From Bacteroidota bacterium (GTDB taxonomy: Bacteria; Bacteroidota; Rhodothermia; Rhodothermales; UBA10348), in contig JAJCYP010000049.1 in the NCBI GenBank assembly GCA_029262855.1, forward strand, positions 1 to 64,000: a stretch of 64,000 bases of DNA, given 5' to 3'. Within the stretch, counting starts at the first letter, position 1; every line of letters starts with the position of its first letter. This document shows positions 1 through 64,000 of this stretch, piece after piece. The translations under genes and the position numbers were made by a program. A model generated the notes under the pieces. The model did not search any database and was not told the origin of the DNA. It saw only the letters and a program-made list of their open reading frames with translations.

Positions 1-3000
1 CCCGGCGCGAGGGAGGCCGGCGGCGTTGCGATGGCCACTTTCCGGCCGGTCTTGCTCAGCACCACGCTCAGTGGCACGGCCGTCGCACACGGCACGGCGC
101 AATCGGCTCGGCGCAGTGTTCCGGATGAGGCGGCCGAAGACTCCAGGACTCGCTCGGAGAATGTGAGACTGATCTTGGGGTCCAGAGAGGCCGCATCGGG
201 ATTCTCACCCACCGTTACATAAGCCACGGTCGGCGGCGCGGTGTCGATGTTGGTGATGAAGTTCGCCGTGAAGGACGACCCGGTGCTGACAGCAATGATC
301 ACCTTCTCGTTCCGGTCATCATTGGCACTCTCATTGATGCCGTTCCAGTACTCTTCGAGGAAGTCCCGCTCGTTGGCGATCGTATCCAGCGTCCGACTGA
401 TGCGTCCCGGCGTGAGGGGAATCTTGGAAGCGAACACACTCCCGTCGAGGGCGAAGAGGCCCAATTCATAGTTACCGACCGGCAGGTAGGAAAGGTCGAA
501 GTTGCCCAGGCGGTCTGTGTAGGCACTCACGCTTTGGCGAGTGGTCTCGTGGGTTGCGATGACCATCGCTCCGCCGACTGCCGTGCCGAACGTGGTTACC
601 CTCCCACTGGTTACCTGACCGGTTATCGTCCCGTACAGGTTGTCCAGCGACCCGTCTGAGGCCTTCCGAAGGATGGCCGCCTTGTCGTCGGACGTCAGCG
701 TTCCTTCCCCCTTGGGAAGGTTGTAGAACATCACGCCGGCGGGAGTACCCACGTGAACCAGACCGATAACGTGTCCCACCTCGTGGGTCACAACGTTCTT
801 GACGTTGTGGTCCTTGGTCGAGGTTCCGAGTGTGAACTTGCCCAGTTCTCCGGACGTCCCGGTCACCGGATGGAAACGGGAGTTCAACAAGATGTCTGCG
901 GTCACCACTTCGGCCTCTTCCGGGTTGCCGGACGGGCCCACCCTGAGAAGCTTCGAGGCGACACCCAGGGTCGAGCGGCCGAGGAAGAGCGGGTCGTCAC
1001 TCAGGGCGATGGTGTTCTCCATGTCGCCGATAGCGGCCACGTTGGGTGCACCTGGCCCGGGGTCGTAGCTGATCTGCGTGCTGACGTTGGTACCGACACC
1101 CGGGAGATTTCGCCAGGTGTCGAAGGCTGCTGCGACCGCGGCGTCCATTCCCGCAATCATATTGCGGGCCGGGTCACTCATCTTGAACGTCAAGGCCGCC
1201 TCGACGTCCTGCGAGTTCGGCAGGCTCAACCGGTAGACTTGCCCGCGCTCCTGATGAGCGACAAAAAGCCGGCTGTTAGGGCCGATGGCCAGGCTGTTGT
1301 CCGCGGCTCCTGCTCCAGGCAGGGCCAGGAACTCGGTCGGTGCAATCTGAGTGGGCTTTCCTGAGAGTACCTGCGTCGGAGTGGTCACGTAGAGGCGACC
1401 GTCTTCCGAAAAATCAAGGGAGGTCGGTCGGGTGGTGAGACTCCAGACGGACTCCAGTTGGCCGGCGTCGTTGAGGCGATAGATCGATCCACCGGCGGCG
1501 GTGCCGGCACCGACATAGGCGGTCCCGGTTGGACCGAATGCCACGGAAAGGTACTCGATGACTCCCGCAGGCAGCGAGAGCGAAAGGGGCGTGTAGGGAC
1601 CGTCAAGTCCCTGACCCACGAGGATCTGGGTGCCGGCCACGATATGGAGATTGCCCTGGGGTCCGATGGCGCCTCCTGCTGCATCAGGCACGGAGACTGC
1701 GGTCCCGCCCACCTTCTGAACGGCGCCACCCGCACCGGTGGAATAGACCAGAACGACGTCAGTCGCACTCGCAATGACGTCCAGAATCACCGCACCGCTT
1801 ACCGTCGCAACCGGGCTCTGGACATCCGCCAGCGTGTGACGGGTTACTGTTGGGCCCGACGCCACCAGGAAGTCGCCATTCGGCGCGGCTTCGACCGTGG
1901 TCAAACTGGCCACCGGGGAAGCATCTCCCAAGACCGTCAATGCGGTAAAGCCTCTCGGGATGGCGTCCATCACGGTCAGCGGCAGAGAGAACTCAGACGT
2001 CTTCCCGTCCGCGGTAGCTGTCGCAACCAGGCGGTCACCCAGGATCAGGCCGGTTCCGTCAAATTGAAGACGGATGGACTGGCCGGACACGATCGAGCCC
2101 GCCGATGTGGTGGCAGAAGCAACCAGCGTCTGGCCTTCCTGAGAGTCGCTGTCGCTGTTGAATACCTCGACGGTGATGTCCGACCCGATCGGGGTCAGCG
2201 TGTAATCCAGTGTGATGGTGCCGTCATCCAGCTTCTTGGCGCTGGTGAGGGCCGGATAGTTCTGCATCCCATTGGGTCCCACGTCGCCGTCGGTGGCATC
2301 GTTGAGGTTTCTCAGGTCTCCCTGGAATTGGACATCATTGGGAGTGTTTGTCAGGTCGATTCCAATGCGCTCGTTGCTGAAGATCGAGTTGCCCTGAATT
2401 GTTGCGTTCACGTAGGGACTACCGCCGATGTCCTTCAGAATCACGCCTGATCCTGGCTGGTTCGCGATAGTGTTTCCAGTGATTGTCGAATGGCCACCAG
2501 TGGCATCACCGACGATGTCCACGCCGTTCCAGAGGTTCGGCAGCGGCGTCATTCCATCCACGGCCGTGCCAATCTTGTTGTCGGTCACGCTGTTGCCGTC
2601 TCCGGCGAGAAACAGCAGGACGCCGTCCTGGAGATTGGACGAAATGACGTTGCCGTTCACCGTGTTGTCATAGGCACCGCCAACGATCTCGACTCCGTGT
2701 CCCCCCACACCCGTCTCCCCGTTGGGCAGGGCCGTGTCTCCGGCGGGATTCACTCCGATGTGGTTGTCCGAGACGGTATTGTTGTTGGCGATGACCGGCA
2801 CACCCCCATCGTCATACGGGAAGCCCTGGATGGAAACCCCGTGCGTGCGGTTACCCGAGATCACGTTCATCACGCCCGGACCACCGATGGTATTGAAGTT
2901 GCCGCCCTCCATGATGCGGACGCCTTCAAGGAAGTTCGGAATCGCGCTCTCCCCGTCAGGAGCGGTACCGATGAAATTGCTCTGCACCACGTTTCCGGTG

Positions 3001-6000
3001 CCACGAGGCGTGCCCAGGATCAGTCCTGCGCCGTTGTTGCCGGAAAGCGTATTACCGGGGCCAACTTGGTTGCTGCCGCTGCGGATGATGATGCCGTTCA
3101 GGTTCGGCGATGCGGTATTGGTGCCGTCAATGCCAACGCGGTTTCCGCTTATGACATAGCCGCTCGCCTGCTCCTCCAGGAACATGCCGGAGTCCCCGTG
3201 GCCGTATACCTCGTTGCCTGAGATGACACAGCTGAGGGCGACTGGGCAAGGCTGAAATGCCCGGATACCGTCGAAAGCGTTGGCTGCGATGGTGTTGTCC
3301 AGCACGTCCCATCCAAGGATCGATCCGAGTTCGATACCCTGACCGTTCCCGCCAACCTCGTTGCCTTGAATGAATCCGGTGACGGCGCCGTTGACCAGGA
3401 TGCCGATGGTATTCATGTTCCGGATGATGTTTCCGTCTCCCGGATTAGGGCCTCCGATCTGAATCGCGCCGAGGTTTCCTGAACCGGTAACGAGGATGCC
3501 GTTACCGTTGCCCGACAGGTCAATCGCGCCAGTGCGATCGGTTCCGATGGCATTGCCGCGAAGGACCGAGGGTTCGTCCCTGGGCTGTCCACCCGCGGGT
3601 GCCAAATCTGCTTGGATCTGCACCAATTCGCTCGGACCGCCGATCACATTGTTCACGAACGTGACTCCCGAGCCCTCGACCACCACGGTCTGCAGGTCCT
3701 GATTCGCGATCCCAAGGTTCGAGAGCACTACAGCCGGGGCACCACTTAGCGGACTGGCCCCGATGTAGTTTCCCTCGACGGTATGATCACCGCGGTACCG
3801 AAGATTGAGTTCGTAGGTGCCGTTCCCGGCGATGACGTTCCCCAGTCCTCCAGGGCCGCCGATGATGGCGCGGCGGGAGCCGTCCACAAAAACACCCTGC
3901 TTAACGTTACCAAACGTTCCACTGGGACTGTGCCCCACGTTATTGCATCGGACGGTAACGTCATCTGCGTAGTCGACATGGATGCCGTAGTCGTTGCCGT
4001 TCCGGATCTCCAGACCTTCGACGATCGAGTTGGCGGCCCCCGCTCCCTGGAACCAGATGCCACCTCCCATCAGAAAGCCCGCGGCCGGCGCGGCCGACCC
4101 ATCAATCGCAATCAGGAGGCGTCTCCCAACAAAGTCCTGGTCTCCACAGGTCGCGCTCCCGCCGGTATCGGACTGGCTCAGTCCGTTGACGTGTGTGGTG
4201 CCACTGATCGCTGGCAATGTTGTGAGGGGCGAAATCACCTTTACGCCGTCACCCGGGATCGCGAACGTGATCGTATCGAGCCCTGGATTCGAATTGGCGA
4301 ACAGGATTGCGCTCCGGAGCGAGCCTGTGCCCGAATCGTTTGTGTTCCTGACAATAAGCGGCGAACTCAGCGAGCCCAGCTGGATCGCGCCCATTCTCAT
4401 CGTGTTGCCCGCACCCTGAAAGTGGACGCCTGCGACGTACGAGGTCCCCGCGGCGGGCGCATTCGGCAGAGTCCCTGACAGGCTACCGGCCAGGAGAGTA
4501 ACACTCTCAGAGAACGCCACCGTGTACAAGCTGCCCTCCGTCGTGAGCGTGACCGTCAGCGGCGTCGTGCCGTTCCAGGTAGACCAGTTGAACTCCGCAA
4601 GTACGGCTCGGCCGGCGCCCGGAAAGCGCGATACGATCGCCCCATAGCCCACAGAGTTGGGAAGCTGCGTATCGGCAGGGTTGTTGTTGATGCTGATGTA
4701 GATGCCATCCCCTCCGGTGCCAAAGGCAGGCAGGAACGACTCTTGCGTACCCCCTGGTGGAACTGTCGGGCGAATCCCCACCCACGTCCGGTTGCCTGCG
4801 TCCGGCAATGGGGTGACTCCCAGGTCTGCGATTTCCCAGGTGACGCTCGATTCGCTTCCCGTAAACGGGTCGAACGAATCGCGTCCTTCGATCATATATG
4901 TGGCGTGGCTGCTGGGCGCGAAAATGGCATCGCCTCCCCCTTCCGTCACCGCGCCCTGGCCGACGCTCAGAAACCCGTTTCCGATGCCCGCGGAATTGGT
5001 GCTGATCTCTCCATCGTCAAACTCGTCGCTGAACTCTGCGAGTACCGGGGCGGCGGCAATCGTCGCCAGCGCCGAAATTTCTGACGTGTTGCCGAGGTTG
5101 TCTGTGGCCGTGGCTGTAAGGACCCCTCCGACATATGCTCCCAGATTCTCCGCGCCCGGGAATAAGGCGATGCGGATCCCTGGCCTGAAGTAGGATGCCG
5201 GCATGCCCGGCGTATCCAGGTAGACCCCGTCTACGAAGAACTCCACGCTCACTGCGCTGCTGAGGTCGGTATCGATCTCGTAGATCACCCTCAAGTGGGC
5301 ACCATCGACCAACTGCGCTGAATCGATGACGGGAAAGTTCAGGTAGCCGTTCGGACCCGCGTCCAGATCGCCCGCGTCGTTCGGCGTGATCCCAAGCGGC
5401 GAGGGATTCGGGTCACGAAGATCAATTCCGAGCCCACCATCATTGTCGCGGGTCTCGTTGCGGCGCATCTGGATTTGTTGTGGAGGCGTATCTCCATCCC
5501 CCTGCGTGATCTCAATTCCGGCCTGGCCATTAAAGGCAATCAGATTGTCCTCGACGAGGTTCTGCGTGGCGCCCTTCTGGACAAACAGTCCGGCGAGACC
5601 GTTTCCGCGGTCAACGACGCCGTCCGCCCCGGTCCCAATTCGATTGCCGCTGATGACAAAGTCATTGATCCTCGAACCCGCGCCACCGACACCCGCCAAC
5701 TCCATCCCGTACCAGCTATTGCCGGAGATCACGTTGTCCGCCACCAGGCCGTCTGCGGAGTCGTAGGTACTGATTCCGATCAGATTGGGGTCGACCGCAG
5801 ATCCGTCCGCATGGACTCCGATGAAGTTGCCCTGGATGACGATGATGTCGTTGGAGGGAGCTCCGACACCAGAACCGTTGTTGCCAATGATGATGTTTCG
5901 GTCACCGGGCAGTGGCCCACCGATCAGGCTGTTGTCACCTTCAGTCAGTACGCCGTCTCGCCAAATGCCGGCTCCTGCGTCGTGGCCGTTTCCTTGAATC

Positions 6001-7550
6001 CAGTTGCCGGATACAGCGTGTCCGTTTGTCCTGAGCACTACACCCGCGCCTCCAAAGTCGAAGATCTCCAGCCCTGAGATTCGGGTTCCGGGACTCCCCG
6101 CGACCTCGAACCCGTACGCCGACATCCCCGCCGCCGAGCCTTCCACTTCCACCAGTCTCACGGCATCGTCGGCCTGGAATGTCGAGCCCGTGTTCGCACT
6201 GGAGCCCGGCTGGGAGTAACCGTCGATGATGACCGGATCGGTGATCACCGGGAGTGCTGACGTGGGAGAAATCCTGTAGGGCGAGGACAGATTGAACGTG
6301 ATGGTATCGACGCCAGGAGTCGCGTTGGCATAATCGATCGCACCCCGAAGTGTGTTGGCACCGGAATCCCCGCTGCTTGTGACCTCAAGCGGCGAGGCGG
6401 CATCGTTCCGGAAGACGCTGTTTGGATCGGCTGTGATCACATCGTCGTCTCCGTCACCATCCAGGTCTCCAATTCCCAGGCCCTTTCCGCCCCAGCCAAG
6501 ACCGCCCGCGGCCGTCATCTGACCGGCACCATTATTCAAAAACGCGGAATCGAATCCTGCGCCGAAGCCCACAACCACCAGGTCCTGGTCCCCGTCGTTG
6601 TCGATGTCGGCGAGTTTGGCATCGAACCGAACATCGGTTGTGTTACCAACGACTGCCTGCGCCACGTAGCCGCCCGCGCCGTCTTCGAGATACACGCGGA
6701 CCTGACCCGTGCGATCGCCGGAAAAAATCAGGTCCACGCCGTTCGTGCCGTCGAGTTGCGCGATGGCGACATACTCAGTGTATACAGGAACGGGGACGTT
6801 CGCGATGGTGAAGCCCCCGGCTCCGTTGGAGAGCAGGATGGTGCCATTTGAAAACACGACATCCGTGGTTCCATTCCCATCGACATCACCCGCGGCGACG
6901 CCCTCTGCAGCGATCGCGGGCACGGCTGCCGGCACGAATCCGAAACCGGCGCCCACCGGATTGCCGTTGTTCAGCCAGACCTTTGAGCTACCCGCTCCAC
7001 CCTTATTGGCCACGGCGTAGTCCATAAGACCGTCCCCGTCGAAATCACCGGTGGCGACTCCTTGGGATGGATTGATGTCGCCGTCCGTCCACTGTTCCGT
7101 AAACGTCCCGTTCTGGTTGTTGATGAACACCCGGTTCGGCGTACAAGGACATGCAAAGAATCCAGTCCTGAGATCTCCGTTGACGAACACCACGTCAACC
7201 CAGCCATCGCCGTCAAAATCCGCAACCGACGCTCCCTCTGTTCCCTCATTAGCAGCACCCAAAGGGAAATTGAATTGAAGTGAAAGCCCACCGGCACCAT
7301 CGTTCCGAAGGAGCTTCTTGTCAGCGCCGGGAACTCCCCAGAAAACGTCCAGGTCGCCGTCATTGTCATAGTCGCCCAGATCGATGCCATAGCCTACTCC
7401 CGCAGTGGTCAGGTCGGCGGATGGCGTCAGTGGCGTCATGGTCTGCGCCTGCGCGGACGGAGCCACTCCGGCCGAGAACATGCCCACAAGGAGTAGGGTG
7501 AGGAAGCAGGTGAGAGCGGCGCGCGAAGGGGGCGTCATAGCAGTAGTCAT
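1..7550 (-). CDS. Giant secreted FG-GAP / beta-helix protein with a metzincin protease domain (partial, runs off left edge)
   Basis: One frame stays open from ATG at 7550 to the window edge (at least 2,516 codons); codon phase agrees at the start, at 4337 and at the zinc site. In order: signal peptide (about 1-36, ending AQAQ); FG-GAP/VCBS repeats with DYDNDGD-like loops (about 45-375); a beta-helix block starting with LRGAIDYAN (about 384-735); an Ig-like unit; a LamG-like stretch (about 820-1010); a second beta-helix block starting with LRSAILFAN (about 1060-1735); a propeller-like region (about 1880-2110); a metzincin domain with HEVGHVIGLVH at 2256-2266 and Met-turn VMFYN; a carboxypeptidase-regulatory fold (about 2308-2385); and a Big_5-type Ig domain. 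The motif fits zinc endopeptidases of the M10/matrixin clan. It probably acts outside the cell. It follows the 187-residue gene by 60 bp, so they are likely co-transcribed. The C-terminus and any sorting signal lie outside the window. Confidence 0.85.
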   Translation of the reverse strand, partial: MTTAMTPPSRAALTCFLTLLLVGMFSAGVAPSAQAQTMTPLTPSADLTTAGVGYGIDLGDYDNDGDLDVFWGVPGADKKLLRNDGAGGLSLQFNFPLGAANEGTEGASVADFDGDGWVDVVFVNGDLRTGFFACPCTPNRVFINNQNGTFTEQWTDGDINPSQGVATGDFDGDGLMDYAVANKGGAGSSKVWLNNGNPVGAGFGFVPAAVPAIAAEGVAAGDVDGNGTTDVVFSNGTILLSNGAGGFTIANVPVPVYTEYVAIAQLDGTNGVDLIFSGDRTGQVRVYLEDGAGGYVAQAVVGNTTDVRFDAKLADIDNDGDQDLVVVGFGAGFDSAFLNNGAGQMTAAGGLGWGGKGLGIGDLDGDGDDDVITADPNSVFRNDAASPLEVTSSGDSGANTLRGAIDYANATPGVDTITFNLSSPYRISPTSALPVITDPVIIDGYSQPGSSANTGSTFQADDAVRLVEVEGSAAGMSAYGFEVAGSPGTRISGLEIFDFGGAGVVLRTNGHAVSGNWIQGNGHDAGAGIWRDGVLTEGDNSLIGGPLPGDRNIIIGNNGSGVGAPSNDIIVIQGNFIGVHADGSAVDPNLIGISTYDSADGLVADNVISGNSWYGMELAGVGGAGSRINDFVISGNRIGTGADGVVDRGNGLAGLFVQKGATQNLVEDNLIAFNGQAGIEITQGDGDTPPQQIQMRRNETRDNDGGLGIDLRDPNPSPLGITPNDAGDLDAGPNGYLNFPVIDSAQLVDGAHLRVIYEIDTDLSSAVSVEFFVDGVYLDTPGMPASYFRPGIRIALFPGAENLGAYVGGVLTATATDNLGNTSEISALATIAAAPVLAEFSDEFDDGEISTNSAGIGNGFLSVGQGAVTEGGGDAIFAPSSHATYMIEGRDSFDPFTGSESSVTWEIADLGVTPLPDAGNRTWVGIRPTVPPGGTQESFLPAFGTGGDGIYISINNNPADTQLPNSVGYGAIVSRFPGAGRAVLAEFNWSTWNGTTPLTVTLTTEGSLYTVAFSESVTLLAGSLSGTLPNAPAAGTSYVAGVHFQGAGNTMRMGAIQLGSLSSPLIVRNTNDSGTGSLRSAILFANSNPGLDTITFAIPGDGVKVISPLTTLPAISGTTHVNGLSQSDTGGSATCGDQDFVGRRLLIAIDGSAAPAAGFLMGGGIWFQGAGAANSIVEGLEIRNGNDYGIHVDYADDVTVRCNNVGHSPSGTFGNVKQGVFVDGSRRAIIGGPGGLGNVIAGNGTYELNLRYRGDHTVEGNYIGASPLSGAPAVVLSNLGIANQDLQTVVVEGSGVTFVNNVIGGPSELVQIQADLAPAGGQPRDEPSVLRGNAIGTDRTGAIDLSGNGNGILVTGSGNLGAIQIGGPNPGDGNIIRNMNTIGILVNGAVTGFIQGNEVGGNGQGIELGSILGWDVLDNTIAANAFDGIRAFQPCPVALSCVISGNEVYGHGDSGMFLEEQASGYVISGNRVGIDGTNTASPNLNGIIIRSGSNQVGPGNTLSGNNGAGLILGTPRGTGNVVQSNFIGTAPDGESAIPNFLEGVRIMEGGNFNTIGGPGVMNVISGNRTHGVSIQGFPYDDGGVPVIANNNTVSDNHIGVNPAGDTALPNGETGVGGHGVEIVGGAYDNTVNGNVISSNLQDGVLLFLAGDGNSVTDNKIGTAVDGMTPLPNLWNGVDIVGDATGGHSTITGNTIANQPGSGVILKDIGGSPYVNATIQGNSIFSNERIGIDLTNTPNDVQFQGDLRNLNDATDGDVGPNGMQNYPALTSAKKLDDGTITLDYTLTPIGSDITVEVFNSDSDSQEGQTLVASATTSAGSIVSGQSIRLQFDGTGLILGDRLVATATADGKTSEFSLPLTVMDAIPRGFTALTVLGDASPVASLTTVEAAPNGDFLVASGPTVTRHTLADVQSPVATVSGAVILDVIASATDVVLVYSTGAGGAVQKVGGTAVSVPDAAGGAIGPQGNLHIVAGTQILVGQGLDGPYTPLSLSLPAGVIEYLSVAFGPTGTAYVGAGTAAGGSIYRLNDAGQLESVWSLTTRPTSLDFSEDGRLYVTTPTQVLSGKPTQIAPTEFLALPGAGAADNSLAIGPNSRLFVAHQERGQVYRLSLPNSQDVEAALTFKMSDPARNMIAGMDAAVAAAFDTWRNLPGVGTNVSTQISYDPGPGAPNVAAIGDMENTIALSDDPLFLGRSTLGVASKLLRVGPSGNPEEAEVVTADILLNSRFHPVTGTSGELGKFTLGTSTKDHNVKNVVTHEVGHVIGLVHVGTPAGVMFYNLPKGEGTLTSDDKAAILRKASDGSLDNLYGTITGQVTSGRVTTFGTAVGGAMVIATHETTRQSVSAYTDRLGNFDLSYLPVGNYELGLFALDGSVFASKIPLTPGRISRTLDTIANERDFLEEYWNGINESANDDRNEKVIIAVSTGSSFTANFITNIDTAPPTVAYVTVGENPDAASLDPKISLTFSERVLESSAASSGTLRRADCAVPCATAVPLSVVLSKTGRKVAIATPPASLAP

Positions 7551-7610
7551 TCGGAGAGAGAAAGAAGTGTGGCGATGGTTGAAATCAGAGCTGTCTGGTC
7601 TGCTCATCCT

Positions 7611-8174
7611 CTATCGCTCCCTCTTCAGCTTCTTCACCCGCTGGGCGAATTCCGTCATCCTCACCTGCGCCCGAAACTCAGACACGTCTGTATTCTCACT
7701 CGCCAGCGCAAATCCCTGCACCTCGGCGTCCAGCAGATAACCCGCTCCCAGCACCCGCTTCTCCCCCGTTTCGGCGTCTGTCGTCACGTCCAGCTTCCCT
7801 TGCCAGCCGCCCGTTACGATCATCGTCCCCGAGTCGTGAGCGGTCAGAAAGACCGCCACTTCCTCATTCTCCCGGAACGTCGGCATGTCGGATACCTCGT
7901 GGATGTACTCTCCGACGCGTCCTCCAGGCACCATCACGACCTGCTCGCCGATGGGCTCACCCGTCTCAGGGTCCTCTATCTGGATCACAACGCGGGTCAG
8001 GATCGCAGACCGATCCGCCGTCCAGGCGCTCTCTGTGCTGATGGTCCGACCCACTACGACAGCGTCAGAGGCCTGCTCAAGTTGGTCAAGATTCAGTCGC
8101 AACGTCTGGGACGAAGCGGGAGAAGCGAACAGAATCGTACAGGCCGCGAGAGCGGCGAACGTGGGAAACTTCAT
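7611..8174 (-). CDS. Secreted 187-residue protein preceding the giant metzincin
   Basis: Start chosen at ATG 8174 because it gives a clean signal peptide (MKFPTFAALAACTILFASPASSQ); upstream codons in the same frame look non-coding. The mature part has a beta-rich pattern with ASDAVVVGRTISTES, a VPGGRVGEYIHEV segment and NEEVAVFLTAH, ending in a basic tail (VKKLKRER). I recall similar proteins next to matrixin-type proteases, but I cannot assign a family. It lies 60 bp upstream of the giant protease gene on the same strand, so it may be an inhibitor, chaperone or partner of that protease; this is inference from position only. Confidence 0.8.
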   Translation of the reverse strand: MKFPTFAALAACTILFASPASSQTLRLNLDQLEQASDAVVVGRTISTESAWTADRSAILTRVVIQIEDPETGEPIGEQVVMVPGGRVGEYIHEVSDMPTFRENEEVAVFLTAHDSGTMIVTGGWQGKLDVTTDAETGEKRVLGAGYLLDAEVQGFALASENTDVSEFRAQVRMTEFAQRVKKLKRER

Positions 8175-8378
8175 GGTGTGGGCTTGGAGGCATGGCCGGG
8201 GCTGGGAGGGCCTCCGGCTTGGGGCATGATGAGCGAATTGACGGTACTCAGCTAACTGAGGGCTACCCGTCACAAGGGGAACGTTGGAAAGGCGGGCGAT
8301 TTGGCTGCATGCCCAAGTACAATCCCGACATTGCGGAACACTAGTCGGCCAAATACGGCGATTTGGGGTTGAGGCCTG

Positions 8379-11372
8379 CTATTCGCTGCGACCGACTAGT
8401 ACGAAGGGGGCCCAGTGGAAGGGATGAGCCGTTTCGGGATTCTCGAGCAGAGCCAGTTTCGCGCGCCGTAGGGAAGCCGCTTTTGAGGTGGCCGGATCGC
8501 GAAGACTACCGTACAGACTCTGCATGAGCAACGAGGTGGATTGATCGGAGACACTCCAGAGGCTGACCGCCACGGAAGGTGCTCCTGCGTACATGAATGC
8601 TCGAGTGAGGCCGACCATGCCTTCTCCCTTCACCAGCTGACCGAGACCGGTTTCACAGGCGGAAAGGACAACGAGTTCTGCATTCACTCGCATGTTGAAA
8701 ATTTCGGAGGCCTGGAGCAGGGCGTCGGTACCCTCTCCCGCCAGAGCCAGTCCAGAATAGTCGGGGCGGTCGTCGTTTACCAGGCCGTGCGTCGCGAAGT
8801 GGACGAATCGATAGGAACTGCCGGACAGGGCTCTCTTGACAGCCTCCTCAGTGGCGGCCTCATCAAGGAATACCGTGGTCTCTGCCGGAGCGAACAAACT
8901 CGAGATGGAGCGAACTTCGGTTCCGGAAAACGGGAGGCGCGCCAGCTGACCGCCACGCAGGAACGTTGTCTCAAGTGCCCCGGAAAACGCAGGATCCCCT
9001 ACTGCAAGCAATTCCATCTCCGGCTCAATGGGCTCCTCCTCTCGCAGCTGCCGGAGAACGCTGGCGCTCTGCACGTAGCTGATGGGGGCTCGCTCAAGCA
9101 GGTACGACCCTTGCGCATCGGTAACCAGCGCCTCGAAGGGCACATAGTTGAGGGCTCCGTCGGGCACGATGACCACTGCTGAAGCCTCGGCCACAAGCCC
9201 GGCGGCGGGCGCGACCAGTATGTCATACAGGCGCGAGGCCTGCTGCACCGGCACGGGCTGCGTGGGATCCTGTAGGCCCCGACGGAGCAGTTCCACCTGC
9301 GATTCGATCTCTGGCCTGGTCGGGAGTTGGAAGATCTGTGACGAGGTAGCGGTGACGGCCCACAGTGTCGACGATGAGTCCCCGAGGGCGTACTGCAGGA
9401 GCAACTCACCTGGTCGCAGTACGGAAGTCTGAACCTCATCCAACCGCGCCGGATCCGGATACCGGATGGCCGCGAATCGCGGATTCCGCTCGATCATCTC
9501 GCGCTCAACCCGTTCGTACTCACCCTCCATCTCACGCACGCTCCGCTTCAGTTCCGCCCGCTTCTCGGGCGCAGCACCCGCGAGTTCGGCGCGGAGATAC
9601 TCCATGTTTGCGGCCAGCGCGGCCAGATCGGACTGGAACTCGGAATCGACGCCCTCTGATACCCCTGCCAGCGCCTCCGCCATTTGGTCCAGGAAGGCGC
9701 GTGACTTGCCGCGTTCGGCATACTCGAATGCACTCGCCGCCCATATACCGTCCCGATCCTCGAGCGCCTCGCCAGTCAGGAAGTGGATGATCTCCTCGTA
9801 AAGATACCGGGTTTGCGCCAGGTAGCCGGCCTTGTCTTCTTCTGCCCGGAGCAGACCGCGCTCCTCCTCAAGTTCAGCGGCGGCCTTCTCGTAGTAGGCG
9901 AGCGCCTCGGCAGCATTCCCCAGACGCTCATCGGCCTCGGCAAACCCGAAGTAGGCCGATGACCTGAGGTCGGGCTGCTCCATCTCGTCAGCCTCGGCAA
10001 GGAGGATCTCGTAGCCGGCCTTGGCTTCCTCCTCCCGGCCCGTGCGAACCTGTATATCCGCCCTCATCTTTGTGACTTTGGCACGAGCGGACCGATCGGC
10101 CGCGACCTCGGCAGCCATCGCCAAATAGGTCTCCGCGGGCTCATAGTCACGCTGCTGGAAATGAGCACTGCTCAGGCTGAGCAGCAGGTCGCTTTTGTCA
10201 GCGTCCTCTGGTGCCGCAGCCAGCGCACGTTCCAGAAACGGAACCGCTCTTTCGGGCCTCGCCATAAAGATGTAAACCACGCCGACGTTGTTCAGAGCCT
10301 GCGCATTCAGGTCATCGAACCCGCCCTCTTCGGACAGCGCTATGACCGCGCGGTAAGCCTCGATTGCACCCTGGTAGTCGCCCAGCCTGCGTCGCACAAC
10401 ACCCATCGTAAGCAGCACCAGTGCCTCAGCCCGCGCATCCTCGATCACACGCAAGTCCTGCTGGAGCTCCAGAAGAATGGCCAGCGCGTCGGAATGCCGA
10501 TTGGCGTAGTTGGTCATCAGGCCCGCCGTATTGCGCCGCTGAACGATCCAGTTGGCCGAGTCTCCCACTGCCAGGTAAAAAGCCGCGCCTTGCAGGTAGT
10601 AGTCCCTCGCCTTGACGTACTGACCCATGGCCTCGTACGTGCGGCCGAGATTGGGGAGCATGCGCGCCAGGGCCGCTGAATCGCCAATCGCCCGCCGGAC
10701 GCGTTCGCCTTCCTGGTAGTAGGCCAGCGCGGCCTCGTAGTCCCTGGTAATGACACGATTGCCCAGCCCGAGGTCGTTGTAGCTGTTGCCCATCAACTGC
10801 CGGTCGTCGACCGCCTTGCGGGCCTCAAGCGCCTTCTCGTTCTGTCCCACGTAAGTTGAGCGGTCAAGAAACCAACTGACGTAACCGAGCTGCCCGGTGA
10901 CCTCGGCAAGCCCGTTGGGGTCGTCCAGCTGCTCGTACAAGACTTTGGCAGCCTCGAACTCGGACTTTGCCCTCTCCCTGTCCTGGGTACGGACGGCGAT
11001 GCCCGCTGCCATCAGGCTATCGGCGGCGGCCTTCATCAACAGGTCCTCCACACTCCATGCCTCGATACGCTTGGAGAGAATGGACAGACTTTGCTCGCCA
11101 TAGGTCCTTTCGAACGTCTCTGCGATCAGTCCAATGGCCTGGCGTAGTTCGACTATTTCTTCTGAAGCACTCCGACGGACGGCCTGGGCCACTGAACCCA
11201 CGAGATCCACGACTACTGGCTTGACCTCGAGGCGGTGTGACTCGACATACCGCTCCACGCCACTCGCGTTTCCCGACAGAGCGGCTTCACGAAGCGCCCC
11301 GGGATCGGACTGCGCCTGAGCCATGCTCGGCATCAGCAGAGCCGCCAACAGACTTAGGTAATGCAGAGACAT
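8379..11372 (-). CDS. Exported TPR-CHAT domain protein (caspase/separase-like peptidase)
   Basis: 997 residues from ATG 11372. Signal peptide about 1-20 (ending AQAQS). A long TPR array follows (about 120-560, with repeats such as ALAYYQEGERVRRAIGD), then a helical charged linker, then a C-terminal CHAT domain (about 690-990). The predicted catalytic dyad is present: His862 in HFATHG and Cys906 in LSACETG. CHAT domains belong to the caspase/separase clan CD cysteine peptidases, and the TPR array probably binds a partner or substrate. Unlike many CHAT proteins this one is exported, so it should act in the periplasm or envelope. It lies 84 bp downstream of the FecR-domain gene and 204 bp upstream of the 187-residue gene. 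Substrate unknown. Confidence 0.9.
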   Translation of the reverse strand: MSLHYLSLLAALLMPSMAQAQSDPGALREAALSGNASGVERYVESHRLEVKPVVVDLVGSVAQAVRRSASEEIVELRQAIGLIAETFERTYGEQSLSILSKRIEAWSVEDLLMKAAADSLMAAGIAVRTQDRERAKSEFEAAKVLYEQLDDPNGLAEVTGQLGYVSWFLDRSTYVGQNEKALEARKAVDDRQLMGNSYNDLGLGNRVITRDYEAALAYYQEGERVRRAIGDSAALARMLPNLGRTYEAMGQYVKARDYYLQGAAFYLAVGDSANWIVQRRNTAGLMTNYANRHSDALAILLELQQDLRVIEDARAEALVLLTMGVVRRRLGDYQGAIEAYRAVIALSEEGGFDDLNAQALNNVGVVYIFMARPERAVPFLERALAAAPEDADKSDLLLSLSSAHFQQRDYEPAETYLAMAAEVAADRSARAKVTKMRADIQVRTGREEEAKAGYEILLAEADEMEQPDLRSSAYFGFAEADERLGNAAEALAYYEKAAAELEEERGLLRAEEDKAGYLAQTRYLYEEIIHFLTGEALEDRDGIWAASAFEYAERGKSRAFLDQMAEALAGVSEGVDSEFQSDLAALAANMEYLRAELAGAAPEKRAELKRSVREMEGEYERVEREMIERNPRFAAIRYPDPARLDEVQTSVLRPGELLLQYALGDSSSTLWAVTATSSQIFQLPTRPEIESQVELLRRGLQDPTQPVPVQQASRLYDILVAPAAGLVAEASAVVIVPDGALNYVPFEALVTDAQGSYLLERAPISYVQSASVLRQLREEEPIEPEMELLAVGDPAFSGALETTFLRGGQLARLPFSGTEVRSISSLFAPAETTVFLDEAATEEAVKRALSGSSYRFVHFATHGLVNDDRPDYSGLALAGEGTDALLQASEIFNMRVNAELVVLSACETGLGQLVKGEGMVGLTRAFMYAGAPSVAVSLWSVSDQSTSLLMQSLYGSLRDPATSKAASLRRAKLALLENPETAHPFHWAPFVLVGRSE

Positions 11373-11456
11373 GACTATCCTGATTCGAGTGAAGAGATCC
11401 TGCTCAAGATGGACTCTGCGGGGCGGTTCTACAACATCGGAGGCAACTCCGGCGTG

Positions 11457-12386
11457 CTACTTCTTGGACAACTCCAGCGCCTTCTGAAGCGATTGCACCG
11501 CGAGGTCCTTGCGGCCGGTCTCGTAGTAGAGCTTGCCGAGGATCTCGTGCAGCATGGCCGATTCGCCCTGGGTCTCGGCAATGCCCGAGAAGATGGCCAG
11601 CGCCTCGGCATTCATGCCCTGCTTGGCATAGAACGATCCGAGCATGAAGTCACGGCTGGCGGCCGCGCTCTCGTCAGAAAACGCCGCGTGGATTCCCGCT
11701 TCGGCCTGCGTGATGTTGTCGATCTCCTCAGGGGCAAGGACCTCAAACTGAACCAGTTCCGAGCGGGTCACGTCGAGCATTTCCTCTCCTTCCACCCGCC
11801 AGTAGTAGGTCGTGCCAGGTCGAAGGGCCGGCGCCGTGTTGGGGTACGAGATCTGGGATTCTTCCGTGGTCCCGGACCACACCTGGCCATCGTCTGACAG
11901 CACGGTCACGGTGTAGATCTCAAAGGCCGTTTCAGTTGCCCATCCAAACGTTGGGTTCGCACCCATTACGCGCGTTTGACGGGGATACTGCAGGTCGATG
12001 ACGCTTTCGCTCGGGCCGGCACGGAGTCCGCCGAGGGCGGCGAGTTCGCCGACACCCGTACGCTGAAGGGTCAGATCGGAAACGTCTGCCAGCAGCGTGG
12101 GATCGACGGCGGGCGAGGCGTCACTGCCTGCCACGCGCGTCTCGGAGTTGGCAGCCACCGACAGCAGGCTTCCGTTCGAGTACAGTAGGGCGGCCTTGCT
12201 GTTTGCTCCGGTGGTCAGCACGTCGCCATCGAAAAGTTGTACGCCCCAACTGGCAGCGGCGTTGGTGCCGTTGGCCCGTTGTATCGTGACGGCTCCGGCC
12301 AGTTCGGTGATCAGGGCACGATGGCTCTGAGCCGCAACCGGGAGGGTAAGCACGAGGAGGAGGAGAGTAATCAGCGTCTGTCGCAT
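11457..12386 (-). CDS. Exported FecR-domain protein with C-terminal TPRs
   Basis: Start set at ATG 12386, where the signal peptide MRQTLITLLLLVLTLPVAAQ begins; 110 further upstream codons are open but look non-coding. 309 residues. FecR-like domain about 20-110 (GAVTIQRANG, LFDGDVLTTGANSKAALLYSNGS), an Ig/Fn3-like module about 130-215 (NPTFGWATE, PGTTYYWRVEGEE), and TPR-like helices to the end. There is no anti-sigma membrane arrangement, so it is better read as a periplasmic scaffold than as a FecR signal transducer. Same strand as the CHAT gene 84 bp downstream, likely co-transcribed. Confidence 0.85.
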   Translation of the reverse strand: MRQTLITLLLLVLTLPVAAQSHRALITELAGAVTIQRANGTNAAASWGVQLFDGDVLTTGANSKAALLYSNGSLLSVAANSETRVAGSDASPAVDPTLLADVSDLTLQRTGVGELAALGGLRAGPSESVIDLQYPRQTRVMGANPTFGWATETAFEIYTVTVLSDDGQVWSGTTEESQISYPNTAPALRPGTTYYWRVEGEEMLDVTRSELVQFEVLAPEEIDNITQAEAGIHAAFSDESAAASRDFMLGSFYAKQGMNAEALAIFSGIAETQGESAMLHEILGKLYYETGRKDLAVQSLQKALELSKK

Positions 12387-12755
12387 CGAAGTCTGTAGTG
12401 GTGTGGCGTTTGATGGAACTACACCGCATCCGGTCGAGGGTTGCACAAGGTTGCAGTAGCGATGTGCTCTGCCGCACTTCCCCCTCAACCGGTCCAGGAG
12501 AAACACGCTCCTTCCCCTGATCCTGCTGATGGCCGGATGCGGTTTCACGAAGGCCGCCACGGTCTCCTCCGACTGATCGTCAGGATCAAACCACGCTGGT
12601 CGCCCAGCCTCTCCTCTACCCGGGAGTGAAAACTGCTCTTCATCAGCCCTAACACGCCCGTTGGGTCTCAGTGATGCGCCTGAACTAGACGGAGGCGGCA
12701 TCAAGGGTCTGCTCAACGACCTCGTCCCGTGGAATAGAAATGAGGCCTGACGCCA
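12387..12755. other. Non-coding stretch upstream of the FecR/CHAT genes
   Basis: I see no convincing gene here. It separates the FecR-domain gene from a transposase relic and presumably holds the promoter of the minus-strand FecR/CHAT genes, but I could not place -35/-10-like elements with any confidence. A plus-strand run near 12495-12570 reads like a short lipoprotein signal (LLPLILLMAGCG) but has no usable start codon. Confidence 0.4.
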
Positions 12756-13200
12756 TCATTTGGCGTGCGTAACCTCTATGAAAACAGGGATATTGCCTCG
12801 GAGGTCCAACAGCGTATGCATCTTGACCGCCCCTTTCGTCTTCCTGAACTGAGCCCAGGGGAAAAGGGACAGACACAGGTCAATCGTCGTCGAGTCGAAC
12901 GCATCGACCGTCTCATCGAGCTCTACGCCAAAGGATTCATCGGCATGCAACCGCCGGGCTTCGTGGATGAGCACCTGTGCAAAGTCGGCGTAGATTCTCC
13001 AGTCGCGTTTCTCGTTTGCGACCGCGAGCGTGGTGCGAGAAACCGTCCCGCGTATCCCCAGGTGATAGAGCTTCTCGGGCATCGAACGCAGACATGCTTC
13101 GATGTCCCGGAGACTCTACCGGCACGTAAGCTGGGCGAACGCAACAGAGTTCAAATCAATAACGGTGCAATGTGCCCGCAACTCCATGCCGCCCAATCAT
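12756..13200 (-). pseudogene. IS4-family transposase relic
   Basis: Minus-strand translation contains SLRDIEACLRSMPEKLYHLG followed by RRTTLA-like (SRTTLAVANEKRDW), then DSTTIDLCLSLFPWA and a KMHTLLDLRGNIP segment. These are hallmarks of IS4-type transposases with an N-terminal DUF4372-like region; the first catalytic Asp is in DSTTID. An in-frame TAG interrupts the reading just before SLRDI (preceded by FAQLTCR), another stop lies further upstream, and the frame ends at 12756 after VTHAK, before the second and third acidic residues. It is therefore inactive and truncated at both ends. No terminal inverted repeats were identified. Confidence 0.8.
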
Positions 13201-13316
13201 TCACAGAGACTGGAAAAATGCTTAACGGGACAGTAGTGACGTGAAGCAAATCCTCGGCATGGCCGTCTTTCGTTGGAAAAAGAGCAAGTCAAGAGCCAGG
13301 TGGTCCCTCCTTCTTT

Positions 13317-14003
13317 CTAAAGCGAATTGAGCGTATGCCCCACGCGCCCCAGCACTCCGCCCGGATGGACCGGTCGCTCATGCACGCTGACTTCTTTTCC
13401 GAGGTGTTGCATTCGCTGGAGAAACCGGTCCATTTCCTCACTCCTCTCTGAAGCGAAAACAACCAGAGGTAGGTCCTTCCCCTCGCCCTCCAGAAACTCC
13501 GCAGTGTTCTCATCTGACCACCCGCTAAAGGGGGTCCCGTCAACGGCCACTAACGCCGAGAAGTACTCCCGGGACATGCCCCCCCAAGTGCTGGCGAGTC
13601 CTGCGCCGTCGTCCCCAAGACCGAGAATGTGAAAGGTGTTCTCCGCAATAGAATAGCGGTCCTTGATCTCGTCCATGAGGTCGTTCAAGGCATGGTGGTG
13701 CGGATGGGTTCTCCAGTCCTCGCCGGGATTGAGAGGCACGATGACGATCCAGCCGTCCTGATGCGCCGGTACCTCCCAGAGGTCGCAGATCATCTGCTCC
13801 GCCTCCACGCGATCCATTTTTGAGCCGGAAAAGGCGACAACGGCAGGATAACTCTCACCGGTGCGGTAGTCCTCCGGTAACAGGACCAGGTACTCGATTT
13901 CGACGCTGTTTCTGGCTGTAAAGGTCTGGTAGTCCTGGGCCCTGACGCTCTTGAGAGGCGATAGCAGGAAGATTCCAAAGGCCACTATGATTAATCTTGT
14001 CAT
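13317..14003 (-). CDS. Secreted alpha/beta-hydrolase-like protein lacking the usual nucleophile serine
   Basis: Start set at ATG 14003, giving signal peptide MTRLIIVAFGIFLLSPLKSVRAQ; 228 residues. The core looks like a predicted esterase / dienelactone-hydrolase-type fold: YLVLLPEDYRTGESYPAVVAFSG, HHHALNDLMDEIKDRY, then HILGLGDDGAGLAS and a late His (GRVGHTLNSL). At the nucleophile elbow, where relatives have GLSMGG, this protein reads GLGDDG, so the serine is missing. It may be a binding protein or pseudoenzyme, or use another residue. It sits 94 bp downstream of the hybrid sensor gene on the same strand. Confidence 0.7.
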   Translation of the reverse strand: MTRLIIVAFGIFLLSPLKSVRAQDYQTFTARNSVEIEYLVLLPEDYRTGESYPAVVAFSGSKMDRVEAEQMICDLWEVPAHQDGWIVIVPLNPGEDWRTHPHHHALNDLMDEIKDRYSIAENTFHILGLGDDGAGLASTWGGMSREYFSALVAVDGTPFSGWSDENTAEFLEGEGKDLPLVVFASERSEEMDRFLQRMQHLGKEVSVHERPVHPGGVLGRVGHTLNSL

Positions 14004-14097
14004 GGGTGATGGTCTGTTTGGTTGTAGAGACCCAACATCCCCTGTCACACGGAAGAAGAACCGGACGCATGGGTGGACTATTCCGCCCCCCCACGCC

Positions 14098-14273
14098 CTA
14101 TCCGCTGCCTACGTACTCAGAGGGGGTCACTCCAAACACCTGGCGAAACGTCCGCGAGAAGTATTTCGGATCAGCATAGCCCACCGCGTAGGCCACCTCC
14201 GAGACATTGCCCGCTCCCTGCTCCAGCAGCCCTCGGGCACGCTGAAGACGCAGCGTCCGGATGAAGGCACTGG
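14098..14273 (-). pseudogene. Out-of-frame remainder of the AraC output domain of the hybrid sensor
   Basis: In the frame one base off from the sensor gene, this segment encodes AFIRTLRLQRARGLLEQG, then VSEVAYAVGYADPKYFSRTF and a GVTPSEYV end, the second half of an AraC-type HTH domain with its recognition helix. The upstream reading frame supplies the first half (ISARHLQRRLSAATGLTP). Restoring one base near 14271-14273 would join them into a full-length domain ending at the TAG at 14098-14100. Either the gene carries a true frameshift or the assembly lost one G. Confidence 0.85.
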
Positions 14274-17200
14274 AGTCAGTCCCGTCGCTGCGCTGAGACG
14301 CCTCTGGAGGTGCCGTGCGCTGATTCCAATCTCGTCAGCCAGCCAGGTGGCAGAAAACTGTGTATCGCCGATATGTCGCTCAACAACGGCCTGGGCCTGT
14401 TCTACCAGGAGTTGGTCCTCGGACGGGACATCCACGTCGGTGACCCTAACCGCGATCCGGCCGTCGCTATACGCTTTCTGCATCAGCCTCCGCACCATGA
14501 TCAAGTTCTCGGCGCGGACCCGCAGCTCGTCTGTATTGAACGGCTTGTACAGGTAGTCGTCCGCTCCTGCCCCCAGTCCCTCCATCTTGCTCTCCTCGTC
14601 TGCACGGGCAGTCAGAAGGACGACAGGTGTCGTGCTGATCTCATCGTCTGATTTGATGGCCTGACACAGCGCGATGCCGTCCATCTCCGGCATCATAACA
14701 TCGCTTATCACGAGAGCCGGTTTGTCCCGCCTGGCACGGGCAAGTCCCTGAACCCCGTCGGACTCAATGGCGATGCGGTAGTGCCCACTTAGCGCGCGTG
14801 CGATGTATCCTGAGATGTCCGGATTGTCTTCCACGACCAGAATGAGTGGAGAGCCTGGCTCACTCCCGCTGGGCTCGGGCAACTCGCGCTCCCCGGACCC
14901 TTCGGACCAGTAGGCCGCATCCACGGAAGGGCTGCGGGTTAAGTCTGGCTGGCGCGTTGTCAGCGGGGTTGGGACCGTAACCAGGAAGGTGGCACCGAAT
15001 CCCGGCTCACTCTCCACAGCGATCCTCCCCCCGTGCAACCCCACCAACTCTCTGGTCAGGGCCAGGCCGATTCCGGTCCCCGGCAGATCGACCCGGCCGT
15101 GCCGGTCGGACGAATAGAACCTGTCGAACAACAGCGCCTGATCCTCCTGGGAAATCCCCGGACCGGTATCCCGCACGGCCAGCGCCGAGGTCCCGTCCTT
15201 CGAGGACAGCGTGACCGATACGGTGCCGCCGTCAGGAGTGAACTTGAGCGCGTTCCCGATCAGGTTGTTCAGGATCTGCTCCATCCGGCCCGGGTCCAAC
15301 TCGGTCCGCACAACATCCCGCTTTGCACTGAACCGCAGGGTCACGCCCTTGCGCTCGGCGAATGACGAGAAGGCCTGAACCGTCGTCCTCGAAAGGGCAA
15401 CGAGGTCGATAGGCTCGCGCTCAAGCACAAGCCTTCCAGCATCCAGTGTCGCCAAATCCAGCATCTGGTTGACGAGGGTAAGTAGACGATGTCCCTGTCG
15501 TCGCATCATGGACAGGTCGGCCGTCTCATCGTTCGTCAGGTCGCCCCACCGGCCATTCAGCGCATCCTGGACAGGACCGAGAATCAGTGCCAGCGGAGTG
15601 CGAAACTCATGAGAGATATTGGCAAAGAACCGGGACTTCATGGCATCCAGAGTGGTGAGTCTCTGGGCCTGCCCCTGAATGGTGGCATTGGCGCTCTCCA
15701 ACTCCTGGTTGCGTGCGCGAAGTGCGTTGGTTCTTTCATCTACGGCAGCCTGAAGGACTGCCTCCCTGCGCCCTGCCTCGACCAGCCGGCGCTGCACCCA
15801 GACCACGGATCCCGCCATGGTGAGGAGCACCCAAAACAGGAGCATTGCCGGATGTCTCCACCATGGCCAGCCCACCTCGACCGTCAGCGCCGTTGCCGGA
15901 CTGACCGCTCCAGCGACTTCAGCAGCAACTTCGATTCGGTGCGAACCCGAGCCCGCGGCGGATAGATCAATCGCTCCGTTCTCGGGGGCTGGACGCCACT
16001 CGCTCGCGTCGCCCAGCCGATATCGGTAGCGAATTGGCTGGCCCGAAAAGCTCGGGACCGCGAAGCTGAGTCGGAGCCCCTCACGACTGCGCCAGGACGC
16101 AGAGACCACATTGGGTCCATTCATTTCGCCGCCTGCGACGGATACGAGCGCCGGACCAGTGACGGGATTGGGAAGCACCAGCCCGTGGGTGTCCAGCGCA
16201 TACACCCCGTTGAGGCCGGCCATCCGAACGACACCGGCGGCGTCAACTGTGACCTTGGATTGCCGAAACTTGTTGGCCTGAACGTCCGCCGATTCCGGCA
16301 AGGACAAGACGCGGCCGCTCCCCGTATCTACGCGGTGCAGACCTTGATCGGTGGCCACCCATAGAATGCTGCCGTCCAGAACCATCCCGGTCACCGCCCC
16401 GTGACGCAGTCCGCGCGCGACCCCGATTCGGTCCAGGACCGCCACCCCCGGGTCCAGAGAAAGGAGTCCGTTGAATTGGGTACCAATCCACAGTGTGCCA
16501 TCCCCCGCGGCCGCCGCGAAACGAGCGCGCTCTTCCATTCCCGGTGTTTCGACCCGCACGAACTCGTCGCCATCGAAGACATACAGCGCTCCACCCGAGA
16601 CGGTCCACAGGCGGCCGTCATCTGAGAGAGTGAACGATTCTGTGCGGGAATTCGCGGACGCGTCCTGCGGGACCGGCAAGAGATATGCCTCGGCCCTTTC
16701 CGAAACCCTGTCATACCGATAGACCCGGTTTCCCTGACCACCCGCCCAAACGGCATCGCTCGTCGGTAAAACCGCAAACACACGCGGCTCTCGTTGTCCG
16801 GACTGCATCAATCTCACCTGGACTCCGGGACCCTCCGGACCCACCCGGTACAAGCCGCTCCAGGATCCAATCCAAAGGACTCCCTCCTCGTCCAGGGCTC
16901 CGTCAATTACATAGGAGGCCCCAAGTGACTGACCGGCGTCTGGCTCGGGTCCGTAGGTAACGGGTGGCGAGGGCGCGGAATCCCCTGCCGCAGAGTATCG
17001 ATCCAGCCCATAGCCGAGATATCCTACCCAGAGGTCGCCTTGGGCACCGGCCACGGCGAAGCCCACATCCATGTGGTTCAATAGCCCTTTGGAGTCCAGT
17101 GCCCGGGGACGGATGAATCGTCCGGGAGGGTGCTCGGGCTCAACCACCGAAATACCCCCGTAGAGCGTACCTGCAAGTATGGCATTCTCGGTGGAGCGCG

Positions 17201-18083
17201 CCAGCGACAGCACTCCGAAGCTGTTCACAGACAACGGATCCTCCGGGTTGTAGTGGTAGCGTCTGAATGATCCGTTTGCGGTGTTCAGCACCGAAAGGCC
17301 GGCGTCACCATCCGACCAAATGGTGGCCACCCATACACGATCCACTAGCGGAAGCACATCATACACGTAGTCCGAGCCAATGGTGGCGGCATCGCCGCGC
17401 GCTTGGGAATAGTGGCCCAACGGATTACCCGAGATCCCGACATGGTGAAGCCCCTGGCCTACCGTGCCCACCCATACCGAGAGACCATTCGGATCGCCAC
17501 GCAGGACGGACACCCTTAAAGAATCGCTGCCCGAGAGATCTGTCCACTCGCCCGACTCGTCCAGCGGTCCGAACCCGGAATCAGTGCCCAGCCAGAGTTG
17601 ACCCGAGTCTCCAATCCACAGCGCGTTCGTGCCTTCATCGTAGAACTCCTCCGCGGGGCCTCCCGCTACCGGGACCGATGAGACCCCTCCTGATGTTGCC
17701 ACCAGCAGTCTGTCGCCGTCATGGTCCAGGTCGCGCACTTCTCCCCCAACATCCATGCGCTGCCGGATGGTCTGCGTGTAGAGGTCCAAGAGGACGATCT
17801 CGCCGGAGGCAGTTCCCAGCCAGACCCCCTCACTCGTGGCTTGCAAGGCGCTTACGTCCATGCCGATCGTCGCGCCGATCGGTCGGACTTGTCGGCCATC
17901 AAGCAGAACGACTCCGTTCTGCGTTCCCGCCCAGATCACGCCACGCGAATCCCGCACCATGGTCGTGACGGAATTGTCCAGAAGGCCGTCCCGGGTCGAG
18001 ATATGTCGAGTGACGACCTGCGCCTTGACCGGATGAGCCGCGAGGACGAGAATCAGCAGGGACAACAGGCTCAATGGCCGCAT
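14127..18083 (-). CDS. Hybrid two-component system sensor/regulator (HTCS), C-terminus frameshifted
   Basis: Start at ATG 18083, beginning a signal peptide (MRPLSLLSLLILVLAAHPVKAQ). Order: periplasmic two-component propeller repeats (about 25-680; many GVIWAGTQNG-like units), a Y_Y_Y-type Ig domain, one membrane helix (about 750), HisKA with phospho-acceptor His825 in NISHEFRTPL, HATPase with GTGIGLALTRELV, a receiver with Asp1128 in SDVMMPEMDG, and the start of an AraC-type HTH. HTCS proteins sense glycan fragments in the periplasm and control polysaccharide-utilisation genes directly. Here the AraC domain goes out of frame near 14272 and the ORF ends early at 14127, so DNA binding would be lost unless this is a sequencing error. 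The ATG overlaps the TGA of the TPR gene upstream by one base. Confidence 0.9.
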   Translation of the reverse strand: MRPLSLLSLLILVLAAHPVKAQVVTRHISTRDGLLDNSVTTMVRDSRGVIWAGTQNGVVLLDGRQVRPIGATIGMDVSALQATSEGVWLGTASGEIVLLDLYTQTIRQRMDVGGEVRDLDHDGDRLLVATSGGVSSVPVAGGPAEEFYDEGTNALWIGDSGQLWLGTDSGFGPLDESGEWTDLSGSDSLRVSVLRGDPNGLSVWVGTVGQGLHHVGISGNPLGHYSQARGDAATIGSDYVYDVLPLVDRVWVATIWSDGDAGLSVLNTANGSFRRYHYNPEDPLSVNSFGVLSLARSTENAILAGTLYGGISVVEPEHPPGRFIRPRALDSKGLLNHMDVGFAVAGAQGDLWVGYLGYGLDRYSAAGDSAPSPPVTYGPEPDAGQSLGASYVIDGALDEEGVLWIGSWSGLYRVGPEGPGVQVRLMQSGQREPRVFAVLPTSDAVWAGGQGNRVYRYDRVSERAEAYLLPVPQDASANSRTESFTLSDDGRLWTVSGGALYVFDGDEFVRVETPGMEERARFAAAAGDGTLWIGTQFNGLLSLDPGVAVLDRIGVARGLRHGAVTGMVLDGSILWVATDQGLHRVDTGSGRVLSLPESADVQANKFRQSKVTVDAAGVVRMAGLNGVYALDTHGLVLPNPVTGPALVSVAGGEMNGPNVVSASWRSREGLRLSFAVPSFSGQPIRYRYRLGDASEWRPAPENGAIDLSAAGSGSHRIEVAAEVAGAVSPATALTVEVGWPWWRHPAMLLFWVLLTMAGSVVWVQRRLVEAGRREAVLQAAVDERTNALRARNQELESANATIQGQAQRLTTLDAMKSRFFANISHEFRTPLALILGPVQDALNGRWGDLTNDETADLSMMRRQGHRLLTLVNQMLDLATLDAGRLVLEREPIDLVALSRTTVQAFSSFAERKGVTLRFSAKRDVVRTELDPGRMEQILNNLIGNALKFTPDGGTVSVTLSSKDGTSALAVRDTGPGISQEDQALLFDRFYSSDRHGRVDLPGTGIGLALTRELVGLHGGRIAVESEPGFGATFLVTVPTPLTTRQPDLTRSPSVDAAYWSEGSGERELPEPSGSEPGSPLILVVEDNPDISGYIARALSGHYRIAIESDGVQGLARARRDKPALVISDVMMPEMDGIALCQAIKSDDEISTTPVVLLTARADEESKMEGLGAGADDYLYKPFNTDELRVRAENLIMVRRLMQKAYSDGRIAVRVTDVDVPSEDQLLVEQAQAVVERHIGDTQFSATWLADEIGISARHLQRRLSAATGLTPVPSSGRCVFSVPEGCWSRERAMSRRWPTRWAMLIRNTSRGRFARCLE

Positions 18084-19603
18084 CACGACCCGCCTTCCAG
18101 TGCGCTCAGACGTTCGCCGGCCCGATGACGAACAAACGAGAAGTTGAGGTTCAGCGGACTGTTGTAAGACCTGACCCATCCGTAGAAATCGCGGGCACGG
18201 TCCGATTCTCCCAGTGCCTCATAAGCCTCGGCAATTCTGAACATGTTGTATGCCTCCGTGGCGTTGGCCTGCTCAAGTTCGTCTATCGCAGCTTGATACT
18301 CGCCCTCGGCGAGCGCCAGAATGCCCCGGATCTCGTGTACTGTCTGCCCCAAGTTGGGCGCGTCGAGTGCGATGGCGATCCGATCGGCCTCCTGGATTAT
18401 GGATTCCGCCGCGCTCAGGTCTCCATTCGCTACGGCAATCCGGGCAGAAAGGTACGCGTGGTTGAATCGGGCGAAGGCTTCCTGCCGCTCATCGCCGTCT
18501 GCTACTTCAATGCGATGCTCCAAAGCCTCGGTGGCCAGCATCTCGGCGCGATCGAGGTGACCCGCCTCCAGATGGCAGAGGGCCAAGTTAGATTTGTCCA
18601 GGGCCATCGCCGAGAGATCACCGCCCTTTCTGGACAGGCCGAGATTGCGTTCCAATTCAGCCAGTGCTTCTTGGGTCCTGCCTTGATCCACATAGGTCAC
18701 CGCCTTTGCCCAGTGGATTCCAGATCGCATGCCGTCGTGCGGGGCGATGGCATAGAGATCATCCAGCCTGGCTCTCGCCTCCTCCTGCCGACCCATCAGG
18801 AGGAGGTTTGAGGCCACTCCGATCTGAGCGGAGGGAAAGAGGGGCTCACGAGCCAGCGTTTGATCGTAGCTCGCAATGGAGTCCTCGTGACGACCCATCG
18901 CCAGCAGCAACTCTCCGTAGGAATCGTGCGCATTCGGGTTATCCGGATTCAGGTCAATGGCTGTTCGGAATGCGGCTTCAGCCTCCTCCATCCGGCCGAG
19001 ATTCTTCAGCGAATAACCCAGGATGTTGTACGCGGGGACGAAATCAGGGGCCCTCTCGGTCAGTTCGCCAAGCCTGGTCGCGGTCTTTTCGTCGTCCGTC
19101 CCAAAAGACGAGAGTGCGAACTGATATCGAATCCTGATGTCGTCGGGAAAGCGCTTTACCATTGCCTCCAAGATTTCGAGGCGGCCATCCCTGTTGCCGT
19201 CAAACGCGGCCTGAAGAGCGGCGAAGTGCATCTGCTCGCCCTCGGAGAGCGTGGCCTCTGGCAGGGCGGCCTGCATGCGCGTCAGTACCTGGCGAGACTC
19301 GAGAAATGTCGGGGATGCTCCCCGGAGAGCATCCATCGCCATCATGAAGTCTGGATCCAACTCCAAGGCCCTCTGGAGCAGGGGTCTGGCCGACTCGGTT
19401 TGCGCCATTTCTTGGAATCGCCGCGCTTCGTAGTATAGCTGGAGGGCGTCTGGCGAGGATGTCGTGATTTGCATCACCCGAGGTGCGGCGTCCTGTGCCG
19501 AGGCCCTTTGGAACCGGTTTGCCACAACGAGCGAGGTAGCCAAGAGGCCGCCAAGAATGAGGATGGTAAATTTGGTGCGTCCAGGGCGCGGTGGGGTAGT
19601 CAT
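18083..19603 (-). CDS. Membrane-anchored TPR protein coupled to the hybrid sensor
   Basis: 506 residues from ATG 19603; a TTG 18 bp upstream is a possible alternative. The N-terminus has a basic stretch and one hydrophobic helix (FTILILGGLLATSLVVA), likely a signal anchor or uncleaved signal. The rest is TPR repeats (for example AEAAFRTAIDLNPDNPNAHD). Its stop codon TGA shares a base with the start ATG of the hybrid two-component gene, so the two are translationally coupled. It probably acts as a periplasmic accessory or ligand-presentation partner of that sensor; this is inference from gene order. Confidence 0.85.
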   Translation of the reverse strand: MTTPPRPGRTKFTILILGGLLATSLVVANRFQRASAQDAAPRVMQITTSSPDALQLYYEARRFQEMAQTESARPLLQRALELDPDFMMAMDALRGASPTFLESRQVLTRMQAALPEATLSEGEQMHFAALQAAFDGNRDGRLEILEAMVKRFPDDIRIRYQFALSSFGTDDEKTATRLGELTERAPDFVPAYNILGYSLKNLGRMEEAEAAFRTAIDLNPDNPNAHDSYGELLLAMGRHEDSIASYDQTLAREPLFPSAQIGVASNLLLMGRQEEARARLDDLYAIAPHDGMRSGIHWAKAVTYVDQGRTQEALAELERNLGLSRKGGDLSAMALDKSNLALCHLEAGHLDRAEMLATEALEHRIEVADGDERQEAFARFNHAYLSARIAVANGDLSAAESIIQEADRIAIALDAPNLGQTVHEIRGILALAEGEYQAAIDELEQANATEAYNMFRIAEAYEALGESDRARDFYGWVRSYNSPLNLNFSFVRHRAGERLSALEGGS

Positions 19604-19715
19604 GTTGCTTCGAATTGACAAGTGCTAATTCCAGTATCCGAGCACACTCGGGTGACGCGGGGGACGGGAAGGGGGAAGAATCGGACACAAAGGCTCAGAC
19701 TGCCGGTCTGCCAAT

Positions 19716-19910
19716 CTTCCCATCGCGATCTACTGCCTGCTGGCGATTCCCGTCGGCTCCTATCTTGGGGTTCTCCCGTTGATTCTGGAGCCCAGCGTGC
19801 GGGCCCAGTTTCTGGTCCCCATGACTGTGGCTCTCGGTCTTGGGATCGTTTTCGCTACCGCGATTATCTTGTTGCTCGTCCCGGCCCTGACCATGTGGCA
19901 GTATCCCTAA
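19716..19910 (+). pseudogene. C-terminal relic of an RND efflux transporter
   Basis: In one plus frame, 64 codons followed by TAA read like the last membrane helices of an AcrB/HAE1-type inner membrane pump: LPLILEPSVRAQFLVPMTVA, then LGIVFATAIILLLVPALTMW. The pattern AQFL(I/V)PM...GxxFAT...LVPAL is conserved at the end of RND transporters. No matching upstream part exists: the sequence before 19716 has no RND-like residues and the divergent TPR gene begins at 19603. It is a decayed fragment. Confidence 0.65.
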
Positions 19911-19983
19911 CCGAGTGGTTCGGGAGCAGATCTGCCGCATCGACATCACAGCCAACCCCGCCCCCCAGCCCGCTACGAAGTCC

Positions 19984-20799
19984 ATGAGTACCATCACCGG
20001 AAAAACCGCTCTCATTACTGGTGGTGCTTCCGGCATTGGCCTCGGACTGGCCAGGGAGCTTCTGGCCCAGGGAGCAGCCCGCGTCGTCCTGTGGGACATC
20101 AGCCGGGAGGGCCTGGCGCGGGAGGCGTCGGCCCTGGAGGCCGCCGGTCACGTGGTCACAACCTTTGCGGTGGACGTGACAGACACGGCCGCCATGGCGC
20201 AGGGCGTCGCCCGACTCGACGAGGCCGGGATCAAGATCGATATCTTGGTCAACAACGCCGGTATCATCGTCGGCAAGGACTTCGCCGAACACAGCGAAGT
20301 CGAAATCGCCCGGACGATGGCCATCAACGCCGAGGCCCCGATGCAGTTGACGCGCCTCATCCTCCCAGGGATGCTGGAGCGCGGCTCCGGGCACATTGTC
20401 AACATCGCCTCGGCGGCAGGATTGGTGTCCAACCCCAAGATGTCCGTCTACGTGGGCTCCAAGTTCGCGCTGACCGGCTGGTCAGACTCGCTCCGGCTCG
20501 AGATGCAGCGCGGTAAGACGGGTATCAAGGTGCTGACGGTCGCGCCGTTCTACATCAATACCGGCATGTTTTCGGGGGTCCAATCGCCCATCATTCCCAT
20601 CCTCGAGCCTGAAGACGCGGTACGCCGCATCGTCCGGGGAATTCGACGGGACAGAATCCACGCCCGCATGCCCTGGATTGTCGGCTGGGTGCCACTCCTG
20701 AAGGGTGTCCTGCCAACCCGGGTGTTTGACTGGGTGGCGGGCGACGTGTTCGGCATGCATCGATCCATGGAGCACTTCAAGGGTCGCAGCCAAGACTGA
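19984..20799 (+). CDS. Short-chain dehydrogenase/reductase (SDR)
   Basis: 271 residues; ATG 19984 chosen because MSTITGKTALITGG is the typical SDR start. Rossmann motif TGGASGIG, NNAG motif (LVNNAGIIVG), catalytic Ser in NIASAAGLV and YVGSK as the YxxxK pair. Likely an NAD(P)-dependent oxidoreductase in the cytoplasm. The C-terminal extension (PWIVGWVPLLKGVLPTRVFD) is hydrophobic and resembles fatty-acyl or sterol-type SDRs that bind membranes. Substrate unknown. First of three plus-strand genes followed by the HmuY-like gene and xylulokinase, with loose spacing. Confidence 0.9.
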   Translation: MSTITGKTALITGGASGIGLGLARELLAQGAARVVLWDISREGLAREASALEAAGHVVTTFAVDVTDTAAMAQGVARLDEAGIKIDILVNNAGIIVGKDFAEHSEVEIARTMAINAEAPMQLTRLILPGMLERGSGHIVNIASAAGLVSNPKMSVYVGSKFALTGWSDSLRLEMQRGKTGIKVLTVAPFYINTGMFSGVQSPIIPILEPEDAVRRIVRGIRRDRIHARMPWIVGWVPLLKGVLPTRVFDWVAGDVFGMHRSMEHFKGRSQD

Positions 20800-20904
20800 G
20801 GACTCAACATGCACATTCCCGCTGTAGACGTGGACGAAGGATCCCCAATTTCCGACGGTCGTACGGCACGATGAAACTTCAACGATCCCATTTCCGAGAG
20901 ACCG

Positions 20905-21402
20905 ATGCGCGCGATCCCCTTTCTACTCGTACTGATCCTGCTGAGCATTCCAGCCTTGGCCCAGGACTCGGCTGTAAAGACGGCCGACAACATCTACGTG
21001 GCCGACGGTCTGGTGTACTACAGCCTGAAGAACAACGCAATTGTCTCGGCCGATGAGAAGACGGCCACAAACTGGGACATCCTGATCAATGGCGTGGAGA
21101 TGCACGCCAACCGGGCCGGCCTCGTCATCACCGCGGCCTTCGATGAAGTCTCTGAGGCTCCGCTGGAGGGCATGAAGAACGGGATGATGAAGACGGCCGA
21201 GGGAGAGGTCTGGTACAACTACGACATGAACACGCACGAGATCACGCCCAGGGAAGGCATGACCTTCGTCCTCATGCTGGCCGATGACTCCTACGCGAAG
21301 CTCACCGTGGACAGCTACTACCACCGCATCACGGAGGACCCGCGCTATATGTCGTTCCGGTATGAAATCGCCAAGGACGGCGGGCGGGCGTTTACCGACT
21401 AG
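20905..21402 (+). CDS. Secreted HmuY-like protein
   Basis: 165 residues with a clear signal peptide (MRAIPFLLVLILLSIPALAQ). The mature part has YVADGLVYYSLKNNAIVSAD, TNWDILINGVEMHANR, then TFVLMLADDSYAKLTVDSYY and MSFRYEIAKDG. The order of blocks (a strand, NWDIxxxG, a long insert, xxxYAKLxxxSYY, FRY) matches HmuY-type haemophore domains of Bacteroidota, but the heme-ligand histidines cannot be assigned from sequence alone. It might bind another ligand. It lies 21 bp upstream of xylulokinase with no obvious functional link. Confidence 0.65.
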   Translation: MRAIPFLLVLILLSIPALAQDSAVKTADNIYVADGLVYYSLKNNAIVSADEKTATNWDILINGVEMHANRAGLVITAAFDEVSEAPLEGMKNGMMKTAEGEVWYNYDMNTHEITPREGMTFVLMLADDSYAKLTVDSYYHRITEDPRYMSFRYEIAKDGGRAFTD

Positions 21403-21423
21403 CCGGAGCGCGCACCAACCATC

Positions 21424-22902
21424 ATGCGCTTTACGCTGGGTCTGGACATATCCACGACTGCCACCAAGGCGCTCCTGCTCGCGGACTCGGGCGAGGTTAT
21501 CGGTGTGGCTTCGGCTCCGCACCGACTCCACGCTCCCCGCCCCCTTTGGAGTGAGCAGGACCCGGATGAATGGTGGAGCGCCTGCCAGGCTGCAATCGCC
21601 CGACTTCTGACTGATACCGGGGTGTCCGCCTCGGAGATAACGGGCATCGGACTCTCGGGGCAGATGCATGGCCTGGTGCTTCTGAGCGCGGCCGGAGAAG
21701 TACTTCGCCCGGCCATTCTCTGGAACGATCAGCGTGCCAGCGACGAGTGCCGGTTGATCCGCGACACCTTCGGTCTCGAGCGGCTGGTGGCCATCACCGG
21801 GAATGACGCCTTCCCGGGGTTCAGCGCGCCCAAACTACTGTGGGTGCGAGAGCACGAGCCGGAGGTTTACGCGCGGATCAGGCAGGTCCTGCTTCCAAAG
21901 GACTACATTCGATGGAAGCTGTCCGGCGAGTTCGCCACTGACCGCGCGGGGGCCGGAGGCACCCTGTTGTTGGACCTCCGAACCCGCGACTGGTCGGCGC
22001 GCATTCTTGAGGGGCTGGATATTCCCAGGGCGTGGCTTCCTGACACGCACGAGGGCAGCGAGGTGACCTCCAGCGTCAGTGCCGCCAGTGCCGAGGCTAC
22101 CGGGTTGCAAGAGGGCACACCGATTGTCGGAGGTGGAGGCGACCAGGCCGCGCAAGCCGTAGGTGTGGGCGCCGTGTCCCCGGACGTTTATGCGCTCACC
22201 GTCGGCACCTCGGGAGTCGTGTTTGCGCCCTGCAGCCACCCGATCACCGACCCCTCCGGCTGTGCGCACGCATTCCCCCACGCCGTGGCGGGACAGTGGC
22301 ACGTGATGGGAGTCATGCTCTCGGCTGCCGGTAGCCTGCAGTGGTTCCGGGACACGGTGGCGCCGGATGCCTCGTTCGACGAACTCGTCGGTGAGGCTGC
22401 CGACGTTCCTCCCGGGGCCCACGGGCTCACCTTCCTCCCCTATCTCAGCGGGGAGCGTACCCCTCACGCGGATCCGCTCGCGCGGGCTTCGTTCGTCGGG
22501 CTGACGTTGAGCCATTCCCGGGGACACATGACCCGGGCCGTCCTGGAGGGCGTCGCGTTCGGACTGAAGGACAACCTGCGTCTGCTCGCCGAGGCCGGCC
22601 TTCCGGCACCGGCTCAGATCCGGGCAAGTGGTGGGGCCCTCAAGAGCCGCGTCTGGGGCCAACTATTGGCCGACGTCCTTGGGGTCGCACTGGTGACGGT
22701 CGACGCCACCGAGGGTGCCGCCTTGGGCGCGGGGATGCTGGCCGGCGTGGGAGTTGGGGTCTGGCGGGACATTGAGACGGCCGCAGGGGCTTGCGTGAGG
22801 ACCGGTCCATTGATCAAGCCGGACGCTCGGACCGGGCAGAGCTACGCCGCGGCCTGCGAGCGATTCAGGAAGCTCTATCCGGCCATCTCTGCGGTGCGGT
22901 AG
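21424..22902 (+). CDS. xylB: Xylulokinase
   Basis: 492 residues, FGGY carbohydrate kinase. MRFTLGLDISTTATKALLL is the N-terminal phosphate-binding motif, GLSGQMHGLVLL and WNDQR are xylulokinase signatures, and GGGGDQAAQAVGVGAV plus GTSGVVF form the second ATP-binding half. It converts D-xylulose plus ATP to xylulose 5-phosphate, feeding the pentose phosphate pathway. Length is normal for XylB. No xylose isomerase or xylose transporter is present in this window, so the substrate pathway is incomplete here. Confidence 0.92.
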   Translation: MRFTLGLDISTTATKALLLADSGEVIGVASAPHRLHAPRPLWSEQDPDEWWSACQAAIARLLTDTGVSASEITGIGLSGQMHGLVLLSAAGEVLRPAILWNDQRASDECRLIRDTFGLERLVAITGNDAFPGFSAPKLLWVREHEPEVYARIRQVLLPKDYIRWKLSGEFATDRAGAGGTLLLDLRTRDWSARILEGLDIPRAWLPDTHEGSEVTSSVSAASAEATGLQEGTPIVGGGGDQAAQAVGVGAVSPDVYALTVGTSGVVFAPCSHPITDPSGCAHAFPHAVAGQWHVMGVMLSAAGSLQWFRDTVAPDASFDELVGEAADVPPGAHGLTFLPYLSGERTPHADPLARASFVGLTLSHSRGHMTRAVLEGVAFGLKDNLRLLAEAGLPAPAQIRASGGALKSRVWGQLLADVLGVALVTVDATEGAALGAGMLAGVGVGVWRDIETAAGACVRTGPLIKPDARTGQSYAAACERFRKLYPAISAVR

Positions 22903-22914
22903 CCGCTCGGGGTT

Positions 22915-24375
22915 TCATCTCAAATCGGGCACTACGGTCAGGCCCTCCTCCAACGCACGGAACAGGACGGAATCAATCGCCACCGGGGTCCTCGCCCGGA
23001 GCGACGCTATCAATTGGAACTCAGCCACGATCGGTGCCAGGGCGGCCTTCATTCCGGTGGTATCGCCATCGGCCGCTCTGACCGACCTGTCGAACCAGCC
23101 GGCGCGAATGGCTGCCTGCGCGATCAACGAGTCCGGGACAAAGCCGGGATTTACGCGCAACTCATTCCTGATCATCCCGGCCAGGCGCAATCGTGTTGTT
23201 TCCCACACGAGTTCGTCTGCGGCCTCGTTCTCAAGACCCCTTCGCTCTGCCTCCAGCGCAAATACTTCGTTGCGAAGCGCCCGGCCGACAGACCGGACCG
23301 TGCGAAGGCGAGCCTCCTCAAACGGAAGATCCTCCATCCAGAGGACATAATCCCCCGCGGTGAACGAGCGCTCCCTCCCGTTCAGCGTATAGGTGGCCAA
23401 AACCGTCTGGGGGCTCATGACACTCCGAAGGCTGTCGATGACCAGCCGCTTTGCCATTTCGTCGGCACTGGCTATCTCCGGTTGAGGGTTTACCTCAAGC
23501 GTCAGGTCGTCAATCAGCGCCGCCAGACCGCCGATAGCCGGGCCGTTCGCCTGCACCTCCAGGCCATCCATGAACTGGCGAACGAACGCGTCGCCTTCCA
23601 GCTTTCGCCGACGCAGTCGGAACTGGCTCTCGATTCCCTCCCGCTTGGTCTGATACTCAGATTCGGTAAGGAGCGGATTGACGATGATGCGCTCGCTCTT
23701 GATGATGTGCCAGCCCATTCGGGACTCGACTGGAGCGGAGAACGCACCTTCTTCGAGTGAAAATGCGGCTTCGGCAAACGCATCGTCCGTCTCGAAGTAG
23801 CCAATCGGACCCAGATTGCCGGCCGATGAGTCTCCCGGAACGCCGTAAAGGTCCTGCGCCTCCCGCAGAAAATCCTTGCCGGCCCTGAGCCTGTTGTAGG
23901 ACTCCAGCGCTTCCGCCTCGGATCGATAGAAGAGGTGGCTGACGACAACCTTTGCCTTCCATCGCGCAAACGCCTGGCGCACCTCCGCGTCGGTCGGGGG
24001 CGGGAGTGTCTCGAGGAGGGCCTCGTGGAAGAACACCGTTCCGAGGGCCTTCTTGCGCTCACGCTCTCGGAAGACCTGGAAGGCCGAATCCTCGGCCACA
24101 CCCTGACGTTCGGCCTCCCCTGCCAGGAGGACCACGTCAATCAGGTTTTCGAGGTGCCCCCTGCGGTTCGACTCCGTATCATTCTGACCCGTGCGGATCA
24201 GGAAGTCTACATACGTCCTCTCGAACCAGGAGTCTGAGATCCTCTCGGTACCGACCTCGGCGAGAGGCCGGACACTGAGCGGTTCGTCCGCAGGTCCGCA
24301 GCCTCCAAGGACCGCGACCAGTAACCCAACGCGAATCAGGCGGCCGCCCGGACGCCTAAAGGCTGCAACAAGCAA
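22915..24375 (-). CDS. SurA/PpiC-type peptidyl-prolyl isomerase lipoprotein
   Basis: 486 residues from a TTG start at 24375, 8 bp after the PorV-like stop, indicating coupling; no in-frame ATG gives the signal. Lipobox around Cys26 (LLVAVLGGC). SurA-N-like helices follow (about 35-130), then a parvulin rotamase domain about 140-235 (VVVSHLFYRSEAEALESYNR, GNLGPIGYFETDDAFAEAAF, SRMGWHIIKSERI). It should chaperone outer-membrane proteins in the periplasm. As the last gene of the CBM9/TonB/PorV operon it may be dedicated to folding that set. Confidence 0.85.
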   Translation of the reverse strand: MLVAAFRRPGGRLIRVGLLVAVLGGCGPADEPLSVRPLAEVGTERISDSWFERTYVDFLIRTGQNDTESNRRGHLENLIDVVLLAGEAERQGVAEDSAFQVFRERERKKALGTVFFHEALLETLPPPTDAEVRQAFARWKAKVVVSHLFYRSEAEALESYNRLRAGKDFLREAQDLYGVPGDSSAGNLGPIGYFETDDAFAEAAFSLEEGAFSAPVESRMGWHIIKSERIIVNPLLTESEYQTKREGIESQFRLRRRKLEGDAFVRQFMDGLEVQANGPAIGGLAALIDDLTLEVNPQPEIASADEMAKRLVIDSLRSVMSPQTVLATYTLNGRERSFTAGDYVLWMEDLPFEEARLRTVRSVGRALRNEVFALEAERRGLENEAADELVWETTRLRLAGMIRNELRVNPGFVPDSLIAQAAIRAGWFDRSVRAADGDTTGMKAALAPIVAEFQLIASLRARTPVAIDSVLFRALEEGLTVVPDLR

Positions 24376-24383
24376 AATGGCTT

Positions 24384-25418
24384 CTAGAAGTGAATGCGGA
24401 AGTCAAACATCCGAACATCATCCAGAAGGTCAAACGGCACGTACGCGAAGTCGAAGCCAAATCGGGCCTTGGCAACCTGGACATCCAGACCCACGCCATA
24501 GGTGAGATGTGAGTCGACGGTGTCCTCAAGGAACGCATCCTTGTAGCCCACGCGCGCCTCGAACGAAAACGTACGGTTACCATATTTGAACTGGCCGCCG
24601 AAGTCCGAATTCAGATTGTTGTCGTTCGTCTGGTTGGCATCAGCCAGTGCAACCACTTCCATGTTTCCGCTCTTGTAGACCGGAAGGGCCACGCCAAACT
24701 TGAACGCAATCGGCAAGTCCCAACTGTCCATGCGAATCCGAACCGGGATGCTTTCGGAAGTACCCGCATTGCCGGGCGCGATGTCCACGTTGCTCTCCGA
24801 GTTGATGCCGTCCATGGTCATCTTGCCACCAAAGTTCATGATGGATGCAGCGATCTGCATGCCATTCAGGTAGTCGGTGACCAGCACAAATCCGAAGTCG
24901 AAGGCAACGGTGCTCGCCGACATGTCGCGGATGCGCTGCGAGACAAACTTGGCGGTACCACCGAAGTGGAACTGCGGCGTGAGCGGCGTGGCATAGGTCA
25001 AGCCGAAGCTCAGGTCTCCGGCATCGAAGGTCTCGCCGGTACCCTCCGGTCTGGCCACGGTGCGGACATCCATTGAGCCGTAGTCAACCGAGGCGATGCT
25101 GAGGCCAATCACACCGGAACCACCCGCGGGGACCACCACGGCTGCGGCGTTGTAGTCGATGTCCGCCAACCAGTTGTGATGGCTGAAGAAGGCACCCCCA
25201 CGATGACGCCCGAGGTAGGGCCGCGAGGCACCGCCGGGGTTCCAGAAGAGGGCATCGGCTCCCGTGGCAACCGATGTGTATGCGTGGCCCAGGGAGGTCC
25301 CCTTGGCGCCTGCGCCAATCGTCAGAAACGTGGCGGCGGTAGTGCCGGAGCGGGACTGCGCGCCGGCCATCGGGACAGCGGCGAGAGCGGCCAGGAGAAG
25401 GATCGGAAAGCGTTTCAT
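24384..25418 (-). CDS. PorV/PorQ-family outer membrane protein
   Basis: 344 residues with signal peptide (MKRFPILLLAALAAVPMAGAQ). GAGAKGTSLGHAYTSVATGADALFWNPGG is split here as AGAKGTSLGHAYTSV and DALFWNPGGAS, typical of the PorV/UPF0164 family; the rest alternates like a beta barrel and ends in DFRIHF with terminal Phe, as in outer-membrane proteins. PorV binds T9SS cargo and shuttles it to the surface. The neighbours upstream include two proteins with C-terminal sorting-like ends. Downstream gene starts 8 bp after its stop. Confidence 0.85.
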   Translation of the reverse strand: MKRFPILLLAALAAVPMAGAQSRSGTTAATFLTIGAGAKGTSLGHAYTSVATGADALFWNPGGASRPYLGRHRGGAFFSHHNWLADIDYNAAAVVVPAGGSGVIGLSIASVDYGSMDVRTVARPEGTGETFDAGDLSFGLTYATPLTPQFHFGGTAKFVSQRIRDMSASTVAFDFGFVLVTDYLNGMQIAASIMNFGGKMTMDGINSESNVDIAPGNAGTSESIPVRIRMDSWDLPIAFKFGVALPVYKSGNMEVVALADANQTNDNNLNSDFGGQFKYGNRTFSFEARVGYKDAFLEDTVDSHLTYGVGLDVQVAKARFGFDFAYVPFDLLDDVRMFDFRIHF

Positions 25419-25430
25419 ATCAGTTTCCTC

Positions 25431-28400
25431 CTACTTGACGACGGCAAACTTGCCGATATGCTCGCCAATGCCAGGGGCCTCGACGTGATAGATATAGACT
25501 CCAAATGCCAGGTCCTGTCCACCCGCTGTCTGCAGGTTGTAGAACATGGATCCGTCACTGCCCACGCCATCGTGCTGAAGTGTCGTGATGCGCTCACCCC
25601 GCAGGTTGAAAATGGTGATCGTCGCCGTTCTCGGGAGGTTAATGAAGCGCACACGTCGCTCGCCCCGACCGGTGATTTGCGAGCGCGGCTCGTACTCGGA
25701 TGCACCCACGTAGGGATTCGGGACAACCGCGATGTCCTCAAGCTCTTCGAGGCCAAGGTCGACGTCGATACTTGAACCCTTCAGGGTGAACTGGAACATG
25801 TCTCCCTCGAAGAACTCGCGCTTGACCGACACGCGCAGCCTGTCGCCCGCATCCGGCGGATTCGAGGACTCTCCGGCCGGGACTGTGAAGCGAATCCGGT
25901 GCCTGAATTTCCAGGCGTTCCCGTTTCGCTCGGCCAGTATGATGTCGTCGCCCGAATCGAACATCTGATTGGAGTTGCGGTCATCTACGAAGTAGTTGAT
26001 CGCCTCGCCCGAGGTCGCATTGAAGGCGAATATCGGCAAAGTGGGCCGATACGAGACCCCGAAACGCGGAGGCCGGTAGGTCGAGTCTGACTCGTTGACC
26101 CATATCAGTTCGTAGTCCCACGGGGCCTGAGCATATAGGGCCGTTGTGTCCTCCTGAACGAGCGCCGACCAGTTCGAATCGATCCCGTCCAGCTCGGCCG
26201 GATTCAAGCCGTAGAGTTCGTTCGCCGACCCTGGATTGGAGACGTATCCGGTTCTGTCCGTCTCGTACTGCAGGAAGCCCTGGCTCACCTCAAAATTGTT
26301 GAACTCCACCACGAAGCCGGCCACCATGGGCGATATAGGAATCAGCTCGGTCTTGGGAAGCAGCAATTCGTTGTTTGCCGCATCGTAGATGTCGAAGGCG
26401 GATGTCTTGTACAGATCATTTGCCAGTTGGCCGGCGTCCTCGGAATAGAAGCGTACCTGATACGGTGAGTTCGGTACCACCAGATCGTCCACCACGATCT
26501 GAACCGAAATTGATCCGGAGCCGATGCCCTCGGTCACCTTACTGAGGTCCTCGTTGGCTGCCCCGCCTACGTAGCCCGCCGGGGTTGAACGAGGAATCAC
26601 AACCGCAGCGTTCTGGGATTGTCCGATGACGTTGCCCGCCAGATCGATGCTGATGTTGAAGACGTTCTCCTGCGGATCGATTTGAATCTCTCCGTTCTCG
26701 ATTACGCCGTGGTCGTAGGCAACCAACGCGTAGTAGTAGGTGAGGCCGTTGGTAACATTGTCATCAACGTAGAAGAACGAAAGCCCACTGTCCGAACCCA
26801 GGCGGTAGACGCCTTCGCCGCCAAGGACCGTGACTGGACCCTGAATTCCGTTAACGAGATCCCACTGCCCAACCGGCTTGAAGAAAGTCGGCGTCCCGTC
26901 GATGTTGGTAATCGTTCGGGTATCCGAGAGCAGCGCATCCGTGCCGCGGTAAAGCTTGTAGCCCTCAAAGTCGAACTCCTGGCTGAAGCGGTCGAAGCTG
27001 GCGATGGAAAGCGTGTCCCAGGTCAGCGTCACCCGCCCATCGCCCGGAACGGCCGTCAGTGTCGGCGTGAACGGCGGCTGCGCGAAGTTGTAGTCCGCAT
27101 CGTAGATGGACTGCACCGTACGACGATTCTTGAAGAAGTCCTGCTCGTCGGCGCCGAAGATCCAGGCCGTCGAGAAGAAGTCGGCTTCTCCCGGGCCGAG
27201 TGAAACCGGACCTGAAACGTAGAGCAGGAAGGGCTCGACATCGGCCTGGAAATCGGCGGGAGCGGTACCCAGCGGGAACTGCGCGTAATTGAGGATCCTA
27301 TCAAACAACCACGTGTCGTCACGCAGGTTGTCGCCGGACTCGTAGAACGGACGCGCATTAAGATCATTTCCGGTCAGACCAATCTGATCCGACTCATCGA
27401 CGTCCAACTCATCGAAGTTGGGCTCGCCGGCGGTTGGTACACCGTCCGCCTCGCCGTCATCGGGCCCCGGATAGAACAGGTCAAACGGCCCTTTCCCGTC
27501 GCGGCCGACGTCGCTGTTGACGGCTTCGCCGATATCCCAGCTGCCGCTGCCATTCTCATCGGAATAGCCGACCCAATCAAGGTTTTCGTCCCCGGTCCAC
27601 CAGACGCCGGCCTCGTAGGCGGGCAGGTCTTCAACCGGCCCGTTGAAGCGGACGAAATTGGCCATGTCGTAGTTGGCGTTGACGTAAGCCAGAATGTCGC
27701 TCTGCCCAACAATCAATTCTCCGGCGCCACTGAAGCGCTGTTCATCCGTGATGCCGTCCTCGTCGTTGTCAAGGCCATCGCTGCCGCGGGACGGGCTCTC
27801 AAGAAAGGCGAATCCGGTGTAGCCCAGATCATATAGCGTACCATCAGGGTGCTGCCCGATTCCATCCTGATCCCAGGCAAACGTGACGTCGGCCTGCGGG
27901 TCGAACGCGGCGTTCTCATCCCCTTCCTCGTTGCCAAGTCCGTAGTCCATGACCTGTGCGAAGAAGATGCCTTGATCTCCTGCGAAGTTGAAGCGGTAGT
28001 CTGTGGGACTGTTGTTCGTCAACCGGTAGAGGATGAACGCCGTGTCCTCGGCCAGCAGGTTGGCCCACTGGAAGATGCGGACCCGGTTCTGCAGGCCCAT
28101 GCCCCCCTTGGTGGAGTCGGCAGGGTCGGCATAGAAGACGCCGTACTGGCTGAGGGGCTGGCCCGTCTCGGGATCCACCTGATACTCCTTGTCGGAGTAG
28201 TCATCCATGACGTAGTAGCTTTCCAGATCGGCGTTGAAGACGCCGCGGCCGAAGGCGCCGTTCCACTGCCCCGCCCATCCGGGATCATCCGGGTTGCCAA
28301 GGCGGTCCGGCCAAAAGTTGGGCCATGACCCTGGATCATCGCTCAGGGCCGGTGTGGGCTCAACCTGGCCGAGTGAGTTGATCCGCGTGGGATTGTGGAA

Positions 28401-28811
28401 TCCGTTCAGAGGCAGCCAGCCCCAAAGACTTCCGTCCGGTCCAAGTCTCTTGCCGGCGTCCCGGTAGGTGAGAATAACGGGATTCACCAGCGTATCGGCA
28501 CGGCCGCCGAAGGCGGGCCACTTGGCACGCTCGGCCGGCACACGACCCGCGACGATGATGCCGATACCATCGATGTGACGTCCACCGATTCCTCTGGGCC
28601 AGACCCCCCATGGGGCGTCATTCCAACGGGCAATCTCGCCGTGGTTTCGGAAGTTGGTCTGTATCAGATTGCCGTCGAGAATACCGCGAGCTATCGAGGC
28701 CTGGCTGCCTCTGTATTCCACAGGTATGTCACCGTTCTGGGCAGAGACAGGGACCGCCACGGCCAGCAGAAACAACACCACGGCAAGCGGTCTCAAATCA
28801 CGGTTGGGCAT
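25431..28811 (-). CDS. Large surface protein with FlgD-like / T9SS C-terminal domain
   Basis: 1,126 residues from ATG 28811, which gives a compact signal peptide (VVLFLLAVAVPVSAQ); ATG 28880, 6 bp after the TonB receptor stop, is a credible alternative with 23 more residues. The body is rich in Asp, Gly and Trp with calcium-loop-like stretches (GLDNDEDGITDEQ) and fibronectin-like segments. The end (about 1040-1126) has VVPNPYVGAS, TITIFNLRGERITTLQHDG and FGVYIYHVEAPG, a FlgD-like Ig fold typical of T9SS sorting domains. No enzyme motif recognised. Its place right after a TonB receptor is where a SusD lipoprotein would usually sit. Confidence 0.85.
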   Translation of the reverse strand: MPNRDLRPLAVVLFLLAVAVPVSAQNGDIPVEYRGSQASIARGILDGNLIQTNFRNHGEIARWNDAPWGVWPRGIGGRHIDGIGIIVAGRVPAERAKWPAFGGRADTLVNPVILTYRDAGKRLGPDGSLWGWLPLNGFHNPTRINSLGQVEPTPALSDDPGSWPNFWPDRLGNPDDPGWAGQWNGAFGRGVFNADLESYYVMDDYSDKEYQVDPETGQPLSQYGVFYADPADSTKGGMGLQNRVRIFQWANLLAEDTAFILYRLTNNSPTDYRFNFAGDQGIFFAQVMDYGLGNEEGDENAAFDPQADVTFAWDQDGIGQHPDGTLYDLGYTGFAFLESPSRGSDGLDNDEDGITDEQRFSGAGELIVGQSDILAYVNANYDMANFVRFNGPVEDLPAYEAGVWWTGDENLDWVGYSDENGSGSWDIGEAVNSDVGRDGKGPFDLFYPGPDDGEADGVPTAGEPNFDELDVDESDQIGLTGNDLNARPFYESGDNLRDDTWLFDRILNYAQFPLGTAPADFQADVEPFLLYVSGPVSLGPGEADFFSTAWIFGADEQDFFKNRRTVQSIYDADYNFAQPPFTPTLTAVPGDGRVTLTWDTLSIASFDRFSQEFDFEGYKLYRGTDALLSDTRTITNIDGTPTFFKPVGQWDLVNGIQGPVTVLGGEGVYRLGSDSGLSFFYVDDNVTNGLTYYYALVAYDHGVIENGEIQIDPQENVFNISIDLAGNVIGQSQNAAVVIPRSTPAGYVGGAANEDLSKVTEGIGSGSISVQIVVDDLVVPNSPYQVRFYSEDAGQLANDLYKTSAFDIYDAANNELLLPKTELIPISPMVAGFVVEFNNFEVSQGFLQYETDRTGYVSNPGSANELYGLNPAELDGIDSNWSALVQEDTTALYAQAPWDYELIWVNESDSTYRPPRFGVSYRPTLPIFAFNATSGEAINYFVDDRNSNQMFDSGDDIILAERNGNAWKFRHRIRFTVPAGESSNPPDAGDRLRVSVKREFFEGDMFQFTLKGSSIDVDLGLEELEDIAVVPNPYVGASEYEPRSQITGRGERRVRFINLPRTATITIFNLRGERITTLQHDGVGSDGSMFYNLQTAGGQDLAFGVYIYHVEAPGIGEHIGKFAVVK

Positions 28812-28886
28812 CGGGGGTGCAAGGCGAAAATGGGTGTTGCGGAGCAGGCTCGACGCGGGGGTTTTGGACGTCCTCAACATATCGCC

Positions 28887-31658
28887 TTAAAACTTGTAGC
28901 TGAGTCCGAGGCTGATCCGCCGCGGGGACGAATACCAATCGGGACGCTGGAACCACTCGTCCAGGGAGTTCAGGCCGCCAACCCGGCTGCCTGTGGAACG
29001 GAAGAGCTCCTTATCGAGCGACTCCTCAGCGTTGCCCGATGAGGCATACACCGCGTTGGGCGTCTGCGTATCGAACAGGTTCTGAACCTGGAGGAACAGC
29101 TGGATGTCTTGGCCTTCGAACGGCGGCGTGAAGTACGCCCTGACATCGGTCGAGTACTGGAGCGGACGATCGGCGTTGTTTGGCAACGTGGATCGCACAA
29201 ACCCACGCAGTGTGGTGTAAGGCTCACCCGTCCGTAGGCGATTGATGAACGTCAGTGTCGTGCCGTCGAAGGGCCTGACGGTAATCGTGTTGGTCAGGAC
29301 GTGCCGTCTGTCCCAGTTCAGTCGGACCAGCGACAGAATCGCTTCCAGCCCACTCTCCTGGCGGCCGAAGGCCTCCCCCGGATCAGAGGACGTTCCCTCG
29401 GCGAACTGGAGCGTATAGTCCAGCGTCCAGCTGAGCGGTCCCTGTGACTGGTCGAAAAGCGACAGCGTCACTCCGCGGATCGTCCCAAAATCCCGATTGA
29501 TCCAACGAATGGCAAAGTCCCCATTCGGCGTACGGAGAATCTGCTGACCGGTCAGGTTTCTGACGTCTTTCGAGAAGATGGTCAGCTCCATCCCCAGATC
29601 GTCGGTGATACCCTGCTGCAGGCCAACCTCGAAGGACAGCGTCCGCTCGGGCTCGAGTTGGGCATTGCCAAACTGGTTCGTACTGGACTGAGGATTGATT
29701 TCGTACTCCGGATTCGTGTAGAGCAGGCTGAGCTGCGGAATCTGGAAGAACAGACCAGCCGAGAACCTCATGACCCCGGTTGACGAAATCGGAAAAGCGA
29801 TTCCGATGCGCGGACTTACCTGAAGCTCAGGATCCGCAGCCTCCCGGTTGGAAATGATATTTCCGGTCGGGACCTGCAGACCCGTGTTGGGATCCTCTGC
29901 CGTCTCCGGGATCTCTGTCAGATGGGCCTGACGCCAGTCCAGCGGAATGTCATAGTTCGAATTGAAGTAGTCAAACCGCAGTCCCGCATTCACGATCAAG
30001 CCCGTGAACTCCATCTTGTCCTGGAGGTAGGCGGCAAACTCGACCGGACTCGCATTCAGGCTGTTGTCGGAGAATACGTCCGGCGATGGCTGGGGCTGGA
30101 AGAGCGTCCTAGCCGACTTCTCGATTCCGAAAGACCGGTTGTCGAGGCCGTGAAAGCGAGCCTGAAGTCCCGCCTTCATCAGGTGAATGTTGTTCACCTG
30201 GCTGGAGAAGTCAGCCACCACCGTGTGAGTCTCTGTCAACTCATCCACCGTGAAGAGGTCGTTTCCTCCCACCGTAAACGCGTTAGCGCCCGTTAGGCTG
30301 CCGAGCCGCGGGCTCTGGTAACGTGAGTCTGTGGGCGTGTCGTACAGGTAGCTGTCGAACTTGTCCCGGAGATAGCTATACGAAATGTTACCGAAGGACC
30401 TTGCGCCGACCGTATACCGGAAACTCAGGATGTGGGTCTGGCTACCGAAGTAGCCCGTGTTCAGCCCGCTTGGGACGTACTTCGATCCGTGACTGTAGTT
30501 GTTGAACTGGCCGTCCTGCAGGAACAGATTGTATTCCAGCTTTGCCGTTTTGGTCAATTTGGCGGTGACCGTGGTGTTCAGGGATACGCGCTCATAGCCG
30601 CGCGTCACGAAGTCGCCAGTTCCGTTCGATTGGATGACCCACTGCGACCTGTCCTGCCCGGAGTTGAGTCCCTGGGAAGAATCAGACGGCACGAAGAGGT
30701 CGCGCATCACGTTGGACCCATCCTCGTTGATATACCGGGCCGTGGCCTGGAATCCGAGTTTGTCCTTGAGAATCGGGCCACCAATGGAAAGCTGAACGTC
30801 TGACTGGTTGTTGAAGTCCAGTGCGTCTCCGATGGAGACCGTCTCGGATTCAAAGTCGTCCACACTCAGGAATGAACCTGCCGGCGACGTCCGCTTGACG
30901 AACTCGGCCTCCCTGTCGGTCACATAGGAGCCGAGGTAGGCCAGAGCCGATCCCTTCCACTCGGTGGGTACATCCTTGGTTACAATATTGACGATGCCGG
31001 ACTGGGCCTGACCGTACTCGGCATTGAAGACTCCGGAGATGACCTCCAGACTCGACACCATGTTCTGCTCGACATCGAATGCAGCCTGATTGTTGAACGC
31101 GTTATTGATCGGGACGCCGTTCACGAGGTAGGCAACCTCACCGGAGCGGCCACCACGGAAGCGGCCATCCACGACACCGGCCTGCAGGTTCACCGCGTCG
31201 GCGATGCTCGTGACCGGTAGCGCTTCAAGCTGCTCAGAGTTGACCACGGCAGTCGTCGTCGTTCGGTCGACCTGGACGATGCCGCGCTCGGCCGTAATAA
31301 TGATCTCCTCACCCTCAAAGACCTCTTCGGTCAGGGTGAAGTCGACGCGGGACGTCTTGTCGACGATGACCTCAACGCCTTCTACAGTCTGCGTGGCGAA
31401 GCCGATAAAACTGGCCCGGACCGAGTAGGTGCCCGGCTTCACGCGCAGAATGATATAATTGCCGTCCAAATCCGTGACGGCTCCCTGGGTAGTCCCCTCT
31501 ATCGAAACGTTGACGCCGGGGAGAGTCTCTCCTGACACGTCAACAATGCGCCCGGCAATCTTGCCGTAGATGTCGCGGGGCGCGTCCCCGGCTTGAGCGG
31601 TCGGGGCAGCGAGTCCCGCCCAAAAAATCGCAAGGAGAAGCCAGCCTTTTCTCATCAT
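28887..31658 (-). CDS. TonB-dependent outer membrane receptor with carboxypeptidase-regulatory N-domain
   Basis: 923 residues; ATG 31658 chosen over a GTG 21 bp upstream. Signal peptide, then a CarboxypepD_reg-like domain (KIAGRIVDVSGETLPGVNVS, TDLDGNYIILRVKPG), a plug domain (SIADAVNLQAGVVDGRFRGG, YGQAQSGIVNIVTKDVPTEW), and a 22-strand type barrel ending in SLGLSYKF with the terminal aromatic. It should import a ligand, probably beta-glucan oligosaccharides given the neighbours. No SusD-like gene is adjacent, so it is not a standard SusCD pair. Lies between the CBM9-like gene and the large surface protein. Confidence 0.92.
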   Translation of the reverse strand: MMRKGWLLLAIFWAGLAAPTAQAGDAPRDIYGKIAGRIVDVSGETLPGVNVSIEGTTQGAVTDLDGNYIILRVKPGTYSVRASFIGFATQTVEGVEVIVDKTSRVDFTLTEEVFEGEEIIITAERGIVQVDRTTTTAVVNSEQLEALPVTSIADAVNLQAGVVDGRFRGGRSGEVAYLVNGVPINNAFNNQAAFDVEQNMVSSLEVISGVFNAEYGQAQSGIVNIVTKDVPTEWKGSALAYLGSYVTDREAEFVKRTSPAGSFLSVDDFESETVSIGDALDFNNQSDVQLSIGGPILKDKLGFQATARYINEDGSNVMRDLFVPSDSSQGLNSGQDRSQWVIQSNGTGDFVTRGYERVSLNTTVTAKLTKTAKLEYNLFLQDGQFNNYSHGSKYVPSGLNTGYFGSQTHILSFRYTVGARSFGNISYSYLRDKFDSYLYDTPTDSRYQSPRLGSLTGANAFTVGGNDLFTVDELTETHTVVADFSSQVNNIHLMKAGLQARFHGLDNRSFGIEKSARTLFQPQPSPDVFSDNSLNASPVEFAAYLQDKMEFTGLIVNAGLRFDYFNSNYDIPLDWRQAHLTEIPETAEDPNTGLQVPTGNIISNREAADPELQVSPRIGIAFPISSTGVMRFSAGLFFQIPQLSLLYTNPEYEINPQSSTNQFGNAQLEPERTLSFEVGLQQGITDDLGMELTIFSKDVRNLTGQQILRTPNGDFAIRWINRDFGTIRGVTLSLFDQSQGPLSWTLDYTLQFAEGTSSDPGEAFGRQESGLEAILSLVRLNWDRRHVLTNTITVRPFDGTTLTFINRLRTGEPYTTLRGFVRSTLPNNADRPLQYSTDVRAYFTPPFEGQDIQLFLQVQNLFDTQTPNAVYASSGNAEESLDKELFRSTGSRVGGLNSLDEWFQRPDWYSSPRRISLGLSYKF

Positions 31659-31768
31659 CTCGGTATCGGGTTGCCGCACACGCGGTCAGGGGAAACAGCA
31701 AAATACCCGAAGGCTGCGGGCCGGGCACAAAGCCCAGCCCGCAGCCCACGAGCACTTCCAAGCACCAC

Positions 31769-34003
31769 CTACTTCAGAAGCATCATGGATTTGGTCTGGG
31801 TGAATGCCGTGCCGGCATCCAGGCGGACCAAATACATTCCAGAGGTCAGGCTGACAGCATTGAACTGGACCTGATGACGGCCGGAAGCCATCATCTCTCC
31901 GTCAATCAGCGTGGCCACCTTCTGCCCGAGAACGTTGTAGACCGAGAGATGCACGTTCTGGGAAGAGGCCAGGTTGAAGTCGATTGTCGTCGATGGGTTG
32001 AACGGGTTGGGGTAGTTCTGTCCCAACGCGAAGCTCGCCGGCAGGTCGGACTCGCCTTCGTTTGCGGTCGGCGTGGCGCTTCCAGCCACGGCGACGGTCA
32101 TCCACATGGCAGGCGTATTCCACCAGCCACCGCCCGCGTTGGGCTTGGTTGACCACTGCATCTGCACGTCACGCGGATTCTGGCCATCGCCGTCGCCATC
32201 GTTCAGGGCAATGTTGAAGGGGATCAGCTTGACCGCATCCACAGCCGGCGGCACGAATGGCGAGTCGCCGGTCGAGCCAAACACAAAACTGTTCCACGGC
32301 ATGAGAGTCAGGAAGTTGTATCCGGTGGCGGTCTCAACGAAAACCGTTTTCGAGCTGGTGACCTCACCCTCGCCCTCTGCACCCGTAAGGGTGGAAACAA
32401 AGGTTGACACTTCGCCCGTGGCCAACCATGCGATCCGGAGCTGGTAATCCGCCTCGTCTCCGCGACCGTAGTCCTGGTGCGGAGAACCGGCGATAATCGA
32501 ACCGCCGTCCACGTCGCGGATGTCGTAGGATCCCCAGCCGAATTCCATGCTGTCGTATCCCCAGGTCTCGCAGCCATTACAGGCGCTGGTCCCGGGGTGA
32601 CGGGACAGGACGTCGTCGGTGATCTCCGCGTAGATGTAGATCTCGGAGTACTCGCGGTTGAATGCAACCCAGACGTCGGCGGACATGTCGTCGTCGCTAG
32701 CCGGCAGCGGGCCGTCAGCTGACCTGGCGTGGGACAGATTCACTCCGAACGGAGCGGCTCCGGCCGGGAATCCGTCTGGAGAAACCGTATCGGCCAGCAG
32801 GTTGTCGAAAATAGCGTCGGCATCAGGGGTCTCGATTTCCGCAATGAACGGCTGTACGGCGAGTTCACCGTTGGAAACCATGCCGCTACTGGCCGAGACA
32901 TCGGTGTTCTCAACACCGAACTGGCTCGTGCTCGAAACGGCGTAGTAGAGATCCATCGGAGCCATGGAGCCGTGTGGGACCTCAAAGGCGTGATCGAGTC
33001 CGAATTCGCTCGCGTTGAACGCGACCGATCCGAGTGCAGACAACTCGCCGGCCTCCAGGCGGGCCTGGGTGATTGGCGAGGTGTCTGCGTAGATCCTGTA
33101 CCCGCCGAATTCGGGATTGTGTGTCCACTCGACGCGGTTCGTAGCGCCATTCGCGGCGAAGGTCGCGCCTGACATCGCCGCAGGTGCACCTGCAGCGGCT
33201 GCAAGGTCGGTGCTGGAATCGCCGATGTAGACATCATCCATGAAGACGCCACCGCCTCCGCCATCGGCGAAGTCGTAGTGGATACCGAACCAGGAGACAT
33301 TGTTCCACTGGAATTCCTGCCATGCGGGGTCGCTGTCGAGTGCGTCGGCCGAACCGCAGCAACCAACGCCGAAACCGCCTGCCCAGGCACCGGTGTAGTG
33401 CCATCCTGCCTGCATCGCATCAAGGCTGCCTGCAGTGCGGGCATCCTCGAGAGCGGCGAGCGTGCTTGGGGGAAGCGGAATGGCCAGATCGTGCCACTGT
33501 CCGTCCTTGAGATCTTCTGGAATGAACCACTTCAGACGCATTTGCGGATCACCGGCGCCGGACTCCAGAGAAGCGCGGTCCTGACCACCTCCGATGGCAT
33601 CAAAGAAGCTGATGGACATACAGGCATCGCCCGTATCCGTGCAGACTCCACGGCCCGCCATCGCGGGGTCAACAAGCAGCTTAAGGTAGAGCGTCTTGGT
33701 GGCTGCTGGATCTTCGCTGACCATGGCGGACAGGTCGGCGCCGACGTCGATGGGCTCGAAGGCCAAGGAAACGGAGGCCCAATCGCCGTATGGGAATGAC
33801 AGCGCTTTGTTGCCGCTTGATCCGTCCACCGGATCGGCAACGACGCTGCCTTGATTCGCGGGAACGAGTACGTTCACGCCGTCGACGAAGAAGATGAATT
33901 CTTCTCCCAAATCGACCTGGGCGCTGACCGGAACCGCCCAGACAGCCATGATGGCCATCATAATAAGCGGGCTCAGCCAGCGACTGGTAGCCGTTAATCT
34001 CAT
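31769..34003 (-). CDS. Secreted CBM9-like protein with T9SS type A sorting domain
   Basis: 744 residues; start ATG 34003 is preceded by a strong AGGAGG 7-12 bases upstream, and the signal peptide follows (PLIMMAIMAVWAVPVSAQ). The first half is a beta-sandwich with VFMDDVYIGDSS (about 225-260) like carbohydrate-binding jelly rolls, followed by a Fn3-like unit; about 430-650 resembles the CBM9-like fold (DDDMSADVWVAFNREYSEIY, YAEITDDV, GYDSMEFGWG). The end (about 655-744) is a canonical T9SS sorting domain with LGQNYPNPFNPSTTIDF. Probably a surface glycan-binding protein. First gene of the operon that continues with the TonB receptor. Two LacI-like operators lie about 200 and 256 bp upstream. 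Confidence 0.85.
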   Translation of the reverse strand: MRLTATSRWLSPLIMMAIMAVWAVPVSAQVDLGEEFIFFVDGVNVLVPANQGSVVADPVDGSSGNKALSFPYGDWASVSLAFEPIDVGADLSAMVSEDPAATKTLYLKLLVDPAMAGRGVCTDTGDACMSISFFDAIGGGQDRASLESGAGDPQMRLKWFIPEDLKDGQWHDLAIPLPPSTLAALEDARTAGSLDAMQAGWHYTGAWAGGFGVGCCGSADALDSDPAWQEFQWNNVSWFGIHYDFADGGGGGVFMDDVYIGDSSTDLAAAAGAPAAMSGATFAANGATNRVEWTHNPEFGGYRIYADTSPITQARLEAGELSALGSVAFNASEFGLDHAFEVPHGSMAPMDLYYAVSSTSQFGVENTDVSASSGMVSNGELAVQPFIAEIETPDADAIFDNLLADTVSPDGFPAGAAPFGVNLSHARSADGPLPASDDDMSADVWVAFNREYSEIYIYAEITDDVLSRHPGTSACNGCETWGYDSMEFGWGSYDIRDVDGGSIIAGSPHQDYGRGDEADYQLRIAWLATGEVSTFVSTLTGAEGEGEVTSSKTVFVETATGYNFLTLMPWNSFVFGSTGDSPFVPPAVDAVKLIPFNIALNDGDGDGQNPRDVQMQWSTKPNAGGGWWNTPAMWMTVAVAGSATPTANEGESDLPASFALGQNYPNPFNPSTTIDFNLASSQNVHLSVYNVLGQKVATLIDGEMMASGRHQVQFNAVSLTSGMYLVRLDAGTAFTQTKSMMLLK

Positions 34004-34198
34004 CTGTTTTCCTCCTGAGGTGGTGGTGTTTGTGCTTGGCAGCCTTCGGGACCTGTCTACCCACGAGATCGCGAGAGACGATGTTTTTCGCGGTCTAGCG
34101 CGTGATTCCGGGCGGCTGCAGGGGTGTTGCATTTGATTTGGCAAAGGTCAGATCTGTGGCCTGGTTCAGGCCGAGTTCCGACTTGGCCGGAACGATCC

Positions 34199-34212
34199 TG
34201 AAAACCTTTTCA
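34199..34212. promoter_or_regulatory. LacI-type operator, copy 1
   Basis: TGAAAACCTTTTCA, a near-palindrome that differs by one centre base from the perfect palindrome TGAAAACGTTTTCA found upstream of the lacI-type gene at 44147-44160. It lies between the GH3 gene and the CBM9-like gene, about 196 bp upstream of the latter's start. The role is inferred from similarity between sites. Confidence 0.65.
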
Positions 34213-34225
34213 TCCGTTCCGCACT

Positions 34226-36391
34226 TTACGAAACGATAAAGGAAGGATCAACCCATTCTGAAAACCTTTTCATATTTTGAAAAAGTTCAAAATCTACCGC
34301 GGTATCTCCAACGCGGACACTGAACATTCCCTTCTCCAGTACGAATCCATCTCGGCCGTGAAAACCAATGACCCGGTCATCCAGGTCCAGGTCGATCACG
34401 ATTCGCCGGCCTGGTTCCAACTCGACTGACTGAAACGCCGCCAATCGCTCGACTCGAGGCGCAACCGAGGCGAAGTGGTCGCGAACGTAGGCCTGAACAA
34501 CCTCACGACCCGTTCGATCTCCCGCGTTAAAGAGCGTAACACTTGCCTTGACGCCCTCCCGCCCGGCAGAGACGGAAAGCGCTTCGACACGAAACGAGGT
34601 GTACGAAAGGCCGGCACCAAATCGCCATCGCGGCCTCCAGCCATCGAACGCATAATCGGGGCGAGCCCCGTATGATTTTCCGAGTCGATCGGGCAGTCGA
34701 TGGTCGTAGGGAATCACTTCTCCCGTCGACCTCGGATAGGTGAATGGGAGCTTGCCACAGGGATTGAACGTGCCCAGGAGCAGGTCCACAAGTGCGCCAG
34801 CTCCGAATGGACCCGGCCTCCCCGCCCAGATCACCGCGGCACAGTCGCGGGTCCAGTCTTCCAGCACGCGGGGCCGGTCGAAGAGCAGGACAGCGATGAC
34901 CGGCTTGCCGAGCGCCAGCATGCCTCGGGCGAATTCCTGCTGCTCGTCGTTCAGGCCCAGATCATCGATGTCTCCCGGCTTCTCCACCGTCGGTTTTTCG
35001 GCGAGGCACAGGACAATCACGTCGGCTGATTCAGGGGCTCGTCGATCTCCGACCACCTTGTCCCAGGCGGATACGATGGTCTCGGCATCCTTCGGGTAGT
35101 CCGCTGGGTTGTCTCCCTGCCACGAGTAGGACCAGGGTCCACTGAGCACCGGTGCAGAGTCGCAGCCGGGCCCGACAATAGCAACGGTGGTCTCCGGGCG
35201 CAGCGGCAGGACAGCGTCACGGTTCTCCAGTAGCACCAGACTCGCCGCCGCCGCCTCTCGGCTCACTCGAATGCGCTCGCGATCCGGGGGCAGTTCGACC
35301 GAAGGCAGTGGCGCCTCGAACAGACCGAGTCCCTCCTTCAGCCGCAGAATCCGCCTGACGGCATCGTCCACGCGGGAGAGGGGCACCTCGCCCGCCTCGA
35401 CCAACGACACCACGTGATCGGCGAACCCGAATTCGTGGGGCGTCATGCTCATGTCAATGCCGGCCAGTACCGCCATGCGGACGGCATCCCGAACCGACGG
35501 TGCAACCCGGTGAATCAGGTGCAGCTTGATCACGTCCTCCCAATCGGTCACCACGACCCCTTTGAAGCCAAGCTCAACCTTGAGCAGGTCGGTCAGGAGC
35601 GCCCGGCTGGCGTGCACAGGCTCGCCGTTGATATCGCCGGAGTTGACCATGACCGTTTCAACGCCGGCCTCCACGGCCGCCTTGAAGGGTGGCAGGTAGA
35701 TGTCACGGAGCAGGCCCTCTGGAATCCATGCCGTGGTCCGGTCTCGGCCCGTTGCAGGAGCTGAGTATCCCAGGAAGTGCTTGGCACAGGCGGCCACCCC
35801 CACCACATCCTGATGCCCGAGTACCGCGGCCGCGCCCATTCGCTTTGCCAGGTGAACGTCCTCGCCAAAGGTCTCCACGAAACGGGACCAGCGTGGCTCT
35901 CGGCCAACGTCCAGCACCGGCGAGAAATTCCACGGAACGCCGCACGCCGCGAGTTCCTGGGCCGTGATTCTGGAGGCAGCCCGCGCCAACTCGGGCCGAA
36001 AGGTCGCGGCCAGTCCCAGATTGTGCGGGAACAGGGTCGCCCCTTTGGTATAGCCGGACCCGTGAACGGCGTCCAGACCGAAGACAATCGGAATCCCGAG
36101 CCGGGATTCGTTGACGGCTACATGCTGGATCTCCTCAAGGAGTGCCCGCCACTCTCCGAAATCGAGTGGCCTGCCAGCCACATTGAATACGCTGCCGACG
36201 CCCACCTCGGCGACGGCATGGCGGAGGCGGCCCATGTCCAGCACGGCCGGCCCCTTCGGGTCCATCCCCGGATCGCACAGCGAGTGAATCGTGACCTGCG
36301 TCATCTGCCCCGCTTTCTCACGCAGGGTCATGCGTGCCAGTAGGCTCTCAATCCGGGCGTGGCCCTCGGCTCCAGCCTCCGAAGTGCCCAC
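34226..36391 (-). CDS. GH3 family beta-glucosidase
   Basis: 721 residues with GTG 36391 as start; an in-frame TTG at 36469 overlapping the symporter stop is an alternative. Either way no signal peptide is seen, so the enzyme is probably cytoplasmic. N-terminal TIM barrel begins at ARIESLLARMTLREKAGQMT, with KHFLGYS and the catalytic nucleophile Asp283 in GVVVTDWEDV. The second domain (PETTVAIVGPGCDSAP) and a C-terminal Fn3-like domain (EVVQAYVRDHFASV) complete the usual GH3 three-domain layout. It should cleave glucosides such as laminaribiose imported by the symporter next to it. The last codons overlap a LacI-like operator copy. Confidence 0.9.
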   Translation of the reverse strand: MGTSEAGAEGHARIESLLARMTLREKAGQMTQVTIHSLCDPGMDPKGPAVLDMGRLRHAVAEVGVGSVFNVAGRPLDFGEWRALLEEIQHVAVNESRLGIPIVFGLDAVHGSGYTKGATLFPHNLGLAATFRPELARAASRITAQELAACGVPWNFSPVLDVGREPRWSRFVETFGEDVHLAKRMGAAAVLGHQDVVGVAACAKHFLGYSAPATGRDRTTAWIPEGLLRDIYLPPFKAAVEAGVETVMVNSGDINGEPVHASRALLTDLLKVELGFKGVVVTDWEDVIKLHLIHRVAPSVRDAVRMAVLAGIDMSMTPHEFGFADHVVSLVEAGEVPLSRVDDAVRRILRLKEGLGLFEAPLPSVELPPDRERIRVSREAAAASLVLLENRDAVLPLRPETTVAIVGPGCDSAPVLSGPWSYSWQGDNPADYPKDAETIVSAWDKVVGDRRAPESADVIVLCLAEKPTVEKPGDIDDLGLNDEQQEFARGMLALGKPVIAVLLFDRPRVLEDWTRDCAAVIWAGRPGPFGAGALVDLLLGTFNPCGKLPFTYPRSTGEVIPYDHRLPDRLGKSYGARPDYAFDGWRPRWRFGAGLSYTSFRVEALSVSAGREGVKASVTLFNAGDRTGREVVQAYVRDHFASVAPRVERLAAFQSVELEPGRRIVIDLDLDDRVIGFHGRDGFVLEKGMFSVRVGDTAVDFELFQNMKRFSEWVDPSFIVS
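34259..34272. promoter_or_regulatory. LacI-type operator, copy 2 (inside the 3' end of GH3)
   Basis: A second exact copy of TGAAAACCTTTTCA, 60 bp from copy 1 (about six helical turns), located in the last codons of the GH3 gene (NMKRFSE). Two sites on the same helix face would suit LacI-family looping or cooperative binding upstream of the CBM9/TonB operon. Confidence 0.6.
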
Positions 36392-36462
36392 CTTCCCGTT
36401 GGCCCCATGCCCCCCGGTCGCCTGCGCGCTCGCTCCCGCCGTCGCCTCCGCGCTCGCGGCGC

Positions 36463-38064
36463 CTACCAAAAGAGGCCCACCACGCCAAACGTCAGGATGA
36501 GAAGCAGGACCGAGAGGACGCGGTAGTTCTTGTACCACGCCACGTCCTTCAGCCGGACGGTGTCCTCGCGGTAGAGTGCCGGGGTCCAGACCAACTCCTG
36601 AGCCTGCGCCGACGGTGGTTCGGTCATCAGGGAAACAACGATGATCACCGCCGAACAGAACAGGAACAGGATGGGCGCCACATAGAGGAACTGAAGATCG
36701 AATTCGATGATGGGGTTCATCTCCAACTTGGTCATCACGCGCAGCGCAAAGGCTGGGACGGTGACAATGAAACCAGCAATGAGTCCTGCAAACGCCCCGG
36801 TGCCGTTGGCCCGTTTCCAGAATATCCCGACCACAAAACAGGCCACGATCGGAGGACTGATATAGGCCAGTACTTCCTGGAGGTACTCCCACAGATTCTC
36901 GAAGCGGGCAATCTGTGGCGCCCATAAGACGCCCAATACCATGACAATCACCGTCGCCCAGCGGCCGATGGTCACCAACTTCCTGTCCGGCGTGTCGGGA
37001 CGCAGCTTCTTGACAAAGTCCATCGTGACCATGGTCGAGACCGCGTTCAGCGTCGAGTCGATGCTGGACATGATCGCAGCCACGAGCGCCACCAGCATGA
37101 TCCCGCGAATGCCGGTCGGCAGCAGGTCAAAAAGAAGGGTCGGAAATACCGTATCAGGATTGGTGAGATTCGGATAGAGCAGGATGGCGAACGTGCCCGG
37201 CAGCACCATGATGAAGAGCACCGGGATCTTGAGCAGGCCCGCAAACAGCGAACCCCATCGTCCGTGGTCGAGGGACTTCGACCCCAGCGTTCGCTGAACC
37301 ATGAACTGGTTATTGCACCAGAAATAAATCCCCAGAAGCGGGAGTCCCGTGACAAGACCCAGCCAGGGAAGTGTCGGGTCGTCCAGGGGTCTGATCAAGC
37401 TGAGCTTCTCGGCCGGGACGCCGGCAAGTACAGCGTCCCAGGACCCCACCTTGTCGAACGCAATGACCGAAATTACCACCGATCCGATCAGGAGCAGGAC
37501 CGCCTGAATCGCGTCTGTATAGACCACGGCCTTCAACCCTCCCACTGCTGTATAGGCACCGGCAAGCACCGCGAGAACCACGATGGAGTGCCACAGCGCG
37601 ATGCCGGGGTAAGCCAACTGAACCACCAGAGCGGCGGCGTAGAGACCACCGGCCGTCTCAAGCAGCACGTTCCCGACGATCACCACCGACGCCATGTAGT
37701 AGCGCGATCGCTGGTCGAATCGTTTTTCCAGGAACTCCGGCATCGTGTAGACCTTGCTCTTCAGATAGAAGGGCAGGAACACGAAGATGAACAGCACCAG
37801 GACTACGACTGCGAACCACTCGTAGTTATATACCGCGATTCCAGATGAGTAGGCCGCTCCGGACAGGCCGATCAGTGTGCTTGAGGAGATATTGGAGGCG
37901 AAGAGCGAAAAGCCCACCAGCGGCCAGATCAGCGACCGGCCCGCGAGGAAATAGTCCTCCGAACTCTCCGTTTTCCTGCCAACCCAGACCCCGATGGCGA
38001 TGATGAGGACGGTGTAGGCGCCGACCATGTAGAGATCGAGCGCAGAAAGTTGGAATCCGTCCAT
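36463..38064 (-). CDS. Sodium:solute symporter (SSS family)
   Basis: 533 residues from ATG 38064 (MDGFQLSALDLYMVGAYTV), with about 14 predicted membrane helices. Family motifs: GRSLIWPLVGFSLFASNISS, GGLKAVVYTDAIQAVLLLIG, and SSIDSTLNAVSTMVTMDFV at the sodium-site helix. Relatives (SGLT-like) couple sodium to sugar uptake across the inner membrane. It is followed by the GH3 enzyme, which overlaps or abuts it, so it likely imports glucose or short laminari-oligosaccharides. Divergent from the GH81 gene with only 57 bp between starts. Confidence 0.9.
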   Translation of the reverse strand: MDGFQLSALDLYMVGAYTVLIIAIGVWVGRKTESSEDYFLAGRSLIWPLVGFSLFASNISSSTLIGLSGAAYSSGIAVYNYEWFAVVVLVLFIFVFLPFYLKSKVYTMPEFLEKRFDQRSRYYMASVVIVGNVLLETAGGLYAAALVVQLAYPGIALWHSIVVLAVLAGAYTAVGGLKAVVYTDAIQAVLLLIGSVVISVIAFDKVGSWDAVLAGVPAEKLSLIRPLDDPTLPWLGLVTGLPLLGIYFWCNNQFMVQRTLGSKSLDHGRWGSLFAGLLKIPVLFIMVLPGTFAILLYPNLTNPDTVFPTLLFDLLPTGIRGIMLVALVAAIMSSIDSTLNAVSTMVTMDFVKKLRPDTPDRKLVTIGRWATVIVMVLGVLWAPQIARFENLWEYLQEVLAYISPPIVACFVVGIFWKRANGTGAFAGLIAGFIVTVPAFALRVMTKLEMNPIIEFDLQFLYVAPILFLFCSAVIIVVSLMTEPPSAQAQELVWTPALYREDTVRLKDVAWYKNYRVLSVLLLILTFGVVGLFW

Positions 38065-38121
38065 CTGGGTCAGGTTTGAATGGTTGGCGGGGTATCTTCC
38101 GAAGAATAGGGTTAAAGAGGT

Positions 38122-40365
38122 GTGTTGAAAAAGGCCACGGTTTTCTTGGGTGCAATCTTGCTTTGCTTCTCGGGCACAGGATGCTCCGACGAGGAGTCGG
38201 CGGTTGTGCCGTGGGGTGCGGGATCGTACACCACCGAACGGCCTCGCGGGCTCTCGCCGCCACGAAACGAGGACGGAACCGCAGCGGTACCGATGACCTC
38301 TCCCGGACTGGATAAGCCGGCGAGCACCAACGACTGGTGGACCTCCATTCTTTGGCCTCACAACGGCCCGTGGTCGGCCGACATGTGGGCCCATCCGTTG
38401 CTGCTCCGGGCGGAGTCGGGTGGACTCCGAATCGGATACCCCACGGAATACGAAGTGACGCCCGACAGATACTTCGCCGAACCCATCCATGACCTCCTCT
38501 TGGGCATAGACAGCCTGAACGCGAAGGAAACCCGTGTGGCTGATTATGGCGATTGGACGGTCACGGCCGAATGGCCAGCAGGCGATTCGTCCATGCGCGC
38601 CACGTTCGGCAGGGGGCTCCCCTTTGTCTGGGTCGAAGGCCCGGGCGCACGGGTTGAACTGCTCGGCGAGGGGAGCATCCAAAACACGGGCGAATCGGCG
38701 GTCATTCGAATAGGGGATCGTCTCTACGCCGCCATGCTCCCTACCGGGTCTGTCTGGCAGACCGAGGACGATGCCATAACGGCGGATGTGGATCGATACA
38801 CCGTCGCCGTGCTCCCCGATGACGCGGCGTCAACTCTCGACCTTTTCCGGGCCCACGCCTTCAACGTCGTGCGGGATACCCGGGTATCCTGGGAATACGA
38901 TCCGGCGGAGTCCGCAGTCACGACCACGTTCTCGTTCGATATCGAGTCGGTCGATCCCGGCGCGCAGCCCCCGGTCACGGGAACCCTCTCGGCCCTCTAT
39001 CCCCATCAGTGGCTCAACAGTCCGGCCACGCAAATCGGGCTGGGGTATGACTCCCCCCGGGGTCGCATGAAATTGGTATCCGGGTCCGCCTTCACCACCA
39101 GGGTCACCTATGGCGGTGTCCTGCCACGCCTGCCCGACCTGTGCCTCAGCGGCGGCGACGACCGTCTCCGGTCACTCCTGGCAGAGACGTTCGCCCGCGA
39201 CGATGCCTTCAGCGGCAAGTTGTCGCGGGATGACACGTACTGGTCCGGAAAGGCGGTTGGCAGGCTGTCCGAACTGATCTCGCTGGCGAAGGCCGTTCGC
39301 ATGGATGAGGCCGCGGACCGGTGGACGGACCAACTCAGAGAACGGACCGAGTCCTGGCTGTCCGCCGAGGACACCACTCGCTACTTTTACTACGATGAAC
39401 GCTGGAAGACACTGGTCGGATATCCGGCGTCGTTCGGGTCGGACTCGGATCTGAACGATCACGATTTCCACTACGCCTATCACATCCAGGGCGCGGCGGC
39501 GCTGGCACGTGCGGACTCCGCCTGGGGCGCGGCGTGGGGTCCCATGGTAGAACTGCTGATCCTCGATGCAGCCAATCCGGATCGCAGCGATTCGAGGTTT
39601 CCTTTTCTGCGGAGCTTCGACCCGTACGCCGGCCACTCAATCGCCGGTGGGCACACCAACAAGGTGGGCGGGTACGACCGGGAATCCAGTTCGGAGTCCA
39701 TGAACTTCTCGGCCGCGCTGATTCACTGGGGAATGGAACGCGGCGACACGGCCATCCGAGACCTCGGAATCTGGATGTACGCCACCGAGCGCACGACCAT
39801 CGAACAGTACTGGTTTGACGTTGATGACAACGTCTTCCCTGAAGACTTTGAGCACTCGACGAATGCCATCGTCTGGGGCCGCGGCGGCGCCTATGAGACA
39901 TGGTGGTCGCCTGAGCCGGCCTACATACACGGCATCAATTACCTGCCTCTCACGGGCGCTTCCTTCTATCTGGGCAGGCACCCGGACTATGTCCGCCGGA
40001 ATGACGCGGAGCTCCAGCAGGCGACCGCCGGGAGACCACCCCTCTGGCAGGATTTGTCGACGATGTTCTACGCCCTGGCAGATCCTGTGGAGGCGCTGCG
40101 ACGCTACGAGGACTTCGCCCCGGACTACGAGCCGGAAGAGGGAGAGAGCCCTCCGCACACGTATCACTGGCTGGCAGCACTCAACCAGGTCGGGACCGTG
40201 GACACCTCGGTGACGGCCAATATCCCAGCATACCGGGTCTTCCACAATGGCAAGCGGCGGGCCTATGCCGCATACAATCCCCGATCCCGGCCGAGTCGCG
40301 TCCGGTTCTCGGACGGCGCCGAGTTCCGGGTTCCGCCCAAGACCCAACTGACGGTCTGCCGGTAG
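38122..40365 (+). CDS. GH81 endo-beta-1,3-glucanase lipoprotein
   Basis: 747 residues from GTG 38122, preceded by AAAGAGG; a TTG follows as the next codon. Lipobox LLCFSGTGC makes it an envelope lipoprotein. GH81 signatures: STNDWWTSILWPHNGPWSAD near the N-terminus, HPLLLRAESGGL, then DPYAGHSIAGG and ESSSESMNFSAALIHWG, which holds the catalytic glutamates (Glu521 and Glu525 are the candidates). GH81 enzymes hydrolyse internal beta-1,3-glucosidic bonds of laminarin or curdlan. Convergent with GH16, 45 bp apart at their 3' ends. Confidence 0.9.
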   Translation: MLKKATVFLGAILLCFSGTGCSDEESAVVPWGAGSYTTERPRGLSPPRNEDGTAAVPMTSPGLDKPASTNDWWTSILWPHNGPWSADMWAHPLLLRAESGGLRIGYPTEYEVTPDRYFAEPIHDLLLGIDSLNAKETRVADYGDWTVTAEWPAGDSSMRATFGRGLPFVWVEGPGARVELLGEGSIQNTGESAVIRIGDRLYAAMLPTGSVWQTEDDAITADVDRYTVAVLPDDAASTLDLFRAHAFNVVRDTRVSWEYDPAESAVTTTFSFDIESVDPGAQPPVTGTLSALYPHQWLNSPATQIGLGYDSPRGRMKLVSGSAFTTRVTYGGVLPRLPDLCLSGGDDRLRSLLAETFARDDAFSGKLSRDDTYWSGKAVGRLSELISLAKAVRMDEAADRWTDQLRERTESWLSAEDTTRYFYYDERWKTLVGYPASFGSDSDLNDHDFHYAYHIQGAAALARADSAWGAAWGPMVELLILDAANPDRSDSRFPFLRSFDPYAGHSIAGGHTNKVGGYDRESSSESMNFSAALIHWGMERGDTAIRDLGIWMYATERTTIEQYWFDVDDNVFPEDFEHSTNAIVWGRGGAYETWWSPEPAYIHGINYLPLTGASFYLGRHPDYVRRNDAELQQATAGRPPLWQDLSTMFYALADPVEALRRYEDFAPDYEPEEGESPPHTYHWLAALNQVGTVDTSVTANIPAYRVFHNGKRRAYAAYNPRSRPSRVRFSDGAEFRVPPKTQLTVCR

Positions 40366-40410
40366 CGGACAATCAGCCTCCGCGCAGCTTTCCGGAGTAT
40401 CGCCTCACCA

Positions 40411-43038
40411 TCAGTTGAGGACGGTTACCGGGCGGACAAGGCGACGTCCCTCGACGGTGGCGGTCAGGATGTAGGTGCCACTGGCGAGGCTGCCCACGGG
40501 GACGGAGAGCGTGGTCTCGCCCGCAGGAAGCCGCCTGATTTCACGGCTGACCCGTCGCCCGAAGAGGTCCGTGAGTTCGAGCGTCACCTCGGCCGGACCC
40601 GGGATGGTGATGGGCAGACGGAATTGGTCGCGGGCCGGATTTGGATAGGCGGCGCCCAGGACGAGAACCCCCGGAAGCTCCCGGGCAATAGCCGTGTCGG
40701 TCGGATCCACGAAGGTCAGGCTGGCGATCTCGAAGCCGCCCGATCTGATGTCGACCCTGAGTTCCTGAACGCCCGCAGCCAGGGGCACCTCGCCCAGCGT
40801 CACTGTCTGCCAGGCAGAATTGGTTGCAGCCACCGTCAAGGGATCGCCCACTTGCTGCTGATCCATCTCCAGTTCGAGTGCGCCATCCGTGGTGGCTCGC
40901 ACCCTCGCATCGACCCTGTAAGTCCCGGCGCTGATGACATTGACCGTGTACCCGATCCACTCTCGGGTTGCGATGTCGGTCACATAAAAGCCCTCAGTGG
41001 CATCGAATGCTAAATCAACCGGCTCCGGCCGAAGGGTGCCGTCTCCCGAAGTCAGGTCCAGGTGCGCATCACCGAGATCGAAATTCGCCATCTGGATCAT
41101 GCCGGGGATCACGGCAGGACGCATCAGATAGGGCGCCCGGACGCACGCTGCACCGACCCGCACGGACGCAGCGGTACTGGTTGCCGTATTGCCACGGGCA
41201 TCGAACGCCTCGACGCTGATCGAATAGCATCCTGCGGAAGCCGCACTGAGGGTCGTTTCGAACGGCGGCGATGTGAGGGTGGCCACGACCCCGATGCCCT
41301 GTTTGACGATGACTCCTGCCAGGTCCTGATCGGCGTCCGAAGCGGATGCCGAGACCACGACATCTCCGCCATCTTCGATGGTCGCTCCGTCCTGCGGCGA
41401 ATCCAGCGTTATGAGGGGCGAGGCACCCGTCTCAACGAAGGTGATTCGATCGATTTCGAACCCGGCCTGCCTGGGCTGAAAACGGAGGACGTGCACGCCG
41501 CCCGGCAAGGCGATATCCACCAGCGAAGAGACTGTCCAATCGGACTCCGGTCCCACTGTCAGGGAGGCCACAGCCGTCCCGTCGATCTGCAGTTCGAAGC
41601 GTCCAGGATCGCTGGCTGACGCCGTTGTCGTTCTGGCCAGGGCGTCCAGTCTGTAGATGCCTTCCTGGATCTCGACGGTGTATTCCGCCCAGTCGCGGCG
41701 CCCGATGCTCGTCATGAAGAGGCCGCCGGATCCATCGTCGTAGTAGCTGATCTCCACGGCGTCCTCGCTGCGGAAGCCTCTGACCTGATTGAGTCCGTCC
41801 AGCTCCGAGTAGGCTACGCCATTGCCGCCCAGATCGTAGTACTCCATTTCAAGGACGCCGGGCACCGGGTGCGGCGAGATGGTCGCCGGAGCCTGTCCAC
41901 ATCCCGCCCCGACCTCCAGCGGCATCGAGGGCGTCTGCCTCGGCCAACCCATCGTGTCCACGGCCCGGGCTGAGATGGCATAGCATCCGGACTGGGCGTT
42001 TTGAAGCGTGGTTTCCAGGGATTCCGCCGCTCCCTGAGCGATCGGGACCTCTCCCTGAAGCAGGGCCAGAACACCGATCTGTCCGTCGGGGTCAGTTGCG
42101 TGCGCCGAAAGCATCAGAGAACCTCCGGCTTCGATGCTCGCCGGGACCGGCCCAAGTGTGACTTCGGGAAGCGTCCCGGCGTCCTCATACACCCTGACGT
42201 AGTCTACCAGCATCTGGGTCGGGAAGGCGGCCGCGTCGATGGTCGGGCCGCCCCACTGGCCGCCCACGGCGACGTTCAGCAGGACGTGAAACGGTTGATC
42301 GAACGGCCATTCCGCCCAGCCCTGCTGTGGATTCTGGTACTCGCCAATCTGATTCGTTCCTGGGACCCTGAGGTCAACCAGTTGGTCGTCAACGTAGAAG
42401 CGAATCTGACGCGGCTCCCACTCCACCGCGTAGATGTGAAAAGAGGTGCTCACAAAGCCGGGCTCCATGGACCCGGTCGGGTTGTTGCCGAGCGGGCTGT
42501 TCCGGTTCTTCAGGTGCAGCGAAGAGTGGACCCTCCCCTGGTCCTTCCCGACATGCTCGGCGATGTCGATCTCGCCGCTGGCAGGCCAGATTCCGTACGG
42601 CGACTCTTCGGAGAGCATCCAGATGGCTGACCAGGAACCCACCCCCGCAGGAAGCTGTGCGCGCGCCTCGATTCGGCCGTACGTCCACGACGCCCGATCT
42701 CGAGTGGTAATCCTAGCGGATGTGTAGTTCGACCCCGAGAACGACTCTGCCCGCGCCTCAATGATCAGGTGATCTCCGTTGACGCGGACGTTCTCCGGGC
42801 GAGCCGTGTAGTACTGGGCCTCCTGATTCCCCCAACCACCGGCACCAAGATCGTGGTCCCACTTGGCTGGATCGGGCGAGCCCGTGTAGTCGAATTCGTC
42901 GGACCAGACAAGCTCCCAGGTCTGGGCCGCTGCGTGCTGGGGACTCATGGCGGCCACGACTCCGAGGGCCAGCAGGAAGAGAGCGCGGACTGCCTGGCGG
43001 GGAGTTCTCGATGCTGGTGGCAAGGGCGCTGGTGACAT
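40411..43038 (-). CDS. GH16 laminarinase with CBM6-like modules and sorting domain
   Basis: 875 residues; ATG 43038 gives a signal peptide ending QHAAAQ. Order: GH16 catalytic domain (about 40-265) with GEIDIAEHVG, where Glu156 is the nucleophile, Asp158 assists and Glu161 is the acid/base; Ig-like domain; CBM6/35-like module (VPGVLEMEYYDLGGNGVAYS); second Ig-like domain; second CBM6-like module (VIPGMIQMANFDLGDAHLDL); and a T9SS-type C-terminal domain (GAAYPNPARDQFRLPI, ASGTYILTATV). It should be secreted through T9SS and degrade laminarin outside the cell. Lies 54 bp downstream of lacI on the same strand and is probably co-transcribed. Confidence 0.92.
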   Translation of the reverse strand: MSPAPLPPASRTPRQAVRALFLLALGVVAAMSPQHAAAQTWELVWSDEFDYTGSPDPAKWDHDLGAGGWGNQEAQYYTARPENVRVNGDHLIIEARAESFSGSNYTSARITTRDRASWTYGRIEARAQLPAGVGSWSAIWMLSEESPYGIWPASGEIDIAEHVGKDQGRVHSSLHLKNRNSPLGNNPTGSMEPGFVSTSFHIYAVEWEPRQIRFYVDDQLVDLRVPGTNQIGEYQNPQQGWAEWPFDQPFHVLLNVAVGGQWGGPTIDAAAFPTQMLVDYVRVYEDAGTLPEVTLGPVPASIEAGGSLMLSAHATDPDGQIGVLALLQGEVPIAQGAAESLETTLQNAQSGCYAISARAVDTMGWPRQTPSMPLEVGAGCGQAPATISPHPVPGVLEMEYYDLGGNGVAYSELDGLNQVRGFRSEDAVEISYYDDGSGGLFMTSIGRRDWAEYTVEIQEGIYRLDALARTTTASASDPGRFELQIDGTAVASLTVGPESDWTVSSLVDIALPGGVHVLRFQPRQAGFEIDRITFVETGASPLITLDSPQDGATIEDGGDVVVSASASDADQDLAGVIVKQGIGVVATLTSPPFETTLSAASAGCYSISVEAFDARGNTATSTAASVRVGAACVRAPYLMRPAVIPGMIQMANFDLGDAHLDLTSGDGTLRPEPVDLAFDATEGFYVTDIATREWIGYTVNVISAGTYRVDARVRATTDGALELEMDQQQVGDPLTVAATNSAWQTVTLGEVPLAAGVQELRVDIRSGGFEIASLTFVDPTDTAIARELPGVLVLGAAYPNPARDQFRLPITIPGPAEVTLELTDLFGRRVSREIRRLPAGETTLSVPVGSLASGTYILTATVEGRRLVRPVTVLN

Positions 43039-43092
43039 GGTTCTTGTATACAATTGGGCGGCCATCGCCACCGATCCACGGGCCGAATCAGA

Positions 43093-44100
43093 TCAGCCCG
43101 CGAGCGGCGTCGAAGTCGATTCACGGACCACGAGTTCCACGGGCAGATTCACCGTCCGACCGGGGCTCTCATCGCTCAGGCGAATGCGCGAAATCAGCAT
43201 TTCGAGTGCCTGCATCCCCACTTCCCGAATGGGAACCGAAAGCGTGGTGAGACTCGGCCTCGCGAAGGCGGCGCTGGGTACGTTGTCGAACCCGATAATG
43301 GACACGTCTTCCGGGATGCGTACTCCCGAAGCCATCAGTTCCGAGGCCAGGCCGAGGGCGCAGTAGTCGTTCGCCACGACAACAGCCGTTGGCAGATCCT
43401 CCATGGCCAGCAGCGTTGTAGCGGCCGCCCTCCCCGCCTCCTGGACGTAGCCGGCCTGCAGAATGGTATAGTCCTCGAGCCCTGCTGCGTCCATGGCAGC
43501 CACAAAACCTATGCGCCGCTCCCTGGCGTCAAACGCGCGCTCCGGACCTGCCAGATAAGCCAGTTTCCTGTGGCCGAGTTCTATCAGGTACTCCGTGGCG
43601 GCACGCGTTCCACCCAGGTTGTCGAAGTTGATGATGTCAACCAACTGACGGTCCCTCGGGGCTACCGGCGTATTGACAAAGACGGTGGGAACGTCCGTCA
43701 CCAGATTCAATTGCCGCGGTGTCAATTGGGGGGCCATTACGATGAGCCCGTCCACCCTCTTGTACACCGACTGCACCGAGGACTGCCACTCCGAGGCGCG
43801 GTCATGCGAGGCCGAGATGAGGAGGAAGAAATCGTTGTTTTTGGCCACCTCATCCAGGCCCGTCAGAAACTCGGAAAAGAACTCGCCGGAGACGTGAGGC
43901 AGCAGGATCCCGATCCCGCCGGTCGACTTCATCAGCAGCGACCGCGCATTTGGATTCGGGATATAGCCGAGATCAACAGCCGCCTTCTCTACGCGCTCCC
44001 GCTTATCTTGGGCCACCGCACAGGTTTTGTTCAGAACACGAGAAACTGTCGAGATCGAAACGCCCGCCTGCCTGGCCACGTCTCGAATGGTACTCGCCAT
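43093..44100 (-). CDS. LacI-family transcriptional regulator of the glucan locus
   Basis: 335 residues. N-terminal HTH with hinge: TIRDVARQAGVSISTVSRVL and NARSLLMKST. The rest is a periplasmic-binding-protein-like sugar sensor (GIGILLPHVSGEFFSEFLTG, DGLIVMAPQ, VVVANDYCALGLASELMASG, DVSIIGFDNV). It likely represses the GH16 gene downstream and other glucan genes when an inducing sugar is absent. A perfect 14-bp palindrome lies 47 bp upstream of its start, in the divergent region shared with the SGNH gene, which suggests autoregulation. Confidence 0.93.
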   Translation of the reverse strand: MASTIRDVARQAGVSISTVSRVLNKTCAVAQDKRERVEKAAVDLGYIPNPNARSLLMKSTGGIGILLPHVSGEFFSEFLTGLDEVAKNNDFFLLISASHDRASEWQSSVQSVYKRVDGLIVMAPQLTPRQLNLVTDVPTVFVNTPVAPRDRQLVDIINFDNLGGTRAATEYLIELGHRKLAYLAGPERAFDARERRIGFVAAMDAAGLEDYTILQAGYVQEAGRAAATTLLAMEDLPTAVVVANDYCALGLASELMASGVRIPEDVSIIGFDNVPSAAFARPSLTTLSVPIREVGMQALEMLISRIRLSDESPGRTVNLPVELVVRESTSTPLAG

Positions 44101-44146
44101 TGCGGTTTTTTGGGATGTCCCCGATCAGGGCTGTGAAAACGGGCCG

Positions 44147-44160
44147 TGAAAACGTTTTCA
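44147..44160. promoter_or_regulatory. LacI-type operator (perfect palindrome)
   Basis: TGAAAACGTTTTCA is a perfect 14-bp palindrome with a central CpG, typical for LacI-family operators. It lies between the divergent lacI-type gene (start 44100) and the SGNH hydrolase gene (start 44180). A preceding half-site (GTGAAAACG) occurs at 44132-44140. Near-identical sites occur at 34199 and 34259. Confidence 0.75.
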
Positions 44161-44179
44161 GGAAAATAGCGGATTCCAC

Positions 44180-45973
44180 GTGGCCGTACAAACGCAGGAC
44201 AAATCGGGAGCGGGAACCCAAGGTTTTCGATACGGAGTATTCGCGGTGGTCGCGACCCTGCTCCCCATTGCGGCCATCCTCCTGATCGAGTTGGGCCTGC
44301 GGGCACTCGGGGTGGCGGACCGGCAGACTCAGGTATTCGTTGCCGCCGATGAGGCGGGAGATTTTCTGGCGCTGAACCCGGACTATGTCGCCCGCTACTT
44401 CGACGGGTTTACCCCCGGAGTCCCGTTCACGCCTTTTCAGGCCAAGAAGGGCCCTTCGACCTTCCGCGTCGTTGTCCTTGGCGGTTCCACCACGGCCGGT
44501 TTCCCGTACCGGTTCTATCACGGGTTTCCGGGGCGACTTGCCAGAGAGCTGGAGGCAGCCCGGTTCGGACAACGCGTTGAGGTAGTGAACCTCGGCCTGT
44601 CGGCCGTAAACTCCTACACAGTGCTGGATCTGGCGCGCGCGGCTCTGGACTACGAACCCGACGCCCTGGTCATCTACGCGGGGCACAACGAATACTACGG
44701 AGCATTCGGGACCGGGTCAAACGAGGCCGGGATCGGCGGCGCGCCCTGGCTGAAGCACCTCGTTATTCGCCTCCGCCGAACCGTGCTGTATACCTTGGTG
44801 GAGTCCCTGTTCAGGGATCCGCCAACACTTGGAGGTTCCGAGCGCACGCTCATGGCGCAGGTTGTCAGGGATGCGGACATCAGGGCCGGAGGCGAGGTCT
44901 TTGAGGCCGGCATCCGGCAGTTCGAGTCCAACATGGGCCGTGTGCTGGGATTGGCCGAGGAGGCTGAGGTGCCGGTGCTCATCGGGACACTCGCCTCCAG
45001 CCTGGCAGGACAGCCACCACTGACAGACGACCCCGAAGCGCAGAGCGCCTTTGAACTGGGGCTTGGGCTCCTGGCCAAAGGCGATTGGGATTCTGCCCGG
45101 GTGGCCCTGGAGCGGGCCCGTGAACTGGATGGCCTGCGGTTCAGGGCTCCCGCCGCTGTCAACCGTTGGATCCGCCGCGAAGCGCCTACTCTCGGCGCCA
45201 CGGTTGTGGACATTGAGGGGTCGTTCCGAAACGATTCACCCGGTGGGATCGAGGGGGGCGATCTGTTTACCGACCATCTGCATCCGAACGCGCGCGGCTA
45301 TCGCATCATGGCATCGTCCTTCCGGGAGCACCTGGGCGAGACGGCCACGGCCCTGACCATTGAGACGGATCAAACCCTGGATGCGATGGACGATGCGCAC
45401 GCCAGACTGTTGATCAGCCGGCTTCTGGGTGACTATCCGTTCACCAAGGGCGCCACCGACCGCGAGGTCACGACGGCTTACGAAAGCCTGCTGCAACTAG
45501 CTACAAAGGCCGGTCTGGGCGACTCCCTCGCCGTTCTTGTCATCCGCGGCGCGGCCGCATTCCCCACTGCCCAATTGCGGCTTTCAGAGATCCTCCGCGC
45601 CCAAGGAGACACGCTCGCCTCACTGCGGAGCTACCGTTCCCTCTTGTCGTGGCAGCCATTCAACGAGTCGCTTGAAAGACGCGTCGTCGAGTTTGGCCTG
45701 CCGAATGCGCGGGCCGATGCCGAGACCGACCGCATTGCCCTGGCGGCTGTCTCAAAGGACCCGTCCCTCTTCAATCTGAATGCGCTGGCGGCGACGCGGC
45801 TCCGTCGTGGCCTTCTCGCAGATGCTGAACGGGTCCTTGCCCGCGCCGAAACGCTGGAGCCCGATGACCCCACCATGCTCTTCAACCGGGCTCGCCTCTT
45901 GATCCAGCAGGGCGACACCCTCGCGGCACGGGAGTATTTCGTCCGGTATCAGGCTGCCCGCAGCTCCGACTGA
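44180..45973 (+). CDS. SGNH/GDSL-like hydrolase with C-terminal TPRs
   Basis: 597 residues from GTG 44180. One N-terminal membrane helix (VFAVVATLLPIAAILLIELG). SGNH blocks: nucleophile Ser in VVLGGSTTAGFP, Gly in NLGLSAVNSY, Asn in GHNEYYG, and Asp/His in DHLHPN. A TPR-like helical tail (about 480-597) follows. Members act as esterases or O-acetyl-polysaccharide deacetylases in the periplasm. It diverges from lacI across a shared operator, so it may be part of the same regulon; a link to glucan deacylation is a guess. Confidence 0.85.
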   Translation: MAVQTQDKSGAGTQGFRYGVFAVVATLLPIAAILLIELGLRALGVADRQTQVFVAADEAGDFLALNPDYVARYFDGFTPGVPFTPFQAKKGPSTFRVVVLGGSTTAGFPYRFYHGFPGRLARELEAARFGQRVEVVNLGLSAVNSYTVLDLARAALDYEPDALVIYAGHNEYYGAFGTGSNEAGIGGAPWLKHLVIRLRRTVLYTLVESLFRDPPTLGGSERTLMAQVVRDADIRAGGEVFEAGIRQFESNMGRVLGLAEEAEVPVLIGTLASSLAGQPPLTDDPEAQSAFELGLGLLAKGDWDSARVALERARELDGLRFRAPAAVNRWIRREAPTLGATVVDIEGSFRNDSPGGIEGGDLFTDHLHPNARGYRIMASSFREHLGETATALTIETDQTLDAMDDAHARLLISRLLGDYPFTKGATDREVTTAYESLLQLATKAGLGDSLAVLVIRGAAAFPTAQLRLSEILRAQGDTLASLRSYRSLLSWQPFNESLERRVVEFGLPNARADAETDRIALAAVSKDPSLFNLNALAATRLRRGLLADAERVLARAETLEPDDPTMLFNRARLLIQQGDTLAAREYFVRYQAARSSD

Positions 45974-45987
45974 CCGGGTTGGACACG

Positions 45988-47190
45988 CTACGGCGCCCCG
46001 GCCTCAGGCGGCAGGGATGACTGCAGCCTGAGTACCATGGGGTGCTCAGGCGCGATGGCCGCGGCACGCATCAGATACTTCCGCGTCGTGGCCAGGTCTC
46101 TCTGGCGACCTGCGTATAAGGCAAGGTTGATCCATCCCTCCACGGCTTCCGGATGACGCTGCACCAAGGCCTGCAGACGGGCCACGCCCTCCCGATCCCG
46201 ACCGGTCTGGAGATACAGGGCCGCCAGGTTGACCTGCAGCGGGATCAGATCGGGATCCAGTGCCACGGCCCGTTGATAGGCGTCGGTCGCCTCCGGCACG
46301 CGACCCAATCGTCTAAGGGCATCGCCGTATCGGGCGAACCCGACTGCCGACGGCACGTCCCGGACGGCCAGCTCCAGCTTTTCCGCCACGCTCACCTCGG
46401 CGCGGACAGAGTCGGCCCGCTCCAGCGCCCGCCGGGCTTCCTGCTCGCGGTCGGACAGCCGAAAGGCCTGTCCAAGCGCAAAGATTGCCGAGTAGTTCCA
46501 GGGCTCCGCCGCGACCAACGGTTTCAGCAACTCGAGTGACTTCTCCGGATCACCGGCCTGCGTTTCGAGTCGCGCAGCCTGAAGGACATAGGCCGACCGC
46601 GGAGGCCCAAGGGCCATCGCACGCCGAGCTGCCGACCGTGCCGCATCCATCTCCCCGATACTGCCCAGGAGCTGCGAGAGGCTGAAGGCGGCCGGGGCGT
46701 ATTCGGGGTCCATGGCCATCGCGTCTTCGTAGGCCACGCGGGCTGAATCAACCTTCCCCATGGCCTCAAGGGCACCCCCAAAAGCGTGGCTCACACGGGC
46801 TTCCGCGAGCGACTCGCGCCGGTACATGTCCAAGGCCTGCTGGTAGTGCTGCTGGGCAAAGGCCACGTTCCCGCGATTGAGCCACAGGCCCGGATAGTCG
46901 TCATCAATCCCGGCCGTTCGCATGTAAGCCTGCTCGGCATGGGCATAGGCGTTCAGTTCGGCGTGGAGCCGGCCGGTAAGGAAGTGAGGCTCGGGCCGAT
47001 TCGGAATCAGCGTGAGTGCCGAATCTGTGTACGCAAGTCCTGTGAGGTAGTCACCCCGATCCAGTGCAGACTGGGCTGCAGCCACCCATGCAAGCGGCTT
47101 GCCGGTCAGGCTGCTTGAGGCAAACCGTGCCTCCTGAGAATTGCACCCCAGGAGCAGCAGCGGAAGAACCATCAAGCAGGATCTGTTCAT
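45988..47190 (-). CDS. TPR repeat lipoprotein
   Basis: 400 residues with lipobox (MVLPLLLLGCN, Cys about 16). Most of the rest is TPR (for example DAYQRAVALDPDLIPLQVNLA). Probably anchored to the outer or inner membrane and used for protein interactions. Convergent with the SGNH gene, whose stop is 14 bp away, and divergent from the Rrf2 gene. No specific function can be assigned. Confidence 0.85.
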   Translation of the reverse strand: MNRSCLMVLPLLLLGCNSQEARFASSSLTGKPLAWVAAAQSALDRGDYLTGLAYTDSALTLIPNRPEPHFLTGRLHAELNAYAHAEQAYMRTAGIDDDYPGLWLNRGNVAFAQQHYQQALDMYRRESLAEARVSHAFGGALEAMGKVDSARVAYEDAMAMDPEYAPAAFSLSQLLGSIGEMDAARSAARRAMALGPPRSAYVLQAARLETQAGDPEKSLELLKPLVAAEPWNYSAIFALGQAFRLSDREQEARRALERADSVRAEVSVAEKLELAVRDVPSAVGFARYGDALRRLGRVPEATDAYQRAVALDPDLIPLQVNLAALYLQTGRDREGVARLQALVQRHPEAVEGWINLALYAGRQRDLATTRKYLMRAAAIAPEHPMVLRLQSSLPPEAGAP

Positions 47191-47274
47191 TCTGTTATTA
47201 CGCGATTGCGCGGGTGACGTTCGCGGCGTGGATCTCCCGGTCCTACCTTATTGCCGACAATCAACTCCGCAATC

Positions 47275-47703
47275 GTGTTTTCCAACGCAGCCCAGTACGC
47301 TCTCCGCGCCGTCGCCCATCTCGGGGTGGGTGACCACGATGGATTCGTCCCTGTTCGTGTCGTCGCCAAAGAGCTTGAAATCCCGCCCACGTTTCTCGCC
47401 AAGGTGCTCAAGCAGCTGGTGGATACCGGTTTCCTTTTGGCCTTCCGTGGGCCAACCGGCGGCGTCAAGCTCGCCAGGCCGACCCAGGAGATCACGGTCC
47501 GCCAGATTGTCGAAGCCGTCGATGGGCCCGAGCTCTTCACCGAGTGTATCCTGGGACTTCCGGGGTGCGGTGACCGGGCTCCCTGCCCGATGCACGATGG
47601 ATGGTCGGTCGTCAGGACCCAACTCGCAGCTGAGTTCGACCGTCAAACCATCGAAACGATTTCGGAATCCTGTCGAAACGGATCCCTTCGACTTACGCCC
47701 TGA
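47275..47703 (+). CDS. Rrf2-family transcriptional regulator
   Basis: 142 residues if GTG 47275 is used (VFSNAAQYALRAV is the usual Rrf2 start); TTG 47251 is an alternative. HTH with VRVVAKELEIPPTFLAKVLK and GFLLAFRGPTGGVKLAR wing. Three cysteines in ECILGLPGCGDRAPC (C-x6-C-x5-C) match the iron-sulphur ligands of IscR/NsrR-type Rrf2 regulators, which sense redox or nitric oxide. Its stop overlaps the start of the SDR gene (TGATG), so it may control the following two genes. Confidence 0.88.
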   Translation: MFSNAAQYALRAVAHLGVGDHDGFVPVRVVAKELEIPPTFLAKVLKQLVDTGFLLAFRGPTGGVKLARPTQEITVRQIVEAVDGPELFTECILGLPGCGDRAPCPMHDGWSVVRTQLAAEFDRQTIETISESCRNGSLRLTP

Positions 47704-48464
47704 TGAAGCTCCAGGACAGGACCATTCTCGTTACCGGCGGTGGGACGGGAATTGCCCGGGCGGTGGCGCTGAAGGCCGCTGCCGAGGGTGCCTCCGTTGT
47801 CGTGTGTGGCAGGCGACTGGATCCGCTTGAGGAGGTCGTCGCTCGGGTCGAAAGCGCCGGCGGCCGGGCCAGTGCCGTGTCAGGCGATGTCACACGCGAG
47901 GCCGATTGCATCCGTATTGCGGAGCACGCGCGCGGTGCCTTCGGCAGCATCGACATCCTGTTCAACAATGCCGGCATGATTTGCCGGGAGAAGCCCGTGC
48001 ACGCGACCACCCTGAAGGAATGGGAGGACACGTTCTCTGTGAACGTCACGGGCACTTTCCTGATGTCCAGGGCCGTCCTTCCCGGGATGCTCGCTCGCAG
48101 ATCGGGAGCCATCATCCACAATGCGTCATATGTAGGTCTTGCCGGCGGTGAGGCCATCGCCGCGTACGCGGCCTCAAAGGGGGCGGTGGTACTCCTGACC
48201 CGCTCCATGGCGCTCGACTACGCAACTGCCGGCATCCGGGTGAACTGCGTCTGCCCCGGCAGTGTGGACACCCCGATGCTGGACCGGGAGATGGAGGAAA
48301 TGGGCGGCGCTGAAACGGTGCGGCCCCTGTTCGCACAGAAGCATCCACTTGGCCGCATTGGGACCTCCGAGGAGGTTGCGGCCGCAGTGATCTTTCTGGC
48401 CTCCGATGACGCAGCCTTCATCACGGGCACCGCACTCCCGATTGACGGCGGGCGCCTCGCCTAA
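47703..48464 (+). CDS. Short-chain dehydrogenase/reductase
   Basis: 253 residues. Classical SDR: TGGGTGIARAVALKAA, NNAG (FNNAGMICREK), catalytic Ser in NASYVGLAGG and YAASK, plus the GTALPIDGG end of the family. NAD(P)-dependent oxidoreductase, cytoplasmic, substrate unknown. Start codon overlaps the Rrf2 stop; the next gene begins 10 bp after its stop, forming a three-gene operon. Confidence 0.92.
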   Translation: MKLQDRTILVTGGGTGIARAVALKAAAEGASVVVCGRRLDPLEEVVARVESAGGRASAVSGDVTREADCIRIAEHARGAFGSIDILFNNAGMICREKPVHATTLKEWEDTFSVNVTGTFLMSRAVLPGMLARRSGAIIHNASYVGLAGGEAIAAYAASKGAVVLLTRSMALDYATAGIRVNCVCPGSVDTPMLDREMEEMGGAETVRPLFAQKHPLGRIGTSEEVAAAVIFLASDDAAFITGTALPIDGGRLA

Positions 48465-48474
48465 ACCACTCCCC

Positions 48475-49845
48475 ATGCAAGAGTTCGATCACGTCCTTAT
48501 CGGCACGGGCCAGGCTCTCGGCACCCTCCTCGGCCGATTGATTCCGACCGGCGACTCGATTGCCGTCCTGGAGGGCGCCAGGGTCGGCGGTACCTGCGTC
48601 AACCACGGATGCACGCCGACCAAGACGCTTGTCGCCAGCGCCCGGGTGGCCCACATGGCCCGGAGAGCCTCCTTTTATGGGGTCGAGGTGGGCGAACCCC
48701 AGATAGACTTCGCTCGGGTCCGTGAGCGGATGAATGAGATCCGTCACGGCAGTTCAAAGGGATTGACGGAGTGGATGGAGGGCACTGAAAATGTGACGCT
48801 GATCCGGGAGTGGGGCGCATTCGAAGGCCCCCGAACCGTTCGGGCCGGCGACTCCCTGATTCGGGGCGAGCGGGTCTACATCAACACCGGCACCCATCCC
48901 TTCCTCCCTCCTATTCCAGGTATTCGTGATGTGCCGTGGCTCGACTCGGCGCGCCTGCTCAACCTGAAGACGCTTCCCGAACACCTGATCATCATCGGCG
49001 GCGGCTACATCGGAGTCGAGCTGGGGCAGGTCTACCGGCGCTTCGGCTCCGCAGTCACCATCGTCCAGCGGGGCGCACAGCTCCTGCCGCGCGAGGACGA
49101 AGACGTGGCAGAAGCGGTCCTGGATGTCCTCCGGGGCGAGGGGATTGACGTGATCCTGGAGGCGGATACCACCCGCGTGAGCGAGACCGACGGCTCGATC
49201 CGAGTCGTCATCAACGCCGCCGAGAGGCCTCAGGAGGTGACCGGATCGCATCTTCTCCTGGCGGTCGGGCGACGGCCCAACACCAGCCTGCTCAACTGTG
49301 ACGCGGCCGGAATTGTCCTGACCAAGCGCGGCCACATCGCCGTCGACGACCGCTGCCGCACCACGGCCGATGGGGTGTTCGCGTTGGGCGACGTCAATGG
49401 GGAGGGTGCGTTCACCCATACCTCCGTCAACGACGCCGAGATCGTCCTGGACCTGCTGTTCAGGGGTACCCGGACGATATCCCAGCGCATTCCCATCTAT
49501 GCCCTGTTCACCGACCCGCCGCTCGGCCGAGTCGGAATGTCAGAGAAGGAGGCGTTGGCCTCAGGGCGGAAGGTGCTCAGGGCCACGCGGCCCATGGCCA
49601 AGATATCCCGCGCCAAGGAAATGGGTGAAACGCAGGGATTCGCCAAACTTCTTGTGGACGCGGAGACGGATCAGATCATCGGTGCCGCGATTCTGGGCCC
49701 GGGTGGCGACGAGATCATCAACATGTTCGCGGCCATCATGCACTCCGGCATCCCGTGCCGGAGTTACCGCGAGGTGGTGCTGGTTCACCCGACGGTTTCG
49801 GAGTTGATGCCCTGGGTGCTGGACGGGTTGGAGCCTATCAACTGA
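48475..49845 (+). CDS. MerA-like FAD-dependent pyridine nucleotide-disulphide oxidoreductase
   Basis: 456 residues from ATG 48475. FAD-binding start, redox-active disulphide in GTCVNHGCTPTK, NAD-binding HLIIIGGGYIGVELGQVYRR, the second FAD motif (GVFALGDVNGEGAFTHT), and a C-terminal dimerisation domain with VHPTVSELMPWVL. It resembles mercuric reductase/dihydrolipoamide dehydrogenase relatives but has no N-terminal metal-binding domain and lacks the vicinal cysteine pair of MerA at the C-terminus, so mercury reduction is unlikely. Third gene of the Rrf2 operon. Confidence 0.88.
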   Translation: MQEFDHVLIGTGQALGTLLGRLIPTGDSIAVLEGARVGGTCVNHGCTPTKTLVASARVAHMARRASFYGVEVGEPQIDFARVRERMNEIRHGSSKGLTEWMEGTENVTLIREWGAFEGPRTVRAGDSLIRGERVYINTGTHPFLPPIPGIRDVPWLDSARLLNLKTLPEHLIIIGGGYIGVELGQVYRRFGSAVTIVQRGAQLLPREDEDVAEAVLDVLRGEGIDVILEADTTRVSETDGSIRVVINAAERPQEVTGSHLLLAVGRRPNTSLLNCDAAGIVLTKRGHIAVDDRCRTTADGVFALGDVNGEGAFTHTSVNDAEIVLDLLFRGTRTISQRIPIYALFTDPPLGRVGMSEKEALASGRKVLRATRPMAKISRAKEMGETQGFAKLLVDAETDQIIGAAILGPGGDEIINMFAAIMHSGIPCRSYREVVLVHPTVSELMPWVLDGLEPIN

Positions 49846-49884
49846 CTTGCGTGGCACGCGACCGGGAATCACCTGCCTCAGGCA

Positions 49885-49912
49885 GTGTGTACGATTAGGC
49901 GTATACATACAC
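49885..49912. promoter_or_regulatory. Possible VapBC operator
   Basis: The stretch just upstream of vapB has GTGTAC and GTATAC half sites, and its right part reads as GTGTATGTATACG on the other strand. Such imperfect repeats next to the start are typical of autoregulated VapBC promoters, but arms are uneven here. Confidence 0.4.
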
Positions 49913-49924
49913 CTTGCCAGAACC

Positions 49925-50119
49925 ATGCGGACCAACATCGTAATCGACGACGCTCTCATGAGCAAGGTCTTGAAGCTCACGGGCCTCAAGACGAAGCGTG
50001 AGGCTGTCGAACTAGGCTTGAGGACCGTTGTCCGGCTAAGCGAGCAGGCGAAGATCAAGAGCCTCCGGGGAAAACTGGACTGGGAAGGTGACCTCGACGA
50101 GATGAGGATGGACGCGTGA
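49925..50119 (+). CDS. vapB: VapB-type antitoxin
   Basis: 64 residues; ATG 49925 begins the family signature MRTNIVIDDALMSKVLKLTG followed by LKTKREAVELGLR. A ribbon-helix-helix DNA-binding N-terminus and an acidic tail (DWEGDLDEMRMDA) that would bind the toxin. The TGA overlaps the GTG start of vapC by three bases. Confidence 0.9.
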   Translation: MRTNIVIDDALMSKVLKLTGLKTKREAVELGLRTVVRLSEQAKIKSLRGKLDWEGDLDEMRMDA

Positions 50120-50508
50120 TTGTGGTAGACACCAGCGTCTGGATCGACTTTTTCAACGGCCGGGATACAGAAGAGACGGATGCCCTGGACTCGATGTTGG
50201 GAGAGGAACCGGTTGCGATCGGTGACCTGATTCTGACCGAGATCCTGCAGGGTTTTCGCTCCGACAGCGACTACCGACGAGCAAGGGGACGTCTGCTGGC
50301 GTTGCCAATACTCGACATGCTAGGCGCTGATCGGGCTGTCAAGTGCGCCGACTACTTCCGGACTCTTCGGAAGATGGGGATCACGATACGCAAGACGGCC
50401 GACGTTATCATCGCCTCCTACTGCGTAGACTTCGGTCACGCGTTGCTCTACTCCGACCGAGACTTCGATCTCTTCGTAGAGCACTTCGGATTGGCTACAC
50501 CGCTCTAG
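50116..50508 (+). CDS. vapC: VapC-type PIN-domain toxin
   Basis: 130 residues from GTG 50116. PIN-domain acidic residues: Asp5 in VVDTSVWIDFF, Glu in LTEILQGF, then DVIIASYCVDFGHALLYSDRD with two more Asp. VapC toxins are Mg-dependent ribonucleases that usually cleave tRNA. Forms a complete pair with the overlapping vapB. Ends 2 bp before the stop of the convergent sterol-desaturase-like gene. Confidence 0.92.
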   Translation: MIVVDTSVWIDFFNGRDTEETDALDSMLGEEPVAIGDLILTEILQGFRSDSDYRRARGRLLALPILDMLGADRAVKCADYFRTLRKMGITIRKTADVIIASYCVDFGHALLYSDRDFDLFVEHFGLATPL

Positions 50509-50510
50509 TA

Positions 50511-51395
50511 CTAGCCCTCGTCCCCTCCTGGCCGGAGTCCATGCAGGCTCTGATGCACGAAGTCCTTGGGGAAATGCTCGGATCCCGGGAAGCCCAGCCG
50601 AATGTCCCGACCGTCAGAGGGAATGTCGGCCGTTCCAAACAGGTAATCCCACAGGCTCAGCGTAATCCCGAAGTTGATACCGTGGTCCCGTCCCTCCGGC
50701 CACGCCTTCGCGTGATGCCAGATGTGCATCTGCGGATTGTTGAGGACGTACTTCAACGGGCCCAGCGGGACGCGGATGTTGGAGTGGTTGAAGTGCCCCA
50801 CGGCGAGCGTGAAGACGTAGACAATGAAGAAGTCGTCTATGCCAAAGCCGATCATGGCCAGCGGGATGTACTGCAATGCGTTGTAGACCACGTTCTCCAT
50901 CCAGTGGTACCGCAGGTGGGCTGCGAATCCCATCTCTTCCACCGAGTGGTGGACCTTGTGAAACTCCCAGAGCCAGGGAACGCGGTGGAGCAACCGATGG
51001 ACATTCCACTGGATGAAGTCGCGGATCACAAACAGCGAGACCAGCTGCAGCCAAATCGGCCAGCCGGAGACCTCGATCGCGACGAGATTCGTTATGCCGA
51101 TGGCTGCGAGCGCATCGCCGAAGGCCTCCACAACCACGTTCGACGCCGCGTTGTAGATGATCAGCGAGAAGAGGAAGAAGTTGAAGAACATGTAGAACAC
51201 GTCCAGCCAGAAATCCTTTCGGAAGGTCCTCTGGTTTTTCCGCCAGGGGATCACGAGCTCCAGCACGAAGAAGAACAGGGAGACGCCAATCAGCCAGTAG
51301 AAGTAGTTGTACGGGCCCGGCGTGGTGATCTCGCTCCAGAGGTAACCGGCATACCCGCGGTAGCCATCCAGAAATATCTGCAGGTATCGTTCCAT
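50511..51395 (-). CDS. Sterol desaturase / fatty acid hydroxylase family membrane protein
   Basis: 294 residues with about four to five membrane helices. Histidine boxes for a di-iron centre: HRLLH (WNVHRLLHRVP), HKVHH (EFHKVHHSVEE) and HIWHH near NNPQMHIWHHAKAWPEG, with an additional HFNHSN. This family hydroxylates or desaturates membrane lipids, sterols or carotenoids using oxygen. No pathway neighbours here identify the substrate. Confidence 0.9.
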   Translation of the reverse strand: MERYLQIFLDGYRGYAGYLWSEITTPGPYNYFYWLIGVSLFFFVLELVIPWRKNQRTFRKDFWLDVFYMFFNFFLFSLIIYNAASNVVVEAFGDALAAIGITNLVAIEVSGWPIWLQLVSLFVIRDFIQWNVHRLLHRVPWLWEFHKVHHSVEEMGFAAHLRYHWMENVVYNALQYIPLAMIGFGIDDFFIVYVFTLAVGHFNHSNIRVPLGPLKYVLNNPQMHIWHHAKAWPEGRDHGINFGITLSLWDYLFGTADIPSDGRDIRLGFPGSEHFPKDFVHQSLHGLRPGGDEG

Positions 51396-51472
51396 GGTGC
51401 CTGTTCACCCCGCCGGGTGGCGGTCGTTCCCCCGGGCAGGAACGCTGCGTCCGACGGGGCTCAGATACGACA

Positions 51473-51504
51473 AGGCCCCTGCCACACCATGTGGGCAGGG
51501 GCCT
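51473..51504. terminator. Hairpin, likely terminator of the SnoaL-like gene
   Basis: AGGCCCCTGCC and its exact reverse complement GGCAGGGGCCT form an 11-bp perfect stem around a 10-nt loop, 28 bp past the stop of the minus-strand gene at 51532. There is no long T run on the minus side, so it may be a weak or non-canonical terminator. Confidence 0.6.
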
Positions 51505-51531
51505 GTCTCAGTCGGCCGTTGAGGGCGAAAC

Positions 51532-51912
51532 CTAGTATCCGTAGAGGAAACGCTCATGAACGATCTTGCCGTTCTCCCAGCGCTGCACGGCTACCTGCAC
51601 GTAGTCCATGTCTCCCCACTCCTTGTGGCTGTAGTCGAAGTGCCACTTGACGAAGGCCAGGCCGGCATTCTCGTCGATGCGCACTTCCTGGACCTCAGCG
51701 CCGCGAAACGCGGTGAGGTTGTTGACGAAATCTACCTCGAACACGCGACAGGCGTCAAAGCCCTTACGATCATCATTGAAGTTGTCGGCCATGACTACGT
51801 TCTCGGCGTAGTACTTGTCGAAGCCGTCCAGAATCTGACCTTGGAGGATCATGCTGTTGAGGTCCTCGACGCTCTGGGCAATCGTGGCGGTCTCGAGACT
51901 TGCGGTGCTCAT
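51532..51912 (-). CDS. SnoaL-like (NTF2 fold) protein
   Basis: 126 residues. NTF2-like features: a helix MILQGQILDGFDKYYAENVV and curved-sheet strands (GLAFVKWHFDYSHKEWG, VQRWENGKIVHERFLYGY). Such small cytoplasmic proteins act as isomerases, hydrolases or binding proteins; no catalytic pair is certain. Stands alone between a hairpin and a palindromic regulatory-like site upstream. Confidence 0.8.
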   Translation of the reverse strand: MSTASLETATIAQSVEDLNSMILQGQILDGFDKYYAENVVMADNFNDDRKGFDACRVFEVDFVNNLTAFRGAEVQEVRIDENAGLAFVKWHFDYSHKEWGDMDYVQVAVQRWENGKIVHERFLYGY

Positions 51913-51963
51913 GGTATTGGGATGTGGTTGATAGGTGATTTGCTCGGTCTATATTACTTGTTG

Positions 51964-51978
51964 CAACAATCATTGTTG
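51964..51978. promoter_or_regulatory. Palindrome upstream of the SnoaL-like gene
   Basis: CAACAAT-C-ATTGTTG is a perfect 7-bp inverted repeat around one base, in an AT-rich intergenic region 52 bp upstream of the start of the SnoaL-like gene and between it and the amidohydrolase gene end. It looks like a repressor or activator binding site; the factor is unknown. Confidence 0.5.
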
Positions 51979-52042
51979 TAACGTCTACATGAAAATTGTA
52001 TGATTCCCTGCCGGGTGCTTCGGAGCGACCGCCAGCGGCGCG

Positions 52043-53248
52043 CTATCGCCCGAACGGCAATCGATTCACGGCGAGGATTCCGTTGCTCATGACGGCGAGC
52101 ACGTCCTGGACGTGCCGAATGTCCTCCAACGGATTTCCGCCCAGCACAACCAGGTCAGCCTCATAACCGATGGCAATGCGTGCAATCCGCCCCTCGAGTC
52201 CCAGAAGTTCGGCCGCTGTCGTAGTGGCCGACTGCAGCGCCTCCAGTGGGGTCATTCCCAGTCGCGCGAAATTGGCGATCTCCGTTCCAACCCGGGCGAT
52301 GCTCCCCGGACCGTAGCCGGTATCTGTACTCGCCACCACCGGAATGCCCATTGCCAGTGCCGCACCGATGGCCCGCTCCAGGTTCGGGAGCATGTGCTGA
52401 GCCCGAATGATCAGCACGGGATCGTCGTAGTCGCCGCCTGGCTGAAGCAGGTCCTGAACGATGGTGTAAGTGGGCACCAGATACGTACCTCGCTCCTTCA
52501 TCAGTGCCAGGGTCTCGTCGGTCAGGTAGGTGCCGTGTTCGACGCTGCGGGCTCCCGCCAGCACCGCAGCCCGAGCGCCCTCGTCCCCGTGCGCGTGGAC
52601 GAGAACGGACTTTCCTCCCTTCGCGGCCTCATCGACGACGACGCGTAGTTGAGTCTCCGTGTAGACCTGCTTCCGAGGATCGGTGTTGGGCAAACCCGCG
52701 CGTTCTGTTGCCCGCGTCTTGATCCAATCCACCCCGCGATCAATGTTGACGCGTACGATCTGGCGCAGCTCTGCTTCGGTATTGATTCCCCGGTAGAGCT
52801 GGGCGAGTCGGGGGTCGCCGAGAATCCGGTCCCCCGGATCGGGAGTCACGAAGGAGCCGGCAGCCATGACCTCCGGGCCGGGCAGGACCCTCTCACGAAC
52901 CATCTGACGAAGCGTAACATCCTGATAGGCCGACGTGTTCGCGCTCCTCGCCGTCGTCACTCCCGAGGACAGCGCCCGCCTCATGCCTGCAACCGTGGCG
53001 ATGTGCGCATGCGCGTCGATGTAGCCCGGCACAAGCCAACGACCCTCGAGATCCACACGAACGGCCGCCTCCGGGACGGCGATTTCGGCCCCGTATCCCG
53101 TTATGAGCCCGTCCTCGACAAGGAGGGTGGCGCCCCTGGTCACCTCGCCCGTGCCAGGGTCCAGGATGTTGGCGTTAAGGAAAGCCGTTTGCGCCGAAAC
53201 GGGCGTCGTGGCAAGGAAAAAACAGGCCAGGAGGATTGCGCGGTGCAT
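52043..53248 (-). CDS. Secreted amidohydrolase (imidazolonepropionase-like)
   Basis: 401 residues; ATG 53248 begins a signal peptide (ILLACFFLATTPVSAQ). Metal ligands of the amidohydrolase superfamily: HAH in YIDAHAHI, candidate carbamylated Lys in VDWIKTRATE, His in VLVHAHGDEG and SVEHGTYL, and Asp in ASTDTGYG; YEADLVVLGGNPLEDI is the usual C-terminal strand. Hydrolyses an amide, ester or peptide bond in the periplasm; relatives include dipeptidases. Diverges from the gluconate-dehydrogenase-like cassette. Confidence 0.88.
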   Translation of the reverse strand: MHRAILLACFFLATTPVSAQTAFLNANILDPGTGEVTRGATLLVEDGLITGYGAEIAVPEAAVRVDLEGRWLVPGYIDAHAHIATVAGMRRALSSGVTTARSANTSAYQDVTLRQMVRERVLPGPEVMAAGSFVTPDPGDRILGDPRLAQLYRGINTEAELRQIVRVNIDRGVDWIKTRATERAGLPNTDPRKQVYTETQLRVVVDEAAKGGKSVLVHAHGDEGARAAVLAGARSVEHGTYLTDETLALMKERGTYLVPTYTIVQDLLQPGGDYDDPVLIIRAQHMLPNLERAIGAALAMGIPVVASTDTGYGPGSIARVGTEIANFARLGMTPLEALQSATTTAAELLGLEGRIARIAIGYEADLVVLGGNPLEDIRHVQDVLAVMSNGILAVNRLPFGR

Positions 53249-53414
53249 GACCAGTCGGGTGGTTGAACAGTGAACATACGGGACCGGCGTTTCTGTGTCG
53301 GCGCGCGCGGTTCGCCGAGGCGAGCGCGGTTGACGGGCGGCCACGGCCGGGCTTTTCTTGTTGCGCCAATCGACGCATGACTGCTACTCTCTCACTTCCC
53401 TACCCCCAAACGCT

Positions 53415-53990
53415 GTGAGCACCCGCCGATCATTTCTGAAGTCCTCCGCGGCCGCTGTTGGCGGCTCATGGGCCTTCGTTGGCGCCCCGGCCGCCCTCGC
53501 CATTTTTGACCTGGCCTGTTCAAACCGGGCGGCGGGTCTGTTTGCGGTCCTTTCCGAGGCTGAGGCCGCCGAGATCGAAGCGCTGACCGCAGTGATAGTC
53601 CCGTCGGACGCCACCGGCCCCGGCGCCCGAGAGGCCGGCGTGGTCTGGTATGTGGATGCGGCACTTTCGCAGGATCACGAGGAACTGGCCTATGTCCGTG
53701 CCGAATTGAGCAACCTGGCCGTCACCGTCAGCGACGCCCACGGCGTTGCAGCCTTGGTCGACCTGACGCCTGACCAGCAGCTGGCCATCGCTCGCTCCAT
53801 TCAGGACACGGAGTTTTTCGACGCCATGCGGGACGCGACGCTGACCGGAATGCTCGCCAATCCCAAACATGGCGGCAATCGCGACAAGCTCGGATGGCAA
53901 CTCATCGGGTTTGACGACCGGCACGCCTGGCAACCACCATTTGGACATTACGATGCACCCTTCCATGCGAGTCCTCCTACCGACAGTTAG
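53415..53990 (+). CDS. Gluconate 2-dehydrogenase subunit 3-like protein (Tat-exported)
   Basis: 191 residues from GTG 53415, giving STRRSFLKSSAAAVGG, a twin-arginine signal. LSEAEAAEIEALTAVIVPSD is the family signature; GMLANPKHGGNRDKLGWQLIGF follows. This small subunit pairs with GMC-type flavoprotein dehydrogenases and carries them through the Tat pathway. The matching GMC subunit lies two genes downstream, with a RidA lipoprotein in between that overlaps its end. Confidence 0.85.
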   Translation: MSTRRSFLKSSAAAVGGSWAFVGAPAALAIFDLACSNRAAGLFAVLSEAEAAEIEALTAVIVPSDATGPGAREAGVVWYVDAALSQDHEELAYVRAELSNLAVTVSDAHGVAALVDLTPDQQLAIARSIQDTEFFDAMRDATLTGMLANPKHGGNRDKLGWQLIGFDDRHAWQPPFGHYDAPFHASPPTDS

Positions 53991-54402
53991 TCTCCTTCTC
54001 GTTGCCGGGTGCACGCAACCCGCCGCCCAGGAGACCCCCCAGCCCGATATCGAGCACTACGCCTTCGGCGGTACGGCCCCTCTGTCCGAGGCCGTCCGGG
54101 TCGGTAACGTGATCTACCTCTCGGGCAAGCTTGGCATCGGACGTGATATGCCCAGAGGAATCGAACCGGAAACCCGCCTGGCGATGGAGAACATCAAGTC
54201 CTCTCTCGCTGAGAAGGGCGCAACCATGGCTGACGTCGTGAAGTGCACCGTCTTCCTGGCCGACATGGCCGAGTGGGGCGCCATGAACGAGGTCTACCGG
54301 ACCTACTTCCCGGAAAACCCGCCCGCCAGGAGTGCGGTGGGGGCCAACGGTCTCGCTGCCGACGCCCGAGTCGAGATCGAGTGCATTGCGGTGCGGAGTT
54401 AG
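53953..54402 (+). CDS. RidA-family lipoprotein
   Basis: 149 residues from ATG 53953 (next in-frame ATG 53965), overlapping the end of the subunit 3 gene by 38 bp. Lipobox SLLLVAGC. The RidA/YjgF fold follows: GNVIYLSGKLGIG, RLAMENIKSSLAEKGATMAD, VFLADMAEWGAMNEVYRTYF, and the conserved Arg in PARSAVGANGL with a late Glu (VEIECIAV). RidA deaminates reactive enamines/imines in the cytoplasm, but this copy is exported as a lipoprotein, so its role probably differs. Confidence 0.88.
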   Translation: MHPSMRVLLPTVSLLLVAGCTQPAAQETPQPDIEHYAFGGTAPLSEAVRVGNVIYLSGKLGIGRDMPRGIEPETRLAMENIKSSLAEKGATMADVVKCTVFLADMAEWGAMNEVYRTYFPENPPARSAVGANGLAADARVEIECIAVRS

Positions 54403-54405
54403 CCT

Positions 54406-56049
54406 GTGACTTCCCGGAGGTATTCCCTGAATGACGAGGTTGATTTCGTCGTCATCGGCTCCGGTGCCGCTGGCGGTGTGATGGCCAAGGAGTTGTCTGA
54501 GGGCGGGTTTTCGGTCGTAGTGCTTGAGCAGGGCCCCTATCTGAAGTCCGACGGGTTTCGCCATGACGAGATCGGCGGCCGCGCGGCGCGAGGTCTGGGG
54601 ACGCTGGACAACTACACGCCCCAGTCTTTCCGGACTTCTGTAGATGAAGAGCCGCAGCGTCGGGGCGTACTTCGTTACCTGCCCATGGTCGGCGGGACCA
54701 GCGTCCATTACACCGGCAATTTCTGGCGATTCCGGGAGATCGATTTCATCGAGCGGTCGCTGTTTGGACCCGTGGCTGGCACCGGCATCGAGGACTGGCC
54801 CATCACCTACGCCGACCTGGAGCCGTACTACACGAAGGTGGATTGGGAGGTGGGTGTCTCAGGCGGACCGAACCACTTTGATCCGCCCCGTTCACGTCCG
54901 TATCCGATGCGGCCCATGCCCATCAAGAGTTCCGGCGTGCTCTTCAAGGAGGCCTGTGAAAAGCTCGGCCTTCACCCGGGGCCGGCCCCGATGGCGATTC
55001 TGTCGGAGCCGTATGACGGCCGGTCTCCCTGCATCCATTGCGGGTTCTGCATGGGGAACGGATGCGAGGTCGACGCCAAGTCCTCCTCCCTCGTCTCCAT
55101 GATTCCCAAGGCCGAGGCTACCGGGAACTGCGAGATCAGGCCCCTGTGTACAGCATCCCGAATCGACACTAACGCCGACGGGAAGGTGACGCGGGTTGTC
55201 TATTTCGACCAGGATGGCCAAGAGGTAGCACAGCCATGCCGGGCTGCAGTAGTCTGCGCGAATGGGTGCGAGACGCCGCGTCTCCTCTTGATGTCCGATT
55301 CGGCCCAATTTCCCGACGGGCTCGCGAACTCAAGCGGGGCGGTGGGCAAGTACATCCTCGATAACGGCCAGGTACACGTGTACGGTCAGTTCGAGGAGCC
55401 CATGAACGAGTTCAAGAGCATTCAGGTAACCCAGATCTGCTGGGACTACTACGACACCGATCCCAGGCGCGGCTTCTGGGGTGGTGGCGGCATGGATGCC
55501 CGATTCCAGTTTGGCCCCGTCAGCTTCGCCCGCAATGGGCTGCATCCCGATCAGCCGCGATGGGGATCGGAGTACAAACGGCTATTGAGCCGCTACTACA
55601 ATCGCACGATCGACGTCAACGGACACACGACTATTGTGCCTGTCGAGACGAACAACCTCGTGCTCGATCGCGAGAATCCAGACCGGTACGGGCGTCCGGG
55701 ACTCATCGTGACACTCAAGGATCACCCGGACGACATCGCCGTGCAGGAGTTCTTCGTAGAACGCTGCAAGGAAATCGTGCAGGCCATGAACCCGACAGGG
55801 ATGTGGAGCAGGCCGGTCGGGACGCGCGGCGGGCAGGTCCACCTGCTCGGTACCTGTCGGATGGGAGATGATCCGACCACCTCGGTGATCGACAAATACC
55901 ATCGAGCCCACGATGTGCCGAATCTATTCCTGTGCGACGGTTCGAGTTTCGTGTCCTCGGGTCGCGGACAGCCTACGATGACCATCCAGGCGCTCGCCTT
56001 TCGAGCCGCCGATCACATGGCAGAGTTTGCGCGGCGCGGCGAGATTTAG
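54406..56049 (+). CDS. GMC-family FAD dehydrogenase (gluconate 2-dehydrogenase alpha-like)
   Basis: 547 residues from GTG 54406. FAD-binding VVIGSGAAGGVMAKELSEGG, MVGGTSVHYTGNFWR, GMC C-terminal LGTCRMGDDPTTSVID, and a GQPTMTIQALAFRAADH end. A cysteine cluster CIHCGFCMGNGC sits about 206-217, as in the gluconate/fructose dehydrogenase family where it may bind iron-sulphur. No signal peptide of its own; it would be carried by the Tat-dependent small subunit. No multihaem cytochrome subunit is adjacent. Confidence 0.9.
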   Translation: MTSRRYSLNDEVDFVVIGSGAAGGVMAKELSEGGFSVVVLEQGPYLKSDGFRHDEIGGRAARGLGTLDNYTPQSFRTSVDEEPQRRGVLRYLPMVGGTSVHYTGNFWRFREIDFIERSLFGPVAGTGIEDWPITYADLEPYYTKVDWEVGVSGGPNHFDPPRSRPYPMRPMPIKSSGVLFKEACEKLGLHPGPAPMAILSEPYDGRSPCIHCGFCMGNGCEVDAKSSSLVSMIPKAEATGNCEIRPLCTASRIDTNADGKVTRVVYFDQDGQEVAQPCRAAVVCANGCETPRLLLMSDSAQFPDGLANSSGAVGKYILDNGQVHVYGQFEEPMNEFKSIQVTQICWDYYDTDPRRGFWGGGGMDARFQFGPVSFARNGLHPDQPRWGSEYKRLLSRYYNRTIDVNGHTTIVPVETNNLVLDRENPDRYGRPGLIVTLKDHPDDIAVQEFFVERCKEIVQAMNPTGMWSRPVGTRGGQVHLLGTCRMGDDPTTSVIDKYHRAHDVPNLFLCDGSSFVSSGRGQPTMTIQALAFRAADHMAEFARRGEI

Positions 56050-56066
56050 CCAGCGCAGTCGCGGGA

Positions 56067-56363
56067 TCAGGCCGCGGTGCGCATCCCCGGATTGACCAGC
56101 AGACGGACGGGCTCGTAGCCGCGATAGACCTGAAAAACGAGGCGATCTCCACGACGGACTTCGCGAATGTATCCCTGATCAAGCAGGGCAAGAATCGCGT
56201 TGGCGTGGCGCCTGTTGCGGCATTCGATGAGAAGCGCTGGCTGCTCATCGCGCAGTTCGGGCGAGTCGGGATTCTCCCAGATCAATTCCAGAACAGGAGC
56301 GACTTCGGATCCCAAACTTCCAAGGTTGACGGCCTCTTCTTCGGACAGATCTACGGCGTACAT
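56067..56363 (-). CDS. Hypothetical 98-residue protein
   Basis: From ATG 56363. Contains a wing-like region: RRHANAILALLDQGYIREVRRGDRL is split as NAILALLDQGYIREVRRGD, reminiscent of small winged-helix folds, then FQVYRGYEPVRLLVN. No family recognised. Convergent with the GMC gene, 17 bp apart. Codon pattern looks consistent with a real gene. Confidence 0.55.
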   Translation of the reverse strand: MYAVDLSEEEAVNLGSLGSEVAPVLELIWENPDSPELRDEQPALLIECRNRRHANAILALLDQGYIREVRRGDRLVFQVYRGYEPVRLLVNPGMRTAA

Positions 56364-56620
56364 ACACTTCGAGTTAGTGCTTGAACGCCATGCCCGCGTA
56401 GGTATGGCTGGGGTGTGATGTGCAACGCCTCCGGGGCGCGTACGCGGGCCGAGCTGTTGGGGGGCTCAACCGGACACTCCAAAAGGTATCGAAGGCTTTG
56501 GGCGACCCTTAAGCGCTTCCCGAAAATATTCTCAGTCGTCTGCCGGGCATTCTTCGGCGGGAGTTGCCCGTCCCGAATGAAGCGTCGGATGTTCCTGTAC
56601 GAGGCCGCGGACCTCGAGAT

Positions 56621-57631
56621 CTACTTCGACGCGTCGAGGACGATGCGGTACCGGGCGTTGCCAGCATGCAGGTGCTCCAGCGCGTCATTGACGTCGGACA
56701 GACCAAACGACTCGGTGACCGGAGCGATGTCATGCCTGGCGCAGAAGTCGAGCATCCGCGCTGTGGTGGCCGGGCTTCCCAGAGGAGATGCCGAGATCTG
56801 CTTCTGACCCGGGAGTAGCTGGAACACCGACGCGGATACGGGCTCAGGGACCGCCCCGACAAAGTGCAGTCTGCCGTTTGGCTTCAATGCAGCGATGTAG
56901 GCGCCCCAATCGAGGCTGACGTTGGCCGTCACGAGAATGAAGTCGAGGCTGCCGGCGACGGCACCGATGGCCTCCGGGTCACGCGAGTTCACGATGTGGT
57001 GGGCACCAAGACGGCGTGCCTCCTCAGATTTGGCCGGGTTGCTCGAGAACGCGGTGACTTCGCAGCCCCACTTGTTCAGGAACTGCAGCGCCATGTGACC
57101 GAGTCCACCGATGCCGACGACGCCGACCCGGTCGGTCGGCTTCACGCCGAAACCGTCGATGGGACCGAACACGGTGATCCCGCCGCAGAAGAGCGGACCG
57201 GCCTTGGCGGCGTCGACACCTTCGGGAAGGGCAATCGCCCATTCTGCGCTGCAGCGGACCTTGTCGGCGAAGCCACCGAATCGACCGACAACCGTGCCCT
57301 CAACTGAGGCGCAGAGATTGTGGGATCCGGTCATGCACTGCTCGCACGTCATGCAGGACGAACTGTACCATCCCAGGCCCACCGTTTGACCGATCGTCAG
57401 GTGAGAGACATGGTCGCCAATCGCCCGAATCGTGCCGGTCACCTCGTGGCCGGGGACGAAGGGATACTGCGTCATCTGCCAGTGATTCTCCAGCATGGAG
57501 AGATCGGAGTGACAGATTCCACAGAAGGCGATGTCGATGTCGACCTGATGCGGGCCCAGGTCACCGAGTTCGAATGAAAAGGGCTCGAGGCGGCCTCCGG
57601 GCTCGGTGGCGGCGTATGCGTTGACGGTCAT
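56621..57631 (-). CDS. Zinc-dependent alcohol dehydrogenase
   Basis: 336 residues; ATG 57631 chosen (MTVNAYAATEPG). Catalytic Zn ligands Cys in CGICHSD and GHE in VPGHEVTG; structural Zn from four cysteines in CMTCEQCMTGSHNLC; NAD(P)-binding VGVVGIGGLGHMALQF. Resembles the cinnamyl/YahK-type aldehyde reductases that are NADP-dependent. Cytoplasmic. The upstream sirtuin gene ends 89 bp before its start on the same strand. Confidence 0.92.
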   Translation of the reverse strand: MTVNAYAATEPGGRLEPFSFELGDLGPHQVDIDIAFCGICHSDLSMLENHWQMTQYPFVPGHEVTGTIRAIGDHVSHLTIGQTVGLGWYSSSCMTCEQCMTGSHNLCASVEGTVVGRFGGFADKVRCSAEWAIALPEGVDAAKAGPLFCGGITVFGPIDGFGVKPTDRVGVVGIGGLGHMALQFLNKWGCEVTAFSSNPAKSEEARRLGAHHIVNSRDPEAIGAVAGSLDFILVTANVSLDWGAYIAALKPNGRLHFVGAVPEPVSASVFQLLPGQKQISASPLGSPATTARMLDFCARHDIAPVTESFGLSDVNDALEHLHAGNARYRIVLDASK

Positions 57632-57720
57632 GGACAGGTGATTTATTGACCCCCGGGCACCACGCAACCACGTGGCACCACAAGCCGGGGTGGAGGTTAC
57701 GGCCGCGGAGGCGCCCGTGC

Positions 57721-58452
57721 TCACCATCCTCGCCCGGTCGCCACCATTTCCACCAATTTCGGCAAGGTCCCTCCGCTCGGACCCAGCACCACCTCGTCCA
57801 TCCGATCCGCAATCGCCGAGTGCTGCACATTGAACTCCGCGCAGTAGACGCCCGCCTCTGCGGCCGCCAGCGGAAGTCCCGCAGCCGGATAGACGACAGC
57901 ACTGGTCCCAATCGACAGAAACACGTCCGCCGAGACCGCGGCCTGCAGTCCGGCCTCAAAGGCTCCTTCGGGCAGCATCTCGCCGAACCAAACCACGTCC
58001 GGCCGGATCAGACCGCTACAGATCGGGCAGTGCCCAATCGACAGTTCCGCATCGTCCGCGGGACGGCGACAGGAAGCGCAGTAGTTGCGCGTCAGGTTGC
58101 CGTGCAGTTCGATTATGTTCTGGGACCCCGCCTCGTGATGCAGGTTGTCGACGTTCTGGGTGATGACGGTGAACTCGTCCAGCATGGCCTCCAGGCGAGC
58201 CAATGCCAGGTGGCCCGGGTTCGGCTGCGCCTCCTCGACAATCTCTCGTCGGTGTCTGTACCAGCCCTGGACCAGCTCGGGATTGGCCAGGAAGGCATCC
58301 ATGCTTGCCAGCTCTTCGGGCCTCATAGTCGCCCAGAGGCCGCCTGGATCGCGGAAGGTGGCGATTCCGCTTTCCGCGCTCATACCTGCGCCCGTGAGCA
58401 CGGCCACGCTGTTGGCGTGGGTCAGCCGTTCGATGAGACGGGCCGAAAACAT
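57721..58452 (-). CDS. cobB: Sir2-family NAD-dependent protein deacylase (class III-like)
   Basis: 243 residues from ATG 58452. NAD-binding LTGAGMSAESGIATFRD, catalytic His in IIELHGNL after TQNVDNLHHE, and a zinc site of two CxxC pairs (CASCRRP and CPICSG). The GWYRHRREI segment carries Tyr-x-x-Arg, the pair that binds succinyl or malonyl lysine in SIRT5/CobB, so it is probably a desuccinylase/demalonylase as well as deacetylase. Cytoplasmic. Confidence 0.9.
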   Translation of the reverse strand: MFSARLIERLTHANSVAVLTGAGMSAESGIATFRDPGGLWATMRPEELASMDAFLANPELVQGWYRHRREIVEEAQPNPGHLALARLEAMLDEFTVITQNVDNLHHEAGSQNIIELHGNLTRNYCASCRRPADDAELSIGHCPICSGLIRPDVVWFGEMLPEGAFEAGLQAAVSADVFLSIGTSAVVYPAAGLPLAAAEAGVYCAEFNVQHSAIADRMDEVVLGPSGGTLPKLVEMVATGRGW

Positions 58453-58522
58453 GGGGGATGTTACGACACGATGGGCTGACAGCCGGAAGGGCAAACTCAG
58501 AATCTTCAGGGCCAGTCCGCGT

Positions 58523-58762
58523 CTAGCACGCCCCCTCACGAAACACGATCGGCTCCGCAGCCGCCAACCCACCACGAAGCACAGCTGAAACCGCTGCCTG
58601 GAGTTTCGGCCACCCCTCAAATACGGGTGACACGCCGCATTCGGTCGGGAGTGCGTGTATGCCCGAATTTGCCTGAAGTGTCAAGGCAGGAGCCGAACTA
58701 TTCGAGACATCCAATGCCAGGGCCGCGAGGGCCAGCAGCAGTAGGGCAAGAAGGGATTTCAT
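58523..58762 (-). CDS. Possible small secreted protein
   Basis: 79 residues starting with a signal-peptide-like run (MKSLLALLLLALAALALD) and ending in Cys. No homology recognised. It lies just upstream of the sirtuin gene on the same strand. Short length and lack of a clear ribosome binding site make it uncertain. Confidence 0.35.
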   Translation of the reverse strand: MKSLLALLLLALAALALDVSNSSAPALTLQANSGIHALPTECGVSPVFEGWPKLQAAVSAVLRGGLAAAEPIVFREGAC

Positions 58763-58873
58763 GGCGAGTAGGGGTTTGCGTCACCTAATCACAATGAAGG
58801 TCATATGAAGCCGCGCCTTGTCACCCAATAAGCACTCTGATGTAAAGAAAATGTCATTTGTAGGCGCTGGGCA

Positions 58874-59284
58874 TCACGCCGCGGCCAACCACTGTCCCGG
58901 AGCCATCACCTCCACCGGACATCCTCGAAAGTCCCTGACGTTTCGGGTGATGATGGCCTGGCACCCCGCAGCCAAAGCACACTCAACAATCGTATCGTCC
59001 TCAAAATCACGGCCTCCCCGCAGCACCGCTCGGCGCACGATCACTGCATCCACAGGCTGGACCGAGAAGCGCTGGGCCAGATCCGCCAAGTCTTTGCGGA
59101 TCGTCTCTTCGGAGAACGCTCGCCGTCCGAAGTAATAGACGGTCGTCAGCGAGCAGGAAGAAACGACCCCTCCGATCGAGCCGGACTCAACTCGCGAAAA
59201 CAGTTCCAGGGCATCGTCGGCAAATGGCGCGCGGTTCAGGAGCGCATCAAGCAGGACGTTGGTGTCGAAAAGGATCCTGGACAT
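58874..59284 (-). CDS. PIN-domain toxin
   Basis: 136 residues. PIN acidic residues: Asp7 in ILFDTNVLLDALL, Glu in the FSEETIRKDL region, and DFEDDTIVECALAAGCQAII with two more Asp, then ITRNVRDF. Predicted Mg-dependent RNase. The antitoxin gene ends 2 bp before its start. Part of a patch of addiction-type modules. Confidence 0.9.
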   Translation of the reverse strand: MSRILFDTNVLLDALLNRAPFADDALELFSRVESGSIGGVVSSCSLTTVYYFGRRAFSEETIRKDLADLAQRFSVQPVDAVIVRRAVLRGGRDFEDDTIVECALAAGCQAIITRNVRDFRGCPVEVMAPGQWLAAA

Positions 59285-59286
59285 GC

Positions 59287-59547
59287 TCAGCGGACACCAC
59301 CATGCTTCCGGATCAGGTCATTCCAGATGTCCTCGTCCGAAGGCTGCTCTATCGGTCTCCGCGACCGGAGTCGGGAGGTTAGCTCTCCCTCCGAGCGCAC
59401 CACCTGATCGACGACCAGCCGCGTGAAATATCCCGCCACGAGCTTCGAGAGCGAGGTGCCATTCGACGCGGCATACGCCTTTGTCCGCTCGATCAGGTCT
59501 GAGTCAACTCGCAGGGTAAGCTTCACGGGCGTTGAGAGGCGCGGCAT
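59287..59547 (-). CDS. RHH-type antitoxin (DUF6364-like)
   Basis: 86 residues; ATG 59547 begins MPRLSTPVKLTLRVDSDLIE, a ribbon-helix-helix strand and helix (RTKAYAASNGTSLSKLVAGY). The C-terminal tail (EQPSDEDIWNDLIRKHGGVR) would contact the PIN toxin. A perfect inverted repeat directly upstream of the ATG is its likely binding site. Confidence 0.85.
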   Translation of the reverse strand: MPRLSTPVKLTLRVDSDLIERTKAYAASNGTSLSKLVAGYFTRLVVDQVVRSEGELTSRLRSRRPIEQPSDEDIWNDLIRKHGGVR

Positions 59548-59580
59548 TGTACGTATATGTATTCGATTGGTATACGTACA
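59548..59580. promoter_or_regulatory. Inverted-repeat operator of the PIN/RHH module
   Basis: TGTACGTAT and ATACGTACA form a perfect 9-bp inverted repeat with a 15-nt spacer, adjoining the antitoxin start codon. RHH antitoxins bind such repeats to repress their own operon, so autoregulation is likely. Confidence 0.7.
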
Positions 59581-59717
59581 TGCTTTGGGGCGCGCTGTTT
59601 CCCCCATAGAGGGCTAGACGGGCGGCGTGTAACGCAGTCCAGATTCCGCGCCACCAGAATTAGTAGTCGACGTCGCCCAACCCATCCCAGAGACGCAGCT
59701 CCGTGTTTTTGGTTGAC

Positions 59718-59832
59718 CTACAGCCCCGTTATGCGAATCAGCCTGGTCTTGGTCTCAGGCGGCCAGGCGGTGAACGCCACCCGATCTCCGTCCGGATGTA
59801 TTGCGAAACCCGAGAGTCGATGGTAGTTTCGC
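59718..59832 (-). pseudogene. C-terminal relic of a TolB/WD40-like propeller protein
   Basis: A minus-strand frame reads TIWRNYHRLSGFAIHPDGDR, then VAFTAWPPETKTRLIRITGL and TAG. GFAIHPDGxRVAF is typical of the PD40/TolB beta-propeller repeat. An in-frame stop lies just upstream, so only the last blade remains. Confidence 0.45.
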
Positions 59833-59932
59833 CAGATTGTGGGAGGGTTTTGTCACGGCGATGTCATGGCCGGGGTTGTCGTTGCATTACCGCTCTGAAC
59901 GGCCTCCACCTGATAAAGCGCCTGGCGAGGCA

Positions 59933-60193
59933 ATGCCACAGATTTCGGAGTTTTGCGGTATCGCTGTGTACATGTACTATCGTGATCATCAGCCCCCGCA
60001 TTTCCACGTTGAATATGGAGGGCAATGGGCGACGATCAGCATCGATGGCCAGAAACTCATTCGCGGGGTGATTCCCAGACGCGCCAGCCGCATGGTGAGG
60101 AAGTGGGCGGCGGAACAAGAGTCCGCGCTTCGCGAAGACGGGGAACTTGCCCGCCAGCGAAAGCCTCTAAAGCGGATAAAACCGTTGCCCTGA
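59933..60193 (+). CDS. DUF4160 protein (toxin-antitoxin-like pair)
   Basis: 86 residues from ATG 59933. Family motif GIAVYMYYRDHQPPHFHVEYGG is split as VYMYYRDHQPPHFHVEYG, followed by a basic tail (RQRKPLKRIKPLP). DUF4160 is often followed by DUF2442, as here 3 bp downstream; the pair is proposed as a toxin-antitoxin-like system, though activity is not established in general. Confidence 0.85.
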   Translation: MPQISEFCGIAVYMYYRDHQPPHFHVEYGGQWATISIDGQKLIRGVIPRRASRMVRKWAAEQESALREDGELARQRKPLKRIKPLP

Positions 60194-60196
60194 GTC

Positions 60197-60451
60197 ATGA
60201 CCGACGTCCTGATTATCACTGACGCCGAACTGGTCGGCGAATTCCTCCTCCGGGTCCGGTTCAACGATGGAGTTGAGAAGACTGTTGACGTTCACCCCCT
60301 CCTGGACGGACCCATCTTCGAGCCGCTGAAGGACCCCGCGTTTTTCGGCCGGGTGTACATGGACAAACGCGCCGGCACCGTGACCTGGCCCAACGGGGCG
60401 GATTTTGCGCCGGAGGCGCTTTGGGAGCTGCCGGATCTGGCCAAGGGCTGA
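60197..60451 (+). CDS. DUF2442 protein
   Basis: 84 residues. VRFNDGVEKTVDVHPLLDGP and the end GTVTWPNGADFAPEALWEL are the family signature. It partners the DUF4160 gene 3 bp upstream. Small, cytoplasmic, possibly a nucleic-acid binding partner. Confidence 0.88.
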   Translation: MTDVLIITDAELVGEFLLRVRFNDGVEKTVDVHPLLDGPIFEPLKDPAFFGRVYMDKRAGTVTWPNGADFAPEALWELPDLAKG

Positions 60452-60776
60452 GCAGGTGTCAATTCGTCGCGGGATTCCGTTCCCCGTGGAGCTTCCCAAC
60501 GACGTAACACAGGAAGCGATCTCAAGCGCACCCGAAGGAGAGCTCACCTCCTACGACTCCGTGGAAAGCTAAACGCCGATCTCCCCCGCTAATTGATCCC
60601 GACTCAGAGCGGCGGGTCGGTCCGAGGGTTTCCTGGGTCGAATCCCGCCCGCCCCCGTGTACCAGGCCCGCCCGTTGCGAGCTGACGAGAAATGGCTCTA
60701 GTAGAGAGTCGGGGCCACAGAATTGGGGAACCGCCAGTCGGCAGCAGTGTAACGCATAACGTTCGTCGTTCTAATT
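60452..60776. other. Non-coding stretch before higB
   Basis: No gene is convincing here. A TCGAATCCCG-type sequence near 60638-60650 resembles a tRNA T-arm, but the remaining cloverleaf is absent. The last 60 bases presumably hold the higBA promoter. Confidence 0.4.
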
Positions 60777-61070
60777 GTGATCATCTCCTTTGCCGATCGC
60801 GGTTCCGAAGATGTCTTTGACCGGTACAGATCCAAGCGAGCCGGGAGCAGTTGTCCTCCAAATCTCTGGCGGGTGGCTGCCCGCAAATTGGATCTACTCA
60901 ACCAGGCCGGAGCGCTCCTCGACCTGCGGAGCCCACCGGGAAACCGACTTGAAAGGCTAACCGCAGATCGACAGGGACAGTACAGCATCCGCATTAACGA
61001 TCAGTTTCGCATTTGCTTTGTGTGGACCGATAAGGGACCAGCATTTGTCGAGATCACCGACTACCACTAG
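60777..61070 (+). CDS. higB: HigB-type toxin (RelE/ParE superfamily)
   Basis: 97 residues from GTG 60777. IISFADRGSEDVFDRYRSKR, RRKL-like helix (VAARKLDLLNQAGALLDLRS), PPGNRLERL and SIRINDQFRICFVW match HigB host-inhibition proteins, which cleave mRNA on the ribosome. Gene order toxin then antitoxin is typical of higBA. Antitoxin starts 2 bp later. Confidence 0.92.
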   Translation: MIISFADRGSEDVFDRYRSKRAGSSCPPNLWRVAARKLDLLNQAGALLDLRSPPGNRLERLTADRQGQYSIRINDQFRICFVWTDKGPAFVEITDYH

Positions 61071-61072
61071 TG

Positions 61073-61417
61073 ATGACCCGCCTCCCCAAAAACGGCCCGC
61101 CCACTCATCCCGGAGAGATGCTGCTGGAGGAATTCCTGAAGCCGCTCAACATGAGCCAGGTCGATCTGGCGGAGCGGATTCAGGTCTCCTATCCAAGGGT
61201 TAACCAGATAGTCCGCGGCAGGCGCGGGGTTACTCCGGATACGGCACTCCGACTGGCAGCCCTTTTCGGGACCACGCCGGAATTCTGGCTGAACGGCCAG
61301 CTTAACTGGGATCTGTGGCACGCGATGCGAGCCCCATCGGCGAAAATTCTGCAATCGATTAAGCCGGTGTCGGGCAGCCCACCGGCTCATCCCCAGTCGC
61401 GGACCCAACCCGAATAG
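61073..61417 (+). CDS. higA: HigA-type antitoxin (XRE family)
   Basis: 114 residues from ATG 61073 (a GTG codon precedes it). HPGEMLLEEFLKPLNMSQVD begins the HigA domain; HTH in DLAERIQVSYPRVNQIVRGR; RLAALFGTTPEFWLNGQLNW ends it. Longer by a small C-terminal tail than average. Neutralises HigB and represses the operon. Confidence 0.93.
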   Translation: MTRLPKNGPPTHPGEMLLEEFLKPLNMSQVDLAERIQVSYPRVNQIVRGRRGVTPDTALRLAALFGTTPEFWLNGQLNWDLWHAMRAPSAKILQSIKPVSGSPPAHPQSRTQPE

Positions 61418-61896
61418 ACCCTCTGCCCTTCGATAAGACGCTGCCCCATTTTCTGGTAAACAACAAGCGTCCCGTCATCCGTCATTCCCACAGAGCCGTA
61501 TCGCTCTGAAACGTCCGGTACGCGGTGGATGTCCTCACTCGCGCGTCCAGCATCCACACGCGTCAAGTAAACATCCTCCCTGCCGAAGAAATCGGAACGG
61601 ACCGCAACGGCCCCTGCCTTGTTGCTGCACCCGAGTAGTCGCGTGTTGGCCACCTGCGGCCAAAAGTCCTCGATACTAGCCGGTGTCGATCTTGCAGACC
61701 CTGCCATTGAGTTGGCAGAGGGTACGGGCACCGAAATAATTCGCACCGGGGTAAGCCAACGACCGCCCGGGATTGTCGCAGAAGAGAGCGAGACAGCTGG
61801 CAAGGAGTCCTCCTTTACCTGCGACCCAGTTGAAACAACCGGGAACTCCACCGGCGCTGGTGGCGGCGTATACACCATAAACGGTAGCTCCTGCAT
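61387..61896 (-). CDS. Uncertain minus-strand ORF (possible propeller tail)
   Basis: 169 residues. The second half (VAVRSDFFGREDVYLTRVDA, VGMTDDGTLVVYQ) looks like a beta-propeller fragment, whereas the first half is Pro/Ser-rich and unconvincing. It overlaps the higA end and a plus-strand ORF, so at most one of them is real in the overlap. It could be the tail of a degraded gene. Confidence 0.35.
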   Translation of the reverse strand: MQELPFMVYTPPPAPVEFPVVSTGSQVKEDSLPAVSLSSATIPGGRWLTPVRIISVPVPSANSMAGSARSTPASIEDFWPQVANTRLLGCSNKAGAVAVRSDFFGREDVYLTRVDAGRASEDIHRVPDVSERYGSVGMTDDGTLVVYQKMGQRLIEGQRVYSGWVRDWG

Positions 61897-62173
61897 AGAG
61901 TACTATAGTGAGGGGAAAAAGACGTACGCGGCTACCTGGTATAGTCGCATCCCTCCCACGGAGCTTTCGTTACATCATATTGCGACTGTTCAAACGCTGC
62001 TTAATGGTTCTGAGGTAGGGTACGATTCTGAGCCGAAGTTCGCTTCATCTGGTTTGGCCTGCCCGGTGGTCTGGGTATTTGGCGCGGGTGCCATTGATGT
62101 CAACGGATCCCACGACTATCAGACAGACAATGACTCGGTTCTATTTCAACTCCAAAGTACCGTCAGCGGCTGA
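61619..62173 (+). CDS. Uncertain plus-strand ORF upstream of the BNR-like lipoprotein
   Basis: 184 residues from a TTG. The last 95 residues (CIEYYSEGKKTYAATWYSRI, CPVVWVFGAGAIDVNGSHDY) look protein-like, but the first half is antisense to the ORF at 61387-61896 and has no good start. It ends 45 bp before the next gene. Possibly a truncated gene from an AT-richer insertion. Confidence 0.4.
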   Translation: MLLHPSSRVLATCGQKSSILAGVDLADPAIELAEGTGTEIIRTGVSQRPPGIVAEESETAGKESSFTCDPVETTGNSTGAGGGVYTINGSSCIEYYSEGKKTYAATWYSRIPPTELSLHHIATVQTLLNGSEVGYDSEPKFASSGLACPVVWVFGAGAIDVNGSHDYQTDNDSVLFQLQSTVSG

Positions 62174-62218
62174 GTCTCCTGGCGGATCGGGTAGGGACTC
62201 CCCTCCGCCAGGTGTTAC

Positions 62219-63445
62219 ATGAGAAACACTCTATTCCTTTTGCTAGCTTTCTCCGGATGCGACCAGGCGCCCGCACCAACCGCGCCCACGGGGGGCGAAG
62301 AGGATTGGCAGTGGCACCCCCCATCCAGGCTGGTTAACATTGGACGCTATTCTGGGACCTTCGCGTCTGGCCCACTAGATGTGGACGTGACTCCGGACGG
62401 CCGTGCCCATCTTGTCGTGCGCCAAGGGGCGGATACGCTCGCTACTCATGAGCGATTTGACTTGATCTACGGAACAGTGGAGAATGGCAGTTGGACAGAG
62501 GAGGCCCGTTTCTCTGACTATGGGTGGGTGCCCTTCGCATCGGTATCCGCCAACTCTCAGGGTGCCCACGTATTCTGGTCAGGGATCCCCCACGAAAAGC
62601 TTGGTGAGGAGTGGCCGATTTGGAGTAGCCCGGCTGTATTTCACTGCTTCGTAGCAACTCGTGGTTGTTCGCCCCTCCCAACTAAGCTCATCGACTTGAG
62701 CGAACGTGATCGCCGTAGACGCATAAGAGGCCTACATTCCGGCCTTGGACCGCAGGGGGCAGCTCACATAGTCCTCCAAGGCTCGTTTGATGTGCCACTT
62801 ATTACGGTGAGTCCGGACGGGACAACACTAGGTGATCACCGACTTGCGATTCGCAGTTACCCGAATATCTACGCCGTTGAGGATACGGTCCACCACACCT
62901 TTGTTGGGACTCCCAACAGTGCGCTCTACCATTCCCTTATCGTCGACCGGCAGGAAAGCACCCCTCAGTTGGTGTTTGCCCGCGAGTCACACCAGGCCCA
63001 TTTCCCAGCGGTAGCGACAGGGCCAAATGGTGAGCTGCACGTGGTCTTCTACGGTCTGGCGCGTACCGAGAGTCGCAATACCCTCTTCTACCAGCGTTCT
63101 GTCGATGCGGGGGTAACGTGGTCTGCTCCGATGAATCTTCAGGAGTCTGGGAGCCTTTTCTTTATTGCTCCCTCCCTCTTTGTCGATACCGATGGCGGTG
63201 TTCACATCATCAGCACCTTTTTCGGCGATGCGGGGCTCGACGCATCAGGCACGCCGGTCACCACCTTAGTAGACAACTTCTACTCCTTCGTCAAAGATGG
63301 CGTGCCCGTCATAAAAGCAGAGACCGTGTTCCAAAGCGTGAACGCCCTCGGGCCGGCCTTTATCGCCAGTGGCGACGGCCAGAGGGGACTTGCTTATTTA
63401 TATGGGGAAGACGGTTACGTTTACGAGTCATTACTGTCGCGGTGA
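62219..63445 (+). CDS. BNR/sialidase-like beta-propeller lipoprotein
   Basis: 408 residues from ATG 62219. Short lipoprotein signal (MRNTLFLLLAFSGC). The body has repeated strand patterns with Asp-box-like pieces (SVDAGVTWSAPMNL, GPNGELHVVFYG, VDVTPDGRAHLVV), as in BNR-repeat propellers. No sialidase catalytic set is seen. The gene is clearly lower in GC than its surroundings, suggesting acquisition. Function unknown. Confidence 0.75.
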   Translation: MRNTLFLLLAFSGCDQAPAPTAPTGGEEDWQWHPPSRLVNIGRYSGTFASGPLDVDVTPDGRAHLVVRQGADTLATHERFDLIYGTVENGSWTEEARFSDYGWVPFASVSANSQGAHVFWSGIPHEKLGEEWPIWSSPAVFHCFVATRGCSPLPTKLIDLSERDRRRRIRGLHSGLGPQGAAHIVLQGSFDVPLITVSPDGTTLGDHRLAIRSYPNIYAVEDTVHHTFVGTPNSALYHSLIVDRQESTPQLVFARESHQAHFPAVATGPNGELHVVFYGLARTESRNTLFYQRSVDAGVTWSAPMNLQESGSLFFIAPSLFVDTDGGVHIISTFFGDAGLDASGTPVTTLVDNFYSFVKDGVPVIKAETVFQSVNALGPAFIASGDGQRGLAYLYGEDGYVYESLLSR

Positions 63446-63511
63446 GTCACAACGGAACCGCCGTTACACTCTCGTGATGCTTTCGGCGCCTAAATCTCCG
63501 TTCTTACCCCC

Positions 63512-64000
63512 ATGCGCCGCATCCTCCTCGTTGAAGACGATCCAGACATCGCCAAGTTGATTCGGGTCAACCTGGAGGGCGAGGGATATACGATTCGGCA
63601 CGAGTCCAATGGACGGGCCGCGCTGGAGGTCGCCCAGGAGCGGGAATTCGAATGCATCATTCTGGACCTGATGCTGCCGGGTATGGACGGCCTGGAGTTC
63701 TGCAAGCGATTCAGACGCGACGATCCGGTCACGCCCATCATCATGCTGACCGCCAAGTCTGAAGAGCTTGACCGCGTGCTCGGACTGGAGATCGGTGCCG
63801 ACGACTACCTCACCAAGCCTTTCAGCGTCAGAGAACTGCTGGCCCGAATCAAGGCGATCCAGCGCCGCATGGAGACCAATCTCCAGGAGCAATCGACCCG
63901 AAAGGAACCCGATTCGGCTACCTTCGGCCCGCTTCACATTCACTTTGTCAAGAGACGCGTGACGCTGGCCGAGCAGAACGTGACCCTGACCGCGAGGGAG
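63512..64000 (+). CDS. OmpR/PhoB-family response regulator (partial, runs off right edge)
   Basis: 163 codons visible from ATG 63512. Receiver domain with acidic pair in LVEDDPD, phospho-acceptor Asp in CIILDLMLPGMDG, Thr in MLTAKS and Lys in YLTKPFS. A linker leads into the start of a winged-helix domain (PLHIHFVKRRVTL, LTAREF-like). A cognate kinase may follow beyond the window. Confidence 0.92.
   Translation, partial: MRRILLVEDDPDIAKLIRVNLEGEGYTIRHESNGRAALEVAQEREFECIILDLMLPGMDGLEFCKRFRRDDPVTPIIMLTAKSEELDRVLGLEIGADDYLTKPFSVRELLARIKAIQRRMETNLQEQSTRKEPDSATFGPLHIHFVKRRVTLAEQNVTLTARE

Follow-up and report, generated by a model that had tools for sequence, protein, structure and literature searches.

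The locus described here raises the question of whether one LacI-family regulator controls both the glucan hydrolase genes around it and a nearby operon for a secreted cargo protein, a TonB-dependent receptor and a PorV-family protein. In the window, by which we mean the whole stretch of 64,000 nucleotides that was analysed, a sequence-only reading had placed three near-identical sites at 34199, 34259 and 44147, and all three are present at these positions (O2, O3 and O1, respectively; Table 1). A scan of the 4.74-Mb genome with the 14-bp motif revealed no random spread: exact matches to TGAAAACCTTTTCA or TGAAAACGTTTTCA were confined to O1, O2 and O3, and the backward control gave none. Across the 64-kb window no further match with up to two mismatches was found besides these three, and the window count of 6 (both strands counted per site) compares with a mean of 0.31 and a maximum of 4 in shuffled sequences. 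Single-mismatch matches occur at two places in the genome (C4:90415 and C23:1934), each deep within ORFs, and two-mismatch matches lie inside ORFs, except for one (L014) and perhaps a second (L015) at an ORF start.

Table 1. Predicted operators and genes of the cluster, with positions in the window.
Feature	Position	Strand	Remarks
Operator O1 (predicted)	44147..44160	.	Perfect palindrome TGAAAACGTTTTCA, CG centre, in lacI promoter
Operator O2 (predicted)	34199..34212	.	TGAAAACCTTTTCA, CC centre; promoter-proximal copy, cargo/TBDR operon; homologous sites in relatives
Operator O3 (predicted)	34259..34272	.	TGAAAACCTTTTCA, CC centre; 60 bp further upstream than O2
LacI-family regulator, 335 aa, proposed repressor	43093..44100	-	PF00356 68.8 bits, PF13377 131.6 bits
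GH16 glucanase-like protein, CBM35 and T9SS sorting domain	40411..43071	-	
T9SS-sorted cargo with CBM9-like region, first operon gene	31769..34003	-	PF18962 41.5 bits
TonB-dependent receptor	28887..31679	-	CarboxypepD_reg and Plug; below SusC/RagA cut-off
1149-aa operon protein	25431..28880	-	No Pfam match
PorV/PorQ-family outer-membrane protein, operon member	24384..25418	-	NF033709 149 bits, cut-off 90
Peptidylprolyl-isomerase-like protein, probable last operon gene	22915..24375	-	All matches below curated cut-offs
GH3 glucosidase, upstream of cargo operon	34226..36925	-	Contains O3; without operator of its own
GH81	38122..40365	+	C-terminal domain matched; no operator
Divergent SGNH/GDSL-TPR gene	44180..45973	+	Shares the lacI intergenic region

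The regulator itself has a LacI helix-turn-helix and a periplasmic-binding-protein-like domain, both over cut-off, and in an alignment of 14 orthologues the residues P48, N49, A52 and L55 of its hinge-helix motif PNxxARxL are invariant. The GH16 gene starts 21 bp past lacI on the same strand and is probably co-transcribed with it. The second putative transcript is a minus-strand run of five genes from the cargo gene to that for the peptidylprolyl-isomerase-like protein, with gaps of 6–89 bp, which we take as the likely boundaries of the operon. The C-terminal sorting domain PF18962 is over cut-off in both the cargo and GH16 proteins. In the label CBM9/TonB/PorV given earlier to this operon, two terms need qualifying: the CBM9 match of the window's cargo protein is weak (E 0.003, below cut-off), CBM9_1 being good in some cargo orthologues (best E 8.7e-12), and ‘PorV’ is better read as the PorV/PorQ family. 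The receptor does not reach the level of the SusC family (TIGR04056, 74.3 bits against a cut-off of 368) and there is no SusD match among the scanned operon proteins, which sets the operon apart from a classical SusC/SusD polysaccharide utilisation locus. About 190 residues ahead of the catalytic domain of the GH3 protein, and the N-terminal half of GH81, are without a Pfam match.

O1 lies 46 bp ahead of the start codon of lacI (ATG, 44100) and approximately 20 bp ahead of the divergent ORF that begins at 44180; on the minus strand it follows a −10-like TATTTT at a distance of 2 bp. A palindrome upstream of the regulator's own gene is kept in relatives, as expected of autoregulation: among relatives, 20 lacI promoters have the operator at the same position, with a CTTGCG-like box and a TAnnnT box directly ahead of it, so the repressor would cover the transcription start. 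The divergent SGNH/GDSL-TPR gene, which is possibly also under LacI control, is a neighbour kept in about 13 loci of relatives. For the cargo gene, the listed start (TTG 34144) is probably wrong and was re-assigned to ATG 34003, because a GGAGG precedes this codon and the translation gives a fitting signal peptide. O2 and O3 then lie upstream of the likely start codon by approximately 203 bp and 263 bp, respectively, farther than most LacI-family sites. Both copies of TGAAAACCTTTTCA do lie upstream of the cargo operon, as had been proposed, with the qualification that the copy at 34259 overlaps the GH3 gene, falling in the last codons of the minus-strand ORF 34226–36925. Between O2 and O3 a TTGATC-17-TAAAGT arrangement can be read by eye, and the pair probably brackets the promoter of the cargo operon. 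With a generic sigma-70 scan neither of the two window regions gave a promoter, and TTGATC-17-TAAAGT was not reported, so the window promoters are read by analogy; a generic terminator scan was uninformative. The cargo operon of many relatives has one or two sites and the paired form recurs with a spacing of 41–58 bp, the downstream operator of such pairs adjoining a −10-like stretch.

On these grounds O1–O3 are very probably operators of the neighbouring LacI. We put a probability of about 0.85 on the reading that this protein represses the lacI-GH16 transcript and the cargo/TBDR/PorV-family operon through the three sites, and that a glucan oligosaccharide relieves the repression. Without inducer, LacI dimers would occupy O1, in the region where the lacI-GH16 transcript starts, together with O2 and O3 around the cargo-operon promoter, and so both transcripts are proposed to be repressed. 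The proposed inducer is a small glucan oligosaccharide that the secreted hydrolases set free and the TonB receptor takes in; once bound to it, LacI would leave the DNA, and binding, uptake and GH16 would be turned on. We infer the binding of LacI to DNA, repression as opposed to activation, and the inducer. Relief by a glucan oligosaccharide is most likely by analogy with GlyR3 and laminaribiose; GH16, GH81 and GH3 together appear to point to a β-1,3-glucan such as laminarin, and laminarin as the inducer is a guess from gene content.

How much of the cluster is covered can be judged from the distribution of the sites. In the window genome strict sites would serve two promoters only, those of lacI-GH16 and of the cargo operon, GH16 being counted as covered because it lies 21 bp downstream of lacI. 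The GH3 and GH81 genes have no site of their own within two mismatches, so that the proposal of one regulator for hydrolases, receptor and cargo together stands for the receptor, the cargo and GH16, and is not supported here for GH3 and GH81. Orthologous GH3 genes in relatives do carry a site. The sites of relatives also precede genes for GH16, GH94, transporters of the MFS, GPH and SSS types and other T9SS proteins, targets that would fit a role in sugar use. In a genome of the same genus (G001) the operator is ahead of a GH94-type phosphorylase (L113:6239-9028), no homologue of which turned up in the genome of the window, where the split GPH transporter homologue lacks an operator-like site. 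In another relative (G016) a strict site lies 175 bp before the gene of a 1062-aa TPR-CHAT protein (L141:6011), for which a connection with sugars is not apparent. The LacI family includes regulators that can act on a global scale, both activating and repressing, CcpA being one of them. This precedent, together with sites at genes without a clear sugar role such as the one for the CHAT-TPR protein, is what favours the view that the regulator is an activator, or a wider catabolite-type regulator, and not a local repressor induced by glucan. We consider this unlikely, since the window genome has strict sites at two promoters only, relatives have 1–7 sites per genome, and an operator just downstream of a −10-like box fits repression.

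Somewhat less probable still is that the main role of the site at lacI is in autoregulation and in control of the divergent SGNH-TPR gene, a conserved neighbour, whilst the pair at 34199 and 34259 is a weak or non-functional remnant. The distance of O2 and O3 from the ATG and the location of O3 in GH3 coding sequence are consistent with such a remnant, but pairs persist at the same operon in relatives (G002, G011–G013, G016, G017, G019, G021, G023 and G025) despite diverged flanks. A second pair, with 58-bp spacing, is present in G002 on a short contig (C477, L112:191-262), as if duplicated or mis-assembled. The spacing does not carry the further meaning once attached to it, namely that 60 bp places O2 and O3 on the same face of the helix: with 10.5 bp to the turn it amounts to 5.71 turns, and 13 pairs, spaced by 41–60 bp, show no common phase (Rayleigh R 0.22), which leaves same-face binding unsupported. 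Looping is also doubtful. The 335-aa LacI ends where the PurR-type core ends, with the PurR match reaching residue 329, and it seems to lack the tetramerising tail of E. coli LacI; with no residues past the PurR-like core, inference from length makes DNA looping by a LacI tetramer unlikely.

A third alternative, that the sites are really bound by another LacI paralogue and the local LacI is just a neighbour, starts from the fact that the genome has five LacI-family genes and that the general operator shape is common to the family. Directly upstream of four of the five stands a clear palindrome, and no two of these are the same. The distinct palindromes at the promoters of L006, L008 and L010 (TCGAAACGTTTCGA, TGTAATCGTTTACA and TGTAAGCGCTTACA), three of the four other paralogues, argue against this alternative; the fourth, L009, has no clear palindrome upstream, and the argument does not extend to it. 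Homologues that are more distant and differ in the recognition helix (Sphingomonas, VASVSRALN) carry TGTAACCGGTTACA. The different palindromes of paralogues and distant homologues tie TGAAAASSTTTTCA to the LacI at 43093–44100. Across genomes, moreover, the sites follow the orthologue of the local LacI, and paralogues alone are insufficient, so we regard another binder as very improbable. The palindromes of L006, L008 and L010 in turn predict three further regulons.

The evidence that the local LacI and the sites travel together comes from the order as a whole. Orthologues with 44–70% identity are present in many genomes of the Rhodothermales, and TGAAAASSTTTTCA (TGAAAA-SS-TTTTCA) is found beside them across the order and in 34 of 60 relatives. 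Among these 60, a site was present in 29 of the 31 genomes with an orthologue and in 5 of the 29 without (P = 1.1e-9). With the orthologue threshold of 250 bits then applied to the 54 genomes of the order outside the first set, a site was found in 10 of 15 with an orthologue and 1 of 39 without (P = 1.2e-6); both Fisher P values overstate independence because the genomes are related. The association is also visible within one genus (g6), where G013, G017 and G022 each have the orthologue and four sites and G020 and G024 have neither. Exceptions are two genomes with an orthologue and no strict site (G040 and G059) and five without a strong orthologue that have 1–3 sites. The five held-out orthologue genomes without a site score 253–257 bits and have none near lacI, and the operator is therefore probably restricted to a closer subclade. 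Genus g12, guessed to be Rhodothermus, has no TGAAAASSTTTTCA site. Of 101 unique sites, 91 are close to the 5′ end of an ORF with 200 aa or more; for random positions the share is 24%. Co-occurrence, phylogenetic footprinting and the paralogue controls thus bear out the predicted link of lacI with the T9SS-cargo/TonB/PorV-family operon. A chance repeat can be dismissed: a 14-bp AT-rich palindrome may arise randomly, and the backward control does occur in 3 of the 114 genomes of the order, but the motif occurs in 45, co-occurs with the orthologue and has its sole exact matches in this genome at O1–O3.

The closest characterised analogue is GlyR3 of Clostridium thermocellum, a LacI-family autorepressor of β-glucanase genes that is released by laminaribiose (PMC5483248). 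Both systems combine such a regulator with a β-glucanase cluster and a 14-bp palindromic operator near the transcription start, and release by a β-glucan disaccharide, demonstrated with laminaribiose for GlyR3, is proposed here. GlyR3, however, belongs to a Gram-positive host, controls celC-glyR3-licA and manB through the operator TGAACGCGCGTACA, and has neither the TonB receptor nor the T9SS cargo of the window cluster. CelR of Thermotoga maritima (PMC3750489) is likewise a LacI-family regulator of glucan and β-glucoside enzymes, with cellobiose as its inducer, but it works with ABC transporters in place of TonB receptors and in another phylum. Within the same order, the passages available from a study of Rhodothermus marinus (PMC6987092) describe a LacI, Rmar_1067, beside T9SS-sorted hydrolases and a TonB receptor; that locus is a xylan cluster with SusC/SusD and an ECF sigma factor, and those passages report no operator at it. 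A literature search found no paper that brings together polysaccharide utilisation and LacI in Rhodothermales.

Elsewhere in the order, other families have the orthologue or its site at the head of a different conserved operon (L088, L091, L092 and L102), which encodes a short T9SS cargo, two barrel-like proteins, a lipoprotein-like protein, a CBM30/SGBP-like protein and a GH2-like TIM-barrel hydrolase. The LacI orthologue thus seems to have kept its operator while some targets changed. We suggest, tentatively and at somewhat short of even odds, that in the Rhodothermales a LacI with an asymmetric CC/GG-centred operator is the main switch of a SusD-less glycan system, inducing jointly a T9SS-secreted binder, a TonB receptor and a PorV-family protein where Bacteroidota usually rely on SusR, HTCS or ECF switches, and that the regulator has been re-used for other operons in other families. 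For a little-studied bacterial group the proposed regulon offers a testable, order-wide unit of glycan uptake, with T9SS cargo and receptor under one switch.

The local regulon is new and the kind of switch familiar, resembling the LacI-family local regulons surveyed by Ravcheev et al. (2014; PMC4052901), for example BglR for β-glucosides, in autoregulation and even palindromes; the word ‘Bacteroidetes’ has no match in the text of that survey. The one unusual feature is the operator centre. A CG pair in the middle is typical of LacI-family operators, though not obligatory. The survey counts it for 1173 of its 1303 regulators, whereas the 101 unique sites here divide into 73 CC/GG, 24 CG and 4 GC, so that this orthologue group, its centre being relaxed or shifted, is one of a minority. 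Centres containing A or T are rare, are not enriched and do not track the orthologue. Sites that mostly lack the CG centre lend themselves to testing how the hinge helix of LacI recognises the central base pairs of an operator. The TGAAAACGTTTTCA string, which has the CG centre, also occurs in a paper on Streptococcus thermophilus.
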